Source: Actinomycetota bacterium (lineage in GTDB: Bacteria > Actinomycetota > Actinomycetes > Nanopelagicales > Nanopelagicaceae). Taken from it: a stretch of DNA of 64,000 bases. The notes beneath the pieces are model-generated. The model had not been told where the DNA came from and did no database searches. It saw only the letters and a list, made by a program, of their open reading frames with translations. Position numbers and translations under genes: made by a program. Below are positions 1 through 64,000 of the stretch, piece by piece. The first letter of the stretch is position 1, and every line of letters starts with the position of its first letter. Location: NCBI GenBank assembly GCA_947372165.1, contig CANBSP010000004.1, positions 62,001 through 126,000 on the forward strand, written 5' to 3'.

Positions 1-1468
<1,468 letters not shown>

Positions 1469-1499
1469 TATTTCACACGATCAAACAAAGGAGTAAAAA

Positions 1500-1751
1500 A
1501 TGGCTGCAGTAACTATGTATGGTGCTGATTGGTGCGGAGATTGCCGTCGCAGCAAGCGCTTCATGGAAGAGAACAATGTCGCCTTCAATTACATCGATGT
1601 TGAGGTCGATCTCTCAGCTGCAGATAAGGTTGTTGAGATCAACGGTGGCGCAAAGTCGATTCCCGTTATTGTCTTTGAAGATGGAACCCATCTCACCGAG
1701 CCTTCAGATAATGATCTCAAAGCAAAGCTTGAGGCGCTCTCAATACTCTAA
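1500..1751 (+). CDS. Glutaredoxin / mycoredoxin-like thiol oxidoreductase
   Basis: 83-residue thioredoxin-fold protein. Seen: CGDC active site (about residues 12-15) after VTMYGADW, a cis-proline segment KSIPVIVF (about 53-60), and a DNDLKAKLEAL C-terminal helix. This is the layout of actinobacterial mycoredoxin/NrdH-like glutaredoxins, which reduce mycothiol mixed disulfides or feed electrons to ribonucleotide reductase. Which of these applies cannot be read from the sequence, and the Asp inside CxxC differs from the CGYC of mycoredoxin-1. A good ribosome site AAAGGAG sits about 7 bases before the ATG. A 9-bp tandem repeat follows the stop, and the next gene is convergent. Confidence 0.88.
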   Translation: MAAVTMYGADWCGDCRRSKRFMEENNVAFNYIDVEVDLSAADKVVEINGGAKSIPVIVFEDGTHLTEPSDNDLKAKLEALSIL

Positions 1752-1763
1752 CTGCTTGAGATC

Positions 1764-1796
1764 TTCTAGATTTTCTAGATTTTCTAGATTTTCTAG
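1764..1796. repeat. 9-bp tandem repeat TTTTCTAGA, about 3.7 copies
   Basis: Four successive TTCTAGA cores spaced exactly 9 bp apart lie between the convergent glutaredoxin and azlD genes. The last copy supplies the TAG stop codon of azlD on the minus strand (1793-1795). The core TCTAGA is itself palindromic, so the array can form alternative small hairpins. No transcription-terminator hairpin is otherwise seen between these two genes. Confidence 0.8.
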
Positions 1797-2113
1797 TGTC
1801 CAAAATGATAGGCGATTGCTGATCCAACAGCGGCGCCAAGAACGATCACCGGGAATGGCAATTTAAAGTAGAGCGCGGTTATCGCAACTGCTAATCCAGC
1901 CATTCGATGGTCGATCACGATTTTTGTCTTTACTGTCACGGAATTAATTGCAACGAGTGCGGTCAGCAAGACGATTGGAATCAGAGCATTAATCCGCGTG
2001 ATGCGCGGGTGGGCGAGCCACTTTGGCGGGACGCTATGGCCCACGTACTTCAGCGCAAAGGCGAGAACACTTGTCCCGATCACTGCAATCCATTGAATAC
2101 TCATGCGCGCCAC
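1793..2113 (-). CDS. azlD: AzlD-family branched-chain amino acid exporter small subunit
   Basis: 106-residue very hydrophobic protein with about four membrane segments (residues 8-25, 41-60, 66-84, 88-103 roughly). Size, hydrophobicity and position directly downstream of azlC identify it as AzlD, which with AzlC forms a LIV-E type exporter of leucine, isoleucine, valine and analogues. It contains the PPKWLAHPRITRINALIPIVLLTALV segment region typical of the family. The start overlaps the azlC end by 13 bp, so translation is probably coupled. The stop lies inside the TTTTCTAGA repeat array. Confidence 0.85.
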   Translation of the reverse strand: MARMSIQWIAVIGTSVLAFALKYVGHSVPPKWLAHPRITRINALIPIVLLTALVAINSVTVKTKIVIDHRMAGLAVAITALYFKLPFPVIVLGAAVGSAIAYHFGH

Positions 2114-2742
2114 CCAACGATGATCGCTAAGAGCGCAGTAGTGATAATTGGAACTCCAGCTGGAGTAAATGGAACTAATGCCAGTGACAGTGCGACGGCG
2201 GCCGCGGCAATTAATCGAGTTCGGGTATCAATCAGACGGGGCCAGACCAAGCCAATGAATGCAGCAGGAACCGCTGCATCGAGTCCCCATGCTGATGGAT
2301 TCCCGATTGTCTTTGCCCCGAGTGCGCCAAGTAAGGTGAAGATATTCCAGAAGATGAAGACGCCAAAGCCAGTATGCCAAAAGCCAGTTATCTGATCACG
2401 TGGCTCTTTCTGTGCCGTTGAGATTGCCGTGGATTCATCAATCGTTACTTGAGCGGCAACAACTCGTCGGAAACCTCGCACCTTGAGTATTGGCGCCATG
2501 CGAACGCCATAAAGTGCGTTACGAGTTCCGAGAAGTGATGCAGTTGCGATGGCCGAGATCGCGCTTCCTCCGGCGCCAACGACTCCAATGACGGCAAATT
2601 GCGATGCGCCTGAGAAGGTGAGAAGAGAGAGTAGACAGCTCTGAAGGAGAGAAAAGTGAGCGGTGACACTCGCGGCTCCGAAGGCGGTGCCGTAGGCGCC
2701 GACCGCAAAGGAGAGGCTGAAGGAATCGCGCTTCACTGACAC
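2101..2742 (-). CDS. azlC: AzlC-family branched-chain amino acid exporter large subunit
   Basis: 213-residue membrane protein. Seen: the AzlC signature region near the N-terminus (SFAVGAYGTAFGAAS, residues 9-23), LLTFSGASQFAVIGVVGAGG (about 40-59), and LLGTRNALYGVRMAPIL (about 70-86), followed by further hydrophobic segments. It works with AzlD as an inner-membrane exporter of branched-chain amino acids. It is transcribed away from thyX, with a 56-bp shared upstream region. No operator could be recognised there, although the family is often controlled by an Lrp/AsnC regulator. Confidence 0.9.
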   Translation of the reverse strand: MSVKRDSFSLSFAVGAYGTAFGAASVTAHFSLLQSCLLSLLTFSGASQFAVIGVVGAGGSAISAIATASLLGTRNALYGVRMAPILKVRGFRRVVAAQVTIDESTAISTAQKEPRDQITGFWHTGFGVFIFWNIFTLLGALGAKTIGNPSAWGLDAAVPAAFIGLVWPRLIDTRTRLIAAAAVALSLALVPFTPAGVPIITTALLAIIVGWRA

Positions 2743-2798
2743 GCCGATATTCTGCCCTAATACCGCCCGTATCCCTAGGGGGTCGATAAATTGCGCTC

Positions 2799-3551
2799 AT
2801 GAGTGAAGCACAAGCAAAAGCGACCCAAGACGGCCCACAACCCATCATCTTCCGCGATGACATGAGCGTTGAGCTCGTGAAATCTAGCGCGAGTGATTCC
2901 GATGTTATCTGGGCAGCTCGGGTCTCGACTGCAGGAGAGCAATCACTCGATGCCGTTGGCGCAGATGCATCTCGTGCCGAAGGTTTGATCAACTATCTCG
3001 CTCGCGAACGCCATGGCTCACCCTTCGAGCACACATCGATGACCTTCTTCATCTCGGCGCCGATCTTCGTCTTCCGTGAATTTATGCGTCACCGAATCGC
3101 GTCCTATAACGAAGAGAGCGGTCGCTATCGTGAACTTAATCCGGTTTTCTATATTCCAAGTAAAGAGCGTCGTCTCGTTCAGATCGGAAAGCCGGGCGCG
3201 TATGAATTTGTCGAAGGCACTCCCGAGCAATATCAATTGACGGTTGATGCAATTAAAGAGAGTTGCACATTGGCCTATGCCAATTATCAGAAGATGCTTG
3301 AAGCCGGCGTTGCCCGCGAAGTTGCCCGTGCAGTGTTGCCAGTGACCTTGTACTCCTCGATGTATGTGACGATGAATGCCCGTGCATTAATGAACTTCCT
3401 CTCATTGCGCACCGCGCGCGAAGGATCCCACTTCCCAAGCTACCCACAGCGTGAAATCGAGATGGTGGCAGAGAAGATGGAAGTCGAATTCGCCAGACTT
3501 ATGCCGATTACCTATGGCGCATTCCAGAAATCTGGACGTGTAGCCCCGTAA
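2799..3551 (+). CDS. thyX: Flavin-dependent thymidylate synthase ThyX
   Basis: Converts dUMP to dTMP with methylenetetrahydrofolate, FAD and NADPH. 250 residues. Seen: the ThyX hallmark RHRIASYNEESGRY (about residues 90-103, pattern RHRxxSxNExSxRY), ERHGSPFEH (about 70-78) and the C-terminal LMNFLSLRTAREGSHFPSYP region with FAD/dUMP contacts. ThyX is unrelated to ThyA and is the usual enzyme in streamlined actinobacteria. It sits 20 bp before dapA and probably forms an operon with it. Confidence 0.97.
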   Translation: MSEAQAKATQDGPQPIIFRDDMSVELVKSSASDSDVIWAARVSTAGEQSLDAVGADASRAEGLINYLARERHGSPFEHTSMTFFISAPIFVFREFMRHRIASYNEESGRYRELNPVFYIPSKERRLVQIGKPGAYEFVEGTPEQYQLTVDAIKESCTLAYANYQKMLEAGVAREVARAVLPVTLYSSMYVTMNARALMNFLSLRTAREGSHFPSYPQREIEMVAEKMEVEFARLMPITYGAFQKSGRVAP

Positions 3552-3571
3552 TACAAGGTAATGTTCCACCC

Positions 3572-4471
3572 ATGAGTACCGGGCAGATCCAGGCGCCATT
3601 TGGCCGAATGATTACGGCAATGGTTACCCCCTTCGATAAAGAGGGAGCGATCGACTGGGATGGCGTGGCAACACTGGCAAACCATCTCGCTGATCACGGC
3701 CACGATGCGATCGCTGTAAACGGAACCACAGGCGAAGCCCCAACCACTAAGACTTCAGAGAAGCTCGAGATCATCCGCGTTGTAAAAGCTGCCGTGGGCG
3801 ATCGCGTCAAGGTGCTTACTGGCGCCGGTGATAATGAAACCTCCTACACCGTTGATCAAGCAAAGCGTTGTGCTGAAGTCGGCGCAGATGGCCTCTTGAT
3901 CGTCACTCCGTATTACAACAAGCCACCACAAGCTGGTATCGAGGCTCACTTCAAGGCGGTCGCTGCAGCCACTGATCTACCCATCATGATGTATGACATT
4001 CCAGGTCGAACTGGCGTTGAGATTGAACAAGACACGATCTGTCGCCTTGCTGAAGTAAAAAATATCGTTGCGCTTAAAGATGCAAAGGGAAACCCAGCAT
4101 CCACTTCTTGGGTTATCGCCCGGACCGGTCTTCCGGTCTATTCAGGCGATGACATTCTTAACCTCCCACTCCTCTCAATCGGGGCAGTTGGATTCGTTTC
4201 AGTCTGCGGACACACAGTGGGTAACGAACTTCGCGAGATGCTCGATGCCTGGTTCGCTGGAAATGCTGCACGAGCACTAGAGATTCACCAGAAACTATTA
4301 CCGGTATTCACCGGAACCTTCCGCACTCAAGGTGCGATATTGACTAAGGCAGCTCTCTCAATGATGGGACTACCTGGCGGATACACACGTTTGCCACTTG
4401 TTGATGCCACCGAGGCGCAGATTGCGCAATTGCGGAAGGACCTTCAACAAGGCGGAGTCGTACTTAACTAA
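3572..4471 (+). CDS. dapA: 4-hydroxy-tetrahydrodipicolinate synthase DapA
   Basis: First committed enzyme of lysine/DAP synthesis: condenses pyruvate with aspartate semialdehyde. 299 residues, normal length, a TIM barrel of the class I aldolase family. Seen: GTTGEAPTT (about residues 50-58), the TPYYNKPPQ motif with the catalytic Tyr (about 110-118), YDIPGRTGV (about 140-148), and IVALKDAKG with the Schiff-base Lys (about 168). Its last base is the first base of the rnj start codon (TAATG), so dapA and rnj are translationally linked. Confidence 0.97.
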   Translation: MSTGQIQAPFGRMITAMVTPFDKEGAIDWDGVATLANHLADHGHDAIAVNGTTGEAPTTKTSEKLEIIRVVKAAVGDRVKVLTGAGDNETSYTVDQAKRCAEVGADGLLIVTPYYNKPPQAGIEAHFKAVAAATDLPIMMYDIPGRTGVEIEQDTICRLAEVKNIVALKDAKGNPASTSWVIARTGLPVYSGDDILNLPLLSIGAVGFVSVCGHTVGNELREMLDAWFAGNAARALEIHQKLLPVFTGTFRTQGAILTKAALSMMGLPGGYTRLPLVDATEAQIAQLRKDLQQGGVVLN

Positions 4472-6153
4472 TGAATCATCCCCATCCAGATCTTCCCTAT
4501 CCAGCAAAATTAGCACCTAAGACTCTTCGCATCGTTGCCCTTGGTGGGCTTGGCGAAATTGGTCGCAATATGACGGTCTTTGAATATGAAGGCCAACTCC
4601 TCGTTGTTGACTGCGGCGTTCTCTTCCCTGATGAGAGCCAGCCAGGTATTGATTTAATCCTTCCGGATTTCAGTTATATCCGTGATCGCCTAAAAGATGT
4701 TGTGGCCGTCTTCCTTACGCATGGTCATGAAGACCATATTGGCGCGCTGCCCTTCCTCTTAAAAGAGCGAGCAGATATTCCAGTCGTCGCCTCGAAACTC
4801 ACATTGGCCTTTGCTGAAGCGAAGTTGAAAGAGCGCCGGATCTCAGCTCCGCTCCGTGAAGTTCGCGCAGGTATGGTTGAGAAGTTTGGACCATTCACAC
4901 TTGAATTTATTGCAGTAAATCACTCGATCCCAGATGCCCTTGCAGTTGCTATTAAGACCGAGGCCGGAGTCGTCCTTGCTACCGGTGACTTCAAGATGGA
5001 TCAACTTCCACTCGATGGTCGCATCACCGATCTCGCAACCTTTGCCCGCCTTGGTACTGAAGGCGTCGATCTCTTTATGACCGACTCTACAAATGCCGAT
5101 GTTCCGGGATTCACAACATCCGAGCGCGACATTATTCCGGCTCTTGATCGAGCATTTCGTTCGACGAAGCGTCGCGTGATCGTTGCATCCTTTGCTTCAC
5201 ACGTCCACCGGATCCAGCAAATTTTAACTATCGCCGAATCACATGATCGCAAGGTCGCTTTTGTGGGTCGATCGATGGTTCGCAATATGAAACTCGCTCA
5301 AGATCTTGGTTATCTCACAGTTCCTGAAGGTCTCGTCGTTGACTCTAAGAACATCGGTGATTATGGCGATCAGGTGGTTCTTATCTGTACTGGATCACAA
5401 GGTGAGCCACTTGCTGCGCTCTCGCGTATGGCAAATGGCGAACACGAGATCAAGGTTGGCAAGGGCGACACCGTCGTTCTCGCATCAAGCTTGATCCCTG
5501 GCAATGAGAACCCGGTCTACCGCGTTATCAATGAGCTCACACGATTTGGTGCTGATGTTGTTCACAAAGGTAATGCGATGGTTCACGTATCTGGTCACGC
5601 AGCTGCAGGGGAGTTGCTCTACTGCTACAACATCGTCAAGCCTAAGAATGTGATGCCAATTCACGGTGAATGGCGCCATATGCGTGCCAATGCCGAACTC
5701 GCTATTAAGACTGGCGTACCGCGCAATAACACGATCGTTGTCGATAATGGAATTGCCGTCGATATGCATGATGGATATGCAGATGTTGCAGGCGCCGTCC
5801 CAGTGGGCTTTGTCTACGTGGATGGCCACTCGATCGGTGAGATCACAGAAAGTTCTTTGAAAGATCGCAGCATCTTGGGAGAAGAAGGTTTCATCTCGGT
5901 CGTCGTCGTTATTGATTCCCAGAGCGGAAAGATCGTTGCCGGTCCGGATATCCATGCCCGCGGCTTCACCGAAGATGCAGCGCTCTTTGATGAAGTGAAG
6001 AGCATGATTGAGAAGGCGATGGCGAAGGCCGTTGCAGGTGGCGTTAACGGAACTCATCAACTCCAGCAGGTTGTTCGACGCACTGTCGGAAGTTGGGTTG
6101 GCGAAGCGCACCGTCGCAAGCCAATGATCATCCCGGTTGTTATCGAGGTATAA
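4471..6153 (+). CDS. rnj: Ribonuclease J
   Basis: Metallo-beta-lactamase/beta-CASP ribonuclease with 5'-3' exo- and endonuclease activity in RNA maturation and decay. 560 residues. Seen: LTHGHEDHIGALPFLL (about residues 82-97) with the zinc ligands HxHxDH, further ligands at VNHSIPDALAV and TGDFKMD, beta-CASP residues VHRIQQI and CTGSQGEP, and HVSGHAAAGELL (about 373-384). The C-terminal dimerisation domain is complete. It overlaps dapA by 1 bp. The dapA-rnj-ftsK order is conserved in actinobacteria. Confidence 0.96.
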   Translation: MNHPHPDLPYPAKLAPKTLRIVALGGLGEIGRNMTVFEYEGQLLVVDCGVLFPDESQPGIDLILPDFSYIRDRLKDVVAVFLTHGHEDHIGALPFLLKERADIPVVASKLTLAFAEAKLKERRISAPLREVRAGMVEKFGPFTLEFIAVNHSIPDALAVAIKTEAGVVLATGDFKMDQLPLDGRITDLATFARLGTEGVDLFMTDSTNADVPGFTTSERDIIPALDRAFRSTKRRVIVASFASHVHRIQQILTIAESHDRKVAFVGRSMVRNMKLAQDLGYLTVPEGLVVDSKNIGDYGDQVVLICTGSQGEPLAALSRMANGEHEIKVGKGDTVVLASSLIPGNENPVYRVINELTRFGADVVHKGNAMVHVSGHAAAGELLYCYNIVKPKNVMPIHGEWRHMRANAELAIKTGVPRNNTIVVDNGIAVDMHDGYADVAGAVPVGFVYVDGHSIGEITESSLKDRSILGEEGFISVVVVIDSQSGKIVAGPDIHARGFTEDAALFDEVKSMIEKAMAKAVAGGVNGTHQLQQVVRRTVGSWVGEAHRRKPMIIPVVIEV

Positions 6154-6206
6154 CCTCGGCGCGCCTAGCCCAGCGTGAGTTCACTGCTCTTTAGGCTAAG
6201 CGCATT

Positions 6207-8573
6207 ATGGCAAAACGCAAGAAAGCAGCTGCATCACGAGGTAAGAAGAGCTCTGTTCTCGGGGCCTTCGCAAAGGCGCTTCGCTCACTCTGGAACCTCT
6301 TGGCCAAACTCTTTGGAAGTTCGATTCGTTTCGTCTTCCGCGGCGCCAAGGAGTTAGACCCAGCACATCAACGCGATGGGTTCGCCTTCCTCGTCTTAAT
6401 TCTTGCCTTGATCTCAGCCGCTGGAACCTGGTTCCACCTTGATAATTTTATTGGCAGAGCCCTACGCGCAATCCTCTTTGGTGGCGTTGGCAAGATCGCA
6501 TTCCTCGCACCCATCATCTTCGTCTACTTCGCCGTACGTCTCTTTAAATCACCTGACGAAGGTCCAGCTACCGGTCGCATCACAATCGGCACGCTCTTCT
6601 TGCTCTTCACCTCAAGTGGTTTGATTCATATCTTTAATGGTTCAGTTGGCGATACCGGCAAGAGTGCGATGCAAGGCGGGGGAGGCTGGCTTGGTTATGC
6701 AATCTCAACTCCGCTAGTTGCGCTAACGACAAATATCCTCGCGGTACCAATCCTTCTGCTCCTCTTCTTCTTTGGCACACTTGTTGTTACTGCTACTCCG
6801 CTCTCCAAGGTGATCGCCAAGATCAAGGCGCTCTTCCGTCTGGGTCGTGTCCGAGCAAGTGATCGTCGCGCCGCTCGTGAATTGACCGAAGAGTTTGAGA
6901 TAAGTGAGACCCCGGCCTTTGACTCGCCACTCGTTCAGGAATTCAACGCTTTTGATGAAGAAGATACAGAAGATGAAGAACCTATTGATGAAGAAGAGTT
7001 TGATGACGAGTTCACAGTTGAAGTACCCGTAGCTGCAGAGCCAAAGGTAACTCTCCCACAACGTCCAGCTCCGACAACCCCGGCACATCAGATGATTCTT
7101 GCTGCGGATACTCCTTACCAATTGCCTTCCATGGATCTACTTAAGGCTGGCCCTGCCGCAAAGGCGAAGTCGAAGGCGAACGAGACTGTCGTCGCATCAC
7201 TCACTCAACTCTTTGAACAATTCAATATTGATGCAACTGTCACTGGATTTATGCGCGGGCCGACTGTTACTCGCTATGAAGTGGAGTTAAGCGCGGGCGT
7301 AAAGGTCGAGGCGATCACTGCGCTCTCAAAGAATATTTCGTACGCGGTTGCAAGCAGCGATGTCCGCATTCTCTCACCGATCCCAGGAAAGTCTGCGGTA
7401 GGAATCGAGATTCCAAATACAGATCGCGAGATCGTCTACCTCGGTGATGTTCTTCGCTCGACAGTGGCAAGTTCTGAGACCCACCCCATGGTGATCGCTC
7501 TCGGTAAAGATGTAGAAGGCTCATTTGTCTGCGCAAATCTTGCGAAGATGCCACACCTATTAGTTGCTGGTGCGACTGGTGCAGGTAAGTCCTCGATGAT
7601 CAACTCACTGGTCGTGAGCGTCTTGATGCGCGCAACTCCTGATGAAGTTCGCCTCGTGATGATCGATCCAAAGCGGGTTGAACTCACCAGCTATGAAGGA
7701 ATTCCTCATTTGATCGCTCCCATCATCACTAATCCCAAGAAGGCGGCTGATGTCCTCGCCTGGGTAGTGCGCGAGATGGATCAACGTTATGACGATCTTT
7801 CTGCCTTTGGCTTTAGACATATCGATGATTTCAATAAGGCGGTAAGAGCGAAGAAGGTAAACCTGCCGGCCGGAAGTGAACGAGTCCTCGAGCCTTATCC
7901 ATACTTGCTCGTGATTATCGATGAGTTAGCGGATCTGATGATGGTCGCAGCTCGCGAAGTTGAAGAGAGCATTGTCCGAATAACTCAGCTTGCTCGAGCC
8001 GCTGGTATCCATCTCGTTATTGCTACCCAACGTCCATCTGTGGATGTTGTTACTGGACTGATCAAGGCGAACGTTCCATCGCGACTATCTTTCGCAACAT
8101 CTAGCCTGGCTGACTCACGCGTTATTCTCGATACCCCAGGTGCTGAGAAACTTGTGGGGCAAGGCGACGGTCTCTTCTTACCAATGGGCGCAAGTAAGCC
8201 TGTGCGTATTCAAGGTGCATATGTTTCCGAGCGGGAATCTGAAGCAGTCGTTAACTTTGTGAAGGCGCAAGCCCAGCCTGTCTATCGCATTGATCTCAAT
8301 GCTCCGATTAAATCCAAGGTCATTGAAGATGATATTGGCGATGATATGGATCTTCTCTTGCAAGCAATTCAACTCGTTGTTGGAACGCAATTTGGTTCGA
8401 CCTCAATGTTGCAACGCAAACTCCGCGTCGGCTTTGCAAAGGCTGGACGCCTCATGGATCTCATGGAGAGCCGTGGCATCGTGGGGCCATCCGAAGGATC
8501 AAAGGCGCGCGAGGTGTTGATCAATGCTGAGCAGATGCCAGATGTGCTCGAAGAGATTCAGGGATTTCAGTAA
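6207..8573 (+). CDS. ftsK: DNA translocase FtsK/SpoIIIE
   Basis: Septum-anchored ATP-driven DNA pump that clears chromosome termini at division. 788 residues. Seen: basic N-terminus KRKKAAASRGKKSS, four hydrophobic membrane spans (about residues 58-190), an acidic linker rich in Glu/Asp (about 225-275), alpha/beta motor with Walker A GATGAGKSSM (about 455-464) and Walker B-like LVIIDELADLMM (about 569-580), ATQRPSVDVVTGLIKANVPS, and a C-terminal gamma winged-helix domain (TSMLQRKLRVGFAKAGRLMD) that reads polar DNA motifs. The ATG is preceded by a short 53-bp gap after rnj with no clear ribosome site. A possible internal start exists but would cut the basic tail. Confidence 0.96.
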   Translation: MAKRKKAAASRGKKSSVLGAFAKALRSLWNLLAKLFGSSIRFVFRGAKELDPAHQRDGFAFLVLILALISAAGTWFHLDNFIGRALRAILFGGVGKIAFLAPIIFVYFAVRLFKSPDEGPATGRITIGTLFLLFTSSGLIHIFNGSVGDTGKSAMQGGGGWLGYAISTPLVALTTNILAVPILLLLFFFGTLVVTATPLSKVIAKIKALFRLGRVRASDRRAARELTEEFEISETPAFDSPLVQEFNAFDEEDTEDEEPIDEEEFDDEFTVEVPVAAEPKVTLPQRPAPTTPAHQMILAADTPYQLPSMDLLKAGPAAKAKSKANETVVASLTQLFEQFNIDATVTGFMRGPTVTRYEVELSAGVKVEAITALSKNISYAVASSDVRILSPIPGKSAVGIEIPNTDREIVYLGDVLRSTVASSETHPMVIALGKDVEGSFVCANLAKMPHLLVAGATGAGKSSMINSLVVSVLMRATPDEVRLVMIDPKRVELTSYEGIPHLIAPIITNPKKAADVLAWVVREMDQRYDDLSAFGFRHIDDFNKAVRAKKVNLPAGSERVLEPYPYLLVIIDELADLMMVAAREVEESIVRITQLARAAGIHLVIATQRPSVDVVTGLIKANVPSRLSFATSSLADSRVILDTPGAEKLVGQGDGLFLPMGASKPVRIQGAYVSERESEAVVNFVKAQAQPVYRIDLNAPIKSKVIEDDIGDDMDLLLQAIQLVVGTQFGSTSMLQRKLRVGFAKAGRLMDLMESRGIVGPSEGSKAREVLINAEQMPDVLEEIQGFQ

Positions 8574-8606
8574 GCCAAGGCGTGAGCGTAATGAGGCGTG
8601 ATCAGA

Positions 8607-8620
8607 AAGGGCTAGCCCTT
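8607..8620. promoter_or_regulatory. Perfect 14-bp palindrome after ftsK
   Basis: AAGGGCTAGCCCTT is fully self-complementary without a loop, 34 bp after the ftsK stop and 95 bp before the next gene. As a hairpin it would be weak, and no T-run follows, so it looks more like an operator or a relic than a rho-independent terminator. The rest of 8574-8714 holds an imperfect CTCGAT/ATCGAG inverted repeat (8676-8681 and 8693-8698) just before the RodZ-like gene. Confidence 0.35.
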
Positions 8621-8714
8621 ACTATTCACCCCCTCGAAGTTGTCTATTAACCTTTCTTCGCTTTACCCTTAGATCCTCGATCACCTCCCCTTATCGAGAA
8701 CGAACGAGGTTTGA

Positions 8715-9452
8715 ATGTCTCCGAACACTGTCGGCACCTATCTGCGCGAGGCGCGCGAGGCTGCGGGCTTCTCTATTGAGAAGATTGCGACACTCTCTCG
8801 TATTCCAGCCACAGTTATCCGTGATTTAGAAAATGATCATTTTGCTTCATCTGGTGGAAGTACCTATGCCCGTGGTCACATCCGTACAATCGCAAAAATT
8901 CTCAATACTGATGCCGACCTCCTCATCTCTGCTTTTGAAGAGTTAACGGGGGAGAGCAATCGCTCTATGTTTGATCTCTTGCAGGAGAACAATGCAACAA
9001 CTCTGCGCAAGAGCCCAGCCTTCCCTTTCTCTCCGAAACTCATTGCAACTGCGGCAAGTATTGTTGTCGGCGTCGCAATCATTATTCCCACTGGCTTGGC
9101 CCTCTCAAAGAAGATCACACATAAGAATCCAACCTCTGCTTCGGCACCCCGTTCACAAAGTTCAGCTGCGCCAACACCATCAGGGCCATCCGTCACTGGC
9201 CGTGGTGTAGTTGTCACAGCATCAGCAGGTACTTCATGGCTTTTCGTTAGTGACTCATCTGGAAGCAAGCTCTTCTCTGGAAAGTTGAGCATTGGTGCAT
9301 CCCAAACTTTCGAAGCGACCAATGGTCTTCTCATGACGATTGGCAACGCTGGGGCGGTCACAGTCACCGTGAATGGAAAAACACAAGGCCCGCTTGGTGG
9401 CATCGGTGAAGTAAAGACACTCACCTTTGCAGCGCCTGCTTCAAATGGTTAG
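8715..9452 (+). CDS. RodZ-like HTH and DUF4115 membrane protein
   Basis: 245 residues. Seen: an N-terminal Xre/HTH_25 helix-turn-helix (about residues 5-70, [21 protein letters not shown] followed by [14 protein letters not shown]), a single transmembrane helix (about 110-130, [21 protein letters not shown]), a Ser/Pro/Ala-rich linker, and a C-terminal beta domain with [29 protein letters not shown], the DUF4115 pattern of RodZ. RodZ links MreB-type cytoskeleton to wall synthesis. In actinobacteria these proteins sit between ftsK and rimO, as here, and their role is less certain. The HTH in this family is a protein-interaction module rather than a proven DNA binder. Confidence 0.85.
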
Positions 9453-9505
9453 AGATCAAGAGAGTTAATCCCCTTAACCAGTTGAGAGCAGATAAGATTG
9501 GTTCA

Positions 9506-10897
9506 ATGAGAACCGTCGCCCTTGTCACGCTTGGCTGCTCCCGTAACGAGGTCGACTCCGAAGAGCTCGCCGGCCGATTAGCGGCAGATGGCTGGACCCT
9601 GGTCGATGACGCTTCGCAAGCAGAAGTCGCTCTTATCAATACTTGTGGCTTCATCGAGAGCGCTAAGAAGGACTCCGTTGATGCCCTCCTAGAAGCTCAC
9701 TCGCTCAAAGGCAATGGCGTCACGAAAGCTGTCGTCGCAGTCGGATGTATGGCCGAACGTTACGGAAATGAACTTGCTGAAGCGCTCCCAGAAGCCGATG
9801 CCATCCTTGGCTTTGATGATTATGAAGATATCTCTCAGCGATTACAGACGATCATGGCTGGCGGATCGATCGAAGCTCATACGCCAAAAGATCGTCGCTC
9901 ACTCCTGCCGCTGGCACCCAGTGAACGCCAGGCTACAAAACCCGAACCGATTCTTGATACACCGGGCACATTTGGCCAAGGTCAACGCGTACTTCGCAAA
10001 CGCCTTAATTCAGATCCGGTAGCGCCGCTCAAGATTGCATCGGGTTGCGATCGCAGATGTTCTTTCTGCGCTATCCCATCTTTCCGAGGATCATTTATCT
10101 CACGCCGCCCAACAGAGATTCTCGATGAAGCTAAGTGGCTGGTCGATAACGGCGTAACCGAACTCTTCTTGGTCAGTGAGAATACGACCTCATACGGTAA
10201 AGATCTGGGCGATCTGAAAGTCTTAGAGAAGCTGCTTCCTGAGCTTGCGGCAATCAGTGGCGTCGAACGTATTCGACTCTCATACCTCCAGCCAGCAGAG
10301 ATGCGCCCAACTCTCTTGCAGGCCATGATCGCTACCGAAAAGGTTGTTCCGTACTTCGACCTCTCATTCCAACATGCTTCTGAAACCTTGCTGCGCCGGA
10401 TGCGTCGCTTTGGTGATGGCGAGAAGTTCTTGCACCTCATCGATCAGATTCGTGCACTCTCACCCGAAGCAGGCATTCGATCGAATGTCATCGTAGGTTT
10501 CCCGGGCGAGACTGATGAAGAGTTCCAAGATCTCGTTGACTTCATCTCCGAGGCTCGCATGGATGCCGTCGGGGTATTTGGATATTCAGATGAAGATAAG
10601 ACCGAAGCTCTGACCCACGAAAGTAAGGTCGATCAAGACATTATTAACGCTCGAGTTGAGCAGCTCTCAACATTGGTCGATGAACTCCTTATGCAACGTG
10701 CCGAAGAGCGCGTAGGGGAGCGTGTCCGAGTTCTTGTAGAAGATGCAGATCTTCAAGAGGGAAGAGCCGAACATCAGGGTCCTGAAGTCGATGGTTCAAC
10801 GACGCTCCACAGCCAACGCAAATATCAAGTTGGCGATTATGTGGATGCAATCGTCTCTGAGGCTACTGGCGCCGATCTGATTGCGATCCCACTGTGA
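9506..10897 (+). CDS. rimO: Ribosomal protein S12 methylthiotransferase RimO
   Basis: Radical-SAM enzyme that methylthiolates the conserved Asp of ribosomal protein S12. 463 residues from ATG 9506, chosen because the family starts directly with the [14 protein letters not shown] motif. A TTG at 9482 would add eight residues. Seen: UPF0004 domain with Cys at [14 protein letters not shown] and VGCMAERYG (three cluster ligands), radical-SAM [15 protein letters not shown] (CxxxCxxC), and a C-terminal TRAM domain (about 400-463). The DSEE rather than NPVD type of N-terminus supports RimO over MiaB. The stop overlaps the pgsA GTG start (GTGA). Confidence 0.95.
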
Positions 10898-11418
10898 ACC
10901 TGCCTAACCTCTTAACAGTTCTTCGAATTCTTCTCACCCCACTAGGTGCCTATGCCCTCTTTAAGAATGGCGGGAACGACCATACCTGGATGATCATCGC
11001 CTGGTGCACCTTCTTCGCTATCGGATTAACTGATTTCTTCGATGGCCGAATTGCTCGGGCAAAGAATCAAATCACTGAATTTGGAAAACTCCTTGATCCG
11101 ATTGCTGACAAGGTTTCGATCGGCACTGCGATGGTCTCACTCTCTATCCTTCACCACCTTCCTTGGTGGGTGACGATCGTGATCATGGCACGTGAGATCG
11201 GTGTGACAGTCCTTCGCTTTGTCGTCATCTCAGATGGTGTCATTCCGGCGAGCAAGGGCGGAAAGATGAAGGCCCTGATGCAAGGCTTTGGGGTCGGCTG
11301 GTTTATCTTGCCATTGCCACACTGGCTCGTTATTCCACGCGATATCTTTATGGCCATCACAATTACTTTGACGATCACGACTGGATATGAATACTTCAAG
11401 CAGGTGATGAAGCGATGA
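10894..11418 (+). CDS. pgsA: CDP-diacylglycerol-glycerol-3-phosphate 3-phosphatidyltransferase
   Basis: Integral membrane enzyme making phosphatidylglycerol phosphate. 174 residues. Seen: CDP-alcohol phosphotransferase signature [20 protein letters not shown] with DPIADK (D-G-x2-A-R-x8-G-x3-D-x3-D, about residues 49-72) and several hydrophobic helices. [15 protein letters not shown] at the start is typical of PgsA. The GTG start overlaps the rimO stop, and its own stop overlaps the cinA ATG, so rimO-pgsA-cinA-clgR form one tightly packed operon. Confidence 0.95.
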
Positions 11419-11900
11419 GTACTCCTAAAGTTGATGTGATTGTTGCTGAGATCATCAAGCTGATGAAGAAGCGGGGGCTTACTTTGGCCACTGCCGAATC
11501 GATTACCGGCGGCGGGCTCGCTGCAAGGATTACGGATACAAAAGGATCATCGGCAATCTTCCTTGGATCGATTGTGAGCTATAGCGATGCCAGTAAGACG
11601 AAGTTCCTGGGGATTGCAAAGCGCGTCTTAACGAAGTCGACTTCTGTCTCCGAAGTGGTTGCTTCGAGCATGGCGGAGTCCGCTCGCACGCAATTCGCTG
11701 CAGATTACGCGATTTCCACGACCGGGGTCGCAGGACCCGGCAAGGCATATGGCCAAAAGGCGGGTACGGTCTGGATCGCGATCGCATCGAAGGATAAGAC
11801 GGTTACTGTCGAACTCGCGCTCTCTGGTGACCGCGACGCCATCAGAAAAGCCACAATTGAGAGCGCTTTAGCCTGCCTTTCGCGTATCCTTACCCCATGA
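11415..11900 (+). CDS. cinA: CinA C-terminal domain protein (nicotinamide-nucleotide amidase PncC type)
   Basis: 161 residues, only the COG1546 amidohydrolase domain, without the N-terminal MoCF domain of long CinA. Seen: [23 protein letters not shown] split over residues 22-44 with the catalytic Ser of [25 protein letters not shown], and [21 protein letters not shown] (about 102-122). The family deamidates NMN in pyridine nucleotide salvage. Starts on ATGA with pgsA and ends on ATGA with the next regulator. Confidence 0.93.
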
Positions 11901-12166
11901 GCCTTCTACGAGAATATCTCGGAACCACACTGCGCAGCGCGCGTGTGGCACAAGGTCGCACCCTGCGTGATGTTGCTAAGAGCGCTCGCGTCTCACTTGG
12001 ATATCTCTCTGAAGTGGAACGTGGTCAGAAAGAAGCCTCTTCCGAACTTATCAACGCCATCTGTGCGGCACTTGATCTCAATCTTTCTACCCTCTTGGTA
12101 GATGTTGTTGCGCAGGTTAAGAGCGATCAAGCCCCAGCTCTCACTGTGATGGATGACGCCGCGTAA
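11897..12166 (+). CDS. clgR: ClgR-like Xre family transcriptional regulator
   Basis: 89 residues. Seen: HTH_3 domain (about residues 10-68) with [27 protein letters not shown], the ClgR/PopR recognition-helix pattern. ClgR activates clp protease and other stress genes in actinobacteria, and its gene classically follows cinA. The overlap with cinA and the near-identity of the core motif to that family support the symbol. Length is on the short side for ClgR but the DNA-binding core is complete. Confidence 0.85.
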
Positions 12167-12689
12167 CGGTTACTCCGTGAAGTACGCACCACAAATGGCA
12201 ACTCATCAACGATCTCGAATAGCAATCCTTGCTGGCGCAAAAGATGTCATCGCCGCAGTAGGGAGTTATGAATCTTTAATGAACGATATCGCCGAGCGCT
12301 CTGAAGTTTCACGCGCAACGATCTATAACCACTTTAGCGATCGCGAAGAGCTCATGCATGCGCTCCTTGCTAGTGAAGTCGAACGCCTCATATCTGTTGG
12401 TCGTTCAGCCGCGACGAAGGCTGATGCGCTCTTCTCAATCTCTCGCGAGATTTCCGAAGATGCCGCCCTTGCCAAGATGGTCGAGACCGACAAGGACGAT
12501 GTCATGGCTCTCACAACCATCACCGATCATCCGATCTGGATTGAGATTCACCGCGCTGCTGCCGATATCTTTGGCGCAGATGAGAACTCGGTCGGTTTAG
12601 CGCTCCGTTGGTTGATCGCTCAAATAACCTCACCGCTCACGCAATCACAATCTCGCAGCCAGGCCGATCGCTTAGCGACGCTGCTGTAA
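12153..12689 (+). CDS. TetR/AcrR-type transcriptional regulator
   Basis: 178 residues from ATG 12153, but GTG 12177 or ATG 12195 ([12 protein letters not shown]) are equally possible, and no start has a clear ribosome site. Seen: a TetR N-terminal [46 protein letters not shown], shown here by its fixed [20 protein letters not shown] core (about residues 47-66). The C-terminal ligand domain (about 80-178) is short and not assignable. The 5' end overlaps the clgR-like gene. Target and ligand unknown. Confidence 0.85.
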
Positions 12690-12706
12690 TAAACGAGAAG
12701 TGACTC

Positions 12707-12898
12707 ATGCGCATTACTGAATTACGATCCCGCATCAATGAGGCCTTCGCTGATGCCGATACCTACTCTCGAGATACGGTCCATGTCGAACTTGGAGGCT
12801 TGACCGTGAATGAGGCCCTCGCTGCTGGCCAAGAGCCAGGAGATATTTGGCGCGGAATCCTCGCCCACAATCCAGATCTACCCGCAGTGCTGCGTTAA
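12707..12898 (+). CDS. DUF3046 protein
   Basis: 63-residue protein matching the actinobacterial DUF3046 family: MRITELRSRINEAF at the start, LGGLTVNEALAAGQEP in the middle and WRGILAHNPDLPAVLR at the end. Function unknown. In many actinobacteria this small gene lies directly before recA. Here recA is 6.8 kb further on. The ATG is preceded by GAGAAG at a normal distance. Confidence 0.88.
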   Translation: MRITELRSRINEAFADADTYSRDTVHVELGGLTVNEALAAGQEPGDIWRGILAHNPDLPAVLR

Positions 12899-12953
12899 GC
12901 CACACCTGGCTTAGAATCCTCGAAGGTCTACAAAAAAGAGAGCTAGGTGGCGC

Positions 12954-14120
12954 GTGAGGCGCAGTGAAAGCTGGATGGTTGCAGCGCTGATTAACTCTGT
13001 GGCAATCCAAGCAAGTACCTATATGGCACGGCCCATGATCAGCTACAAGCTCTTAGGTCTTCACGCCGGCAGCTTTATGGTCGGATCATTCGGTGCCCTC
13101 TATGCCCTCTTCCCACTCATCCTTGCGATTCCACTTGGGCGATGGATCAACCAATTTGGTGAAGGTCGATTTATTGCATTTGGAACCGTCGTCATTGTTG
13201 CCTCGACCTGTGCACTCGCCTCCACCGACAATAAAGCATTGATGGTTCTACTCGTTGCATTCCTTGGAACCGCGCAGCTTCTCTGCATGGCTGGGGCGCA
13301 AGCACTCTTTGCCAATAGGACACCACGCAAGAGTTACGAGAATTACTTCGGTTATTACACCTTCAGCGCAGCCCTTGGCCAACTCATTGGTCCGCTCATT
13401 GGTGCGGCAGTCTCTGGCTCCCATGGTGTGCTCCCAAAGTCGACTAGTTCAGCCTTCTATGCCGCTGCGATCATTGCTGCACTCGGATTGATTCCACTTG
13501 CTGTTCGGATGCCAATGGGTCCAACCTTTGATGTGAGTGCAAAGAATTCTCGTGAGAGCGCATCACTCCGGCGACTCTTAACAAATCCAGGGATGGCAGT
13601 AGCGATGTATGCGAGCTTGGCAGTGAGCTCGACAGTCGATGTGCTCGTTGTTTTCCTGCCGCTCTTTGGCAAGGAGAAGGGTTTCTCATCAGGTGCTATT
13701 GGAATCATCTTGGCACTGCGTGCGGCAGCCTCGATGCTCTCTCGTGTGAACCTTGGAAAACTCACGGAGTGGATCGGTTATTACCGACTCTTGCTGGGAA
13801 GCATCGCAGTCTCATCTGCCGCCTGTATTGTCGCGATCTTCTCTCGCACACCAATGATCCTCGGGAATGTAATTTTACTCGCCGGTTTCTCACTCGGCGT
13901 TGGCCAACCCATGACGATGGCCTGGGTCTCACGCATTAGCCGCGATGATGAGCGTTCATTTGCCATCAGCATTCGCTTGGCTGGGAATAGATTCGGACAA
14001 TTTTTCTTACCTGCTCTGGCAGGTCTCATCTCTGGGGTCTTTGGCGCAGGTGCTGTCTTTATCGCACTCGCCCTTTTAATGAGCTCAAGTACACCATTTA
14101 TCTACCGAAAGGCAGAATGA
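12954..14120 (+). CDS. MFS transporter
   Basis: 388 residues with about 12 hydrophobic segments. Starts at GTG 12954 within GGTGGCGCGTG. Seen: an A-motif-like loop GRWINQFGEGRFI between TM2 and TM3 (about residues 62-74), FGYYTFSAALGQLIGPLIGAA split by the GQ-GP motif of helix 5 (about 138-158), and a second-half loop GKLTEWIGYYRLL. The major facilitator fold is clear, the substrate is not. It is convergent with the response-regulator gene: its TGA ends at 14120 and the other stop begins at 14121, leaving no space for a terminator. Confidence 0.88.
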   Translation: MRRSESWMVAALINSVAIQASTYMARPMISYKLLGLHAGSFMVGSFGALYALFPLILAIPLGRWINQFGEGRFIAFGTVVIVASTCALASTDNKALMVLLVAFLGTAQLLCMAGAQALFANRTPRKSYENYFGYYTFSAALGQLIGPLIGAAVSGSHGVLPKSTSSAFYAAAIIAALGLIPLAVRMPMGPTFDVSAKNSRESASLRRLLTNPGMAVAMYASLAVSSTVDVLVVFLPLFGKEKGFSSGAIGIILALRAAASMLSRVNLGKLTEWIGYYRLLLGSIAVSSAACIVAIFSRTPMILGNVILLAGFSLGVGQPMTMAWVSRISRDDERSFAISIRLAGNRFGQFFLPALAGLISGVFGAGAVFIALALLMSSSTPFIYRKAE

Positions 14121-14801
14121 CTACTCCGCCAAACGGTACTTGTTAACTGGTCGCCCGGCATTTCCATATTGCAACTCTAAAACGACGGTTTTTCGATCTG
14201 CCATCTGAGAAAGGTATCTCTGGGCAGTAGCGCGACTTATGCGAAGTACATTTGAAATCTCACTGGCACTCATTGCCGTTGAGTTCTCCTGTAAGCACCT
14301 CACGATTGAAGCGGTCGTTGGATTGCTTGAAGTGCCCTCCATGAATTCACTCGCCTTGGCACCGCGCATCATGGCGACCGTGGCATCGACCTCCGATTGC
14401 GAGACTTCGATCGATTGGTTTAAACGCACAAGCGCATTCCTATAGGTGCGAAGTCGCTCTATTAATTCATGACCGTGAAAAGGCTTTACAATGTAACTTG
14501 CCGCACCTAGTTGGATGGCATCTTTGAGGCTCTGGGAATCCTTTGCTGCAGTGATGATAAAGACATAGGGTTTGGAACCACGAGGGAGTTGTTGAATTTT
14601 GGCGAAAAGTTCAAGTCCGTGTTCATCTGGAAGATAGAGGTCAAGCAGGACTAGATCGGGCTTGAGATCAGTGATCATCTCATAACCGAGAGCGGCGGAA
14701 TGAGCAATACCCAATACTTCGAAATTCGGATCTTGTGAGACGAAGGCGGCGTTGATCTCGGCCACACGAAAGTCATCTTCGACAATAAGAACGTGAATCA
14801 T
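14121..14801 (-). CDS. CitB/DcuR-type response regulator
   Basis: 226 residues. Seen: receiver domain with IVEDDFRVAEINAAF (acidic pair), phospho-acceptor Asp in KPDLVLLDLYLPDEHGLELF (about residue 54) and Lys in SYIVKPFHGHEL (about 105). The C-terminal region carries a helix-turn-helix SASEISNVLRISRATAQRYLSQM in two parts (about 178-200), the layout of CitB/DpiA/DcuR regulators of di- and tricarboxylate use. Its start overlaps the end of the kinase gene by 4 bp. It probably acts at the 144-bp region before the divergent ABC genes. Confidence 0.92.
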   Translation of the reverse strand: MIHVLIVEDDFRVAEINAAFVSQDPNFEVLGIAHSAALGYEMITDLKPDLVLLDLYLPDEHGLELFAKIQQLPRGSKPYVFIITAAKDSQSLKDAIQLGAASYIVKPFHGHELIERLRTYRNALVRLNQSIEVSQSEVDATVAMMRGAKASEFMEGTSSNPTTASIVRCLQENSTAMSASEISNVLRISRATAQRYLSQMADRKTVVLELQYGNAGRPVNKYRLAE

Positions 14802-16372
14802 TTTTTCACCGGTATATCGACAACAAATACTGCGCCATGGTCGTTATAACAGGTGATGCTTCCGCCGGACTGCTTGACCAACCTTGAAACAATGGCGAGA
14901 CCAAGGCCGCGATGAGATGAGCCAACTCCGATTTTTGTCGAGAAACCATCTTCGAAGACAACATCTGGGCGAGGCTCTGGCAATCCACTTCCGTTATCGC
15001 GCACCGTGATGATTTTGGAGTCGCTATAACTTTCTGTAATTGTCAGAGTCGCCTGGCCGTTGGATGAGCCAGCAATAGCGTCAAGTGCATTATCAATTAA
15101 ATTGCCAAGGACTGTGATTTCCGCATTGAGGTCCAAAGTGAGGTCATCCAGGGATGTTTGAGGATCAATGGTGAGCGTGACGCCCTTCTCTCGAGCGATG
15201 GCAACCTTGGCCAGTAAAAGGGCGGTTAAGGTCTGGTTTGCGATTTTGTCGTTGAGACGTTCGGCTAGATCAGCATCGACGGAGGAGATCTCCCCAAGGT
15301 ACTGCTTGGCATCATCGAAGCGGCCAAGCTCAAGAAGCCCGTTGAGTGCATGAATGCGATTGGCATGTTCATGTTGTTGAGCTCGCAGAGCATTGGTGAG
15401 GTTGGTGACGCTGTCGAGCTCCCGCATCAGGCCAATATGTTCAGTGCGATCTCGCAGCGTTATCACATGGCCAATAGCGCGTCCAAGGTGTCGCACAGGG
15501 CGGGTATTGATGCGAAGTGAAAAGTTATCAGTGAGGACCAGTTCATCATCGCCTTGCAGGGTTTCACCCTCGATCAAGTCGAGAAGGCGGCCTTGCGGCA
15601 AGACTTGATCAATGACTCGACCTACAGATTGTGAGGTAAGGTCTAATAGTCGCATCGCTTCATCATTGATCAAGAGAATCTTGCGATCTGGCGAGAGAGT
15701 AATCACGCCTTCCTTAATAGCGTGGAGCATTGCTTCTCGTTCTTGATACTTGCTTGTGACTTCTAACAATTCGCTCTCTATCCTGCGATTTCTCAGAGTA
15801 CGAGCAAGTATTTCGGCGAGGACAAATCCAAGAAAAATGATGCCAAATCCAAGAAAGATGAAAGAGTTCTTTAAATGTGAAATATCGCCAGCAAAAGTAT
15901 TCGTTAAGAATCCAGCGGAGACTATTCCGATTACCTGTTGTTGATTATTAAAAATCGGCGTTCGACCATTGGCTGATACACCCAGACTCCCGTGATTGAA
16001 AGTTGTTGTCGATTGGCCCGCGAGTGCGGCACCTGCATCATCAACCCGCTTCCCGATCAGCGCAGCATTTGGATGGCTAAGTCGTATGCCAGTTCGATCC
16101 GTGATGACAATGTATGAAGCGCCAGTACGCATGGCGATAACCTGTGCCAGGCCTGCTAGTTGATGTTTGGGGTCATCTTGCTGAACGAGAGAAATGACAT
16201 CAGGCATCACCGAGATTGACTTCGCCAGAGTGAGCGCTCGTGAAAGGTACTCCTGATTCTGTACTTTTTGAGCCACGTTAAATGTCATGAAGAAGCCCAA
16301 GAGCGCAGCGACTACTACGATAAAAGTTCTATTAGATACGACTCTGATAAATCGAGTGCGACCAGTGGTCAT
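14798..16372 (-). CDS. CitA/DcuS-type sensor histidine kinase
   Basis: 524 residues. Seen: TM1 (about residues 15-33), an extracytoplasmic PDC/Cache-type sensor (about 35-165, with YIVITDRTGIRLSHPNAALIG reading as the citrate/fumarate sensor motif in two pieces), TM2 (about 170-192), a cytoplasmic PAS domain, an H-box QQHEHANRIHALNGLLELG with the phospho-His, and an ATPase domain with NLIDNALDAI, VRDNGSGLPE and HRGLGLAIVSRLV. Such kinases sense small carboxylates outside the cell. Ligand unknown. It heads the two-gene reverse operon and is divergent from an NMT1-type importer. Confidence 0.94.
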   Translation of the reverse strand: MTTGRTRFIRVVSNRTFIVVVAALLGFFMTFNVAQKVQNQEYLSRALTLAKSISVMPDVISLVQQDDPKHQLAGLAQVIAMRTGASYIVITDRTGIRLSHPNAALIGKRVDDAGAALAGQSTTTFNHGSLGVSANGRTPIFNNQQQVIGIVSAGFLTNTFAGDISHLKNSFIFLGFGIIFLGFVLAEILARTLRNRRIESELLEVTSKYQEREAMLHAIKEGVITLSPDRKILLINDEAMRLLDLTSQSVGRVIDQVLPQGRLLDLIEGETLQGDDELVLTDNFSLRINTRPVRHLGRAIGHVITLRDRTEHIGLMRELDSVTNLTNALRAQQHEHANRIHALNGLLELGRFDDAKQYLGEISSVDADLAERLNDKIANQTLTALLLAKVAIAREKGVTLTIDPQTSLDDLTLDLNAEITVLGNLIDNALDAIAGSSNGQATLTITESYSDSKIITVRDNGSGLPEPRPDVVFEDGFSTKIGVGSSHRGLGLAIVSRLVKQSGGSITCYNDHGAVFVVDIPVKK

Positions 16373-16428
16373 GGTCTTAGTCTGCCCTGATTGGGGGCCG
16401 CTGTCTGCAAAAATGAGTATTTGAGCAA

Positions 16429-16474
16429 AACGAGCAATATTTCGTTAAACGAGATTTAGCGTAACGGTCTCGTT
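16429..16474. promoter_or_regulatory. AACGA inverted repeats in the divergent kinase/ABC control region
   Basis: Two nested inverted repeats share one half-site. AACGA (16429-16433) pairs with TCGTT (16442-16446), and AACGAGA (16448-16454) pairs with TCTCGTT (16468-16474) across 13 bp. Four half-sites in 46 bp between divergent genes suggest an operator, most simply for the CitB-type regulator encoded beside it. TTATAA at 16473-16478 could be the -10 of the ABC operon. I saw no TPP-riboswitch core in 16373-16516. Confidence 0.5.
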
Positions 16475-16516
16475 ATAAAGCCAAAGTTGCCCTCATGAGC
16501 AATTTAGAGTGGAGTT

Positions 16517-17326
16517 ATGGCTAATGGCGTACATGTGAAGTTTTCCAATGTCTCAAAGCGTTTTAGAACACCAAAAGGTGATTGGTATCAGGCGCTGAAA
16601 GATCTTGACTTTGAAATCCACCCGGGTGAGTTTGTATCACTGGTTGGCCCAACTGGCTGTGGAAAATCAACAGCCCTCACCCTCGTATCAGGTCTTGAAT
16701 TTCCAAGTCTTGGTACGGTCGAAGTAGAAGGCAAAGTCGTCAAAGACATCGACACCAGCACTGGTTTTGTTTTCCAACATGACGCGACCTTCCCGTGGAT
16801 GAATGTGGCAAATAACGTTGCATCGGGACCGCGATTCCGAGGCCTGCCAGATATTGATGTTGAGGCACTCGTAAAGTCGTGGATTGGCAAAGTCGGACTC
16901 ACAGGTTTTGAGAAGCATTTCCCACATCAACTCTCTGGTGGAATGCGCAAGCGCGTCGCTCTTGCTCAATGTCTCATCAATGAACCACGGTTACTTCTCT
17001 TAGATGAACCCTTCTCAGCACTGGATGTTCAAACACGCGCGATTATGACCGAGGAGCTCATGCAACTCTGGGAGCAGACTGGATCAACGGTCATGTTCGT
17101 TACTCACGATCTCGAAGAAGCGATTGCGCTCTCTGATCGAGTCCTGGTCCTCACGGCGGGTCCTGCAAGCGTGAAGGCGAATTTCAAAATTGATCTACCC
17201 CGGCCACGCAAGGCACGTGATATTCGATTCCAACCAGAGTTCATCAAGATTTACCAGGAGATCTGGGAAGTCTTACGTGAAGAGGTTGATGTCGCTTACC
17301 AACGCCAATTGATTGCATCGAAGTAA
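16517..17326 (+). CDS. ABC importer ATPase, nitrate/sulfonate/taurine class
   Basis: 269 residues. Seen: Walker A VGPTGCGKSTAL (about residues 44-55), Q-loop FVFQHDATFPWMNV, signature HQLSGGMRKRVALAQ (about 138-152), Walker B LLLLDEPFSALD, and the H-loop FVTHDLEEA. PWMNVANNV after the Q-loop and the C-terminal IDLPRPR segment are typical of SsuB/TauB/NrtD ATPases. With the following permease and binding protein it makes a complete importer. ATG is preceded by GAGTGGAG. Confidence 0.93.
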   Translation: MANGVHVKFSNVSKRFRTPKGDWYQALKDLDFEIHPGEFVSLVGPTGCGKSTALTLVSGLEFPSLGTVEVEGKVVKDIDTSTGFVFQHDATFPWMNVANNVASGPRFRGLPDIDVEALVKSWIGKVGLTGFEKHFPHQLSGGMRKRVALAQCLINEPRLLLLDEPFSALDVQTRAIMTEELMQLWEQTGSTVMFVTHDLEEAIALSDRVLVLTAGPASVKANFKIDLPRPRKARDIRFQPEFIKIYQEIWEVLREEVDVAYQRQLIASK

Positions 17327-17340
17327 GGGAGGAGAAGACT

Positions 17341-18198
17341 ATGAGTATCGAACAGACCACAGGCAACCCGGACTTCGCATCGGAAGCACAACTCAAGCGA
17401 AAGGCGCTCTTTCGTACTTTAAGAATCAAAGCGCTCCAAATATCTCTCGCTGCGGCGCTGCTTATATCCTGGCAAGTTCTCACCGATCACAAGATCATGG
17501 ATCCATTCTTCTTTGGCAAGCCAAGTGGTGTCTGGACCCAACTTTGGACGTGGATTCATAATGGCACTGCTGCTGGTTCACTCTGGTACAACGCCTATGT
17601 CACCTTGATGGAATCAACCTACGGATTTCTTATCGGCGTAATTCTCGGAGTGATATTCGGAATCTTGCTTGGCCGAAATCGAGTATTGGCAGAAGTTTTC
17701 GCCCCATATATCAAGATTGCAAATTCTATTCCCCGCGTCGTTCTCGGTTCGATCTTCACAGTTATCTGGGGACTTGGCTCAACTTCAAAGATCGCCCTCG
17801 CCTTTGTGCTTGTCTTCTTTCCAGTCTTCTTCAACGCCTTTACAGGTACACACGAAGCTGATAAAAAATTGATTGCTAACGCTCGCCTACTAGGAGCATC
17901 AAAGCGGCAAGTAACTCGAAAAGTAGTTCTGCCATCTGCGCTCTCATGGATTATGGCTTCGATGCACGTCTCATTCGGATTTGCGATTATTGGAGCGATC
18001 GTGGGTGAGTTCTTGGGATCTAACCATGGGCTCGGTCTCTTGATCGCAACTGCTCAAGCAACCTTTAATCCAAATGGCGTCTACGCCGCAATGCTGATAA
18101 TCGGCATCATGGCGCTCAGCGCTGAATGGCTCATCACTCAGCTAGAAAATCGCCTACTTAATTGGCGACCAAATCAGAATTCCGGGGCTGAACTCTAA
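17341..18198 (+). CDS. ABC importer permease, SsuC/TauC class
   Basis: 285 residues, six membrane segments. Seen: the EAA loop NARLLGASKRQVTRKVVLPSAL, whose core (about residues 178-199) contacts the ATPase, and IIGAIVGEFLGSNHGLGLLI (about 217-236), the family signature of BPD_transp_1 permeases for sulfonates, nitrate or pyrimidines. Preceded by AGGGAGGAG before ATG 17341. Overlaps the preceding operon context by 14 bp spacing only, and its stop overlaps an upstream alternative start of the binding-protein gene. Confidence 0.93.
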   Translation: MSIEQTTGNPDFASEAQLKRKALFRTLRIKALQISLAAALLISWQVLTDHKIMDPFFFGKPSGVWTQLWTWIHNGTAAGSLWYNAYVTLMESTYGFLIGVILGVIFGILLGRNRVLAEVFAPYIKIANSIPRVVLGSIFTVIWGLGSTSKIALAFVLVFFPVFFNAFTGTHEADKKLIANARLLGASKRQVTRKVVLPSALSWIMASMHVSFGFAIIGAIVGEFLGSNHGLGLLIATAQATFNPNGVYAAMLIIGIMALSAEWLITQLENRLLNWRPNQNSGAEL

Positions 18199-18236
18199 TG
18201 AGTACCGGGGTACTTACCGCAAATAAAGGGAGAAAA

Positions 18237-19334
18237 ATGAAAATATCTAGAAAAGTAGTCGCGGTTCTCGGCGCATCAGCGCTAGCCCTGACAACTTCCG
18301 CAGGAGTGCAATCAGCAAAAGCTGCTGATTCCTCCGTCGTTAAAATCGAAGTCGGTGGACTCTCTAAGCAGATTTATCTACCGTTCATGCTTGCTCAACA
18401 GCTTGGAATGTACAAGCGTTATGGAGTTAACGTAGAGCTCGTAGATGAGCCTGCAGGTGGAGATGCAACAAACGATATGGTCGCTGGCGGAGTTCAGCTC
18501 ACAGGTGGATTCTTCGATCACACGATCGATCTCCAGATCCTTGGAAAGAGCGCGGAGTCTGTTGCCGTGCTTCTCAAGTCACCAGGTGAAGTAGAACTAT
18601 GTCGCGCAGATCTTGCCGACAAGATCAAGACTCCTGCTGACTGGAAGGGTGGCGTCAATGTTGGCGTAACTGGACTGGGTTCATCAACCAACTTCATCAC
18701 TCGCGCAATCGGTTCAAAAGCCGGCGTTCCTGCAAAGGATATGCACTCTGTTGTTATTGGAGCTGGCGCAACATTCATCGCAGCATTCAAGAACAAGACT
18801 GTAGATTGCGGAATGACAACTGAGCCAACAATCTCAGCGATCCTCCAGCAGAAGCTTGGCTACGTCTTAACAGATATGCGTTACGGCAACTTGACCAAGG
18901 CAGCTCTTGGTTATAACTATGTTGCTACCACTGTCTATGGAATGACTGATTGGATCAACTCACACCAGACACAGGTTCAGGGTGTTGTTAATGCAATGTA
19001 TGACACCATGGCGTGGATTGATGCTCACACACCACTACAGATCGCTAAGGCTATGCCTGCTGATTACTATGCTGGTGTAGGTCTCGACACCTATGTCTCT
19101 GCTCTTAATGATGAAAAGGTTATGTATAACCCTGGAATCAGAATGCCTATCGGAGCCGCACTCGGTGTACTTCGTGCAGAGCAAAAGGGTCGTATCGATT
19201 ACGGTGTATGGACGGCAGCAAAGGTTGCAGCCGTAAATCTCGATGCCACATTTACAAATTCCTTTGCAAATACTGCGCTTGCGCAGGTAAAGGCTTTCCA
19301 CCTCAAGGCAAAGACCAAGGTCGGCCAGAGCTAA
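18237..19334 (+). CDS. NMT1/SsuA-like ABC substrate-binding protein
   Basis: 365 residues from ATG 18237, chosen because AAAGGGAG precedes it and a signal peptide follows at once (MKISRKVVAVLGASALAL..., cleavage near AKA-AD, about residue 30). An ATG at 18198 would overlap the permease stop and add 13 residues. Seen: PBP2 fold of the NMT1/THI5-like family: LPFMLAQQLGMYKRYGVNVELVDEPAG in two parts, VNVGVTGLGSSTNFITRAI, and AAFKNKTVDCGMTTEPT. It delivers the solute to the importer. The ligand (aromatic acid, sulfonate, nitrate or pyrimidine) cannot be decided. A strong terminator follows. Confidence 0.92.
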   Translation: MKISRKVVAVLGASALALTTSAGVQSAKAADSSVVKIEVGGLSKQIYLPFMLAQQLGMYKRYGVNVELVDEPAGGDATNDMVAGGVQLTGGFFDHTIDLQILGKSAESVAVLLKSPGEVELCRADLADKIKTPADWKGGVNVGVTGLGSSTNFITRAIGSKAGVPAKDMHSVVIGAGATFIAAFKNKTVDCGMTTEPTISAILQQKLGYVLTDMRYGNLTKAALGYNYVATTVYGMTDWINSHQTQVQGVVNAMYDTMAWIDAHTPLQIAKAMPADYYAGVGLDTYVSALNDEKVMYNPGIRMPIGAALGVLRAEQKGRIDYGVWTAAKVAAVNLDATFTNSFANTALAQVKAFHLKAKTKVGQS

Positions 19335-19349
19335 TCTGACGATCTTTGC

Positions 19350-19371
19350 TTAGCTAGCCTTAGCTAGCCTT
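19350..19371 (+). repeat. 10-bp tandem repeat TAGCTAGCCT
   Basis: Two perfect head-to-tail copies (19351-19360, 19361-19370) sit 16 bp after the stop of the binding-protein gene and 7 bp before the strong terminator. The unit contains the palindrome GCTAGC. Confidence 0.75.
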
Positions 19372-19377
19372 ATCGAG

Positions 19378-19420
19378 GAGGGGCCCACCGAGTAATCGGT
19401 GGGCCCCTCTTGGCTTTTAA
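19378..19420 (+). terminator. Strong rho-independent terminator after the ABC operon
   Basis: A perfect 14-bp stem (19378-19391 with 19396-19409) closes on a GTAA loop and has GGGGCCCACCG in the arm. It is followed by TTGGCTTTT. This is by far the strongest hairpin in the window. It separates the ABC operon from the recA region and may work in both directions. Confidence 0.93.
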
Positions 19421-19436
19421 GCTTTTAAGCTTTTAA
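19413..19436. repeat. 8-bp tandem repeat GCTTTTAA, three copies
   Basis: Three exact copies directly follow the terminator stem (19413-19420, 19421-19428, 19429-19436) and provide a staggered T-rich tail. AAGCTT within the array is palindromic. Confidence 0.8.
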
Positions 19437-19487
19437 GGCCCATTCTCGCCCCTCCCAGCGTGTCTTGCCCGCCCCAGAGAGGCAATT

Positions 19488-19501
19488 CGAACAGATGTTC
19501 G
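19488..19501. promoter_or_regulatory. LexA SOS box upstream of recA
   Basis: CGAACAGATGTTCG is a perfect CGAAC-N4-GTTCG palindrome, the LexA box of Gram-positive bacteria and actinobacteria. It lies 162 bp before the recA start codon. A TAGACT that could be a -10 element follows at 19503-19508. LexA repression of recA is the expected control. Confidence 0.92.
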
Positions 19502-19663
19502 GTAGACTACTTATGCCCAGCCCGAGCGGTTCCACAGTTCCGCGGCGCCCAGTGCGTCGCCGTCAGTGGTCTTCCGTACCTTCGGGACCGTACAGACGCC
19601 ACACCGGCGGCGAGTTGAAAGCCCGCTCCGAGTGAAGGTTTGAGTAGTAAGAAAGGTATAAAA
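19502..19663 (+). promoter_or_regulatory. Long GC-rich leader before recA
   Basis: No coding sequence is supported here. If transcription starts just after the SOS box, the leader would be about 150 nt. It is visibly richer in G and C than its surroundings and offers GCGG...CCGC (about 19525-19542), GGCG...CGCC (about 19543-19562) and GTGG-TCT ... AGA-CG-CCAC (about 19566-19603) pairings. It ends in AAGAAAGG before ATG 19664. Whether it is a folded RNA leader or just holds a second promoter is not decided. Confidence 0.4.
19560..19582 (+). promoter_or_regulatory. RecA-NDp-like (PafBC-type) promoter candidate
   Basis: CCGTCAGTG, then 8 bp, then TACCTT, compared with the known actinobacterial damage promoter TTGTCRGTG-N8-TAnnnT. 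The GTCAGTG core, the exact N8 spacer and the -10 pattern fit. The first two bases (CC for TT) do not. Distance to the recA ATG is 81 bp. This promoter class is activated by PafBC after DNA damage without LexA. Confidence 0.5.
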
Positions 19664-20746
19664 ATGGCTTCAGATAAATCTGAAAGCAAAACGGATAAGC
19701 AATTATCCGAACGCGGTAAAGCCCTTGATACAGCCCTCGCCCAAATTGAGCGTCAGTTCGGTAAGGGGTCCATCATGAAGATGGGAGATCGCACTGCGGT
19801 CCCTATGCAAGTTATTCCAACCGGCTCTATCGCACTCGATATTGCACTTGGAATTGGTGGCCTACCACGTGGTCGTATCGTAGAAATTTATGGACCTGAA
19901 TCTTCAGGTAAGACAACAGTTGCACTCCATGCGATTGCCAATGCACAGAAGAATGGTGGTATCGCTGCCTTCATCGATGCAGAACATGCACTCGATCCAG
20001 AGTATGCCCGCAAGCTTGGTGTCGATATCGATGCACTTCTCGTCTCACAACCAGATACTGGTGAGCAAGCGCTTGAGATCATGGATATGTTAGTTCGCTC
20101 TGGCGCACTCGATATCGTCGTCGTTGACTCCGTTGCAGCACTCGTTCCTCGCGCTGAAATTGAGGGCGAGATGGGTGATTCACATATGGGTCTCCAGGCT
20201 CGCTTGATGTCGCAAGCACTTCGTAAGATCACTGGTGCGCTCCACCAATCGAATACCACGGCGATCTTCATCAACCAGCTCCGTGACAAGATCGGTGTCT
20301 TCTTCGGAACTCCAGAGACAACTACTGGTGGAAAGGCGCTGAAGTTCTACGCCTCGATCCGTCTCGATGTCCGTCGTATTGAGACACTGAAGGATGGCCA
20401 AGATGCGGTCGGTAACCGTACTCGCGTCAAAGTCGTCAAGAATAAGATGGCTCCACCTTTCAAGCAGGCAGAGTTCGACATCATCTACGGAACAGGTATC
20501 TCACGAGAAGGATCACTCATTGATCTTGGCGTTGAAGTCGGCGTAGTGAAGAAGTCAGGTGCTTGGTATACCTATGGTCCAGATCAACTTGGCCAAGGCA
20601 AGGAGAATGCGCGTTCCTTCCTCCTTGATAACCCAGATCTTGCCAACGATATCGAGCAGCAGATCCGCGACCATTATGTTCCGGTTGCTATCGATCCAGC
20701 GCTCGTCGCTGCTGTCGATGAAGCTACCGCTGAGGTCGAGTTCTAG
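19664..20746 (+). CDS. recA: Recombinase RecA
   Basis: 360 residues from ATG 19664, which has AAGAAAGG 8 bases upstream. A TTG at 19640 would add eight residues. Strand-exchange ATPase and LexA co-protease. Seen: [15 protein letters not shown], Walker [16 protein letters not shown] (about residues 69-83), Walker [22 protein letters not shown]2 [22 protein letters not shown] region and the [12 protein letters not shown]-like segment here read as [15 protein letters not shown]. The acidic C-terminal tail is present. recX follows after three bases. Confidence 0.98.
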
Positions 20747-20749
20747 TTC

Positions 20750-21256
20750 TTGAAACCCTTGAAATCAGTGAAGGAAGATTCACCTCATACCTACTCCGAG
20801 GCGATGGATATGGCGCTCCATGCGCTTGCCCCTCGTGCTCGGAGTAGGGCTGAGCTCCACACACATCTCCTCTCTCGTGGCGTCGATGAGACGAACGCCG
20901 CCGGTGTTCTCGATGCACTCGAACTTCAGGGCCTGCTCAATGATCTGGAATTTGCAAAGATCTGGACCGAATCTCGCCAACGCCAGAAGAAGTTGAGTAA
21001 GCGTGTCATCTCATCGGAGTTACGCCAGAAGGGCGTTGCTCAAGACATCATTGATGAAGTCCTCATGGCGGTCGATGATGAAGATGAGTATGAGATGGCC
21101 TTTGCTCTGGCGGAGAAGAAGTACCGGGCCTCTTCGCACTTAGCCGATGATGTCATCTATCGCAGAATCTCATCGCTCTTGGCTCGAAAGGGCTTTGGCC
21201 ATCAGATGATGGCTCGGATCATGAATCAACTACGATTGGGTGATGAGCAGTTCTAG
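20750..21256 (+). CDS. recX: Regulatory protein RecX
   Basis: 168 residues from TTG 20750, three bases after the recA stop. TTG 20759 and GTG 20768 are alternatives. Inhibitor/modulator of RecA filaments. Seen: alpha-helical RecX repeats with ALHALAPRARSRAELHTHLLSRG (about residues 20-42), LELQGLLNDLEFAKIWTESR (about 56-75) and the matching ISSELRQKGVAQDIIDEVL and RRISSLLARKGFGHQMM. Position after recA is universal for actinobacteria. The gene overlaps miaA by 14-17 bp. Confidence 0.92.
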   Translation: MKPLKSVKEDSPHTYSEAMDMALHALAPRARSRAELHTHLLSRGVDETNAAGVLDALELQGLLNDLEFAKIWTESRQRQKKLSKRVISSELRQKGVAQDIIDEVLMAVDDEDEYEMAFALAEKKYRASSHLADDVIYRRISSLLARKGFGHQMMARIMNQLRLGDEQF

Positions 21257-22166
21257 CCCGTTAATCGTTATCTGTGGCGCAACAGCTACTGGTAAGAGCG
21301 ATCTCGCCTTGGCGATTGCAGATGAATTGGGCGCACAGATCGTTAATGCAGATTCCATGCAGCTCTATCAAGGTATGGATATCGGAACTGCCAAGCTATC
21401 GCCAGATGAGCGAGCAGGTATCCCACACCATCTCCTCGATGTTGCACCAGTTACCCAAGATGTGACAGTCGCTTGGTATCAAGAACATTCTCGTGCCGTG
21501 GTTGATCACCTTCGAAGTCAAGGAATCCCGGTCGTCGTCGTCGGTGGTACTGGTCTCTACATTAAATCCCTCCTGGATGATCTGAATTTTCCTGATACTG
21601 ATCCGATCATCAGGCAGCGGATCACTGATGAGGCAGAGATTGCTGGGAATGAAGCGACTCATGCGAAATTGGCACTCCTCGATCCAGCAGCAGCCCTTGC
21701 GATTCCAGCAGAGAATATTCGCCGCGTCATTCGTGCACTCGAAGTCATTGAGATCACCGGCCAGCCCTACACAACCAATCTGCCACGTGCAGATTCCACC
21801 AGGTACCCAGAAGCGATCCAGATTGGCCTTGCCATGAATCGCGAAGAACTAGGCGATCGGATTAATACCCGCGTTGATCGGATGTGGGATCTGGGCCTCG
21901 TTGACGAGGTGGAAGAGTTGATTAATCAGGGACTCCTTGAGGGACGTACCGCTCAAGCGGCGATCGGCTACTCGCAAATCATCTCGATGAAGCATGGCCT
22001 GATCTCTGAGGATGAGGCGAAGGAAGAGACCAAGCGCGCTACTCGTCATTATGCCAAGCGCCAAGAGACCTGGTTCTCCCGAGATAGTCGAATTCACTGG
22101 TTATCAGCCGATTCAACTACGCCAGCGCGCAAGGAAGCCGCGCTAGCAACTATTATTCAAAGATGA
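21243..22166 (+). CDS. miaA: tRNA dimethylallyltransferase MiaA
   Basis: 307 residues from ATG 21243 (GTG 21240 is an in-frame alternative). Adds dimethylallyl to A37 of tRNAs reading UNN codons. Seen: P-loop ICGATATGKSDLALAIA (about residues 9-25), DSMQLYQGMDIGTAKLS (about 38-54), VVVGGTGLYIKSLLDDL (about 98-114), and RATRHYAKRQETWFSRD near the C-terminus. The start lies inside recX and the end overlaps dapF as ATGA. The miaB gene that usually lies between recX and miaA is not here. Confidence 0.96.
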   Translation: MSSSSPLIVICGATATGKSDLALAIADELGAQIVNADSMQLYQGMDIGTAKLSPDERAGIPHHLLDVAPVTQDVTVAWYQEHSRAVVDHLRSQGIPVVVVGGTGLYIKSLLDDLNFPDTDPIIRQRITDEAEIAGNEATHAKLALLDPAAALAIPAENIRRVIRALEVIEITGQPYTTNLPRADSTRYPEAIQIGLAMNREELGDRINTRVDRMWDLGLVDEVEELINQGLLEGRTAQAAIGYSQIISMKHGLISEDEAKEETKRATRHYAKRQETWFSRDSRIHWLSADSTTPARKEAALATIIQR

Positions 22167-22963
22167 TCGCAACCTACGGCCACGGGACTGAGAATGATTT
22201 CGCCCTGATCTTTGACCCAGAAGATCTCCATGAATTGACCCCCGAGCAAGTAATGCGTATCTGCGATCGCACTCATGGTGTGGGTGGTATCGGCGCTGAT
22301 GGCACGATCCGCATCATCAAGCGCGATGGCAAATGGTTTATGGATTACCGGAATAGCGATGGTTCGTTGGCAGAGATGTGTGGCAACGGCATTCGGGTCA
22401 TGGCACGTTATTTAGTCGAGCGCGGCCATCAAGCTGAGGGCATCTTCGCCATCAATACTCGAGCAGGCATGAAATACCTTGCAGTGCCTGAGGTCGAAGA
22501 TATCGCTGTGAATATGGGCGGTGTCCAAGAGATTTACGGTGAGATCACTGTGACGGTAGGGGATAGGAGTTGGGTGGGATACAACATCAATGTTGGTAAT
22601 CCGCATGCCGTCGTCTTTGTCGATGACCTCGCAGATGCTGGCGACCTGAAGAGCGCGCCGATCGTCGAGCCAGCAGATGAGTATCCAGAAGGCGTCAACG
22701 TTGAATTTGTCACCTTCTTGGAGAATGGCGAACTTGCGATGCGCGTCCATGAGCGCGGATCAGGGGAGACCCGCAGCTGTGGCACGGGAATTTGCGCCGT
22801 TGCGCTCGCTGCAATGATTCATACCAAGAAGCGTTTGCCTGCCCATTGGGTCATCAACCCGCCAGGAGGACGCCTCACAGTAGATATCGATCCTCACAGC
22901 AACGCTACGCTCACCGGCCCCGCTCTTCTCATCGCCGATCACGACATAACCAAGTACCTTTAA
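22163..22963 (+). CDS. dapF: Diaminopimelate epimerase DapF
   Basis: 266 residues. Converts LL- to meso-diaminopimelate for peptidoglycan and lysine. Seen: YGHGTENDFALIF (about residues 4-16), the first catalytic Cys in SLAEMCGNGIRVMARYL (about 73-89), NVGNPHAVVFV, and the second Cys in RSCGTGICAVALAA (about 203-216) with the ERGSGET substrate motif. It starts on ATGA at the end of miaA. Only four bases separate it from hflX. Confidence 0.97.
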   Translation: MIATYGHGTENDFALIFDPEDLHELTPEQVMRICDRTHGVGGIGADGTIRIIKRDGKWFMDYRNSDGSLAEMCGNGIRVMARYLVERGHQAEGIFAINTRAGMKYLAVPEVEDIAVNMGGVQEIYGEITVTVGDRSWVGYNINVGNPHAVVFVDDLADAGDLKSAPIVEPADEYPEGVNVEFVTFLENGELAMRVHERGSGETRSCGTGICAVALAAMIHTKKRLPAHWVINPPGGRLTVDIDPHSNATLTGPALLIADHDITKYL

Positions 22964-22967
22964 GGCA

Positions 22968-24413
22968 ATGAGTCGCGACCAAGAACCCCTCGATATTGAT
23001 ATCGATCAACTCCTGCGCGAATCTGCTCAGGTCGCGGCTGAGTATGACGAGAGCGAAGGATCGGCTGAATATGCCGAAAGCCAACAACAAGATCTTCAAG
23101 ACCGACAGGCGCTTCGACGCGTTCATGGCCTCTCTACCGAATTAGAAGATGTTAACGATGCCGAGTATCGCCAGCTCCGACTTGAGAAGGTTGTTCTCGT
23201 TGGTGTCTGGACTGAAGGCACAGTGCAAGATGCCGAGAACTCACTCAAAGAGTTGCGGGCGCTAGCGGAGACCGCTGGCTCGCAAGTCATGGATGGTTTG
23301 ATCCAACGCCGCGATCGACCAGATCCCTCAACTTTCATTGGGTCGGGAAAGGTCGTCGAACTTCGACAGGCAGTTGTTGCAACGGGTGCGGACACTGTCG
23401 TCTGCGATGGCGAACTATCACCGGCCCAATTGCGCTCGCTCGAGTCGAAGGTAAAAGTTAAGGTCATTGATCGCACCGCTTTAATTCTCGATATCTTCGC
23501 CCAGCATGCCAAGTCACGAGAAGGTAAGGCGCAAGTCGAACTTGCCCAGATGACTTATCTTCTTCCTCGCCTTCGTGGTTGGGGTGATTCACTCTCGCGT
23601 CAGGCAGGTGGTATCGGCGGGCGCGGACCTGGTGAGACCAAGATTGAGACAGATCGTCGTCGCATTAATGACAAGATGGCGAAGATTCGCAAAGATATTA
23701 AAGAGATGAAGGTCGCTCGCGACACCAAGCGACAAGAGCGAACTCGATTTAATATCCCATCGGTAGCGATCGCTGGATATACAAATGCGGGAAAGTCATC
23801 ACTGATGAATAGATTGACGAATGCTGGCGTCTTGGTAGAGAACGCACTCTTCGCAACCCTTGATCCAACGACCCGTCAGACTAAGACACCAGATGGGCGT
23901 ATCTACACGCTCTCTGACACAGTCGGTTTCGTTCGCCACTTACCGCATCAACTCGTTGAGGCCTTTAAATCCACGCTTGAAGAGGTTGCCGCAGCAGATC
24001 TCATCGTTCACGTCATCGATGGATCACATCCAGATCCCATGGAACAGATTCGCGCAGTTCGCAAAGTAATCCAAGAAGTCGGTGGGGGAGATATCCCGGA
24101 GATCATCGCAATCAACAAGGCAGATATCGCGGCGCCTGAAGTGATGATGCAGTTATTGCGCGCCGAACCAAATAGCTTCGCCTTTTCAGCTCGTACTGGA
24201 TTTGGCCTCGATACCTTACTGAAGGCGATTGAGACCAACCTGCCCCGCCCTCGAGTAGAAGTTCGCACCACTATTCCTTTTAATCGCGGGGATCTTGTCT
24301 CTGCGATTCATGATCGCGGTGAGATCATGAGTGAGGAATACTCCGAGCACGGAACAACAATTCATGCAATGGTCGATGGATCACTCGCTGAAAAGCTTGC
24401 AGCGCTCAACTAA
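22968..24413 (+). CDS. hflX: Ribosome-associated GTPase HflX
   Basis: 481 residues. GTPase that splits stalled or hibernating ribosomes. Seen: N-terminal HflX domain with DPSTFIGSGKVVELRQAV, glycine-rich linker GGIGGRGPGETKIETDRRRI (about residues 214-233), G1 AGYTNAGKSSLMNRLT, G2/G3 DTVGFVRHLPHQLVEAFKST, and NKAD (G4). Full-length for the actinobacterial type with an N-terminal acidic extension. In the expected place after dapF. Confidence 0.96.
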   Translation: MSRDQEPLDIDIDQLLRESAQVAAEYDESEGSAEYAESQQQDLQDRQALRRVHGLSTELEDVNDAEYRQLRLEKVVLVGVWTEGTVQDAENSLKELRALAETAGSQVMDGLIQRRDRPDPSTFIGSGKVVELRQAVVATGADTVVCDGELSPAQLRSLESKVKVKVIDRTALILDIFAQHAKSREGKAQVELAQMTYLLPRLRGWGDSLSRQAGGIGGRGPGETKIETDRRRINDKMAKIRKDIKEMKVARDTKRQERTRFNIPSVAIAGYTNAGKSSLMNRLTNAGVLVENALFATLDPTTRQTKTPDGRIYTLSDTVGFVRHLPHQLVEAFKSTLEEVAAADLIVHVIDGSHPDPMEQIRAVRKVIQEVGGGDIPEIIAINKADIAAPEVMMQLLRAEPNSFAFSARTGFGLDTLLKAIETNLPRPRVEVRTTIPFNRGDLVSAIHDRGEIMSEEYSEHGTTIHAMVDGSLAEKLAALN

Positions 24414-24431
24414 GTTGATGGAGAATTAACT

Positions 24432-25106
24432 GTGTCTATCTATCTCACTCTTGATGATGCAAACTTTGATGACGCTCTCCTTCAAGCTATAGATCTCATT
24501 AACGCGGGAGGCATTGCGGTCGTCGCCGCAGAGCATGGTTACTTCTATGTAGCCAACGCCTTCAATCATGAGGCTCTCCGACAGATCCATATTCTGCGTG
24601 GCGATCCTGCCTACACGGCATCGCAAGTCATCATTGGTTCGAGTGAGGTCCTGACTGGCCTTGCAACTGATTACGACCAAGAAGTAAAAGCACTCACTGA
24701 TGCATTCTGGCCAGGGTTGCTGACGATTCAATTCATGACGAACCCGGGACTCAGTTGGGATTTGGGAGATGCCGGAACTCTCTCCGAGTTTGCGGCCCGA
24801 GTACCGGCACAGAGATTCTTGAGATCGCTTGCACTCAAGACTGGCCCACTCGCTGCAGCAAGTGCCGCAATCTTTGGCACTGGCCCATCTCGAGAGATTC
24901 AATTTGTGCCAGCTCACGAATCCAGCATCGCTATCTATATCGACGAGGGGGCGCTCCCAGAAGGTCCTGCCTCATCGCTCGTGCATCGGCGTACCCTCGG
25001 AAAGCCTGGCGGTCTCGAACTCATCCGCGTGGGAGCAATCTCACTCGAAGAATTGCAGGCGATCGTTCCCACGCTCACGCTCCTCGCGCTAGATGAAGCT
25101 AGGTGA
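24432..25106 (+). CDS. Divergent Sua5/YrdC-family protein (threonylcarbamoyl-AMP synthase-like)
   Basis: 224 residues, GTG start. The YrdC fold can be traced: LINAGGIAVVAAEHGYFYVAN (about residues 18-38), IHILRGDPAYTASQVIIGS, the WPGLLTIQF strand and GPLAAASAAIFGTGPS near 135-150. Family members make threonylcarbamoyl-AMP for tRNA t6A. Here the usual PTDTVYGL, KRP-type and SAN motifs are altered to EHGYFYV, LRGDP and SAA. Position before glyA and the atp operon is that of the actinobacterial Sua5 gene, so a true but diverged Sua5 is the first choice and a paralogue with a changed role the second. Confidence 0.75.
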   Translation: MSIYLTLDDANFDDALLQAIDLINAGGIAVVAAEHGYFYVANAFNHEALRQIHILRGDPAYTASQVIIGSSEVLTGLATDYDQEVKALTDAFWPGLLTIQFMTNPGLSWDLGDAGTLSEFAARVPAQRFLRSLALKTGPLAAASAAIFGTGPSREIQFVPAHESSIAIYIDEGALPEGPASSLVHRRTLGKPGGLELIRVGAISLEELQAIVPTLTLLALDEAR

Positions 25107-25131
25107 AGCCAGCGTCAACTAGGCTTCGCGC

Positions 25132-26400
25132 ATGACCGAAACTTTCTATGGCCCAGATTTCAACCAGCTGACCGCTCAGGATCCCGATATTGCAGCTCTG
25201 CTGCTCACCGAGTTAGAACGTCAGCGCGAGAATCTTCAACTCATTGCATCCGAGAACTTCACATCACCTGCTGTCCTTGCGGCACTTGGTTCGACGCTCT
25301 CTAATAAGTATGCCGAGGGCTATCCAGGACGTCGTTATTACGGCGGGTGCGAAGAGGTGGACAAGGTCGAGACCATCGGTATCGAACGGGCGAAGGCGCT
25401 CTTTGGTGCAGAACATGCGAATTTGCAGCCACACTCAGGTGCTAGCGCAAACGTTGCTGTCTACAAGGCATTTACTAATCCCGGAGATACCGTTCTTGCG
25501 ATGTCACTGCCTCATGGCGGACATCTCACTCACGGCGCCAAGGTCAACTTCTCTGGCAAGTGGTACAACATCGTCTCTTATGGCGTTCGCCAAGATAATG
25601 AATTGATCGATTACGACGAACTTCGCGACCTGGCAATCGCTAACAAGCCAAAGATGATCTGTAGTGGTGCGACTGCTTATCCAAGTTTGATTGATTTCGA
25701 GAAAGTTCGAGCAATCTGTGATGAAGTCGGTGCAATTATGTGGGTGGATGCCGCTCACTTCATTGGACTTGTCGCAGGAAAAGCCATTCCTTCTCCTGTC
25801 CCATACGCAGATGTTGTCTCTTTCACCACACATAAAGTTCTCCGCGGACCTCGCGGCGGAATGATCTTGAGCAAGGCCGAACATGCCAAGGCACTCGATA
25901 GCGCGGTCTTCCCTGGAATGCAGGGCGGCCCAATCATGAGCGCAGTAGCTGGTAAGGCTGTTGCACTCAAAGAGTGTGCAACCCAGGAATATCAGGATTA
26001 CGCCAAGAATGTCATCACAAATGCGAAGGCGCTTGCTGCCGGATTAGAAGAAGAGGGCATGCGTGCTGTCTCTGGTGGAACTCAGACACATCTTGCACTG
26101 ATTGATATTCGCAGCACCGGCATCACTGGCAAGGTAGCAGATGAGCGTTGCGGCCTTTCGGGCATCACACTCAATAAGAATGCAATCCCTTATGATCCAG
26201 AAGGCGCCGGAACCACAAGTGGAATCCGCGTTGGTTCACCTGCAACTACGACGCAAGGCATGGGTGTTGCTCAGATGAGAGAGATCTCATCCCTCATTGC
26301 GCGCGCAATCAAGGATGGCGAGGATCCTACAAAGGCCGCTGCGATTCGTGCCGATGTTCATGCGCTCACAGCGCAATTTCCGGTCTATCCACGCTCGTAA
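25132..26400 (+). CDS. glyA: Serine hydroxymethyltransferase
   Basis: 422 residues. PLP enzyme interconverting serine and glycine with tetrahydrofolate, the main one-carbon source. Seen: LIASENFTSPAVL (about residues 37-49), NKYAEGYPGRRYYGGCEEVD (about 58-77), ANLQPHSGASAN, and the PLP Lys in VVSFTTHKVLRGPRGGMIL (about 228-246). Normal length and intact. Between the Sua5-like gene and the WecA-like gene, an order common before actinobacterial ATP synthase operons. Confidence 0.97.
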   Translation: MTETFYGPDFNQLTAQDPDIAALLLTELERQRENLQLIASENFTSPAVLAALGSTLSNKYAEGYPGRRYYGGCEEVDKVETIGIERAKALFGAEHANLQPHSGASANVAVYKAFTNPGDTVLAMSLPHGGHLTHGAKVNFSGKWYNIVSYGVRQDNELIDYDELRDLAIANKPKMICSGATAYPSLIDFEKVRAICDEVGAIMWVDAAHFIGLVAGKAIPSPVPYADVVSFTTHKVLRGPRGGMILSKAEHAKALDSAVFPGMQGGPIMSAVAGKAVALKECATQEYQDYAKNVITNAKALAAGLEEEGMRAVSGGTQTHLALIDIRSTGITGKVADERCGLSGITLNKNAIPYDPEGAGTTSGIRVGSPATTTQGMGVAQMREISSLIARAIKDGEDPTKAAAIRADVHALTAQFPVYPRS

Positions 26401-26413
26401 TTAACGAGATTAC

Positions 26414-27514
26414 ATGCGCGAATATCTCTTAACGCTGCTCTTGGCGGCAATCATCACCTTCTTACTCACACCGCTTGTGAGAAATCTGGCGATGAAATCT
26501 GGTGCCTATGTGGGCATTCGAGATCGAGATATTCATACATCCATAACGCCGCGGTGGGGTGGAGTCGCAATGTGGAGCGCCATGTCGCTCACCTTTATCA
26601 TCGTGAACCACCTTCCGTTAGTTGGAAAATCTTTTGGCAGAGAAGCCCAAGGAATATTCCTTGCGGGGACTTTCATCATGATCCTCGGCATGCTCGATGA
26701 TCGCTTTGATCTTGATTCGATTACGAAATTTGCTGGCCAGGCAGTTGCAGCAGGAATTCTTCTCTTACATGGAGTTCAGATTCTCTGGCTGCCGATCAAT
26801 GGCATTCTCACTCTGCCGGCAAATATCGGACAGTTACTCACCGTTCTCTTTGTCATGACGGTGATCAACGCTGTGAATTTCATCGACGGGTTAGATGGCC
26901 TCGCAACCGGAGTTGTTGCAATCTGTGCAAGTGCATTCTTCGCTTTTTCCTACGTCCTTGCTGTCGTCAATGGCTTCAGCCGTGCGGGCGCACCTTCGTT
27001 GATCACTGCAGTTGTGATTGGCATGTGCCTTGGCTTCTTGCCTCACAACTTTCATCCTGCGCGAATCTTTATGGGCGACTCGGGCGCGATGCTTCTTGGC
27101 CTACTTCTCGCCGCCTCTGCGATCACACTTACTGGTCAGATTGATGTGAATGCGATTTCAGATTCGAGTTCGCGTTCGGCCTATCTTCCGCTCTTGTTGC
27201 CTTTTACGATTCTGGCGATCCCACTACTTGATTTGATCATGGCAATTGTTCGACGGTTGCGTGCCGGCCGTTCACCCTTTGCATCGGATCGACAACACCT
27301 TCATCACCGATTACTCGATCTCGGCAACTCACATCGCCGCACAACCTTCATCCTCTACTTATGGGCGGCGACCTTTGCCTACCCGACCGTGATCGCCGCC
27401 TTCGCCCCGCTTTGGATCGCTCTTCTTGTGGCAGCAGGTATCGCATCCCTTTCGGTAATACTCATCGCCGATACCGTGAGAAAAATGAGAAAAGGAAGCC
27501 CGATCCATGTCTAA
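26414..27514 (+). CDS. wecA: WecA-like polyprenyl-phosphate GlcNAc-1-phosphate transferase
   Basis: 366 residues, about 10-11 membrane helices. Starts lipid-linked glycan synthesis by loading an N-acetylhexosamine-1-phosphate on decaprenyl phosphate. Seen: loop motifs of the MraY/WecA family, LGMLDDRFDLDS (about residues 91-102), NFIDGLDGLATG (about 155-166), FMGDSGAMLLG (about 219-229) and the HHRLLDLGNSHRR segment (His-rich loop, about 295-307). MraY itself is excluded by context. The stop overlaps the atpI-like gene by 8 bp. This gene precedes the atp operon in most actinobacteria. Confidence 0.92.
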   Translation: MREYLLTLLLAAIITFLLTPLVRNLAMKSGAYVGIRDRDIHTSITPRWGGVAMWSAMSLTFIIVNHLPLVGKSFGREAQGIFLAGTFIMILGMLDDRFDLDSITKFAGQAVAAGILLLHGVQILWLPINGILTLPANIGQLLTVLFVMTVINAVNFIDGLDGLATGVVAICASAFFAFSYVLAVVNGFSRAGAPSLITAVVIGMCLGFLPHNFHPARIFMGDSGAMLLGLLLAASAITLTGQIDVNAISDSSSRSAYLPLLLPFTILAIPLLDLIMAIVRRLRAGRSPFASDRQHLHHRLLDLGNSHRRTTFILYLWAATFAYPTVIAAFAPLWIALLVAAGIASLSVILIADTVRKMRKGSPIHV

Positions 27515-27956
27515 CCTGAGCGCCCACCCACCCAAGTCAGAGAATTCGAGTGAAGAGAAGATGTGGCGTGGGGCGCTGATCCCAGCCTTGGCTATCGCCA
27601 TCATATGTGTCATTGGCTCAGTCGCCTTGCGTAAGGGGCCTGGAGCCTGGGGCTCGCTTCTGGCTAGCCTGACGGTTCTGCTCTTCTTCTCAGTCCACCT
27701 CGGAATCAGCGCCATCTCCAAGAACCTCGATCCGATCGCAACGATGGCCCTGGCCATGTTCTCCTACTTCGCAAAGGTGATGGTCATGGGAGCCTTCCTG
27801 CTCATTGTGACCAAATTTAGCTCGCCAGCGACCGTCAATCGGGCCGCATTTGCCGTCACCGCGCTCGCTATCACCGCCGCCTGGCTGGCGGGGGAGATCC
27901 GTGCATTTATGAAGCTCAAGCTCGGGCTACCATTACCCCTCCAGAAGGATAAATAA
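27507..27956 (+). CDS. AtpI-like membrane protein upstream of the ATP synthase operon
   Basis: 149 residues with four predicted membrane segments (about residues 26-42, 50-70, 84-104, 113-130). There are no strong motifs, but size, topology and position between wecA and atpB match the actinobacterial ATP synthase protein I, which assists assembly of the c-ring. Overlaps wecA by 8 bp. Sequence conservation in this family is low, so the call rests mainly on context. Confidence 0.7.
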   Translation: MSNLSAHPPKSENSSEEKMWRGALIPALAIAIICVIGSVALRKGPGAWGSLLASLTVLLFFSVHLGISAISKNLDPIATMALAMFSYFAKVMVMGAFLLIVTKFSSPATVNRAAFAVTALAITAAWLAGEIRAFMKLKLGLPLPLQKDK

Positions 27957-28006
27957 GGTTAAGTTGGGTCAATTAATGACAAGCACGGCGATTAGAGGGG
28001 GCCACC

Positions 28007-28201
28007 ATGGCATCGAATGAAGAGGGCGCACTCTGGTCAATCCTGGGTTACCTGATCTCTGGCCTGCTCATCTGGGGCGGAATCGGTTTCGGCCTTGATC
28101 ACTGGCTCAACCCGCGCCATCACTGGTTCTTATTGACCGGCTGCCTACTCGGCATGGGCGCCTCGATCTACCTCGTCTGGCTCCGTTTCGGCCGAGAATA
28201 A
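28007..28201 (+). CDS. AtpZ/AtpI-type small membrane protein
   Basis: 64 residues, two membrane helices (about residues 12-29 and 41-58) joined by the LDHWLNPRHHWF loop. This is the compact AtpZ (F0F1-ATPase-associated) pattern, with GIGFGLDHWL in helix 1 and GCLLGMGASIYLVW in helix 2. AtpZ-type proteins have been linked to c-ring assembly or Mg/Ca transport. Preceded by GAGGGGG before ATG. It is followed by a weak AACCC-TTT-GGGTT hairpin (28214-28226) with a T-rich tail and then a 120-bp gap before atpB. Confidence 0.75.
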   Translation: MASNEEGALWSILGYLISGLLIWGGIGFGLDHWLNPRHHWFLLTGCLLGMGASIYLVWLRFGRE

Positions 28202-28213
28202 GCCCGCTAGATC

Positions 28214-28236
28214 AACCCTTTGGGTTTTGGTTTTTG
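28214..28236 (+). terminator. Weak hairpin with T-rich tail between atpZ-like gene and atpB
   Basis: AACCC (28214-28218) and GGGTT (28222-28226) pair across TTT and are followed by TTGGTTTTTG. A five-pair stem is weak, so this is at best a partial terminator or attenuator. The 28237-28324 segment before atpB contains TTGACC at 28284-28289, but I could not place a convincing -10 at normal spacing. Confidence 0.35.
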
Positions 28237-28324
28237 AAGAACGACTAATAGGGTTACGCCGTCTTCCCACGAATATTTAAGTCTTGACCATTTTGATCAA
28301 TATGTTCACTGCAAGGGAGAGTGC

Positions 28325-29107
28325 GTGTTCGCGTCTGATGTAGCTGGCCCAGGGTTCGTCCCGCCAAGCACCAATGACTTTAATCTGCCTCCCGTTTTTG
28401 GCGATAGCGCTTACACAACAAAACCAATTCTGCTCGTATTACTGAGCGTCGTTCTTATCTCAATCTTCTTTATTGCCGCTGCGCGTAAAGCAGCAATCGT
28501 TCCAGGCAAGCTGCAATTTGTGGGCGAATCAATCTACGCATTTGTGCGTAAAGATTTGGCTGAAGAGATTATCGGACATGGCTTCCTTCAATTTGTGCCA
28601 TTCCTCTTCACGCTCTTCACCTTTGTTCTTGTAAACAACATCTTTGGAATCATTCCATTCTTGCAATTCCCAGCGATGTCACACGTTGCATTCCCTTATG
28701 TGCTCGCCGGTTTCTCATACTTCATCTTCCATGCAATTGGAATTAAGAAGCAGGGTCTTGGGAAATATCTCAAGGGCATCGCCTTCCTGCCAGGTGTTCC
28801 AAAGTTTGCATACATCTTGCTTACTCCAATTGAGATCGCGACCTATTTCTTAATTCGCCCAGTCACACTCTCACTTCGTCTCTTTGCAAATATGTTCGCC
28901 GGTCACTTGCTCTTGCTCGTCTTTATTGGCGGCGGCGACTACATGCTCCATGACAGCCACCTCTTCATGAAGATCCTCTCGCCCTTCTCCTTTGGTTTCG
29001 GTATCGCGATGACCTTCTTCGAATTTATGGTGCAGTGCCTCCAGGCCTACATCATCACCCTCCTCTCTGCCCTCTTCATTGCAGGCGCATTGGTGGATGA
29101 GCACTAA
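28325..29107 (+). CDS. atpB: ATP synthase F0 subunit a
   Basis: 260 residues, GTG start with AAGGGAGAG 6-13 bases upstream. Proton half-channel subunit. Seen: essential Arg in LSLRLFANMFAGHLLL (about residues 188-203), the helix FEFMVQCLQAYIITLLSALF (about 235-254), and about five to six membrane helices. Starts the eight-gene operon atpBEFHAGDC. Confidence 0.96.
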   Translation: MFASDVAGPGFVPPSTNDFNLPPVFGDSAYTTKPILLVLLSVVLISIFFIAAARKAAIVPGKLQFVGESIYAFVRKDLAEEIIGHGFLQFVPFLFTLFTFVLVNNIFGIIPFLQFPAMSHVAFPYVLAGFSYFIFHAIGIKKQGLGKYLKGIAFLPGVPKFAYILLTPIEIATYFLIRPVTLSLRLFANMFAGHLLLLVFIGGGDYMLHDSHLFMKILSPFSFGFGIAMTFFEFMVQCLQAYIITLLSALFIAGALVDEH

Positions 29108-29170
29108 GTAAATTTCCCTACCCCTTATAAGCAACTGCTTATAAGTAAAAACGAACGAAAGGCAACAAAG

Positions 29171-29374
29171 ATGAAAGGCACACTCAACCTGGTCGGTTAT
29201 GGCCTATCTGCAATCGGACCCGCAATCGCAACTGGCTTAATCTTCGCCGCTTATATCAACGGTGTTGCACGTCAGCCTGAGGCACGTTCGGTCTTGCAGC
29301 CAATCGCATTCCTCGGCTTCGCTCTTGCTGAAGCTTTGGCGCTATTCGGCCTCGTCCTCGCATTCGTCCTCTAA
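29171..29374 (+). CDS. atpE: ATP synthase F0 subunit c
   Basis: 67 residues, two transmembrane helices. Seen: [28 protein letters not shown] (helix 1 and polar loop with RQPE) and the ion-binding Glu in [14 protein letters not shown] (about residue 54). The sequence lacks the Gln and the Ser/Thr after Glu that form a sodium site, so a proton-driven ring is inferred. It is short for an actinobacterial c subunit (often near 75-80) but complete. RBS: CGAAAGGCAAC before ATG. Confidence 0.95.
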
Positions 29375-29401
29375 TACACACTCATAAGCACTTCTAGATA
29401 G

Positions 29402-29937
<536 letters not shown>

Positions 29938-29938
<1 letters not shown>

Positions 29939-30765
29939 TGATCGTTCTCGGTGGTAGCTCTCGCCAAGCACTTTTGGCGCTACGTGGTGCACTCGATGAG
30001 CAGCTCAAGGGCTCCTCATCCTCAGAGTGCACTGCGCTATCAGCCGACCTCTTTAAGGCGCTCGGCGCAGTTGGATCATCTGTGGGATTGCGTCGTGCAC
30101 TCACTGATCCGGCTCGCGATCACGCATCAAAGAGCGCGCTCATCACTGATCTCTTCGGATCACAGATCGGCGCAAAGGCAGTATCACTTCTCGTGACTGC
30201 CGCTTCATACCGTTGGTCATCCTCATCTGAGATTGCTGATGCAATCGAACAGATTGCCGTAGAAGCCGAGGCGACTGCTGCAAATGGTGAGGGTTCACTT
30301 GACCGCGTCGAAGAAGAACTCTTCCTCTTCTCACGGCTCATCGTCACAAGCAATGATCTTCGCTTGGCGCTCAATGATCGTGCAGATTCCACCGATCGCA
30401 AGGTCGCACTCATCGACTCAATCTTTGCCACAAAGGCAGCTCCATCGACCGTTCGCTTACTTGAAGCGCTCGTTGGCGGCACCCGTGGCCGGAGCATCGA
30501 AGCCGCACTCGCAGCTTTCGCTCATGCAGTTTCAGCTCGCCGCAACCGCCTCGTCGCGATCGTGCGCAGCGTTCTAGCTCTTACCCCAACCCAGTCCGAG
30601 AAGCTTGCAGCTTCTTTGACGAAGCAAGTGGGACAACCCGTTCACATCAATACTGAGATCGATCCATCAGTTCTTGGCGGAATCGAAGTTCGCTTCGCCG
30701 ACGAGATCATCGATGGCACGATGAGCAACCGTTTGGCAGAAGCGAGCAGAGCGCTCGCAGTTTAA
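29938..30765 (+). CDS. atpH: ATP synthase F1 subunit delta (long actinobacterial form)
   Basis: 275 residues, about 100 longer than the E. coli subunit, as usual in actinobacteria where an N-terminal helical region is added. Seen: C-terminal OSCP/delta signature with TPTQSEKLAASLTKQVGQPVHI and EIDPSVLGGIEVRFADEIIDG (about residues 216-262). It joins the peripheral stalk to the top of F1. Overlaps atpF by 1 bp. A 64-bp gap with a CGAT/ATCG-like repeat precedes atpA. Confidence 0.93.
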
Positions 30766-30829
30766 AAATAGATTTCGATACTCGACCAAGAAGAGTATCG
30801 ACTAGCTAGAGAGACAGAGGGAATACATC

Positions 30830-32386
30830 ATGGCGGAGCTAACAATTCGTCCCGAAGAGATTCGCGACGCACTTGCAAAGCACGTTGCTTCTTATAACCC
30901 AGGAGCTGCTGCACGAGATGAGATCGGCACAGTAACCGAGGCAGGCGACGGTATCGCTCGTGTTGAAGGCCTACCTTCAACGATGACCAATGAACTTTTG
31001 AAGTTTGAGAACGGAACGTTGGGTCTGGCACTCAACCTCGACGTTCGTGAGATCGGTGTCGTTATCTTGGGCGAATTCACCGGTATCGAAGAAGGAACAA
31101 CTGTCCGCCGCACTGGAGAAATTCTCTCTGTTCCAGTTGGCGATGCATTCTTGGGTCGCGTCGTTGACGCACTTGGTCGACCAATCGATGGCAAGGGTGA
31201 GATCAAAGCTGAGACCACTCGCGCACTTGAAGTACAGGCGCCATCAGTAGTTCAGCGCCAACCTGTAAAAGAGCCAATGCAGACTGGTATCAAGGCGATC
31301 GATGCGATGACCGCTATCGGCCGCGGCCAGCGTCAGCTCATCATCGGTGACCGTCAGACCGGTAAGACTGCGATTGCGATCGATACCATCATCAACCAGC
31401 GCGATAACTGGAAGAGTGGCGATCCGAAGAAGCAGGTTAAGTGCATCTACGTAGCTATTGGTCAGAAGGGTTCAACGATTGCATCTGTTAAGGGCGCACT
31501 CGAAGCAGCTGGCGCAATGGAGTACACAACAATCGTTGCAGCACCTGCATCTGATCCAGCAGGCTTCAAGTACCTCGCTCCATACACTGGCTCCTCAATC
31601 GGCCAGCACTGGATGTACAACGGCCAACACGTTTTGATTATCTTTGATGATCTCTCAAAGCAGGCTGAGGCATATCGCTCAGTCTCCTTGCTCCTTCGTC
31701 GTCCACCAGGTCGCGAGGCTTACCCAGGCGATGTCTTCTACTTGCACTCACGTCTGCTCGAGCGTTGCGCAAAGCTTTCAGATGAGCTCGGTGGCGGTTC
31801 AATGACTGGCTTGCCAATCATTGAGACCAAGGGAAATGACGTCTCTGCATTTATTCCAACAAACGTTATCTCGATTACTGACGGCCAGTGCTTCCTTGAG
31901 ACTGACTTGTTCAACGCTGGCGTTCGTCCAGCGATCAACGTAGGTATCTCGGTATCTCGCGTTGGTGGTTCTGCTCAGACAAAGGCGATCAAGAAGATTG
32001 CTGGACGTCTCCGTCTTGATCTTGCTCAGTACCGTGAACTCGAAGCCTTCGCAGCATTCGGTTCTGACCTGGATGCAGCTTCAAAGGCACAACTCGAGCG
32101 CGGAGCTCGCATGGTCGAACTCTTGAAGCAGGGTCAATACTCACCTTATTCAGTCGAGCGTCAAGCAGCATCAATCTGGGCCGGAACAACAGGCAAGATG
32201 GATTCAATTCCAGTTGCTGATATCCGTCGCTTTGAATCAGAGTTCCTTGATTTCATCGCACGTGAGCGCGCTTCGATCTTTGAAGTGATCTCATCGACTC
32301 GCGAACTCTCCGATGACACTGTTTCAGCTCTTGAAGAAGCGATCACAACCTTCAAGACTCAATTCCAGTCCTCAGAGGTGAAGTAG
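30830..32386 (+). CDS. atpA: ATP synthase F1 subunit alpha
   Basis: 518 residues. Non-catalytic nucleotide-binding subunit. Seen: P-loop [15 protein letters not shown] (about residues 170-184), [30 protein letters not shown], whose centre (about 273-300) is the family signature, and the arginine-finger region [17 protein letters not shown] (about 370-386). Intact. GAGGGAATACATC precedes ATG. Confidence 0.98.
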
Positions 32387-32392
32387 TAACTC

Positions 32393-34719
<2,327 letters not shown>

Positions 34720-34722
34720 CTC

Positions 34723-34980
34723 GTGGCCTCTGCCAATCTAACCGTTGAAGTTGTTTCGCCCGAAAAGCGCGTCTGGTCGGGCGAGGCAACAATGGTTTCA
34801 GCACGCACCCTCGAAGGTGACATTGGAATCTTGCCGGACCATGCCCCACTACTTGGCGTCTTGGTCGATGGTACAGTCTCAATCAAGGCAAGTGATGGCT
34901 CGACTCATGATTTCCAGATGAGTGGCGGCTTTATCTCAGTATCAAAAAATCGCGTATCAGTATTAGGGGAGAGCGCTTAA
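34723..34980 (+). CDS. atpC: ATP synthase F1 subunit epsilon
   Basis: 85 residues, GTG start three bases after atpD. Only the beta-sandwich domain is present (LTVEVVSPEKRVWSGEATMV, GDIGILPDHAPLLGVL, FQMSGGFISVSKNRVSVLGE). The C-terminal helical hairpin that gives inhibition in E. coli is absent, as in several short actinobacterial forms. Last gene of the operon and convergent with the histidine kinase gene, with a small GAGGT-TCT-ACCTC hairpin (34994-35006) at the junction. Confidence 0.93.
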   Translation: MASANLTVEVVSPEKRVWSGEATMVSARTLEGDIGILPDHAPLLGVLVDGTVSIKASDGSTHDFQMSGGFISVSKNRVSVLGESA

Positions 34981-34999
34981 CTTAAGCTCTTACGAGGTT

Positions 35000-36100
35000 C
35001 TACCTCTTCGCTGGGATCCTCACGCGCAAGGTATAGCCTCTATCTACTTCGCTCTCAATCTCTTTCACGCCATCTAGGATCGAACACCAAGCATCGATGA
35101 TGACAGAACCCGCGCCAGGCTTTGGATTGTATGCGCCTGGTCCATTATCGGAAATCTCCAGAAGATATGTATCAGAGTCTGACTTCTGAATCCTTATCAT
35201 CACTTTTGAGGCAGGCCCGTGGGTAATGGCATTGATGATGCCTTGTTCGATGATGCGATAGATACCAAGGGTGAGTTCTTCACCGCACTCATTCACATCG
35301 ACATCAATGAGGATCTGATATTCGACGCCTGATTGATATTGCTCGCAGAGTGTTTCGATTGCCCCTTTCAGTCCTTCTGCCTCTAGGTTTGGCGTGAGGA
35401 TCTGTGAGACCAGTTTGAGATCGATAGCGCGAATCTTCTCCAACCGTGAGATGGCCGGATGCAGTGATTCTTGAACCTCTGCGCCATGGAGAGCGCCGAC
35501 CTTTTGAAGCTTAACATTTACTAATGTGATCTCGGCTTGCACTCGATCATGAATATAGCGAGCAGCTTGATCTCGAATCTCCTCATCAGATTCAACTAAG
35601 GTGCGATATTTACCCTCAAGAGACTCATTTAAATCGTTGACGGTCTTTAACCGTGCCTTAAGTGATCGTAAATTTCGATGAGTAAGAGCAACAAACAACA
35701 CAGTAAACAAGAGTCGAGTGGCAAAGAGAGCGGGGGTATCGTTGGGGCCCCATGCGCGAATCAGAGGTTCTGGCTTATGCGCATTGGAAATGGCGATCGC
35801 CAATGAAACCCCTAACATTCCAATCACAAGCTCGATGAGGTATCTGGCCAAGGAGACTGCCCTACCCCTCCGAGTTAAATGGAGGATGCGAAAGATTGCT
35901 GTTACGAATATCGCCAATAGTAGATTTTCACTCAGGGAGATGAGAATAAAGTGCGTCCGTACCAATCCCGCCGTCATTGAGTAAGAGATAACTCTGCTTT
36001 GAGCGCTATAGAGCGCGATTACCGCAGCAAAAATGAAGGAATAGTTGTAGTCGTAGGGACCTAGCCACTCTTTGAAGCGCTGCCAGCGAGAGGAGGTCAT
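35000..36100 (-). CDS. Membrane sensor histidine kinase (NarL-partner type)
   Basis: 366 residues. Seen: an N-terminal half with about five hydrophobic segments (residues 15-150) and no recognised sensor domain, a linker coiled coil, a dimerisation/phospho-acceptor motif QAARYIHDRVQAEITLV (His at about 185), and an ATPase domain with EQGIINAITHG (N-box) and LEISDNGPGAY (G1). The later GAGSVIIDAWCSILDG lacks a normal GLGL motif. This is the HisKA_3/HATPase type that pairs with LuxR-type regulators. It overlaps the regulator gene by one base. Confidence 0.85.
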   Translation of the reverse strand: MTSSRWQRFKEWLGPYDYNYSFIFAAVIALYSAQSRVISYSMTAGLVRTHFILISLSENLLLAIFVTAIFRILHLTRRGRAVSLARYLIELVIGMLGVSLAIAISNAHKPEPLIRAWGPNDTPALFATRLLFTVLFVALTHRNLRSLKARLKTVNDLNESLEGKYRTLVESDEEIRDQAARYIHDRVQAEITLVNVKLQKVGALHGAEVQESLHPAISRLEKIRAIDLKLVSQILTPNLEAEGLKGAIETLCEQYQSGVEYQILIDVDVNECGEELTLGIYRIIEQGIINAITHGPASKVMIRIQKSDSDTYLLEISDNGPGAYNPKPGAGSVIIDAWCSILDGVKEIESEVDRGYTLRVRIPAKR

Positions 36101-36762
36101 TAACTCTTCACAATCTCCAGATACTTTAAGATCGCCTGAGTCTTGAGATCATCTCCGCCTTGGGCATTAGGGAGCAAGACTGAGTAGGCACGAGATAATT
36201 CTTTGCGAACATAGGCATAACTAATATCGAGCTTCTCAGCGATCTCTTGAATGGTGATTCCCTGGGCGGCTAAAGCAATGATCGAACGCTGACGTGGCGT
36301 GAGGGCAAAGTAGAGGTTGGTCTCGCCTTCTTGTGTAGTGCTTGTTTGGGAGATGAACTCCTCCCAATTCCCTTTTCCATTCGCCGTGGCTTTGATGATC
36401 TGCACATAATCTGCGCTACCCATCTCACCACTTTTTTCAAAGAATGACCATCCAGAACGCATCGCTGGAGGAACTCGGTTCACCATCTTGCGCACGTTGA
36501 ACTGCGAGTAGACGACGATTCCGATGTATTCGTTAATAGATCGAAGCGCGATGCCAAGTTCGATGCCATTGAGCCCATCGCTATCAAGACCAAAATCGAT
36601 AAGAGCAACATCCGCCTTGCGAACCAGCGCCCGGTCGAGCGCCTCGTCGGCATTGGAGAAGGTGCCGATCACTTCGAGTTCGGATCTAGCGGAGAGTGAT
36701 TCCCCCAAGAATTGACGCAACGCTGGATCATTTTCGATATAGATGACTCGAGTTGATCGCAT
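36100..36762 (-). CDS. LuxR/NarL-family response regulator
   Basis: 220 residues from ATG 36762 (MRSTRVIYIENDP), preferred because GAGAGAG lies just upstream. ATG 36777 adds five residues. Seen: receiver with acidic END, phospho-Asp in VALIDFGLDSDGLNGIEL (about residue 53), Lys in SGWSFFEKSGE, and a C-terminal HTH TPRQRSIIALAAQGITIQEIAEKLDISYAYVRKELSRAY, whose core (about 158-190) is the LuxR type. First gene of the reverse operon, divergent from the giant surface-protein gene with 151 bp between them. Control of that gene is an inference from position. Confidence 0.87.
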   Translation of the reverse strand: MRSTRVIYIENDPALRQFLGESLSARSELEVIGTFSNADEALDRALVRKADVALIDFGLDSDGLNGIELGIALRSINEYIGIVVYSQFNVRKMVNRVPPAMRSGWSFFEKSGEMGSADYVQIIKATANGKGNWEEFISQTSTTQEGETNLYFALTPRQRSIIALAAQGITIQEIAEKLDISYAYVRKELSRAYSVLLPNAQGGDDLKTQAILKYLEIVKS

Positions 36763-36880
36763 ATCTAACTCTCTCATGAGGGGAAGGATAGTCGGGGGAG
36801 ATGTGTCACAGTTGTTACATTATTTTTTGAGAGGCTAGCCCACTTTATTCACATAAACCTTCTGGTTGTGACCATATTCG

Positions 36881-36886
36881 AGGAGG
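36881..36886 (+). promoter_or_regulatory. Perfect AGGAGG with no start codon at normal distance
   Basis: The strongest Shine-Dalgarno sequence of the region lies 27 bases before ATG 36914 and 21 before TTG 36908 of the giant gene. At 5-10 bases downstream there is only CTG (36892), in another frame. That frame can be read from GTG 36868 for 69 codons across the start of the giant gene. Either the mRNA folds to bring the site near the start, or the site belongs to a leader peptide, or it is chance. Confidence 0.35.
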
Positions 36887-36913
36887 TAACTCTGGCAAAA
36901 ATATTCTTTGCGC

Positions 36914-39900
36914 ATGAGCCAACTCTCCCTTGTATCTGGTCGCACGATCTCGAAGATCTCCAAGATTCTCGTTCTCTCACTTTTGGCATCCTTGCTCACG
37001 GTCGCATTTGGTGCGATACAAGTTGCTGCTCCATTGCCGGCCCAGGCGGCCGTCACAAATGGAAGTATCGCCTTTGACGGCTCTACTGTTGTAAGTTATT
37101 CAGCTTCACCAATTGGAACAAACGGCACATCCAATGCAACCATCGAATTCTGGATCAAACCTCAAGCAAGTCAAGGCACAGGTTGTTGCAATCGAATTCT
37201 TTCACAGACATTTGGATTTGGAGATGCATCCAACCCGATCATTCTTCGCTACGGCGGTGGAGGATACTTCTTCCTAACTGTTGCTAATAAGTCCGTCACG
37301 ACCTATACCGTCCCTACTCCTGGTGCCTGGAGCCACATAGCTATCGTAGATAAATTGGGAACTTGGCAACTCTTCATCAATGGCGTTTCTATCGAGACAA
37401 TTGCGGCTGCCACGATTGGCACCTCTACCAATCTCTCAAATAGTAATTTCACTCTCGGCGGAGATGTTAGCGGAGAGAAATTTAACGGTTCGATAAGCAA
37501 CTTCCGATATGTGAATGGTTCAGCTCTCTACTGGACGAACAATTTCACACCTCCAACTGCGCCTCTCACAGCCATTTCCGGGACACAGCTCCTTCTCAAT
37601 ACAAACTATGATGGAACGCAAGCAACTGCGCTGGCTGATAGCTCTGGAAATAACGCAACTCCAACAATGAGCGGTGGAACAGGTATTACTGCTTCAAACA
37701 GCTGGCCCACTACGCCTCAGAACATTTCATTTAGTCAGACCGCATACAGTCTTGCTTATGGCAGCACTCAGCAATTAACTCTCAATGGGGTCTTAAGTAC
37801 TGGCGCAAAGAGTTATAGCGCAGGCTCATCCACTGCTTGTACCGTCAGCGCAACTGGATTAGTCACGGTCACTTCTGGGTCTGGAACATGTTCAATCTCA
37901 GGCAGCGTTGCAGCAGACTCCACCTATTCTTTGGCAACGACAGGGACTCCGGTCACGGTGACTGTTTCGCCAGCAGCTCAAGCGACACTTACCGCGTCAG
38001 CGTCAATCACAAGCAGTTCGTGGAGCGGATCCGCCTACACCGCCGTACCGAGTTTCAGTACTTCTGGGGGATCGGGCACTGGTGCGGTCACCTATACGGT
38101 TGCCTCTGGTACTGCTACGGGCTGCTCATTGAACAGTAACGCTGCAAATGCGACTCTTACCGCCTCTTCACCAGGTACATGTACTGTCACCGCCACAAAA
38201 GCAGCGACAACTCTCTATACCTCAACGACCGCCACGCTGACCTTCACCTTCTCCAAATCAGCCAGCACAATAGGCCTCACTCTCGCTCAATCGAGCATTG
38301 CATATGGAACTCAAAATACGTTGACCGCCACCGTCTACGCCTCGTCAGCTACCGGATCTGTCTCTTTTCAGAGTAATGGCATCCCAATCTCGGCCTGTTC
38401 TAGCGTCGCCATTTCTTCTGGTCAGGCACTGTGTTCGACATGGGTCCCGAATGCTGGGACATATTCCTATTTAACCGCTGTCTACTCGGGAGATTCGAAT
38501 AACGTAACTTCAACCTCTTCATCCACTTCGCTCACGGTTTCAAAAGCGACCCTAACGGTCGCGCCAGATGCAAAGTCAGTCTCATTCGGTTCTGCTGCCC
38601 CGGCCTATACCTTTACCTATCAAGGATTCGTGAATGGTGAAAGCGCAGGTTCGACCTCGTTTACCACAGGGTTGACCCCGCCAACCTGCACAAGTAGCAA
38701 CCCTGTCTATTCGACGACGACTTCTGTCTCAATCTCTCCCACCATTTCTTGCTCTGGTGGTACGTCAACAAACTACTCCTTTATTACAACAGCTACATCG
38801 GCGCTCACAGTCACTCAAGCAGCCTCCACAGTCTCCCTGACCCCAAGCACTAATAGCCCTGTTTACGGTTCAAGCTTCACACTCACCGCCACATCTTCGA
38901 CTCCTGCAAATGTTGTCTTCAATGCAGGTGGTTCACCAATTTCTGGGTGTGCCTCTGTCGCAACGACTACCGTTTCGCCATACACCGCGACCTGTACCTG
39001 GGTGATGACATCTTTGGCGACTACGCAATACACAGCAGTTTCGACGCCAACAAATACCAACTTTGCTTCTCAGGCTTCAAATACTATTGGCATTACTGCT
39101 GGAAAAGCAGCGATCACAATCACCCCGACATCGAATCAAAGCAAGACCTACGGGACTGCTGATCCAGCACTTACATACGCGATTACCTCGGGCGCCCTCA
39201 TCGGTGCTGACACTCTCTCAGGATCACTCACGTATACGAGTGCAGGCCTTAATACCGCTGTTGGAAGTTATGCGATTCTGATAGGCACTTTGGCAAATTC
39301 AAATTACACAATCACACTTGCTTCGGTGAATTTCACAATCACCGGCGCATCTCAGGGTGCAATCTCATTGTCCACTACTTCTGCGACGTGGTCAGCGACC
39401 CAGAAGACTATAGCTCTCAGTGGTACTGGCGGATCAGGTACTGGTGCATATACATATGCATTAGATGCGCCTAACTCAGCCGCTGGATGTTCGGTCGCAA
39501 GCTCGACACTGACGTACACGACAGCCGGTACTTGTAGCGTTTCAGTCACACGTGCGGCGAGTGGCAACTACGCAGCAGTCACTTCACCAGTCTCCGTTGC
39601 GATCTCGAAGGCCTCTCAGACGATTACATTCACTCAGATCGCATCCCAAGTCTTCTCCGTCTCAACTTTAACGGCCAGTGCGACCGCGAGTTCATCTCTC
39701 ACACCAGTCGCCTTTACTTCGACTACGACATCTGTTTGTACAGTCTCTGGCTCGACGATCACAATGGTCTCTGCAGGCACATGTACTTTGAGCGCCGATC
39801 AAAGTGGAAATACAAATTACCTGGCAGCGACTACGGCTTCAATGAGCTTTACAATCACCGCAGGAAGCCAGGGTGGATTTACCCTTTCGCAGCAGGCATC

Positions 39901-42900
39901 TAGCGCCAATAGTTTGAGCGCGACCCCGAATCTCTCTACTTCGGGGGGATCAGGAACTGGCGCAGTCACGTATTCAACGAGCAACGGAACAGCGACTGGC
40001 TGTCAGTTGTCATCGACCACCTCAGCATCTGCGACGCTGAGCGCATCTACTCCAGGTACCTGTCTCATCACAGCGACTAAGGCGGCCGATAGTGCCTATA
40101 GCTCCGCTACCTCAACCGCGCTTACTTTCACCTTCAACGGCAATCCAGCGAACGCTCCTATCAACCTCAGCGCAACACCATCCAGTGGATCTGCGGCTCT
40201 TACGTGGACGCATGTAGATACAACGGGCGCATCAGCCATCTCAACATTTAGCGTCCAGTATGCAGCTAATGCTGGCGCTTGGCAGACCTTTACCCATACC
40301 GCTTCGACGCTTGATTCAATTACGGTAACAGGTCTGACCAATGGCACAACCTATTCATTCCGTGTTGCAGCAGTTACAAATGCCGGGGCTGGCACATACT
40401 CTTCAACAGTGACAGCAAAGCCCCTTGGCTTAGCTTTCACACCAGTATTTGGAACCCCCACTTCGACAGCAGATGGCTTCACAGTAAATATCACGAACTG
40501 GAACCCTGCCTTTGTCTGGGGTAATGCTCAGGTCACAAGCGGATCAGGAACTGTAACGGTGGGGACTGGTGCAAACTCGATCCTTCCTATGACTGTCACA
40601 GGTATGACACCAGGGTCCTTGGCAACAATCTCCATTACCGCTTCACAGACTAGTTACTCGGATGGCACCGCATACCAATCGGGTAGCGCATTGAAGGCGG
40701 CTCTCATTCCAGTAACGACGGGATTAGTGACGAGCACAAGTGGAATCACTGCGACAATCTCAAACTTCGACTCTTTATTCACGTGGAGCGCTTCCGCGAC
40801 ATCTGGCGCAGCAGCAGTCAGTGCATCTGGAGCTGTTGCCGTCACCGGTGTTAATCCGCTGACGACACTTACGCTCACAATTACCTCGACTCGGTCAGGT
40901 TATGCCAGTGGAGTTGAAACGAGAACAGCGACAACTTTGCAGCTCCTTCGTATCTTCTACGATGGAAACGGTAATACGGGCGGTTCGGCGCCAACTGATG
41001 CCACGACCTACCAATCCGGTGCAACAGGCACGGTTCTTGGAAATACTGGCTCGCTCACAAAGTCGGGTTATACCTTCATAGGTTGGACGTTAAATTCAGC
41101 GAACACTGGCCAGGTTTATTCTGCAGGAAATATCTATTCGTTGGGACTGGTTGGTATCACGCTCTACGCCAAGTGGACAGCTATTCCTTATACCGTCACC
41201 TATCAAAGTACAGATGCAACCTCTGGAGTGGCGCCACTTGATCAGAACGCCCAAGGCATTCAGAACATCTACAACATAGGCCAGAACGCGCCGATTCTTG
41301 CCAACTCATCCTTGGTTCGCACTGGTTACTCCTTTGGCGGCTGGGCAGATAACTACCCCCGTACCGGAACCATCTATCAAAGCGGTGGAATCTATCCAAT
41401 AACCACAAATAACGTAGCGCTCTATCCAATTTGGACTCCTAACACCTACACGGTCACCTATAACGTCAACAGTGCGGCCGGATCTCCAAGCAACAGTTCT
41501 GACTCTTACACAACAGCATCAACTGCGATCACATTGCCAACAGTTGGCACGATGGCAAAGACGGGTTACGCATTCACTGGGTGGGGCCGCACTGCGGTCT
41601 CAACTCCGATTACCGGGACGTTGACTGTTACTACCGACACCACGCTCTATGCCCAATGGACACTGCAAAGTTATGCCGTGACCTACCTGCCAGGCACCTT
41701 TGGCACAGGTACTGTTCCAACCCAAGCAAGCGTTGCCTATGGTTCAAGCTTCACACTTGCCTCACCAACTGGCCTCACGGGCACCGATGGCACGAACTCT
41801 TACGCATTCGTTGCATGGAGTGATGGCAGCGGCACAACATTTGCACCTGGGAAGACTCTACTTATGGGTGCTGCTCCTCTCACTTTGACTGGGTTGTGGA
41901 CGCGGATCTATAACGTCACATATTCCTTTAACGGTGGATCAGTCTCGACTCCGATCGCTGATCAACAGAAGATTAGCGGTGAAACCATCACTGTCACTTC
42001 AGAGATTCCGACTCGTACTGGTTATACCTTCACAAATTGGCTCGATCAATCATCGCTCTCAGCGGTTGCAGGGGATTCATATACTGTTTCCGATACCCAT
42101 TACTTGATCTACGCCCAATGGAGTGCGATCTCTTATTCAGTCAGGTATGACACATCAGGTGGAAGCACTGTGCCTGCTGAACCAAGCCATACGATTGGTG
42201 AAATTTTCACAACTGCAACACTTCCAACAAAGAATGGTTATGACTTTGCCGGATGGAGTGATGGAGTAACGACTTATGCAGCCGGATCGCCATACCAAGT
42301 TGGGGCAGCCAATGTCTCACTTATCGCGCTCTGGACTCCTCAGGTCTACGACGTAAGTTACGACTTCAATGGTGGATTTGGATCAGCAATATCTCCAACG
42401 CACTACACCTTTGCGACACCTGCCATCACACTGCCAACCTCTGGGCCAACCCGTCCAGATTTCACCTTTAGCGGATGGTCAACGAGCACAACCGGAGCAG
42501 GTGTTGGGGCAACCTTTACCCCAAGCTCTTCAATCACTCTCCATGCTGTTTGGGTCTCATCTGTCTACCGTCTGATCTTTGATGCAGGTAGTGGTTTCAC
42601 CGATACCTCGACCGCAAAGGTGACGATCGGCCAATCGCTGACGCTTCCAACAGGCACTCGGACAAATTACAACTTGGCGGGATGGTCAACCCAGCAAAGT
42701 GGTGGGACGCTCGTTTCCGGCACGTACACACCGACTGCAGATGCCACGATGTATGCGCAGTGGACTCTGAAGGTCTATGTAGTGACATTCAATGGCAATG
42801 GCGGAACCGCATCAACAGGAAGCGCCTCGATGACTGCGGGCACAACATCACCTGTCACTCTGACGACGGCGGCCAGGTCAAATTACGTCTTCAATGGTTG

Positions 42901-44464
42901 GTACTCAGATCCACAGTCGGGCTATCTCTTAGGTGATGCCGGCTCGAGTTATCTCCCAACAAACTCCATCACTGCCTATGCGCACTGGATTCAAGCATCT
43001 CTTGCTGGCATGGGTGCGGCAACACAGATCGCACAAGTTACCGTCCATGCCGGGTATGAGAACTCATTCACAGCTGGCAGTAATGGCAGCACAGTCGCCC
43101 TCTACTATCCAGCAGATTCTTTGCCTGATGGTTCCATCATCACGGCTTACCTGGAGAACTCGACAACGCGAGCCAGTACCCTAATCACAACGCCATCGAA
43201 CTTGATTCTCTCTCTGATTGTGGCATGGGTTGCACCAGATGGAACCGTCCCTACCACTGCTACCGGTAAGCCGATTACGTTGACAATCTCTAACCCCAAC
43301 ATCACAGCAGGATCCAAGGTCTACGGGTATCTCAGCGGTGTGATGACCTATCTTGGTATGGCAGCTGTTGATGGTTCTGCCGTCATAACAATCTCTCAAG
43401 ACCCAGTTCTTGTTGTTGCTATCACAACCCCGGATGCACCAACTGGTGTGACAACTGTCCTCAACGGATCTACCGGAGCGACCATCTCGTGGAGCGCTCC
43501 TGCGGCATCAGGTGGGTCAGCAATCACAAGTTATGTTGTAACTTCAAGTAGTGGTCAGAGTTGCACAACCACGACCACATCCTGTTCGATTACGGGATTG
43601 ACAGCTGGAAGCAATTACACATTCACTGTTGTCGCAACCAACTCGCTGGGTACCAGTTCGGTAAGCACGGCATCTTCTTCGCTGACGATTACCCCGCCCG
43701 TTGTAGTCGTCGATAATTCAGCAGCTATCGCAGCGGCTGCAGCCCAAGCGGCCGCCGATGCAGCCGCCCAAGCAGCGGCAGTGAAGGCTGCTCAAGAAGC
43801 AGCAAAGGTACTTGCAGATAAGCAGACCGCCGATGCAGCAGCAAAGGTACTTGCAGATAAGCAGGCCGCCGATGCAGCCGCTAAGGCACTTGCCGATAAG
43901 CAGGCCGCCGAAGCTGCAGCGAAAATCCTTGCTGACCAAGAGGCTGCTGCTCTTAAGGCGGCCCAAGAGAAGATGGCAGCTGATGCGAAGGCTCTGGCTG
44001 ATGCAAAGGCAGCCGCTGATGCCGCTGCAGTGAAAGCGGCACAGGATGCGGCAGATGCTTCGGCTAAGGCAGCAGCAGAGTTGCAGGCAGCAAAGGATGC
44101 AGCAGCTGCGCAAGCAGCAGCGGCAGCCTTAATCAAGCCGGCAGTGACGCTCTACTCGGTCACTCCAAAACTCACGCTGAGCGCCTATGGCACTGCATAT
44201 CTGCAGAAATATGTTCGATCACTGAAGAACGGTGCAACCGTCACCTGTGTCGGCTATATCTATAAGAAGGGCACCACACTCGCAAAGGCAACAGCTCTTG
44301 CCAAGAGTCAAGCCACCGCTGTCTGCGCACTGATTAAGAAGAGTAATAAGACTCTCAAGACAACGATCTCACTTCTGGATTCATCCAAGGCCCCTAAGGC
44401 TGCGGTGGGGTCAAAGTGGGTTGCGGTGAGCTATCGGATCGATAGCTTTAAAGCTAGGGGTTAA
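36914..44464 (+). CDS. Giant modular secreted surface protein (LamG, Ig/MBG, FN3, nine InlB-type repeats, OmpA-like end)
   Basis: 2516 residues from ATG 36914 (TTG 36908 adds two). Domains seen in order: signal peptide (about 1-45, ending AQA-AV); LamG/concanavalin-like domain (about 48-225, with IEFWIKPQAS and FINGVSIETI); a long series of Ig-like and MBG units (about 235-1070, each with paired Cys such as ACTVSATGLVTVTSGSGTC); FN3 (about 1078-1170); two 80-residue beta repeats (1172-1343); nine InlB B-type repeats (about 1344-2026), each ending in a Trp box such as LYAKW, YPIW, YAQW; a beta domain; a second FN3 (about 2175-2265); an Ala/Lys/Asp-rich helix with a 13-residue repeat (2270-2405); and a C-terminal 105 residues resembling OmpA (LSAYGTAYLQKYVRSL ... 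LAKSQATAVCALIKK). No LPXTG signal. Likely a wall-bound adhesin or polymer binder. Divergent from a two-component system. Confidence 0.87.
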   Translation: MSQLSLVSGRTISKISKILVLSLLASLLTVAFGAIQVAAPLPAQAAVTNGSIAFDGSTVVSYSASPIGTNGTSNATIEFWIKPQASQGTGCCNRILSQTFGFGDASNPIILRYGGGGYFFLTVANKSVTTYTVPTPGAWSHIAIVDKLGTWQLFINGVSIETIAAATIGTSTNLSNSNFTLGGDVSGEKFNGSISNFRYVNGSALYWTNNFTPPTAPLTAISGTQLLLNTNYDGTQATALADSSGNNATPTMSGGTGITASNSWPTTPQNISFSQTAYSLAYGSTQQLTLNGVLSTGAKSYSAGSSTACTVSATGLVTVTSGSGTCSISGSVAADSTYSLATTGTPVTVTVSPAAQATLTASASITSSSWSGSAYTAVPSFSTSGGSGTGAVTYTVASGTATGCSLNSNAANATLTASSPGTCTVTATKAATTLYTSTTATLTFTFSKSASTIGLTLAQSSIAYGTQNTLTATVYASSATGSVSFQSNGIPISACSSVAISSGQALCSTWVPNAGTYSYLTAVYSGDSNNVTSTSSSTSLTVSKATLTVAPDAKSVSFGSAAPAYTFTYQGFVNGESAGSTSFTTGLTPPTCTSSNPVYSTTTSVSISPTISCSGGTSTNYSFITTATSALTVTQAASTVSLTPSTNSPVYGSSFTLTATSSTPANVVFNAGGSPISGCASVATTTVSPYTATCTWVMTSLATTQYTAVSTPTNTNFASQASNTIGITAGKAAITITPTSNQSKTYGTADPALTYAITSGALIGADTLSGSLTYTSAGLNTAVGSYAILIGTLANSNYTITLASVNFTITGASQGAISLSTTSATWSATQKTIALSGTGGSGTGAYTYALDAPNSAAGCSVASSTLTYTTAGTCSVSVTRAASGNYAAVTSPVSVAISKASQTITFTQIASQVFSVSTLTASATASSSLTPVAFTSTTTSVCTVSGSTITMVSAGTCTLSADQSGNTNYLAATTASMSFTITAGSQGGFTLSQQASSANSLSATPNLSTSGGSGTGAVTYSTSNGTATGCQLSSTTSASATLSASTPGTCLITATKAADSAYSSATSTALTFTFNGNPANAPINLSATPSSGSAALTWTHVDTTGASAISTFSVQYAANAGAWQTFTHTASTLDSITVTGLTNGTTYSFRVAAVTNAGAGTYSSTVTAKPLGLAFTPVFGTPTSTADGFTVNITNWNPAFVWGNAQVTSGSGTVTVGTGANSILPMTVTGMTPGSLATISITASQTSYSDGTAYQSGSALKAALIPVTTGLVTSTSGITATISNFDSLFTWSASATSGAAAVSASGAVAVTGVNPLTTLTLTITSTRSGYASGVETRTATTLQLLRIFYDGNGNTGGSAPTDATTYQSGATGTVLGNTGSLTKSGYTFIGWTLNSANTGQVYSAGNIYSLGLVGITLYAKWTAIPYTVTYQSTDATSGVAPLDQNAQGIQNIYNIGQNAPILANSSLVRTGYSFGGWADNYPRTGTIYQSGGIYPITTNNVALYPIWTPNTYTVTYNVNSAAGSPSNSSDSYTTASTAITLPTVGTMAKTGYAFTGWGRTAVSTPITGTLTVTTDTTLYAQWTLQSYAVTYLPGTFGTGTVPTQASVAYGSSFTLASPTGLTGTDGTNSYAFVAWSDGSGTTFAPGKTLLMGAAPLTLTGLWTRIYNVTYSFNGGSVSTPIADQQKISGETITVTSEIPTRTGYTFTNWLDQSSLSAVAGDSYTVSDTHYLIYAQWSAISYSVRYDTSGGSTVPAEPSHTIGEIFTTATLPTKNGYDFAGWSDGVTTYAAGSPYQVGAANVSLIALWTPQVYDVSYDFNGGFGSAISPTHYTFATPAITLPTSGPTRPDFTFSGWSTSTTGAGVGATFTPSSSITLHAVWVSSVYRLIFDAGSGFTDTSTAKVTIGQSLTLPTGTRTNYNLAGWSTQQSGGTLVSGTYTPTADATMYAQWTLKVYVVTFNGNGGTASTGSASMTAGTTSPVTLTTAARSNYVFNGWYSDPQSGYLLGDAGSSYLPTNSITAYAHWIQASLAGMGAATQIAQVTVHAGYENSFTAGSNGSTVALYYPADSLPDGSIITAYLENSTTRASTLITTPSNLILSLIVAWVAPDGTVPTTATGKPITLTISNPNITAGSKVYGYLSGVMTYLGMAAVDGSAVITISQDPVLVVAITTPDAPTGVTTVLNGSTGATISWSAPAASGGSAITSYVVTSSSGQSCTTTTTSCSITGLTAGSNYTFTVVATNSLGTSSVSTASSSLTITPPVVVVDNSAAIAAAAAQAAADAAAQAAAVKAAQEAAKVLADKQTADAAAKVLADKQAADAAAKALADKQAAEAAAKILADQEAAALKAAQEKMAADAKALADAKAAADAAAVKAAQDAADASAKAAAELQAAKDAAAAQAAAAALIKPAVTLYSVTPKLTLSAYGTAYLQKYVRSLKNGATVTCVGYIYKKGTTLAKATALAKSQATAVCALIKKSNKTLKTTISLLDSSKAPKAAVGSKWVAVSYRIDSFKARG
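43799..43954 (+). repeat. 39-bp in-frame tandem repeat, four copies
   Basis: Encodes four 13-residue units of the type AAKVLADKQ-x-ADA inside the giant surface protein. Copies 1 and 2 are nearly identical in DNA, later ones drift. The unit should form a continuous charged alanine helix. Confidence 0.8.
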
Positions 44465-44483
44465 TAGGGGTTAATAGGGGTTA
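44455..44483. repeat. 10-bp tandem repeat TAGGGGTTAA, 2.9 copies
   Basis: The first copy contains the TAA stop codon of the giant gene (44462-44464), and the array runs into the intergenic space ending TTAGCCCAC. It resembles in position and unit length the arrays at 1764 and 19350. Confidence 0.85.
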
Positions 44484-44553
44484 GCCCACAGGCAAACTCG
44501 TACCTTCTTCACTAACCTCATCAGAAGTTTAATTATAAAAGGAGACCTTAACC

Positions 44554-44817
44554 ATGTGGATCTATAGCTCTATCGTTGAAAAGCTGACACGAAATTCATT
44601 TGCGGCAGTAGAGAGACATAATTATGAAGAGGTATTGAAGGGCGTTGCCGCCAAGAATCTCACTCATCGCTTTGCTGGCCCAAACTCCCTCGGGGGAGTA
44701 CGCCACGATAAAGAGGCTTTGGGACGCTGGTTTAGAAGAGTGGGAACTGTATTACCTCACTTAAAGTTTGAGGTTACCTATGTTGTGGAAGCTAAAGCAC
44801 CACAAATCCAGAGTTGA
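44554..44817 (+). pseudogene. Truncated NTF2/SnoaL-like protein
   Basis: 87 residues with a good ribosome site (AAAGGAGA before ATG). The text YEEVLKGVAAKNLTHRFAGPNSLGGVRHDKEALGRWFRRVG, in its parts, matches the N-terminal half of SnoaL-like NTF2-fold proteins (helix 1-2 and strand 1). The protein stops after LKFEVTYVV, before the remaining strands of the barrel, and no other frame downstream continues them: the next bases already encode the signal peptide of another protein. It therefore looks like a gene cut at about 44790 by a rearrangement. The stop overlaps the next start as TTGA. A functional short protein cannot be excluded. Confidence 0.6.
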
Positions 44818-47006
44818 TCACCAGACTTGCACGGCTCGCTCTCTTCTCGATCCTCTCCACCTTCCTCATCTCTCTGACTTCATCGCCCGCTTTCGCCGCA
44901 CCGGGTAGCCTCGATCTGACCTTTGGAAGCAGCGGCTTCTCGGCAAGTTCTGTGGGTTCGAGAAATATCATCTCTTCAATTGCACTCGATAGTTCGGGGC
45001 GCATTCTTGCTGGTGGTTCGGCTGTTTTGGGAGCAAACTTCACCTTCTCTCTCGCTCGATATAGCGAGACCGGCACACTCGATACATCCTTTGGCACATC
45101 AGGTTTCACAAATACCGCCATCGGTACCTATGACCAGATCACCTCGATCACGGTCGATAGCTCTGGGCGAATTCTTGCTGCAGGCAGCGCCACGATTGGT
45201 GGTTCGCTCTATTTTGTTCTGGCGAGATATCTCACCACTGGCTCACTCGATACATTCTTTGGATCGGGCGGGACGACGAAGATTGGAGTGAGTTCACGAG
45301 ATTTTGTCCCAGCAATCACTCTCGATCGATCCGGTCGGATCTTGGCGAGCGGTTACTCTCTAAGCAGCGGAGCGCATTTCCGACTCGCTCGATTCCTCGA
45401 TTCAGGAGCGATTGATACAACCTTTGGGGTGACAGGTTTTGTGGCGACTGGCGCACAATTTCGTGCGGTGACAGTGGCTGCCGATGGAACTATCTTCGCG
45501 GCAGGCACATCGGCCACTCCCAATGGCCGCTTTATCCTCTCGAAATACTCTGCTGATGGGATTCTCGATACCTCATTTGCGACCGCAGGTTCTACCTCGG
45601 TGACCCCCGGAACAAGTGATCAGATTTATTCACTTGCTATAGATATCAGCGGCCGCATCGTCGTTGGCGGTAGCGCAACAGTCGGTGGATCGATGCGCTT
45701 TGCGCTGGGACGATTTCTCGCAACGGGTGAGCTTGATAGTTCATTCGGAACTGCTGGCTTCAATACGATCACTAGCGGGACAAGTGATTCCATCGCGTCG
45801 ATTACTATCGAAAGCTCGGGCAGAATATTCATGGGCGGCCAAAGTACTATCAATGGCTCGCATCGGTTAACGGTGGCCGCCTATCTGCCAACAGGAGTTC
45901 TAGACACCTCTTTTGGAAATTCTGGCTTTACCACCGAAACGAGTGGAACAACCGATTATCTCAATTCGATTCTTCTCGACCCAACTGGAAGATTGGTTGC
46001 CGGGGGAAGTTCGGTGATCGCCGGAAAGCAATCCTTTATTCTGGCTCGATATCTCACCCGCTATCTCTCGCAATCTGCTCTCTCAATCGCCACAACCTCG
46101 GGTGCTTATGGAACCCCGTTAGCACTTTCAACAATAGGTGGGAGTGGAACTGGCGCTCTGACTTACTCCACCTCCACGCCTGGGTGCTCGATTTCAAGCG
46201 ATGCAATCTTGACCGAGACTGGGACGCTCTCGTGCACCGTTACCGCCTTAAAGGCAGCAGATGCTACGTATTCAGAGATCACGAGCCCCCCAACAGTAAT
46301 CACCTTGGCGAAGGCGATTTTGATGATCAGCCCATCCGACACCTCGACCGTTTACGGCACACCCGTTCGGTATGAATTCTCCTACCAAGGATTTGTCAAT
46401 GGTGATTCAGCCACTGCTACATCATTCACTACTGGATTAATCCCACCCACCTGCGGGATTTCTGAGACGGCAACTGCAACCGTTGCTAACTCACCACTCA
46501 CCATTACCTGTAGCGGTGGATCCTCAGCCTTGTATACCTTTGCCTATTCGCGAACTGCGCACCTGACAATAAATCCGGCGCCTACAACCGTTGTGGTTCC
46601 GCAAGTTGTTGTTCCACCCGTTGTAGTGCCACCCGTTGTAGTGCCACCCGTTGTAGTGCCACCCGTTGTAGTGCCGCCAGTTGTTGTACCACCGGTTGTA
46701 GTGCCACCGGTTGTAGTGCCACCGGTGATTATCATTCCGCCACTCTTGATTCCTCCAGATGTAGTGCCGCGAGAAATCTTGGCCCCTGCTAAAAGCCGCC
46801 CAAGCACGGCCCTCACTGTCATTGATTTCAAAACTCGCAGCGCATTCTTGGCGGCACAGCGCCAGCTCTTGATTGCACAAGCTGCCGCACGCGCAGCAAA
46901 GGCTCGAGAGCTCCAGATACTCCAGATGATCACATCATCTCAGGGTGCGAAGTCGAAGAGCGCTTGTGATGCAGTGAACTCACTGCTCAAGAAATTAAAG
47001 ATTTAA
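44814..47006 (+). CDS. Secreted delta-60 repeat protein with MBG domain and Pro/Val stalk
   Basis: 730 residues from TTG 44814, which overlaps the stop of the preceding fragment. No other start would keep the signal peptide (ITRLARLALFSILSTFLISL, cleavage near AFA-APGS, about 28). Seen: seven delta-60 units of about 55 residues (30-415), each with a box like LDTSFGTSGF plus an ILAGGS-type strand, predicted as a beta propeller. An Ig/MBG part follows (about 420-585) with YQGFVNGDSATATSFTTGL, closely like the giant protein. Then comes a VVVPP stalk (597-640) and a basic Ala-rich C-terminus (660-730). Likely exported and wall-attached. Ligand unknown. Convergent with murA. Confidence 0.85.
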   Translation: MITRLARLALFSILSTFLISLTSSPAFAAPGSLDLTFGSSGFSASSVGSRNIISSIALDSSGRILAGGSAVLGANFTFSLARYSETGTLDTSFGTSGFTNTAIGTYDQITSITVDSSGRILAAGSATIGGSLYFVLARYLTTGSLDTFFGSGGTTKIGVSSRDFVPAITLDRSGRILASGYSLSSGAHFRLARFLDSGAIDTTFGVTGFVATGAQFRAVTVAADGTIFAAGTSATPNGRFILSKYSADGILDTSFATAGSTSVTPGTSDQIYSLAIDISGRIVVGGSATVGGSMRFALGRFLATGELDSSFGTAGFNTITSGTSDSIASITIESSGRIFMGGQSTINGSHRLTVAAYLPTGVLDTSFGNSGFTTETSGTTDYLNSILLDPTGRLVAGGSSVIAGKQSFILARYLTRYLSQSALSIATTSGAYGTPLALSTIGGSGTGALTYSTSTPGCSISSDAILTETGTLSCTVTALKAADATYSEITSPPTVITLAKAILMISPSDTSTVYGTPVRYEFSYQGFVNGDSATATSFTTGLIPPTCGISETATATVANSPLTITCSGGSSALYTFAYSRTAHLTINPAPTTVVVPQVVVPPVVVPPVVVPPVVVPPVVVPPVVVPPVVVPPVVVPPVIIIPPLLIPPDVVPREILAPAKSRPSTALTVIDFKTRSAFLAAQRQLLIAQAAARAAKARELQILQMITSSQGAKSKSACDAVNSLLKKLKI
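46606..46729 (+). repeat. 15-bp in-frame tandem repeat encoding VVVPP
   Basis: About eight copies of a unit like GTTGTAGTGCCACCC, several identical at DNA level, make a stiff Pro/Val linker before the C-terminus of the delta-60 protein. Exact copies imply recent expansion or contraction. Confidence 0.88.
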
Positions 47007-47027
47007 GATGAAACTCTTACTCTCTCG

Positions 47028-47047
47028 ACCTTACAAAGTGTGAAGGT
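47028..47047. terminator. Possible two-way terminator between delta-60 gene and murA
   Basis: ACCTTACA and TGT-G-AAGGT can pair around AAG with one bulged G. The stem lies exactly between the convergent stops (47006 and 47047). No long T-run follows on either strand, so strength is doubtful. Confidence 0.35.
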
Positions 47048-48309
47048 TAAACCCTCGTGACATCGGCACCAAGGCTACGCAAGTCCTCAGCGAAATCTGG
47101 ATATCCGCGATCGATGTGGAAACCATCTTCAACAACGGTGATGCCCTCGCTCACGAGCCCAGCCAGAACCAGTGCGGCTCCTGCGCGGATATCTGTAGCA
47201 AGTACAGGAGCGCCAGAGAGTTGAGGTAGGCCATTGACCGCAGCATGATGGCCATCGACAGTGATAGTTGCACCCAGGCGCTTGAGCTCATTGACGAACA
47301 TAAATCTGCCTTCGAAGACATTCTCGGTGACAAGTGCATGTCCTTGGGCGATGGCATTCATGCAGATCGCCATTGGCTGTAGATCAGTGGGAAATCCCGG
47401 GTAAGGCAGAGTCGCAACATCTACTGCAGAGGGCCTGCGGTCCATCTTTACGCGCAAGCCGCCCGGGGTAGTCGTGATGACTGCGCCTGCTGCCACCAAT
47501 TTATCTAACGGGATCTCAAGATGATCGGGACGGCCACCCATGATGGTGATATCACCCTGTGTCATCACCGCGGCGAAGGCCCAGGTACCTGTAACGATTC
47601 GATCAGGAAGCGTGGCATGTGTTGCGGGGGAGAGGCGATCCACGCCATCGATGGTGATGGTGGATGTTCCCAAGCCTTCGATCTTCGCACCCATCGTGAT
47701 TAAGTACTCACCAATATCTGCAATATCAGGTTCACGAGCAGCGTTAGCGATTACCGTGCGACCCTTTGCAAGTACTGCAGCGGTCATAATGTTCTCGGTC
47801 GCACCAACGCTTGGGAATTCCAATTCAATAGTTGCGCCCGTGAGTCCATCTGGCGCCTTCGCTAATACATAACCATGTTCGGAGTGAACTTCTGCGCCGA
47901 GCGCCTGAAGGCCTTGGATATGAAAATCTAAACCACGAGATCCAATTGCATCCCCACCGGGCAGCGCAACATCGGCTGCGCCAACTCGAGCGATCAGTGG
48001 TCCAAGGACATTGATCGAGGCGCGCATCTTGCGAACCAAGTCGTAGTCGGCTTTATGACCTGGGGTTTCTGGGACATCGATGGTCAGTGAATGAGCTGAA
48101 GTGTCATGTTCTACTGTGCAACCAAGACGCTCGAGGAGTTCGGACATGATCTCAACATCGGCAATGTGGGGCACATTGAGAAGCGTGTTCTTGCCAGGTG
48201 CGAGCAATGATGCCGCCATCAATTTAAGCGCCGAATTCTTAGCGCCGCGAACCTCGACCGAACCTACGAGACGAGCGGGCCCGACCACGCGAAAGCTATC
48301 GCCTGTCAT
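47047..48309 (-). CDS. murA: UDP-N-acetylglucosamine 1-carboxyvinyltransferase MurA (Cys to Asp form)
   Basis: 420 residues from ATG 48309, chosen because GGAGGG lies just before it. ATG 48324 adds five residues. First enzyme of peptidoglycan precursor synthesis, using PEP. Seen: [17 protein letters not shown] (Lys22/Asn23 equivalents), [19 protein letters not shown], and the loop [19 protein letters not shown], in which Asp stands where E. coli MurA has Cys115. [18 protein letters not shown] and the closing [17 protein letters not shown] are normal. The Asp form is known from mycobacteria and is insensitive to fosfomycin. Confidence 0.96.
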
Positions 48310-48390
48310 CTGCCCTCCGTTCATCGATCTACCCTGATCCTGACTCAGGCTTAAGTGGTCGTATTCTAGTTGTTCGCCTAGGCTGAACCC

Positions 48391-48966
48391 ATGGTTAACC
48401 TCACGCGCATCTATACAAAAACCGGTGACGATGGCACGACATCCCTAGGGGATATGTCTCGTACCTCAAAGAATGACCCGCGGCTTGAGGCCTATGCCGA
48501 TGTCGATGAGGCGAACTCATCCATCGGTGTCGCGCTCTCCTTGGGGCAGATCGCTGATGAGGCAATTGTGAAGTTGCTCATTCGTATTCAGAACGATCTC
48601 TTCGACGTCGGCGCAGATCTCTGCACGCCAGTCATCGATAATCCTGAATTTGAACCACTTCGCGTCCTTGAATCTCAGGTCACATACCTTGAGAGCCAGA
48701 TTGATCATTACAACGAATCACTTGAACCGCTTCGTTCCTTCGTCTTGCCATCCGGAACTCCTGCAGCATCACTTCTGCATGTGTCACGTACCGTCGTTCG
48801 CCGAGCCGAACGTTCTACCTGGCATGCAATCCACTCCTTCGGCGGTGGCGTCAATCCATTGACGGCAAAATATCTCAACCGCTTATCTGATCTGCTCTTT
48901 GTCTTGGCTCGTGTTGAGAACAAATCCATCGGTGACCAACTCTGGGTCCCAGGAGCAAACCGCTAA
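48391..48966 (+). CDS. PduO-type ATP:cob(I)alamin adenosyltransferase
   Basis: 191 residues. Makes adenosylcobalamin from cob(I)alamin. Seen: [23 protein letters not shown] (TKTGDDGTT, about residues 6-14), [29 protein letters not shown], and [17 protein letters not shown] (about 132-148, ATP and cobalamin contacts). Family members are trimers. Its presence implies use of B12, but no B12-dependent enzyme is in the window. Starts 82 bp from the murA start, divergent, so the two promoters share this space. Confidence 0.95.
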
Positions 48967-48968
48967 CT

Positions 48969-49895
48969 TTAGAAGTGGTTTGGTTCCATCGCGTAAGTGA
49001 AACTTGGAATCGTTTCGGTAGGGGCTTGGGTCCAACAAGACACGGTTATGCCGCCAACGCTGAGATTGTAATTGGTCAGTTCGGTCGCAATCCGAACTGA
49101 TGTGGCATCCGTGAGCGCAACTGCCTGATCAGAGGTGATCTGACCGGATGCTAATTGCGCCGCAATCGATTTACTTTCAGCAGCGCTGAGGGCCGCGACA
49201 ATGTGATTGATCTTTGCACCCGCAATCTGGGTGAGGGACTTTCCAGAGGCGATCTGGTTATAGAAACTCGTGGTTGAGATTCCGAGAATGCTCAAGATCG
49301 TACTTTCATGAGGAATGAGCGGTTCTTTGCTCACGAGAATCACAGAGAGAATGCTCTTCGCTTTAGTTGCCGCAGCGAGCGTACGCAGAGATCCGTACTC
49401 GATCATTGCCGTGACATCGGAAGGATTTGGACCGTAAACCTTTGAATTAATCTCCCAATATTGGCAATCACTATCTGATCCAACATAGACGGCGCCACAC
49501 GCCATCGCCGTGCACTGCTTGACGGTCGTAGCAAGCGCAGTCTTGGCGCTGAGCAGACTGACAAGTTGAGATCCTGATGGAATATAGGCATAGACACCAT
49601 TATTGGCTGCATACCCACGAGGTGGCCAGACGATCTTTGGCGGCGGGACCACAGTCTTCTTCTTGACTACTGGCTTCTTCACCACGGGTTTCTTCACAAC
49701 TGGCTTCTTCACAACTGGCTTTTTGACGACAGGTTTCTTCACGGTCGTCGCTTTAGCAGTTGGCTTTACAGTTGGCGTTGGAGTTGCCTTTGACGTTGGC
49801 TTTGGAGTTGCCTTCGCTGTTGGTGTGGCAGCGTATGAGACTCCTTGGGTGGTCAAAGCTGCGAGGAGTGCGACTGCAAGAACTCTTCTTCTCAT
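48969..49895 (-). CDS. Secreted protein with KKPVV repeat stalk
   Basis: 308 residues from ATG 49895, which overlaps the stop of the ABC permease gene (ATGA) with GAAGGA beside it. GTG 49907 is an alternative. Seen: basic start RRRVLAVALLAALTTQG (signal peptide, cleavage near SYA-AT, about 22), a Thr/Pro/Lys-rich segment with ATPKPTSKATPTPT, six KKPVV pentapeptides (about 53-82), a VPPPKIVWPPRGY turn, and a C-terminal domain of about 210 residues with three Cys pairs-like positions (KQCTAMACG, SDCQYW, SCWTQ). The last domain is not recognised. Coupled to an ABC-2 exporter. Confidence 0.78.
   Translation of the reverse strand: MRRRVLAVALLAALTTQGVSYAATPTAKATPKPTSKATPTPTVKPTAKATTVKKPVVKKPVVKKPVVKKPVVKKPVVKKKTVVPPPKIVWPPRGYAANNGVYAYIPSGSQLVSLLSAKTALATTVKQCTAMACGAVYVGSDSDCQYWEINSKVYGPNPSDVTAMIEYGSLRTLAAATKAKSILSVILVSKEPLIPHESTILSILGISTTSFYNQIASGKSLTQIAGAKINHIVAALSAAESKSIAAQLASGQITSDQAVALTDATSVRIATELTNYNLSVGGITVSCWTQAPTETIPSFTYAMEPNHF
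49660..49745 (-). repeat. 15-bp in-frame tandem repeat encoding KKPVV
   Basis: About six copies of a 15-bp unit (plus strand like GACAACTGGCTTCTT) inside the secreted stalk protein. The design is the same as in the VVVPP array of the delta-60 gene: one pentapeptide per 15 bp, with several exact DNA copies. Confidence 0.88.
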
Positions 49896-50674
49896 TCCTT
49901 CGCCCACTTAAATGTTCGGATGGAGAAGTACGTCCCGAGAATGAGCCAAGCAATCAAGATCAGCGCGATCTTTCCGATCTCCCAACTATGTCCAGCCTCT
50001 TTGAGCGCGAAGGAGTCAGGGAGAAAAACCGAACGCATTCCCTGTGTGAGCCATTTGAGTGGGAATACTGCGGCAATATCTTGCATCCACTTTGGCAGGT
50101 CAGAGAAGACGAAGAAGACGCCAGAGATAAATTGAAGAATAATCACGATTGGGGAGACGGTCGCTGATGCGCCTCGACCACTCTTTGGGATAGATGAGAA
50201 GGCAATACCTAAGACTGTCGAACAAGCACTACCGAGAAGAATGAGCCAGGTGAATCGAAGCCAGAGAGTTGCTGATTTGGGGAGGTGAAGGCCAAAGAGA
50301 AGAGCACCAAAGCCAAGTAAGAGGGCTACTTGAAAGAGCATCGCCGCGGTGACGACAATTGCCTTACCGATGAAGTACGAGATTGGAGAGAGTGGGGTTC
50401 CGCGTAGTCGCTTGAGAGTGCCGAGATCACGTGACATCGGGATAGAGATTGCCAGTTGTTGGAAGCCAGTATTTACCAAGCCCGAGGCGACCATGCCGGC
50501 TACGAAGTACTGACTAAAAGTCACGCCAGGTGCGATCGTATTCTTGAAGACCGAGCCGAAGATAAAGAGCAGGATCACTGGGAAGGCGAGGGTGAAGACG
50601 ACAGATTCGCGCTGGCGCAAGAACTCTTTAATCTCTAATCCGCCTCGACGTAGACCAAGCCTCACGATATTCAT
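49892..50674 (-). CDS. ABC-2 type exporter permease
   Basis: 260 residues, six membrane segments (first at about residues 28-48, FTLAFPVILLFIFGSVF). Seen: ABC-2 motifs GLVNTGFQQLAISIPMSRDLGTLKRLRGTPL, whose core MSRDLGTLKRLRGTPLS (about 78-94) is the DrrB/NodJ-type elbow helix, and a final helix ending FKWAKE. Works with the ATPase encoded 5' of it (4-bp overlap). Substrate unknown: lipid, glycan or drug are all possible. Confidence 0.9.
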   Translation of the reverse strand: MNIVRLGLRRGGLEIKEFLRQRESVVFTLAFPVILLFIFGSVFKNTIAPGVTFSQYFVAGMVASGLVNTGFQQLAISIPMSRDLGTLKRLRGTPLSPISYFIGKAIVVTAAMLFQVALLLGFGALLFGLHLPKSATLWLRFTWLILLGSACSTVLGIAFSSIPKSGRGASATVSPIVIILQFISGVFFVFSDLPKWMQDIAAVFPLKWLTQGMRSVFLPDSFALKEAGHSWEIGKIALILIAWLILGTYFSIRTFKWAKE

Positions 50675-51528
50675 AACTGGCCAATCATTCCAAGATAGAT
50701 ATCTTCCAGTGATGGTCGAGTAATAGCGAGATCGGGAATCTCTCCGCCGATTCGGGCAGATAGGGCTTTGAGAAATTCAGTAGGGGTCTGCGTACTCTCG
50801 CTGCACAACTTGCCACCTTCACTCCAGGTGACTAGAGCGGGTGCGGTGGCGCGTCCTCCAAGTGTCTCTGGAGTGGCAACCTCAAGGACTTGACCCTTGT
50901 TGATGACCGCAACGCGGTCGGCAAGCGCCTCGGCCTCATCGAGGTAATGGGTCGTTAAGAGGATTGTGGTTCCTTCATCGCGAAGAGTGCGGATCAGGCC
51001 CCAAAAAGCTCGACGAGCTTCGGGATCAAATCCAGTTGTTGGTTCATCGAGAAAGAGAATTTCGGGAGATCCAATGATTCCAAGTGCAACGTCGAGTCTG
51101 CGGCGCTGACCACCCGAGAGCGTGGCAACTTTTGCCGAAGCCTTATCACTGAGGCCTACGAGGCCAATCACTTCATCAGGGTTCTTTGCCTTAGCGTAGT
51201 AATGGGCGAAGTGATGGACAGTTTCTTTCACAGTGAGATCTGGTGCATCTGCTGCGCTTTGCAGAACGATTCCGATTCGATTGCGCCAGGTGCGATCTCC
51301 CGATGATGGATGTGATGGATCTTCTCCTAAAACAAGAACATCCCCGGCATCTCGGGTGCGATAACCCTCGAGAATTTCAACGGTCGTTGTCTTGCCCGCG
51401 CCATTAGGTCCGAGGATTGCGAAGATCTCACCACGGTGAACTTCGAGATCAAGACCTGCGACTGCATCCTTGCCAGCATATGTTTTACGCAATCCCGTTA
51501 CCGAGATGGCAGCGTGCTGAGATGTCAT
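50671..51528 (-). CDS. ABC exporter ATPase (DrrA/CcmA class)
   Basis: 285 residues. Seen: Walker [16 protein letters not shown] (about residues 38-52), signature [18 protein letters not shown] (about 135-152), Walker [23 protein letters not shown]-loop [13 protein letters not shown], and a C-terminal part with [11 protein letters not shown]-like end (here [15 protein letters not shown]), the usual mark of ABC-2 exporter ATPases. First gene of the reverse operon. Its start is only 28 bp from the divergent zinc-ribbon gene. Confidence 0.94.
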
Positions 51529-51556
51529 ATCCCCATAATAGCCTCATAATTAGGGG

Positions 51557-51928
51557 GTGAGCCCGCGCAGAAAACCCCAGAGTGATCCCAACGCGCGAGG
51601 TGCTAAAGCTGGAAAAGCCGGTAAAGCCGGTAAGGGTGGTAATTCAGGGGGAGAAGAGCGAAGCATCGAAGATATTGGGCGCAGCTTTGAGAGCACCGAA
51701 GAACATGCTGATGGTATCTATAAAGTTCGCCGAATTACCGGTTCGAGTTCGAATAAGCCGTATCGCTGTCCAGGCTGTGATCAATTAATTCCTACTGCTA
51801 CACCCCATGTAGTCGCATGGCCAGAAGATGACATTGAAAGTCGTCGCCATTGGCATACGCCTTGTTGGGCAAAGAAAGATCAACGTCGACCACGCACCGA
51901 ACGAACCCGGAATGCACCTCGATTTTAG
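51557..51928 (+). CDS. Conserved actinobacterial small protein with CxxC...H...C motif
   Basis: 123 residues, GTG start. Seen: Gly/Lys/Ala-rich basic N-terminus (AGKAGKAGKGGNSGG), a middle YKVRRITGSSSNKPYRCPGC, and CPGCDQLIPTATPHVV with HWHTPCWAK after it (about residues 73-108), which can bind zinc through Cys2-His-Cys, then a basic tail. Proteins of this shape are often named ATP/GTP-binding protein in actinobacteria without evidence. The role is unknown; nucleic-acid binding is plausible from charge and zinc ligands. Confidence 0.75.
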   Translation: MSPRRKPQSDPNARGAKAGKAGKAGKGGNSGGEERSIEDIGRSFESTEEHADGIYKVRRITGSSSNKPYRCPGCDQLIPTATPHVVAWPEDDIESRRHWHTPCWAKKDQRRPRTERTRNAPRF

Positions 51929-51938
51929 ATTTTAAAGA

Positions 51939-53402
51939 TTAGTGCAAGAACTTCATTACGCCGGTAATAAATTTATCTGCAAATTTCGTTCGTTTGAATG
52001 TTGTGAATGCGATCGGGAGTGCAAACCTTTCGGAGACAACTGATCGTAAATAGGTGAACTCGTGCAAGCCTTCTGGTCCATGAATACGACCGTAGCCACT
52101 ATCTTTCACCCCACCAAATGGGACGCTTGCGATTCCAGCAAAACCGATCACAGAGTTGATAGAGACCATTCCGGTTACGAGTTTTGATGCGATCTTCTCG
52201 CCATTGCGCTTAGACCACACGGATGCACCCAAGCCATATCGAGTGGCATTTGCAAGGCGGATCGCTTCATCCATATCTGCAACTCGATTGATCGTCAGGG
52301 TTGGACCGAAGGTCTCTTCAGTAATCGCAAGTGAATCTTCTGGCACGTCGAGCATGATTGTTGGCTGAACATACGGCGGTTGAACGGAGTCGACCCCACC
52401 AATCAAGAATTTTGCACCTTTTGCAGCAGCATCATCGATATGGCTTTGAATCACGTTGAGCTGTGAAGGCATAGTCGCAGGGCCATAATTCTTATTCACA
52501 CCTGGATGGATCTCCTTGGCCATTGCGCCAATTTCCCGGATGAATTCATCTGCAATGGCTTGGTGAACATAGACGCGCTCGGCGCCGATACATGTCTGAC
52601 CAGCGTTAGACATTGCTAGCCAGAGGGCATATTCAGCGGCCTTCTTTATGTTTGCATCACGATCTATGATCACGGGATCCTTGCCGCCACATTCAAGAAC
52701 TGTCGGAATCATTCGATCGGCTGCGGAGGCTGCAACTTTCTTCGCGGTACGCGTTGATCCGGTGAAGGCGATCTTGTCGACTGCGGCGCCAGTTAACGCG
52801 GCTCCGGTAGCAGCCAAACCAGTGACTACCTGAAAAATATCGGCAAAGGGTGCGACCTCTGCGAAGGTTGATCCAAGCCATGCTCCCACGCCAGGTGTGT
52901 ACTCACTTGGTTTGAAGACAACGGTATTTCCGGCGGCCAATGAATAGGCGATCGATCCCATCGGAGTGAAGACCGGATAGTTCCAAGGTCCGATGACTCC
53001 TACAACTCCGTAAGGTGCACGTTCAACGCGCGCCTTCATATTTGCCATGATCAACCCAGGATTGCGGCTAACCGGTGCAAGATATTTGCTGGCATTTTTG
53101 GAAGCCCAATCAAGGTGGCCAATCGCAAGTGAAATCTCTAGAGTCGCATCACTGAGCGGCTTACCTGTCTCGAGGGCGACTAACTCAGCGAGTTCGGTTA
53201 GACGTTTGGTGAGAACGGCGTTCCACGCAACGAGAATCTTCTTGCGACCGCTAAATCCAAGTGCTTGCCATGCTTGGCTACTGGCGTGCGCACGGTCTAC
53301 GGCTGCGGCTACTTCTTCGGCAGTGTAATTTCGATAGCGCCCAATTTCTTCACCGGTCGCAGGATTATGGCTAGGGAAGTCGATGAGGGCAGTGGTAGTC
53401 AT
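51939..53402 (-). CDS. Aldehyde dehydrogenase family protein
   Basis: 487 residues from ATG 53402 (MTTTALIDFPSHNPATG). The open frame continues upstream for 58 codons, but family start and N-terminal motif fix this ATG. NAD(P)-dependent oxidation of an aldehyde to acid. Seen: VIGPWNYPVFTPMGSIAYSLAAGN with the FKPSEYTP motif, FTGSTRTAKKVAASAAD, general base Glu in TVLECGGKDPVI, catalytic Cys in SNAGQTCIGAERVYV (about residue 282) and the EETFGPTLTI segment. The substrate is not decided; succinate-semialdehyde-like and long-chain types both fit. Divergent from the hydrolase with only 22 bp between starts. Confidence 0.92.
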   Translation of the reverse strand: MTTTALIDFPSHNPATGEEIGRYRNYTAEEVAAAVDRAHASSQAWQALGFSGRKKILVAWNAVLTKRLTELAELVALETGKPLSDATLEISLAIGHLDWASKNASKYLAPVSRNPGLIMANMKARVERAPYGVVGVIGPWNYPVFTPMGSIAYSLAAGNTVVFKPSEYTPGVGAWLGSTFAEVAPFADIFQVVTGLAATGAALTGAAVDKIAFTGSTRTAKKVAASAADRMIPTVLECGGKDPVIIDRDANIKKAAEYALWLAMSNAGQTCIGAERVYVHQAIADEFIREIGAMAKEIHPGVNKNYGPATMPSQLNVIQSHIDDAAAKGAKFLIGGVDSVQPPYVQPTIMLDVPEDSLAITEETFGPTLTINRVADMDEAIRLANATRYGLGASVWSKRNGEKIASKLVTGMVSINSVIGFAGIASVPFGGVKDSGYGRIHGPEGLHEFTYLRSVVSERFALPIAFTTFKRTKFADKFITGVMKFLH

Positions 53403-53424
53403 GAAGTAACTGTAAACTCTTTGC

Positions 53425-54135
53425 GTGCCAGAGTTAATACGTCCGAGCAGTATTTTGCCTGCCAATAGGCGGGAAATCTCCTTTGTGACGGCAGATGGCC
53501 TGACCTTGGTCGGAGAAGTCGCTTCACCCATCGGGGACCGTACGGCAACTCTTCTCTGTCTCCATCCGAATCCCACCGGTGGCGGAATGATGGATAGCCA
53601 TATCTACAAAAAAGCCAGTAATCGGCTGCCTGCAATGGCTGGCATCGAGATCATTCGCTTTAATACTCGCGGTACTGAGAGTGCGCGCGGGATATCCGAA
53701 GGCAGTTATGACAATGGCGGCCTAGAGAAACACGATGTCGAAGCAGCAATTAGTTTTGCATTTGATGAATGTGGTGCTGAAAATTTGTGGGTCATAGGAT
53801 GGTCATTCGGAACTGATCTCGCATTGCGTCATGCGCGTGATGCTCGAGTGAAAGGACTGATACTTCTGAGCCCGCCACTCATGACGACGCAGGAGAGCGA
53901 TCTCGACTGGTGGGGTAAGGATGGCCGGCCTGTGATTGCACTCATCCCTGAATTTGATGATTACCTCAAGCCCGCCGAAGCAGAGCTTCGGTTTGCTCTT
54001 GTGCCACAGATCAAATTGATCAACGTTGAAGATGGCAAGCATCTCTGGGTAGGCGAACCAGCTGTCTACCGAGTACTCAGCGAGATTACCGAAGTGCTCT
54101 CACCAGATAAGTTGCCGCTGCCTACAGAGTGGTAA
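53425..54135 (+). CDS. Alpha/beta hydrolase
   Basis: 236 residues, GTG start. Seen: LLCLHPNPTGGGMMDSHIYK (oxyanion HPxPxxGG motif, about residues 44-63), IRFNTRGTESARG, nucleophile elbow VIGWSFGTDLALRH (GxSxG, Ser at about 130), an Asp-containing FDDYLKP and the catalytic His in VEDGKHLWVG (about 215). The HPxPxxGGxMD pattern places it with YceI/SCO-type small esterases of the COG2945 kind. Substrate unknown. Its promoter must lie inside the divergent aldehyde dehydrogenase gene, or vice versa, because starts are 22 bp apart. Confidence 0.87.
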   Translation: MPELIRPSSILPANRREISFVTADGLTLVGEVASPIGDRTATLLCLHPNPTGGGMMDSHIYKKASNRLPAMAGIEIIRFNTRGTESARGISEGSYDNGGLEKHDVEAAISFAFDECGAENLWVIGWSFGTDLALRHARDARVKGLILLSPPLMTTQESDLDWWGKDGRPVIALIPEFDDYLKPAEAELRFALVPQIKLINVEDGKHLWVGEPAVYRVLSEITEVLSPDKLPLPTEW

Positions 54136-54143
54136 CGAGCGAA

Positions 54144-55280
54144 CTAGCCTAAATCTGATTTAGGGAAGACAACTTCATCAACAATCAACAAGATTGCAGC
54201 AGCGACCGGGACGGCGAGTAGACCGCCGATTAAACCAAGCAAGCTTGTTCCGATGAGCGCAGCGATGATTGTGACAAGACCTGGGATCGATAGCGATTTA
54301 CGCATGATCCGCGGCATGATCACATAATTCTCAACTTGCACATAGATCACATAGGCAGCGAATGCGATGATCGCAGTCGTGGGTGATTTAGTGAGTGCGA
54401 TGAGTGTGACAATCGAGGTGCCGAGGATGTGGCCGACTAATGGGATTAAGCCGCAGAAGAAGACTAAGAGCGCGAGAGCGGTTGTGTACGGTAACCCGAT
54501 CACTAGCCCAACGAGCAGAATAAAGAGTGCAGCAATTGCGGCAACCAGGGTTTGGCCTCCAACGAAGATTCCGATTCGATTGATGATGGCATCGCTGAGA
54601 CTTGCGACTCTCGTACGACGTGAGGCTGGAACGAATCGATAAATAACGTGTGTCACCGTAGGCAGCGATGCGAGGAAGTAAAGGGTGAGGACGAGAATCG
54701 TCAGCACTGCAAAGACACCCGAGATAACCGCTTTGCCAACCCCAAGAACGCCTCCGAAGGCAGTGACGACAAATTGCCCATCGTGAATCGATGCAGTGAC
54801 TTTCTTCTGGATCGAGTCGATGATGCCGTAATTTTGATTGAGTTGATTGATCGTGTGGTTGTTCTTCAGATTCTCAACAAGAGATGGTGCATTCTTCAAA
54901 AGTAGGTTGAGCTGATCAATAATCGGCGGGACCGCAACGAGCGCAAAGAGCGCTACGAAAGCGATCACGATTGCGACGATCAGAAATACAGCGCTGCCAC
55001 GCTTTAATCCACGACGTTGAAAGAATGCGACTGCAGGATTGAGGCCTGCGGCGAAGAAGAGCGAGATAAGAAGGAGAACAAATACTTGCGAAGCACTTGC
55101 CAGGGCCCGAAGAAATGTAATCGCAATCACAGCACCTGAGGCGGTGAGAAATCCAAAGTAGAAGGGATGTCCTTGATCAAGTGGTGCACCTAACATTCCA
55201 AAGTTTTCAGGCTCGCTGACTTTTCTACTTGTTGCACTTTTTTTCTTAAGACCAGGAATGTGAGGAATTAATTTAGCCAT
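54144..55280 (-). CDS. AI-2E family (PerM-like) membrane protein
   Basis: 378 residues, about eight membrane segments. Seen: N-terminal basic cytoplasmic part (IPHIPGLKKKSATSRK), hydrophobic pair near 48-90, a soluble segment QLNLLLKNAPSLVENLKNNH, and the C-terminal block GVLAVPVAAAIL-type ending (here LIGGLLAVPVAAAILLIVDEVV) with QVENYVIMPRIMRKSLSIPGLV (about 311-332), the family signature. Proposed roles are autoinducer-2 export or Na+/H+ antiport. The real substrate is not known. Convergent with the hydrolase, 8 bp apart. Confidence 0.9.
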   Translation of the reverse strand: MAKLIPHIPGLKKKSATSRKVSEPENFGMLGAPLDQGHPFYFGFLTASGAVIAITFLRALASASQVFVLLLISLFFAAGLNPAVAFFQRRGLKRGSAVFLIVAIVIAFVALFALVAVPPIIDQLNLLLKNAPSLVENLKNNHTINQLNQNYGIIDSIQKKVTASIHDGQFVVTAFGGVLGVGKAVISGVFAVLTILVLTLYFLASLPTVTHVIYRFVPASRRTRVASLSDAIINRIGIFVGGQTLVAAIAALFILLVGLVIGLPYTTALALLVFFCGLIPLVGHILGTSIVTLIALTKSPTTAIIAFAAYVIYVQVENYVIMPRIMRKSLSIPGLVTIIAALIGTSLLGLIGGLLAVPVAAAILLIVDEVVFPKSDLG

Positions 55281-55328
55281 AGTTCAATTTTAACGTGCTT
55301 TGGAGATGGAATGGGGGAGAATGTACCC

Positions 55329-56573
55329 ATGGGCGAATTGAGCGTAACGGGATCTGGCACAGAGATCATCTCCCTTTATGACCTCCCATGGAGCAAGCTC
55401 TTAGAAGATTGGCCAGAGGATCCCGGTCTTACCTCGATGAGAGGTATCTCGCGCCACGTCGTAAGACTGGTCCGGACTGGTGATCGGGATGAGGATGTCT
55501 TTGCCGTGAAAGAGACGGTGGAGGAGTTCTCGACTCGTGAATATGCGCTCTTGCGAGAGCTCAACTCCCGAGGCGCACCGTGTGTTGAACCGCTTGCGGT
55601 GGTTACTGGGCGTCTGGATCTGCGGGGAAATGAACTCCCCACTGCGTTAGTGACTCGCTACCTTGCATACTCGCTCCCGTATCGCGTCATCCTTAGTGGA
55701 AATGTCACACCACACGAGATCACGACGATGGCGAATGCGTTGGCTCTCTTGTTAGTGAAACTGCACTTGCTCGGATTCTGGTGGGGTGACTGTTCGCTCT
55801 CCAACGCGCTCTTCCGGCGAGATGCATCAGAGTATTCGGCCTATCTCGTTGACGCTGAAACTGGTGAATTCCAAAACACACTCACCGATGGACAACGCGA
55901 GCACGACTTGGAGATCGCACTCTTCAATGTTGCTGCTGAACTAGAGGACTTGGCGATCGCAGGAGTCCTGCATCCGGGCATGGATCCGATCCGCGCAAGT
56001 CAAGGCGTTATTTCGCGATATCGCAGATTATGGAAATCACTCAACGAGCCGCAGATTCTCGACCCTAAAGATCGTCATGCGGTCGAGCGTGCGATGCGCT
56101 CACTTCAAGATCTTGGGTTTGCAGTCGAAGAAGTTGAGATTACGAAAGATGGCGATAAGGGTGTACTGAAGTTCTCACCTCGATTAGTGGCAGCCGGGTA
56201 TCACCAACAACGCTTGAAAGAGATTCTTGGATTGGATGCCGAAGAGCTCCAAGCAAAACGTCTCTTGGCATCATTTGATCGATATCGCAGCCGCGAAGCG
56301 CAGAGTGGCCTTTCAGACGATGTGTTGGCACGACAGTGGCTGACCGAAGTCTTCGATCATGTGCTCTCTCAAATCCCAGCAGATCTTCGCGGGCGAGTAG
56401 AGCCAGCCCAGATGTTTCATGAGATCTTGGAACATCGTTGGTACTTGGGCGAGAAGGCAGGCAAGGACCTTGGCCTGGACTTTGCCACCCATGAATACGT
56501 CACCCAGATCCTCCCCTTTAGAACTGATTCTGCGACAAATGTCCGAGAAGAGCCCGTTGCGGTTGTGGAGTAA
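55329..56573 (+). CDS. DUF4032 protein with kinase-like fold
   Basis: 414 residues from ATG 55329, preferred because GGGGGAGA precedes it. ATG 55311 adds six. Seen: IISLYDLPWSKLLEDWPEDPGL (N-terminal DUF4032 start), FAVKETVEEFSTREYALLREL with a Lys-Glu pair as in protein kinases (about residues 60-80), KLHLLGFWWGDCSLSNALFR (catalytic-loop-like GDxxxxN, about 143-162), and AYLVDAETGEF (DxE for the metal site). This suggests a lipopolysaccharide/aminoglycoside-kinase-like fold. The function is unknown; the domain is typical of actinobacteria. It probably leads the operon to ybbN and the MFS gene. Confidence 0.85.
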   Translation: MGELSVTGSGTEIISLYDLPWSKLLEDWPEDPGLTSMRGISRHVVRLVRTGDRDEDVFAVKETVEEFSTREYALLRELNSRGAPCVEPLAVVTGRLDLRGNELPTALVTRYLAYSLPYRVILSGNVTPHEITTMANALALLLVKLHLLGFWWGDCSLSNALFRRDASEYSAYLVDAETGEFQNTLTDGQREHDLEIALFNVAAELEDLAIAGVLHPGMDPIRASQGVISRYRRLWKSLNEPQILDPKDRHAVERAMRSLQDLGFAVEEVEITKDGDKGVLKFSPRLVAAGYHQQRLKEILGLDAEELQAKRLLASFDRYRSREAQSGLSDDVLARQWLTEVFDHVLSQIPADLRGRVEPAQMFHEILEHRWYLGEKAGKDLGLDFATHEYVTQILPFRTDSATNVREEPVAVVE

Positions 56574-56603
56574 TAAGAAGGAAAAGTTTGGCAAGATATC
56601 GCC

Positions 56604-57542
56604 ATGAGCCTGCCGCCATTGCCGAACGGAAATAATGGGCGAAATGGGTTGGGCGGTATGGGTGGAGTCTTTGATCTCAGCACTCTGCGCCAACCAGCAG
56701 TAACTATTGACCCAGAAGATCTTGGCTATATCGTCACTCAAGAGAACCTAATCTCCGAACTCTTGCCTGCATCAAACGATGCTGTGGCGATCATTCTCTG
56801 TTGGTCCCCACGGAGCGCACAAGCGCAATCACTACTCCCAATGATGCGCCAATTCAATCGCGACGATCAAACTCCAGAGGGAGACCCCACCTGGATCTTT
56901 GGATCTGTGAATGTCGATGCTGAGCCAGCGGTAGCTAAGGCACTTCAGGTGCAATCGGTTCCACTCGCCATTGCAATCATCCAAGAACAACTCGTTCCAC
57001 TCTTTGAATCTGTGCCACCCGCAGATCAGGTACGAGCGGTTATCAATAAAGTTATCGAGCTCGCTGCACAAAAAGGAGTGGGTGTTGCACCCACTGACCC
57101 TGAAAGTGCGAGCCCAAGTGAACCATCGCTTGAGCCAGAGGAAGAGATTGCGTTAGCCGCACTTGAAAACGGAGATTTAGTCGCTGCGAAGGCGGCCTAT
57201 GAGAGTTGGATTAATCGATCACCTGGAACAAATCTCGCGCAGCTGGGTTTGATTCAAGTCGAACTCATGATCCGCACTGAGGGCTTGGATTTAGTTGCGG
57301 TTGTTCAGGCCGCCGATGAGAATCCGACTCAGATCGATCTTCAATTACAAGCTGCAGATTGTGAAATCGCAGAAGGAGATTTCGATGCTGCGTCGAATCG
57401 ACTTCTCACCCTACTGTTGGGGATCACCGGGGATGACCAGAAGATGGTCCGAGATCGCCTCTTGATGTTCTTCTCGATGATTGATCCAACTGATCCGCGC
57501 CTTCCTAAAGCGCGGCAGAAGCTTGCCAGTACACTCTTCTGA
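56604..57542 (+). CDS. YbbN-like thioredoxin-fold and TPR co-chaperone
   Basis: 312 residues. Seen: Gly/Asn-rich start, a thioredoxin-like domain (about residues 30-150, with AVAIILCWSPRSAQAQSLL and QVQSVPLAIAIIQ carrying the cis-Pro), then acidic linker and TPR-like helices (about 170-312, LAALENGDLVAAKAAYESW and NRLLTLLLGITGDDQKMVRDRL). The CxxC of thioredoxin is replaced by SPRS, so no redox activity is expected, as in many YbbN proteins that act as chaperonin partners. Its TGA shares one base with the next ATG. Confidence 0.88.
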   Translation: MSLPPLPNGNNGRNGLGGMGGVFDLSTLRQPAVTIDPEDLGYIVTQENLISELLPASNDAVAIILCWSPRSAQAQSLLPMMRQFNRDDQTPEGDPTWIFGSVNVDAEPAVAKALQVQSVPLAIAIIQEQLVPLFESVPPADQVRAVINKVIELAAQKGVGVAPTDPESASPSEPSLEPEEEIALAALENGDLVAAKAAYESWINRSPGTNLAQLGLIQVELMIRTEGLDLVAVVQAADENPTQIDLQLQAADCEIAEGDFDAASNRLLTLLLGITGDDQKMVRDRLLMFFSMIDPTDPRLPKARQKLASTLF

Positions 57543-58747
57543 TGGTGATCATCTCTAAAGAAGAGGCTTTCTATACGCGGGCACTCTTCTTCCTCTTTGG
57601 CGTCGGATTGATGATGATCGCGCCTCGAACCCCCGATCTCAAAGCGAACCTCCATGTAAATAATGGAACCTTGGGAAGCTTGATGTCGATCAGTGCGGCG
57701 GGCGCATTCCTTGCACTTATTTATATGGGCCAGATCGTTCACCGCTTTGGTGCCCGGCCAGTGCTGATCGGTGCCGCTACCTGGCTCTATACCTTTATGG
57801 CGTTCCAACCCCACATCCACACAATCTGGATCTTCGCGATAGATCAAATATGCGTGGGTATTGGTTGGGCAGGTTTTCATATCACGATCAATTCACAGGG
57901 GCTCCACCGCCAGAAGGCCAGTGGAGTTCCAATCTTGCCAAGGCTGCACGGCACGTGGAGTATTGGTGCACTTCTCACTGCGGTTGTGGCGATTGGCATC
58001 ACCTCTCATGTCACGCTGGCAACACATATCGATATCGGCGTTTCCATTATCTGGGCACTGACGATGTACTCGATCTACCGGTTGCGCGACGTTCTCGTGC
58101 CGGGGTCGAAGGAACATACTGAAGAGGATGTCCGTCCGAGCGTGCGATCGATCATTACCTTCTTCAAGGTTGATTGGATGATTGTTATCGCAATCACTTC
58201 TGGCGTACTCCTAGAGACCTCGACCAACGATTGGGCCTCGCTCTTCACTAAGGAAGATATCAAGGCATCGGCTTCGATCAGCATCCTCAGTTATGTCGGG
58301 TTCGGCCTAGGAATGATTCTCGGACGATTAAATATTCATAAGTTGTATACCCGCTTCACCGAACGCCAAATTATTCGGACCAGCTCAATCTTCGGTGGAT
58401 CACTTTTCATCATCTCGGTACAAATTGCATCTCATCTTGCACCAAGCCATCCTAAGATTGGCCTTCTCTTCTCAGTGATCGCCTTCTTCTGCGGGGGAGT
58501 GGGGTCGTCATCACTTGCCCCAGGCTTCACCACGATCGCGACAAGAAATTCTAAATTTCCAACTGGCTTTGTCGTCGCTCAACTCACCTTAGTAAATACC
58601 GCAATCTTCTTCGCATCCCGGATCGCGATTTCATGGGTTGCGCAGGCAACTTCTATTACGACGGCGCTGATGATTCCTGGCGCGGTGCTCTTGATGACGG
58701 CAATCTTTGCAAAGCTCGGAAGCGATACGGTTTTAGCTTCGCGCTAA
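57542..58747 (+). CDS. MFS transporter
   Basis: 401 residues, about 12 membrane segments. Seen: LFFLFGVGLMMIAPRTPDLKANL in helix 1 and loop, AGAFLALIYMGQIVHRFGARPVL with the MFS A-motif-like GQIVHRFGAR (about residues 62-71), helix-5 HGTWSIGALLTAV, and the second-half loop GFGLGMILGRLNIHKLYTRF. The pattern resembles sugar/drug MFS carriers such as YbjJ, but the substrate is open. Coupled to ybbN (TGATG). It is convergent with glgB, and the two coding regions overlap by 15 bp. Confidence 0.88.
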   Translation: MVIISKEEAFYTRALFFLFGVGLMMIAPRTPDLKANLHVNNGTLGSLMSISAAGAFLALIYMGQIVHRFGARPVLIGAATWLYTFMAFQPHIHTIWIFAIDQICVGIGWAGFHITINSQGLHRQKASGVPILPRLHGTWSIGALLTAVVAIGITSHVTLATHIDIGVSIIWALTMYSIYRLRDVLVPGSKEHTEEDVRPSVRSIITFFKVDWMIVIAITSGVLLETSTNDWASLFTKEDIKASASISILSYVGFGLGMILGRLNIHKLYTRFTERQIIRTSSIFGGSLFIISVQIASHLAPSHPKIGLLFSVIAFFCGGVGSSSLAPGFTTIATRNSKFPTGFVVAQLTLVNTAIFFASRIAISWVAQATSITTALMIPGAVLLMTAIFAKLGSDTVLASR

Positions 58748-60577
58748 CCAAATAGTCGCAAGAGGGGGGACCCGAAGAGTCGTAACTTCTCCTGGGAAAG
58801 CCTCGATAGTTTGATTGCTTACTCCGCTTCCGCCGTAGGCAAGTTCATCGGAGTTAAAGATTTCGAGCCATTCTCCAGCAATCGGCAAGTGAAGTGAATA
58901 TTGCTCATGGGGGACTGGCGAGAAGTTTGTAATGCAGACGAGCGGTGTTCCGTTTTCAGACCAACGCGTGAACGCCAAAGTGTTGCCCGCACCATCGTTG
59001 TTCTTAATCCAGGTAAATCCTTCAGGCGAGGTGTCTTTCTGCCAAAGAGCTGGGTTCTCTTTGTAAGCGCTATTTAAGTTGGCAACTGCGCGTTGAACTC
59101 CGGCATGTTCGGCATATTCGGTGAGATGCCAATCAAGTGATCGACTCTCGCTCCACTCTTCACTCTGAGCAAAGTCGCATCCCATAAAGAGCAACTTCTT
59201 TCCTGGATGTGCCCACATAAAACCAAAGAGCGCGCGAAGTGTCGCAAGCTTCTGCCAACGATCTCCTGGGATCTTGGCGACGAGTGATCCCTTGCCATGA
59301 ACAACTTCATCGTGGGAGAGGGGCAGCATAAAGTTCTCGGACCAGGCATAGAGAATTGAGAAGGTCACCTCATCATGGTGATAGACACGATGAATTGGAT
59401 CATGGCTGATGTATTGAAGAGTGTCATGCATCCAGCCCATATTCCATTTAAATCCAAAACCTAAGCCATTTTCTGATGTGGGCTTTGTGACACCGCTCCA
59501 AGCAGTGGACTCTTCGGCAATCATCATGATGCCAGGTGCATTTCGGTAGGCAGTAGCGGTGACCTCTTGAAGAAGGGCGACCGCCTCTAAGTTCTCGCGT
59601 CCGCCGAACTTATTGGGAAGCCATTGGCCATCTTCTCGTGAGTAATCCAGATAGAGCATGGAAGCAACGGCATCAACGCGAATTCCGTCGACGTGGAACT
59701 CTAAGAGCCAGTAAAGAGCAGAGGCGACGAGGAAGTTGCGAACTTCATTTCGCCCATAATTGAAGATGAGCGTTCCCCAATCTGGGTGTTCGCCCAGCCG
59801 AGGATCTTCATGTTCATAGAGGGCTGTGCCATCGAATCGAGCAAGTGCCCATTCATCTTTAGGGAAGTGAGCCGGGACCCAATCAAGGATGACGCCAAAA
59901 CCTGCCCTATGAAGTGCATTGATGAGGTACTTAAAATCATCGGGTGATCCAAAGCGTGATGTTGGAGCGAAGAAGCCAGTGACTTGATATCCCCACGATC
60001 CGCCGAAGGGATGTTCCATCACGGGAAGAAATTGCACGTGCGTGTAGTGCATCGCAGTGAGGTATTCAACGAGCTCGGTTGCGAGTTCGCGATAGGAGAG
60101 ACCTGGTCGCCAAGAGCCAAGGTGCATCTCATAGACGGCGACTGGCGACCGCCATGGCTCGGATTTCTCGCGGCGCGAGATCCAATCGCCATCGTTCCAG
60201 ATGAAATTATTCTCATAAACAATCGAAGCGGTAGTGGGCGGGATCTCACTCTGCCTTGCCATCGGATCGGCGTGATCAACCCAGCGGCCATCGCGACCTT
60301 CGACCGCAAATTTATAACAAGCGCCGGCGCCGAGCCCTGAGATAAATACTTCCCAGATTCCGCTTGAGCCAGATGGTGACATCTTGTCAGAACCCTTAAC
60401 CCAGGAGTTGTGATTACCGATGAGTGAAACGGATCTGGCATTTGGTGCCCAGACCGCGAAAGCAGTCCCTAGGAGTGCGCCAGATTCATCTCGTTGAACA
60501 TGTGCGCCGAGTGCATCCCAGAGACGTTCATGACGACCTTCGCCAATGAGATAGAGATCGAGCTCTTGCAGGCTCAC
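58733..60577 (-). CDS. glgB: 1,4-alpha-glucan branching enzyme GlgB
   Basis: 614 residues. Introduces alpha-1,6 branches into linear glucan. Seen: one N-terminal CBM48 domain (about residues 20-115, GTAFAVWAPNARSVSLIGNHNSW), GH13 barrel with HVQFLPVMEHPFGGSWGYQVTGFFAPTSRFG in parts, nucleophile Asp in VDGIRVDAVASMLYLD (about 304-319), acid Glu in IMMIAEESTAW (about 355-365), and SHDEVVHGKGSL. The additional N1 domain of long GlgB forms is missing, a common short form. Its start overlaps the glgE stop by 4 bp. Confidence 0.95.
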   Translation of the reverse strand: MSLQELDLYLIGEGRHERLWDALGAHVQRDESGALLGTAFAVWAPNARSVSLIGNHNSWVKGSDKMSPSGSSGIWEVFISGLGAGACYKFAVEGRDGRWVDHADPMARQSEIPPTTASIVYENNFIWNDGDWISRREKSEPWRSPVAVYEMHLGSWRPGLSYRELATELVEYLTAMHYTHVQFLPVMEHPFGGSWGYQVTGFFAPTSRFGSPDDFKYLINALHRAGFGVILDWVPAHFPKDEWALARFDGTALYEHEDPRLGEHPDWGTLIFNYGRNEVRNFLVASALYWLLEFHVDGIRVDAVASMLYLDYSREDGQWLPNKFGGRENLEAVALLQEVTATAYRNAPGIMMIAEESTAWSGVTKPTSENGLGFGFKWNMGWMHDTLQYISHDPIHRVYHHDEVTFSILYAWSENFMLPLSHDEVVHGKGSLVAKIPGDRWQKLATLRALFGFMWAHPGKKLLFMGCDFAQSEEWSESRSLDWHLTEYAEHAGVQRAVANLNSAYKENPALWQKDTSPEGFTWIKNNDGAGNTLAFTRWSENGTPLVCITNFSPVPHEQYSLHLPIAGEWLEIFNSDELAYGGSGVSNQTIEAFPGEVTTLRVPPLATIWLARS

Positions 60578-62304
60578 TTAATACTCACATGAGCAATATG
60601 TGCGACAGATCCGTTGGCACCTGTCGGGTCAAGGCTGACAAAACTCTCTTTATGCCAGGTGTGGCGCTTATTGGTGAGAAGATCTGTGACCTCGAAGGAG
60701 TCCGAGCCAAGGCCCAAGTAATAGAGGTTCCAATGAACGGTTGCCTGCTGCATATGAGATGGATCGAGATTGACCACAACAAGAATCAGGTCATCACCTT
60801 CGCGCTTTGAGTAAGCGATAACGTGTTCTGAGTCGGTCTGATGAAATTCAAGGTTTCGAAGTCGTTGTAATGCAGGATGAGCCTTGCGAATCTGATTGAG
60901 CTGAGCAATAAATGGCATAAGCGTCTTGCCACTCTTCTTTGCCGATTCCCAATCTCTTACTTTGATTTCGTATTTCTCGGAGTCGAGGTACTCCTCGCCA
61001 TCGGCCTTGAGGGGAGTGTGTTCATAAAGTTCATAACCTGCATACATACCCCACGATGGTGACATGGTTGATGCCAGAACTGCTCGCAGCGCAAAGATTT
61101 GTGGATTTCCGCTCTGAAGATGGAAGGGCAAGATATCTGGAGTATTCACCCAAAAGTTTGGTCGGAAGAAGCCACTTGTGGTCTTTGCAACTTCGGTTCC
61201 GTATTCGATCAGCTCATGTTTGGTTACACGCCAGGTGAAGTAGGTATAGGACTGTTGGAAGCCGGCCTTACCTAAGCCATGCATCATTGCTGGGCGAGTA
61301 AATGCTTCGGCGAGGAAGATGACATCGGGATATGAGGCATTGATGATCGCAATACATTCCTGCCAGAAGTGGAGCGGCTTAGTATGCGGATTATCCACGC
61401 GGAAGGCGCGAATCCCATGGCCGATCCAGAAGGTGATGATGCGAACTACTTCGGCTAGAAGGCCTTCGTAATCATTATCAAAATTGAGCGGGTAAATATC
61501 CTGATACTTTTTTGGTGGATTTTCGGCGTAGGCGATCGTGCCATCGGCGCGCTTGGTGAACCACTCTTCGTGGCTCTTCGCCCACGGATGATCGGGAGAA
61601 CACTGCAAGGCAAGGTCCAGTGCAATTTCGATCTTGAGTCTCTTGGCAGCTGCTACAAAATCTTTAAAATCTTCAATCGTTCCAAGGTCTGGATTGATCG
61701 CATCATGGCCGCCAGCAGAAGAACCGATACCCCACGGAACACCTGGTTCACCGGGGAGAGCAGTCGTTGAGTTGTTCTTACCTTTACGGAAAGAGAGGCC
61801 GATGGGATGGATGGGCGGAAGGTAGAGGATATCGAATCCCATATCTGCAACGCGTTGGAGTGAGGCTTGAGCGCTCTTGAAGGTTCCGGAAACGATCGTG
61901 CCGTCACTCTTCTTAATAGCGCCTTCACTCCGTGGGAAGAACTCATACCACGATCCAATAAGTGATCGAGGATCTTCGGCACAGATCGGATATTTCTCAG
62001 AGATAGAGGTGATGCCTTTATCGTCGCAGACTTCGATTGCAAAGGACCAGGCACCAAGTTCGGTCGGAGTAAGAACGCCTTCATAACGATCGGTTCCGGG
62101 CCAGATAAGGCGCATTGGATTGCGAGTTACTCTCTTACCGGCGGAATCAAAGAGGAGAGCGAGGACTTCAAAACTCTCGTGTCCTTCACGGAAGACCGTG
62201 GCTGCAATAGTTATTGCTTCATGCGGTATCGCCTTCGCAGCAATGAACTCCCCGCCAAAATAGGTGGTGGGGGAGATATCAACTACTGGAAAGCGGGTGA
62301 TCAT
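60574..62304 (-). CDS. glgE: GlgE maltosyltransferase, compact form
   Basis: Alpha-1,4-glucan:maltose-1-phosphate maltosyltransferase, which extends glucans from trehalose-derived maltose-1-phosphate. 576 residues against about 660-700 in mycobacteria and Streptomyces. Seen: N-terminal beta domain (about 1-110, [20 protein letters not shown]), [33 protein letters not shown], nucleophile Asp in [17 protein letters not shown] (about residue 319), Glu in [12 protein letters not shown] (about 348), and transition-state Asp in [11 protein letters not shown]. The helical insert usual between the beta domain and [10 protein letters not shown] is absent: [16 protein letters not shown] joins them directly. 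Overlaps aceE and glgB by 4 bp each. Confidence 0.94.
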
Positions 62305-64000
62305 CCCGAGCCTTCAGTGTTACCTGCATCTGCCGCGCTCACATCGTGAATCTTGTACTTATCCATCGCTTCGCGCAAGACCTTCGCCTTCACATCGCCT
62401 GACTCGACGAGCTGGGCGATCGCGGCAACGGCAATCGATTGAGCATCAACATTGAAGTGGCGACGGAGCGCTCCACGTGTATCAGAGAGGCCGAAGCCAT
62501 CAGTTCCGAGTGAGTAGAACGGCTGCTTGACCCATGGCTGGATCTGATCTTGAACCGCGCGCATGTAATCGCTGACTGCCACGACAGGTCCATCGTGACC
62601 CGCAAGCTTTGATGTGATGTAGGCGGTACGGCGATCATCTGGATTGAGCAAGTTGTGTCGATCAGTGAGTAGACCATCGCGGCGCAACTCGTTCCAAGAG
62701 GTCACAGACCAGACATTGGCGCTGATATCCCACTCTTCTTGCAACATCTTCTGAGCATCAAGGGCCCACTGCATCGAGATACCTGATGCGAGTAGTTGGA
62801 CCTTCCGCTTACCGCTCTTTGCTGGTGAGTAGAGGTAGATGCCCTTCAGGAGGCCTACAACATCAAGACCTTCTGGCTCTGCAGGTTGAACGATCGGCTC
62901 GTTGTAGATCGTGAGGTAGTAGTAAACGTTCTCACTCTTCTCGCCATACATACGGCGAAGACCATCTTTAACAATATGGCCAAGTTCGAAGGCGAATGCT
63001 GGATCGTAGGCAACGACAGCAGGGTTGGTTGCAGCAAGGAGATGTGAGTGACCATCTTCGTGTTGGAGACCTTCACCATTGAGCGTTGTGCGTCCAGCTG
63101 TTGCACCAAGGACGAAGCCGCGAACCATCTGATCTGCAGCAGCCCAGAAGGCATCACCGGTACGTTGGAAGCCAAACATTGAGTAGAAGATATAAATAGG
63201 AATCATCGGTTCATCATGTGTTGCATATGAACTTCCGACTGCTGTGAAGGAGGCGACTGATCCAGCCTCATTAATTCCTTCATGAAGGATGACACCAGCG
63301 GTTGACTCTTTATAGGAGAGCATCAACTCGCGGTCGACCGAGGTGTAGGTCTGGCCATGTGGTGAGTAGATCTTGAGTGTTGGGAAGAGTGAATCCATTC
63401 CGAAGGTACGAGCTTCATCTGGGATGATCGGAACAAAACGAGCCCCGATACCCTCGGCCTTAACGAGATCCTTGAAGAGTCGAACGAAGGCCATGGTGGT
63501 TGCGACGCCTTGCGTACCTGATCCGCGCTTTGCCGAGTCGAAGACTTTATCTTCTGGCATTGGTAGAGCGCGTGATTCTTTGCGACGAGATGGGATTGAG
63601 CCGCCAAGTGCTGCGCGTCGTTCCATCATGTACTTATATTCAGGTGAATCTTCAGCTGGGCGATAGTACGGAGGCAACTTTGCATCGATCAGTTCGTCGG
63701 CAAGTGGGATACCAAGACGGTTCTTAAATGCGACGAGATCTTCGGCGGTCATCTTCTTCATCTGGTGCGTTGAGTTGCGAGCCTCGAACGATGAGCCGAG
63801 GGTCCAACCCTTCACAGTCTTAGCCAAAATCACTGTTGGGCGACCATTATGGGAAGTCGCCTTCTTATAAGCCGCGTAGAGCTTGCGATAATCGTGGCCA
63901 CCGCGTTGTAGCGCCCAAATCTCATCATCAGTCATATGCGCAACGAGCGCGGCACAACGTGGATCGCGGCCAAAGAAGTGTTCGCGCACATAGGCGCCAG
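62301..64000 (-). CDS. aceE: Pyruvate dehydrogenase E1 component AceE (homodimeric), C-terminal part
   Basis: The frame runs off the right edge. 566 of about 900 residues are seen. Homodimeric ThDP-dependent E1 decarboxylating pyruvate. Seen: [16 protein letters not shown] (conserved before the linker), [36 protein letters not shown], whose centre with EGINEAG carries the catalytic Glu, [20 protein letters not shown] (about 255-275 of the part), [22 protein letters not shown] in parts with the His loop, and the C-terminal [21 protein letters not shown]. The N-terminal ThDP-binding half lies outside. The stop shares ATGA with the glgE start. The tail [11 protein letters not shown] is a short unconserved addition. 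Confidence 0.96.

Follow-up and report, generated by a model that had tools for sequence, protein, structure and literature searches.

A putative giant surface protein with a predicted OmpA-derived C-terminal domain in an accessory two-component cassette of the Nanopelagicales

Introduction

Within a 64,000-nucleotide stretch of a Nanopelagicales genome (contig CANBSP010000004.1, positions 62,001 to 126,000; hereafter the window), a gene between atpC and murA encodes a giant protein that, judging from sequence and modelled structure, is probably a surface-display protein, regulated and exchangeable, whose OmpA-type anchor is constant and altered. The gene is part of a larger unit made up of a two-component pair, an insertion slot and an exchangeable arm. 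The genome spans 1.36 Mb in 21 contigs and is 94% complete, and most of the data used for comparison are metagenome-assembled genomes (MAGs), some with mixed strains.

Results and Discussion

Domain anatomy of the giant protein

The original prediction described a 7.5-kb gene for a protein of 2516 residues, and the gene is a single intact open frame (Table 1). An in-frame TTG lies at 36908, upstream of the ATG at 36914; since a TATTCT hexamer six bases upstream of this ATG is kept across related loci, the ATG is the probable start codon and the start is probably leaderless. The signal peptide is recognisable in the sequence as proposed. The LamG domain exceeds the cut-off for PF13385 when the N-terminal segment is scored alone (57.5 bits against 27.6) and is unlisted when the whole protein is scored. 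"About a dozen" Ig/MBG units is a fair count of sandwich-sized units, only three of which reach curated cut-offs; further Big_2-, PKD- and Big_3_5-like segments score weakly against Pfam. Both expected FN3 domains were found by PF00041. Of the nine B-repeats originally counted, eight are scored by PF09479 (E<1e-3, seven of them above cut-off), and a likely ninth, at about 41657-41908, agrees with the array by its spacing.

Between the B-repeats and the second FN3 domain sits a conserved all-beta domain, here called the pre-anchor domain. Its predicted model (pLDDT 79) had no significant match in the PDB by structure comparison, and a weak match to UNC5b was set aside. The Ala-rich helix occupies residues 2268-2408 with an Ala content of 54%, and its claimed 13-residue period is confirmed by autocorrelation peaks at 13 and 26 (0.45 and 0.47) that exceed the maximum of 0.43 among 500 shuffles. 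The DNA beneath it carries a 39-bp tandem repeat (3.2 copies, 90% match). A separate, perfect 10-bp tandem repeat, TAGGGGTTAA (2.9 copies, 44455-44483), spans the stop codon of the giant gene.

Table 1. Features of the atpC-murA slot and of the giant gene, in window coordinates
Feature	Position	Strand	Evidence
atpC, ATP synthase epsilon subunit, left slot border	34723..34980	+	reading frame; homologues 56-92% identical, same place
Histidine kinase, membrane-spanning N-terminus, IHDRVQ phospho-acceptor region, HATPase_c	35000..36100	-	PF02518 E 6.9e-6
Response regulator, LuxR/GerE-type HTH	36100..36777	-	PF00072, PF00196
Operator-like box TGTCACAGTTGTT	36804..36816	+	TGTCACANNTGTT before regulator in 12/12 loci
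Inverted half-site TGTGAC	36867..36872	+	61-63 bp past box in seven loci
-10-like TATTCT	36902..36907	+	33-35 bp past TGTGAC in five loci
Giant surface protein (putative) gene	36914..44464	+	one open frame, 2,516 codons, 0 internal stops
Signal peptide, residues 1-45	36914..37048	+	sequence pattern LLASLLTVAFG...AQA/AVTNG (cleavage AQA/A)
LamG / ConA-like lectin domain	37106..37516	+	Laminin_G_3, PF13385, E 2.2e-15
Big_3_5 Ig-like domain	38276..38542	+	PF16640 E 5e-14
MBG_2 domain 1	38552..38791	+	PF18676 E 5.5e-9
MBG_2 domain 2	39113..39337	+	PF18676 E 4.7e-16
FN3 domain 1	40154..40417	+	PF00041 E 4e-14
InlB-type B-repeat array, 8 scored units and a likely ninth	40952..42985	+	PF09479
All-beta pre-anchor domain, without Pfam family	42986..43430	+	33-68% identity to 15 relatives
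FN3 domain 2	43433..43672	+	PF00041 E 7.5e-14
Ala-rich helix, 141 aa, 13-residue period	43715..44137	+	tandem-repeat and autocorrelation analysis
Predicted OmpA-derived C-terminal domain, 108 residues, Tyr42/Gln58 replacing Asp/Arg, 2 invariant Cys	44138..44461	+	relatives, model, alignment
Small SnoaL-like frame	44554..44814	+	PF12680 E 9e-4, below cut-off
Second secreted protein: DUF5122 propeller, MBG_2, PPVV/VVPP repeats	44814..47006	+	domain scans
murA, right slot border	47047..48324	-	PF00275 E 9e-99

The protein had been described as free of a sortase signal, and this holds for both protein and genome: the sequence has no LPXTG-type tail, and no sortase (PF04203) was found in the 94%-complete genome by a search to which control genomes respond. 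Gram-positive giants with InlB-type B-repeats, MBG and LamG domains share the B-repeat and Ig/MBG stalk and the lectin-like N-terminal domain. Unlike them, the protein described here lacks LPXTG and sortase, and its base is a putative OmpA-derived domain behind an Ala-rich helix. Domain II of TolA is a long Ala-rich charged helix that bridges an envelope layer. The likeness of the giant's helix to it would be compositional only, as the giant has neither the TolA C-terminal domain nor its membrane anchor.

The C-terminal domain has a predicted OmpA-type fold but lacks the canonical ligand residues

A model of the C-terminal domain (CTD) was built by AlphaFold from 16 relatives, using an alignment that contained no OmpA sequence (pLDDT 76, a moderate confidence; order strand-helix-strand-helix-strand-strand). 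In a Foldseek comparison with the PDB, the best match was the peptidoglycan-binding domain of SiiA (E 1.1e-4, TM about 0.6), and the other top matches, FopA1, MotB, PA0833, Pal and OmpA, are all OmpA-like; the model thus agrees with the OmpA-like C-terminus of the original prediction. This match is not a habit of the method, since the same procedure on the pre-anchor domain, whose model is about as confident, returned nothing significant.

Detecting this kinship took profile and fold methods, because the domain is invisible to simpler searches: PF00691 gave zero matches to eight CTD members at E up to 10, and nothing was found for the CTD in Pfam, among PDB sequences or in canonical OmpA by direct BLASTP. 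Direct profile-profile comparison with canonical OmpA returned a probability of only 41%, and a class-wide profile search with the CTD produced weak matches (E 1e-5 to 5e-4) outside its own family. Two of these matches (L160 and L161; E 1e-5 and 5e-4) are OmpA-like domains that carry the GYTD/GYAD Asp, the RA Arg and the NRR motif, and they share with the CTD the two cysteines that are invariant across its relatives. These bridging domains fix the register of the CTD/OmpA alignment and, with the joint alignment, support descent from OmpA. Taken with the modelled fold, they indicate that the CTD is of OmpA fold and ancestry.

In the joint alignment, the OmpA Asp falls on Tyr42 and the Arg on Gln58, each invariant in 16/16 CTDs, and the NRR motif is absent. 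Both Asp and Arg are kept in 20/20 canonical OmpA ends of the order. In A. baumannii OmpA, Asp271 and Arg286 hold diaminopimelate (PMC5974059). Compared with the PF00691 fold of OmpA, Pal, MotB and SiiA, the CTD has the same order of strands and helices, the same C-terminal position and alignable GY-x-x and LAKxxA segments; it differs in its Tyr/Gln pair, its two invariant cysteines, the missing NRR motif and the missing Pfam match. A 246-residue frame in the 1.6-Mb genome of another family (L162, G645) retains both cysteines and the Arg but no longer has the OmpA-motif Asp, making it a possible intermediate between OmpA and the CTD by sequence. The disulphide enzyme VKOR was not found in the 94%-complete assembly, so a Cys37-Cys63 disulphide is at most a possibility.

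The altered residues bear directly on what the domain does. The lost ligand residues would be explained if the CTD were no wall anchor but bound some other protein or a glycan during assembly or export, or if the protein were released; the two invariant cysteines and the invariant residues on the domain's surface point to a specific partner, and a second copy in the genome extends about 80 aa C-terminal to the CTD. We consider this unlikely, however: the long Ala-rich helix that leads straight into the CTD suits an envelope-spanning spacer, no sortase was found in the genome, and nothing else in the sequence can be recognised as an anchor. It is quite improbable that the CTD is an ordinary OmpA C-domain, a non-covalent binder of peptidoglycan as originally supposed, with diaminopimelate as its ligand: the predicted fold, the homology to OmpA domains and a C-terminal position like that of the canonical OmpA end in many large proteins of the order all fit, but Asp has become Tyr and Arg has become Gln in 16/16, NRR is lost, and the domain lies below Pfam detection. 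On these replacements an OmpA-derived CTD fails the ligand-residue test. The original prediction therefore appears to survive with one change, an OmpA-like end for which diaminopimelate binding is not to be assumed.

The arm varies while the base is constant

One comparison is with G017, whose atpD and murA are 99% and 95% identical to those of the window. The last 849 residues of its giant are 95.5% identical to the window's, whereas the outer part, on another contig, aligns at only about 25%; as the G017 pieces lie on separate contigs, their union into a single gene is inferred. In G003, the last 179 residues are 98% identical and the arm is otherwise different. The Ala-rich helix is longer in G017 than in the window, and shorter in G003. 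Among alleles, the arm contains LamG, LRR_5 with LamG, Cadherin-like with LRR_5, an Lcl_C-like segment, or MBG/Ig only, with TIG domains in addition in the isolate LanE-43, while the pre-anchor domain, the helix and the CTD are kept. With arms that vary over a base that stays 95-98% identical, the pattern agrees with a protein whose exposed end is exchanged and whose base is held constant.

The giant gene lies in an insertion slot between atpC and murA

In 16 loci of the genus, atpC and murA are convergent, with stop codons -18 to +8 bp apart; in the window the two genes are separated by 12,066 bp. The insert carries a histidine kinase (HK) and a response regulator (RR) on one strand; the giant gene, the SnoaL-like frame and the second secreted protein run divergently from them. 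No mobility genes were recognised within the insert. The second secreted protein has its own signal peptide, a TTG start and no OmpA-type end.

The order atpC-HK-RR/giant-murA recurs in G253, from another genus (L150), and in G017, where it was assembled from three contigs; in L045, murA-giant-RR-HK can be followed as far as the contig end. Other slots are filled differently. In G304 the HK-RR pair is joined by an LRR_5 protein and a propeller protein, in G230 it stands without cargo, and in G006 a CTD giant is present but the pair is not. The two secreted proteins that replace the giant in G304 (L141:475-4344) have C-terminal ends that are alike. A 1.3-kb bacteriorhodopsin-type gene (PF01036 E 1.8e-40) occupies the slot in two genus members (G023, L095; G021, L096), which marks the atpC-murA junction as a general insertion hotspot. 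Filled and empty junctions are both present in G003, G008 and G019, most simply because strains are mixed within those MAGs.

HK-RR also adjoins surface-protein genes outside the slot (G253 contig C9, G257, G141 and G296); in G123, the contig breaks off ahead of any visible cargo. G253 holds two complete HK-RR/CTD-giant cassettes (L140, L150), only one of them in the atpC-murA slot, which indicates that the cassette was duplicated or transferred as a unit. An assembly artefact is unlikely, as the arrangement is common to several independent assemblies and the CTD is present in a complete genome. We read the giant as the probable cargo of an accessory cassette for surface display, inserted between atpC and murA.

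A two-component pair and a shared promoter element accompany the cargo

Kinase orthologues adjoin surface-protein genes in other genomes, and regulator orthologues beside the kinase are 62-90% identical; the pair stands beside surface-protein genes wherever a neighbour is visible, except in the cargo-free G230. The box TGTCACANNTGTT lies ahead of the regulator in 12/12 kinase/regulator loci from three genera, loci that are related and so do not represent twelve independent events. It occurs once in the window against 0.03 expected. The distance from the box to the inverted TGTGAC corresponds to about six helical turns, and in five of the seven TGTGAC loci TATTCT follows, with the start codon about six bases on. 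In the rearranged locus of G296, where the kinase and not the regulator adjoins the giant, there are two boxes, one before the regulator and one about 100 bp before the giant's start; the corresponding distance in the window is 98 bp, like that of the second G296 box.

As a test of two-component control, conserved HK-RR adjacency and a shared promoter element are thus both present. The simplest reading of these sequences is that the response regulator directly controls both its own gene and the cargo, and that the cargo transcript would be leaderless. A genome-wide search returned four matches to the box against zero for a reversed control; a wider regulon is not claimed, as the other three matches appear inside genes. 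A matching of kinase sensors to arms was considered and dropped, since the sensors of G003 and G017 are similar and their arms different.

The giant gene is accessory, and CTD loci are consistent with the Nanopelagicales

The CTD was found in 14/296 genomes of the order, in 4/17 genera. A scan of 84,980 species genomes gave 14 CTD loci, all consistent with Nanopelagicales, with one organism labelled Streptomycetaceae. Named relatives are freshwater actinobacterial MAGs (one labelled Ca. Nanopelagicaceae) and the cultured isolate LanE-43 ('Ca. Planktophila landstejnensis'), which encodes a 3,608-residue protein with the same CTD and for which two lytic phages have been isolated (PMC10202952). 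No CTD relatives were found in the viral_contigs and phages collections and the giant protein had no PHROG match, on which grounds a phage origin was rejected. In the searchable part of the open-access literature, no description of these proteins was found for the order.

The genome's second CTD copy is on a 3,809-residue protein and, like the giants of G006 and LanE-43, lacks the kinase/regulator pair. A second CTD subtype (L037:2707-14136, L046) has about 80 further residues C-terminal to the CTD, and the L037 giant adjoins an fpg/mutM-type DNA glycosylase gene. A third giant (L036/L039; G000 contig C5, about 48500-59400), a frame of about 3,632 residues, begins with glycine-rich domains and also contains 14 B-repeats and an Ala-rich helix of great length; it has no CTD match. 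A match to the CTD on contig C17 (E 0.016) proved to be an unrelated membrane protein.

Canonical OmpA ends are commoner than the CTD, occurring in at least 69/296 genomes of the order, a lower bound because the tally missed the genome's own. That end belongs to a 1,766-residue FN3-type protein encoded just downstream of secA (L038:3287-8587), with the GHTD Asp, Arg and NRR behind a long Thr-Pro linker. Such large OmpA-ended proteins are common in the order; they resemble the giant in being secreted Ig/FN3-type proteins with an OmpA-type end, and differ in keeping Asp, Arg and NRR and, in L038, in having the Thr-Pro linker in place of an Ala-rich helix.

Broken copies of the giant gene were not encountered among its relatives. 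A key role in a streamlined cell, as first suggested, is weakened: with the CTD in 14/296 genomes and nothing in the slot in most members of the genus, the gene counts as accessory. It is highly improbable that the cassette is neutral or selfish DNA, inserted where the space between two convergent genes permits it and with no selected adhesive role. The slot is empty in 16 genus loci, holds rhodopsin in two and other cargo in G304, and the insert has no recognised mobility gene, but long intact frames in many species, a regulator and box conserved over three genera and an invariant CTD core argue for selection.

Proposed mechanism and significance

The sequence anatomy, the predicted fold, the lost residue pair, the slot, the box and the mosaic arms are established by the analysis; surface location, wall contact, ligand, adhesion and activation are what we infer for the regulated surface-display protein favoured here. 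The giant would leave the cell by Sec. Its base, comprising the pre-anchor domain, FN3, the Ala-rich helix and the putative OmpA-derived CTD, would be the constant part held in the envelope; the helix, about 21 nm long if straight, would span the wall, and the B-repeat/Ig stalk would raise an exchangeable adhesive end, here LamG. Since the CTD has kept the OmpA fold and lost the Asp/Arg pair for meso-diaminopimelate, it probably has another wall or envelope ligand, or a different grip on peptidoglycan. The membrane kinase would sense a cue and the divergent response regulator would turn the giant gene on, binding TGTCACANNTGTT and the inverted TGTGAC and so activating a leaderless promoter. 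More tentatively, the CTD could be a new type of envelope anchor: with an invariant Tyr/Gln pocket and two invariant cysteines in place of the diaminopimelate pair, this OmpA-derived domain would take another ligand and act as a fixed socket for arms that can be swapped, within a cassette of streamlined freshwater actinobacteria that a two-component pair switches.

Nanopelagicales are abundant in fresh waters worldwide, and their genomes are small (PMC10202952). A giant protein that is probably switchable, at a defined slot, would offer a handle on how these cells make contact with particles, grazers and phages, and the idea is testable in culture because the cultured LanE-43 carries a CTD protein. 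For the OmpA fold, generally taken as the mark of a diaminopimelate binder, the CTD raises the question of whether it can be remodelled to accept a different ligand.
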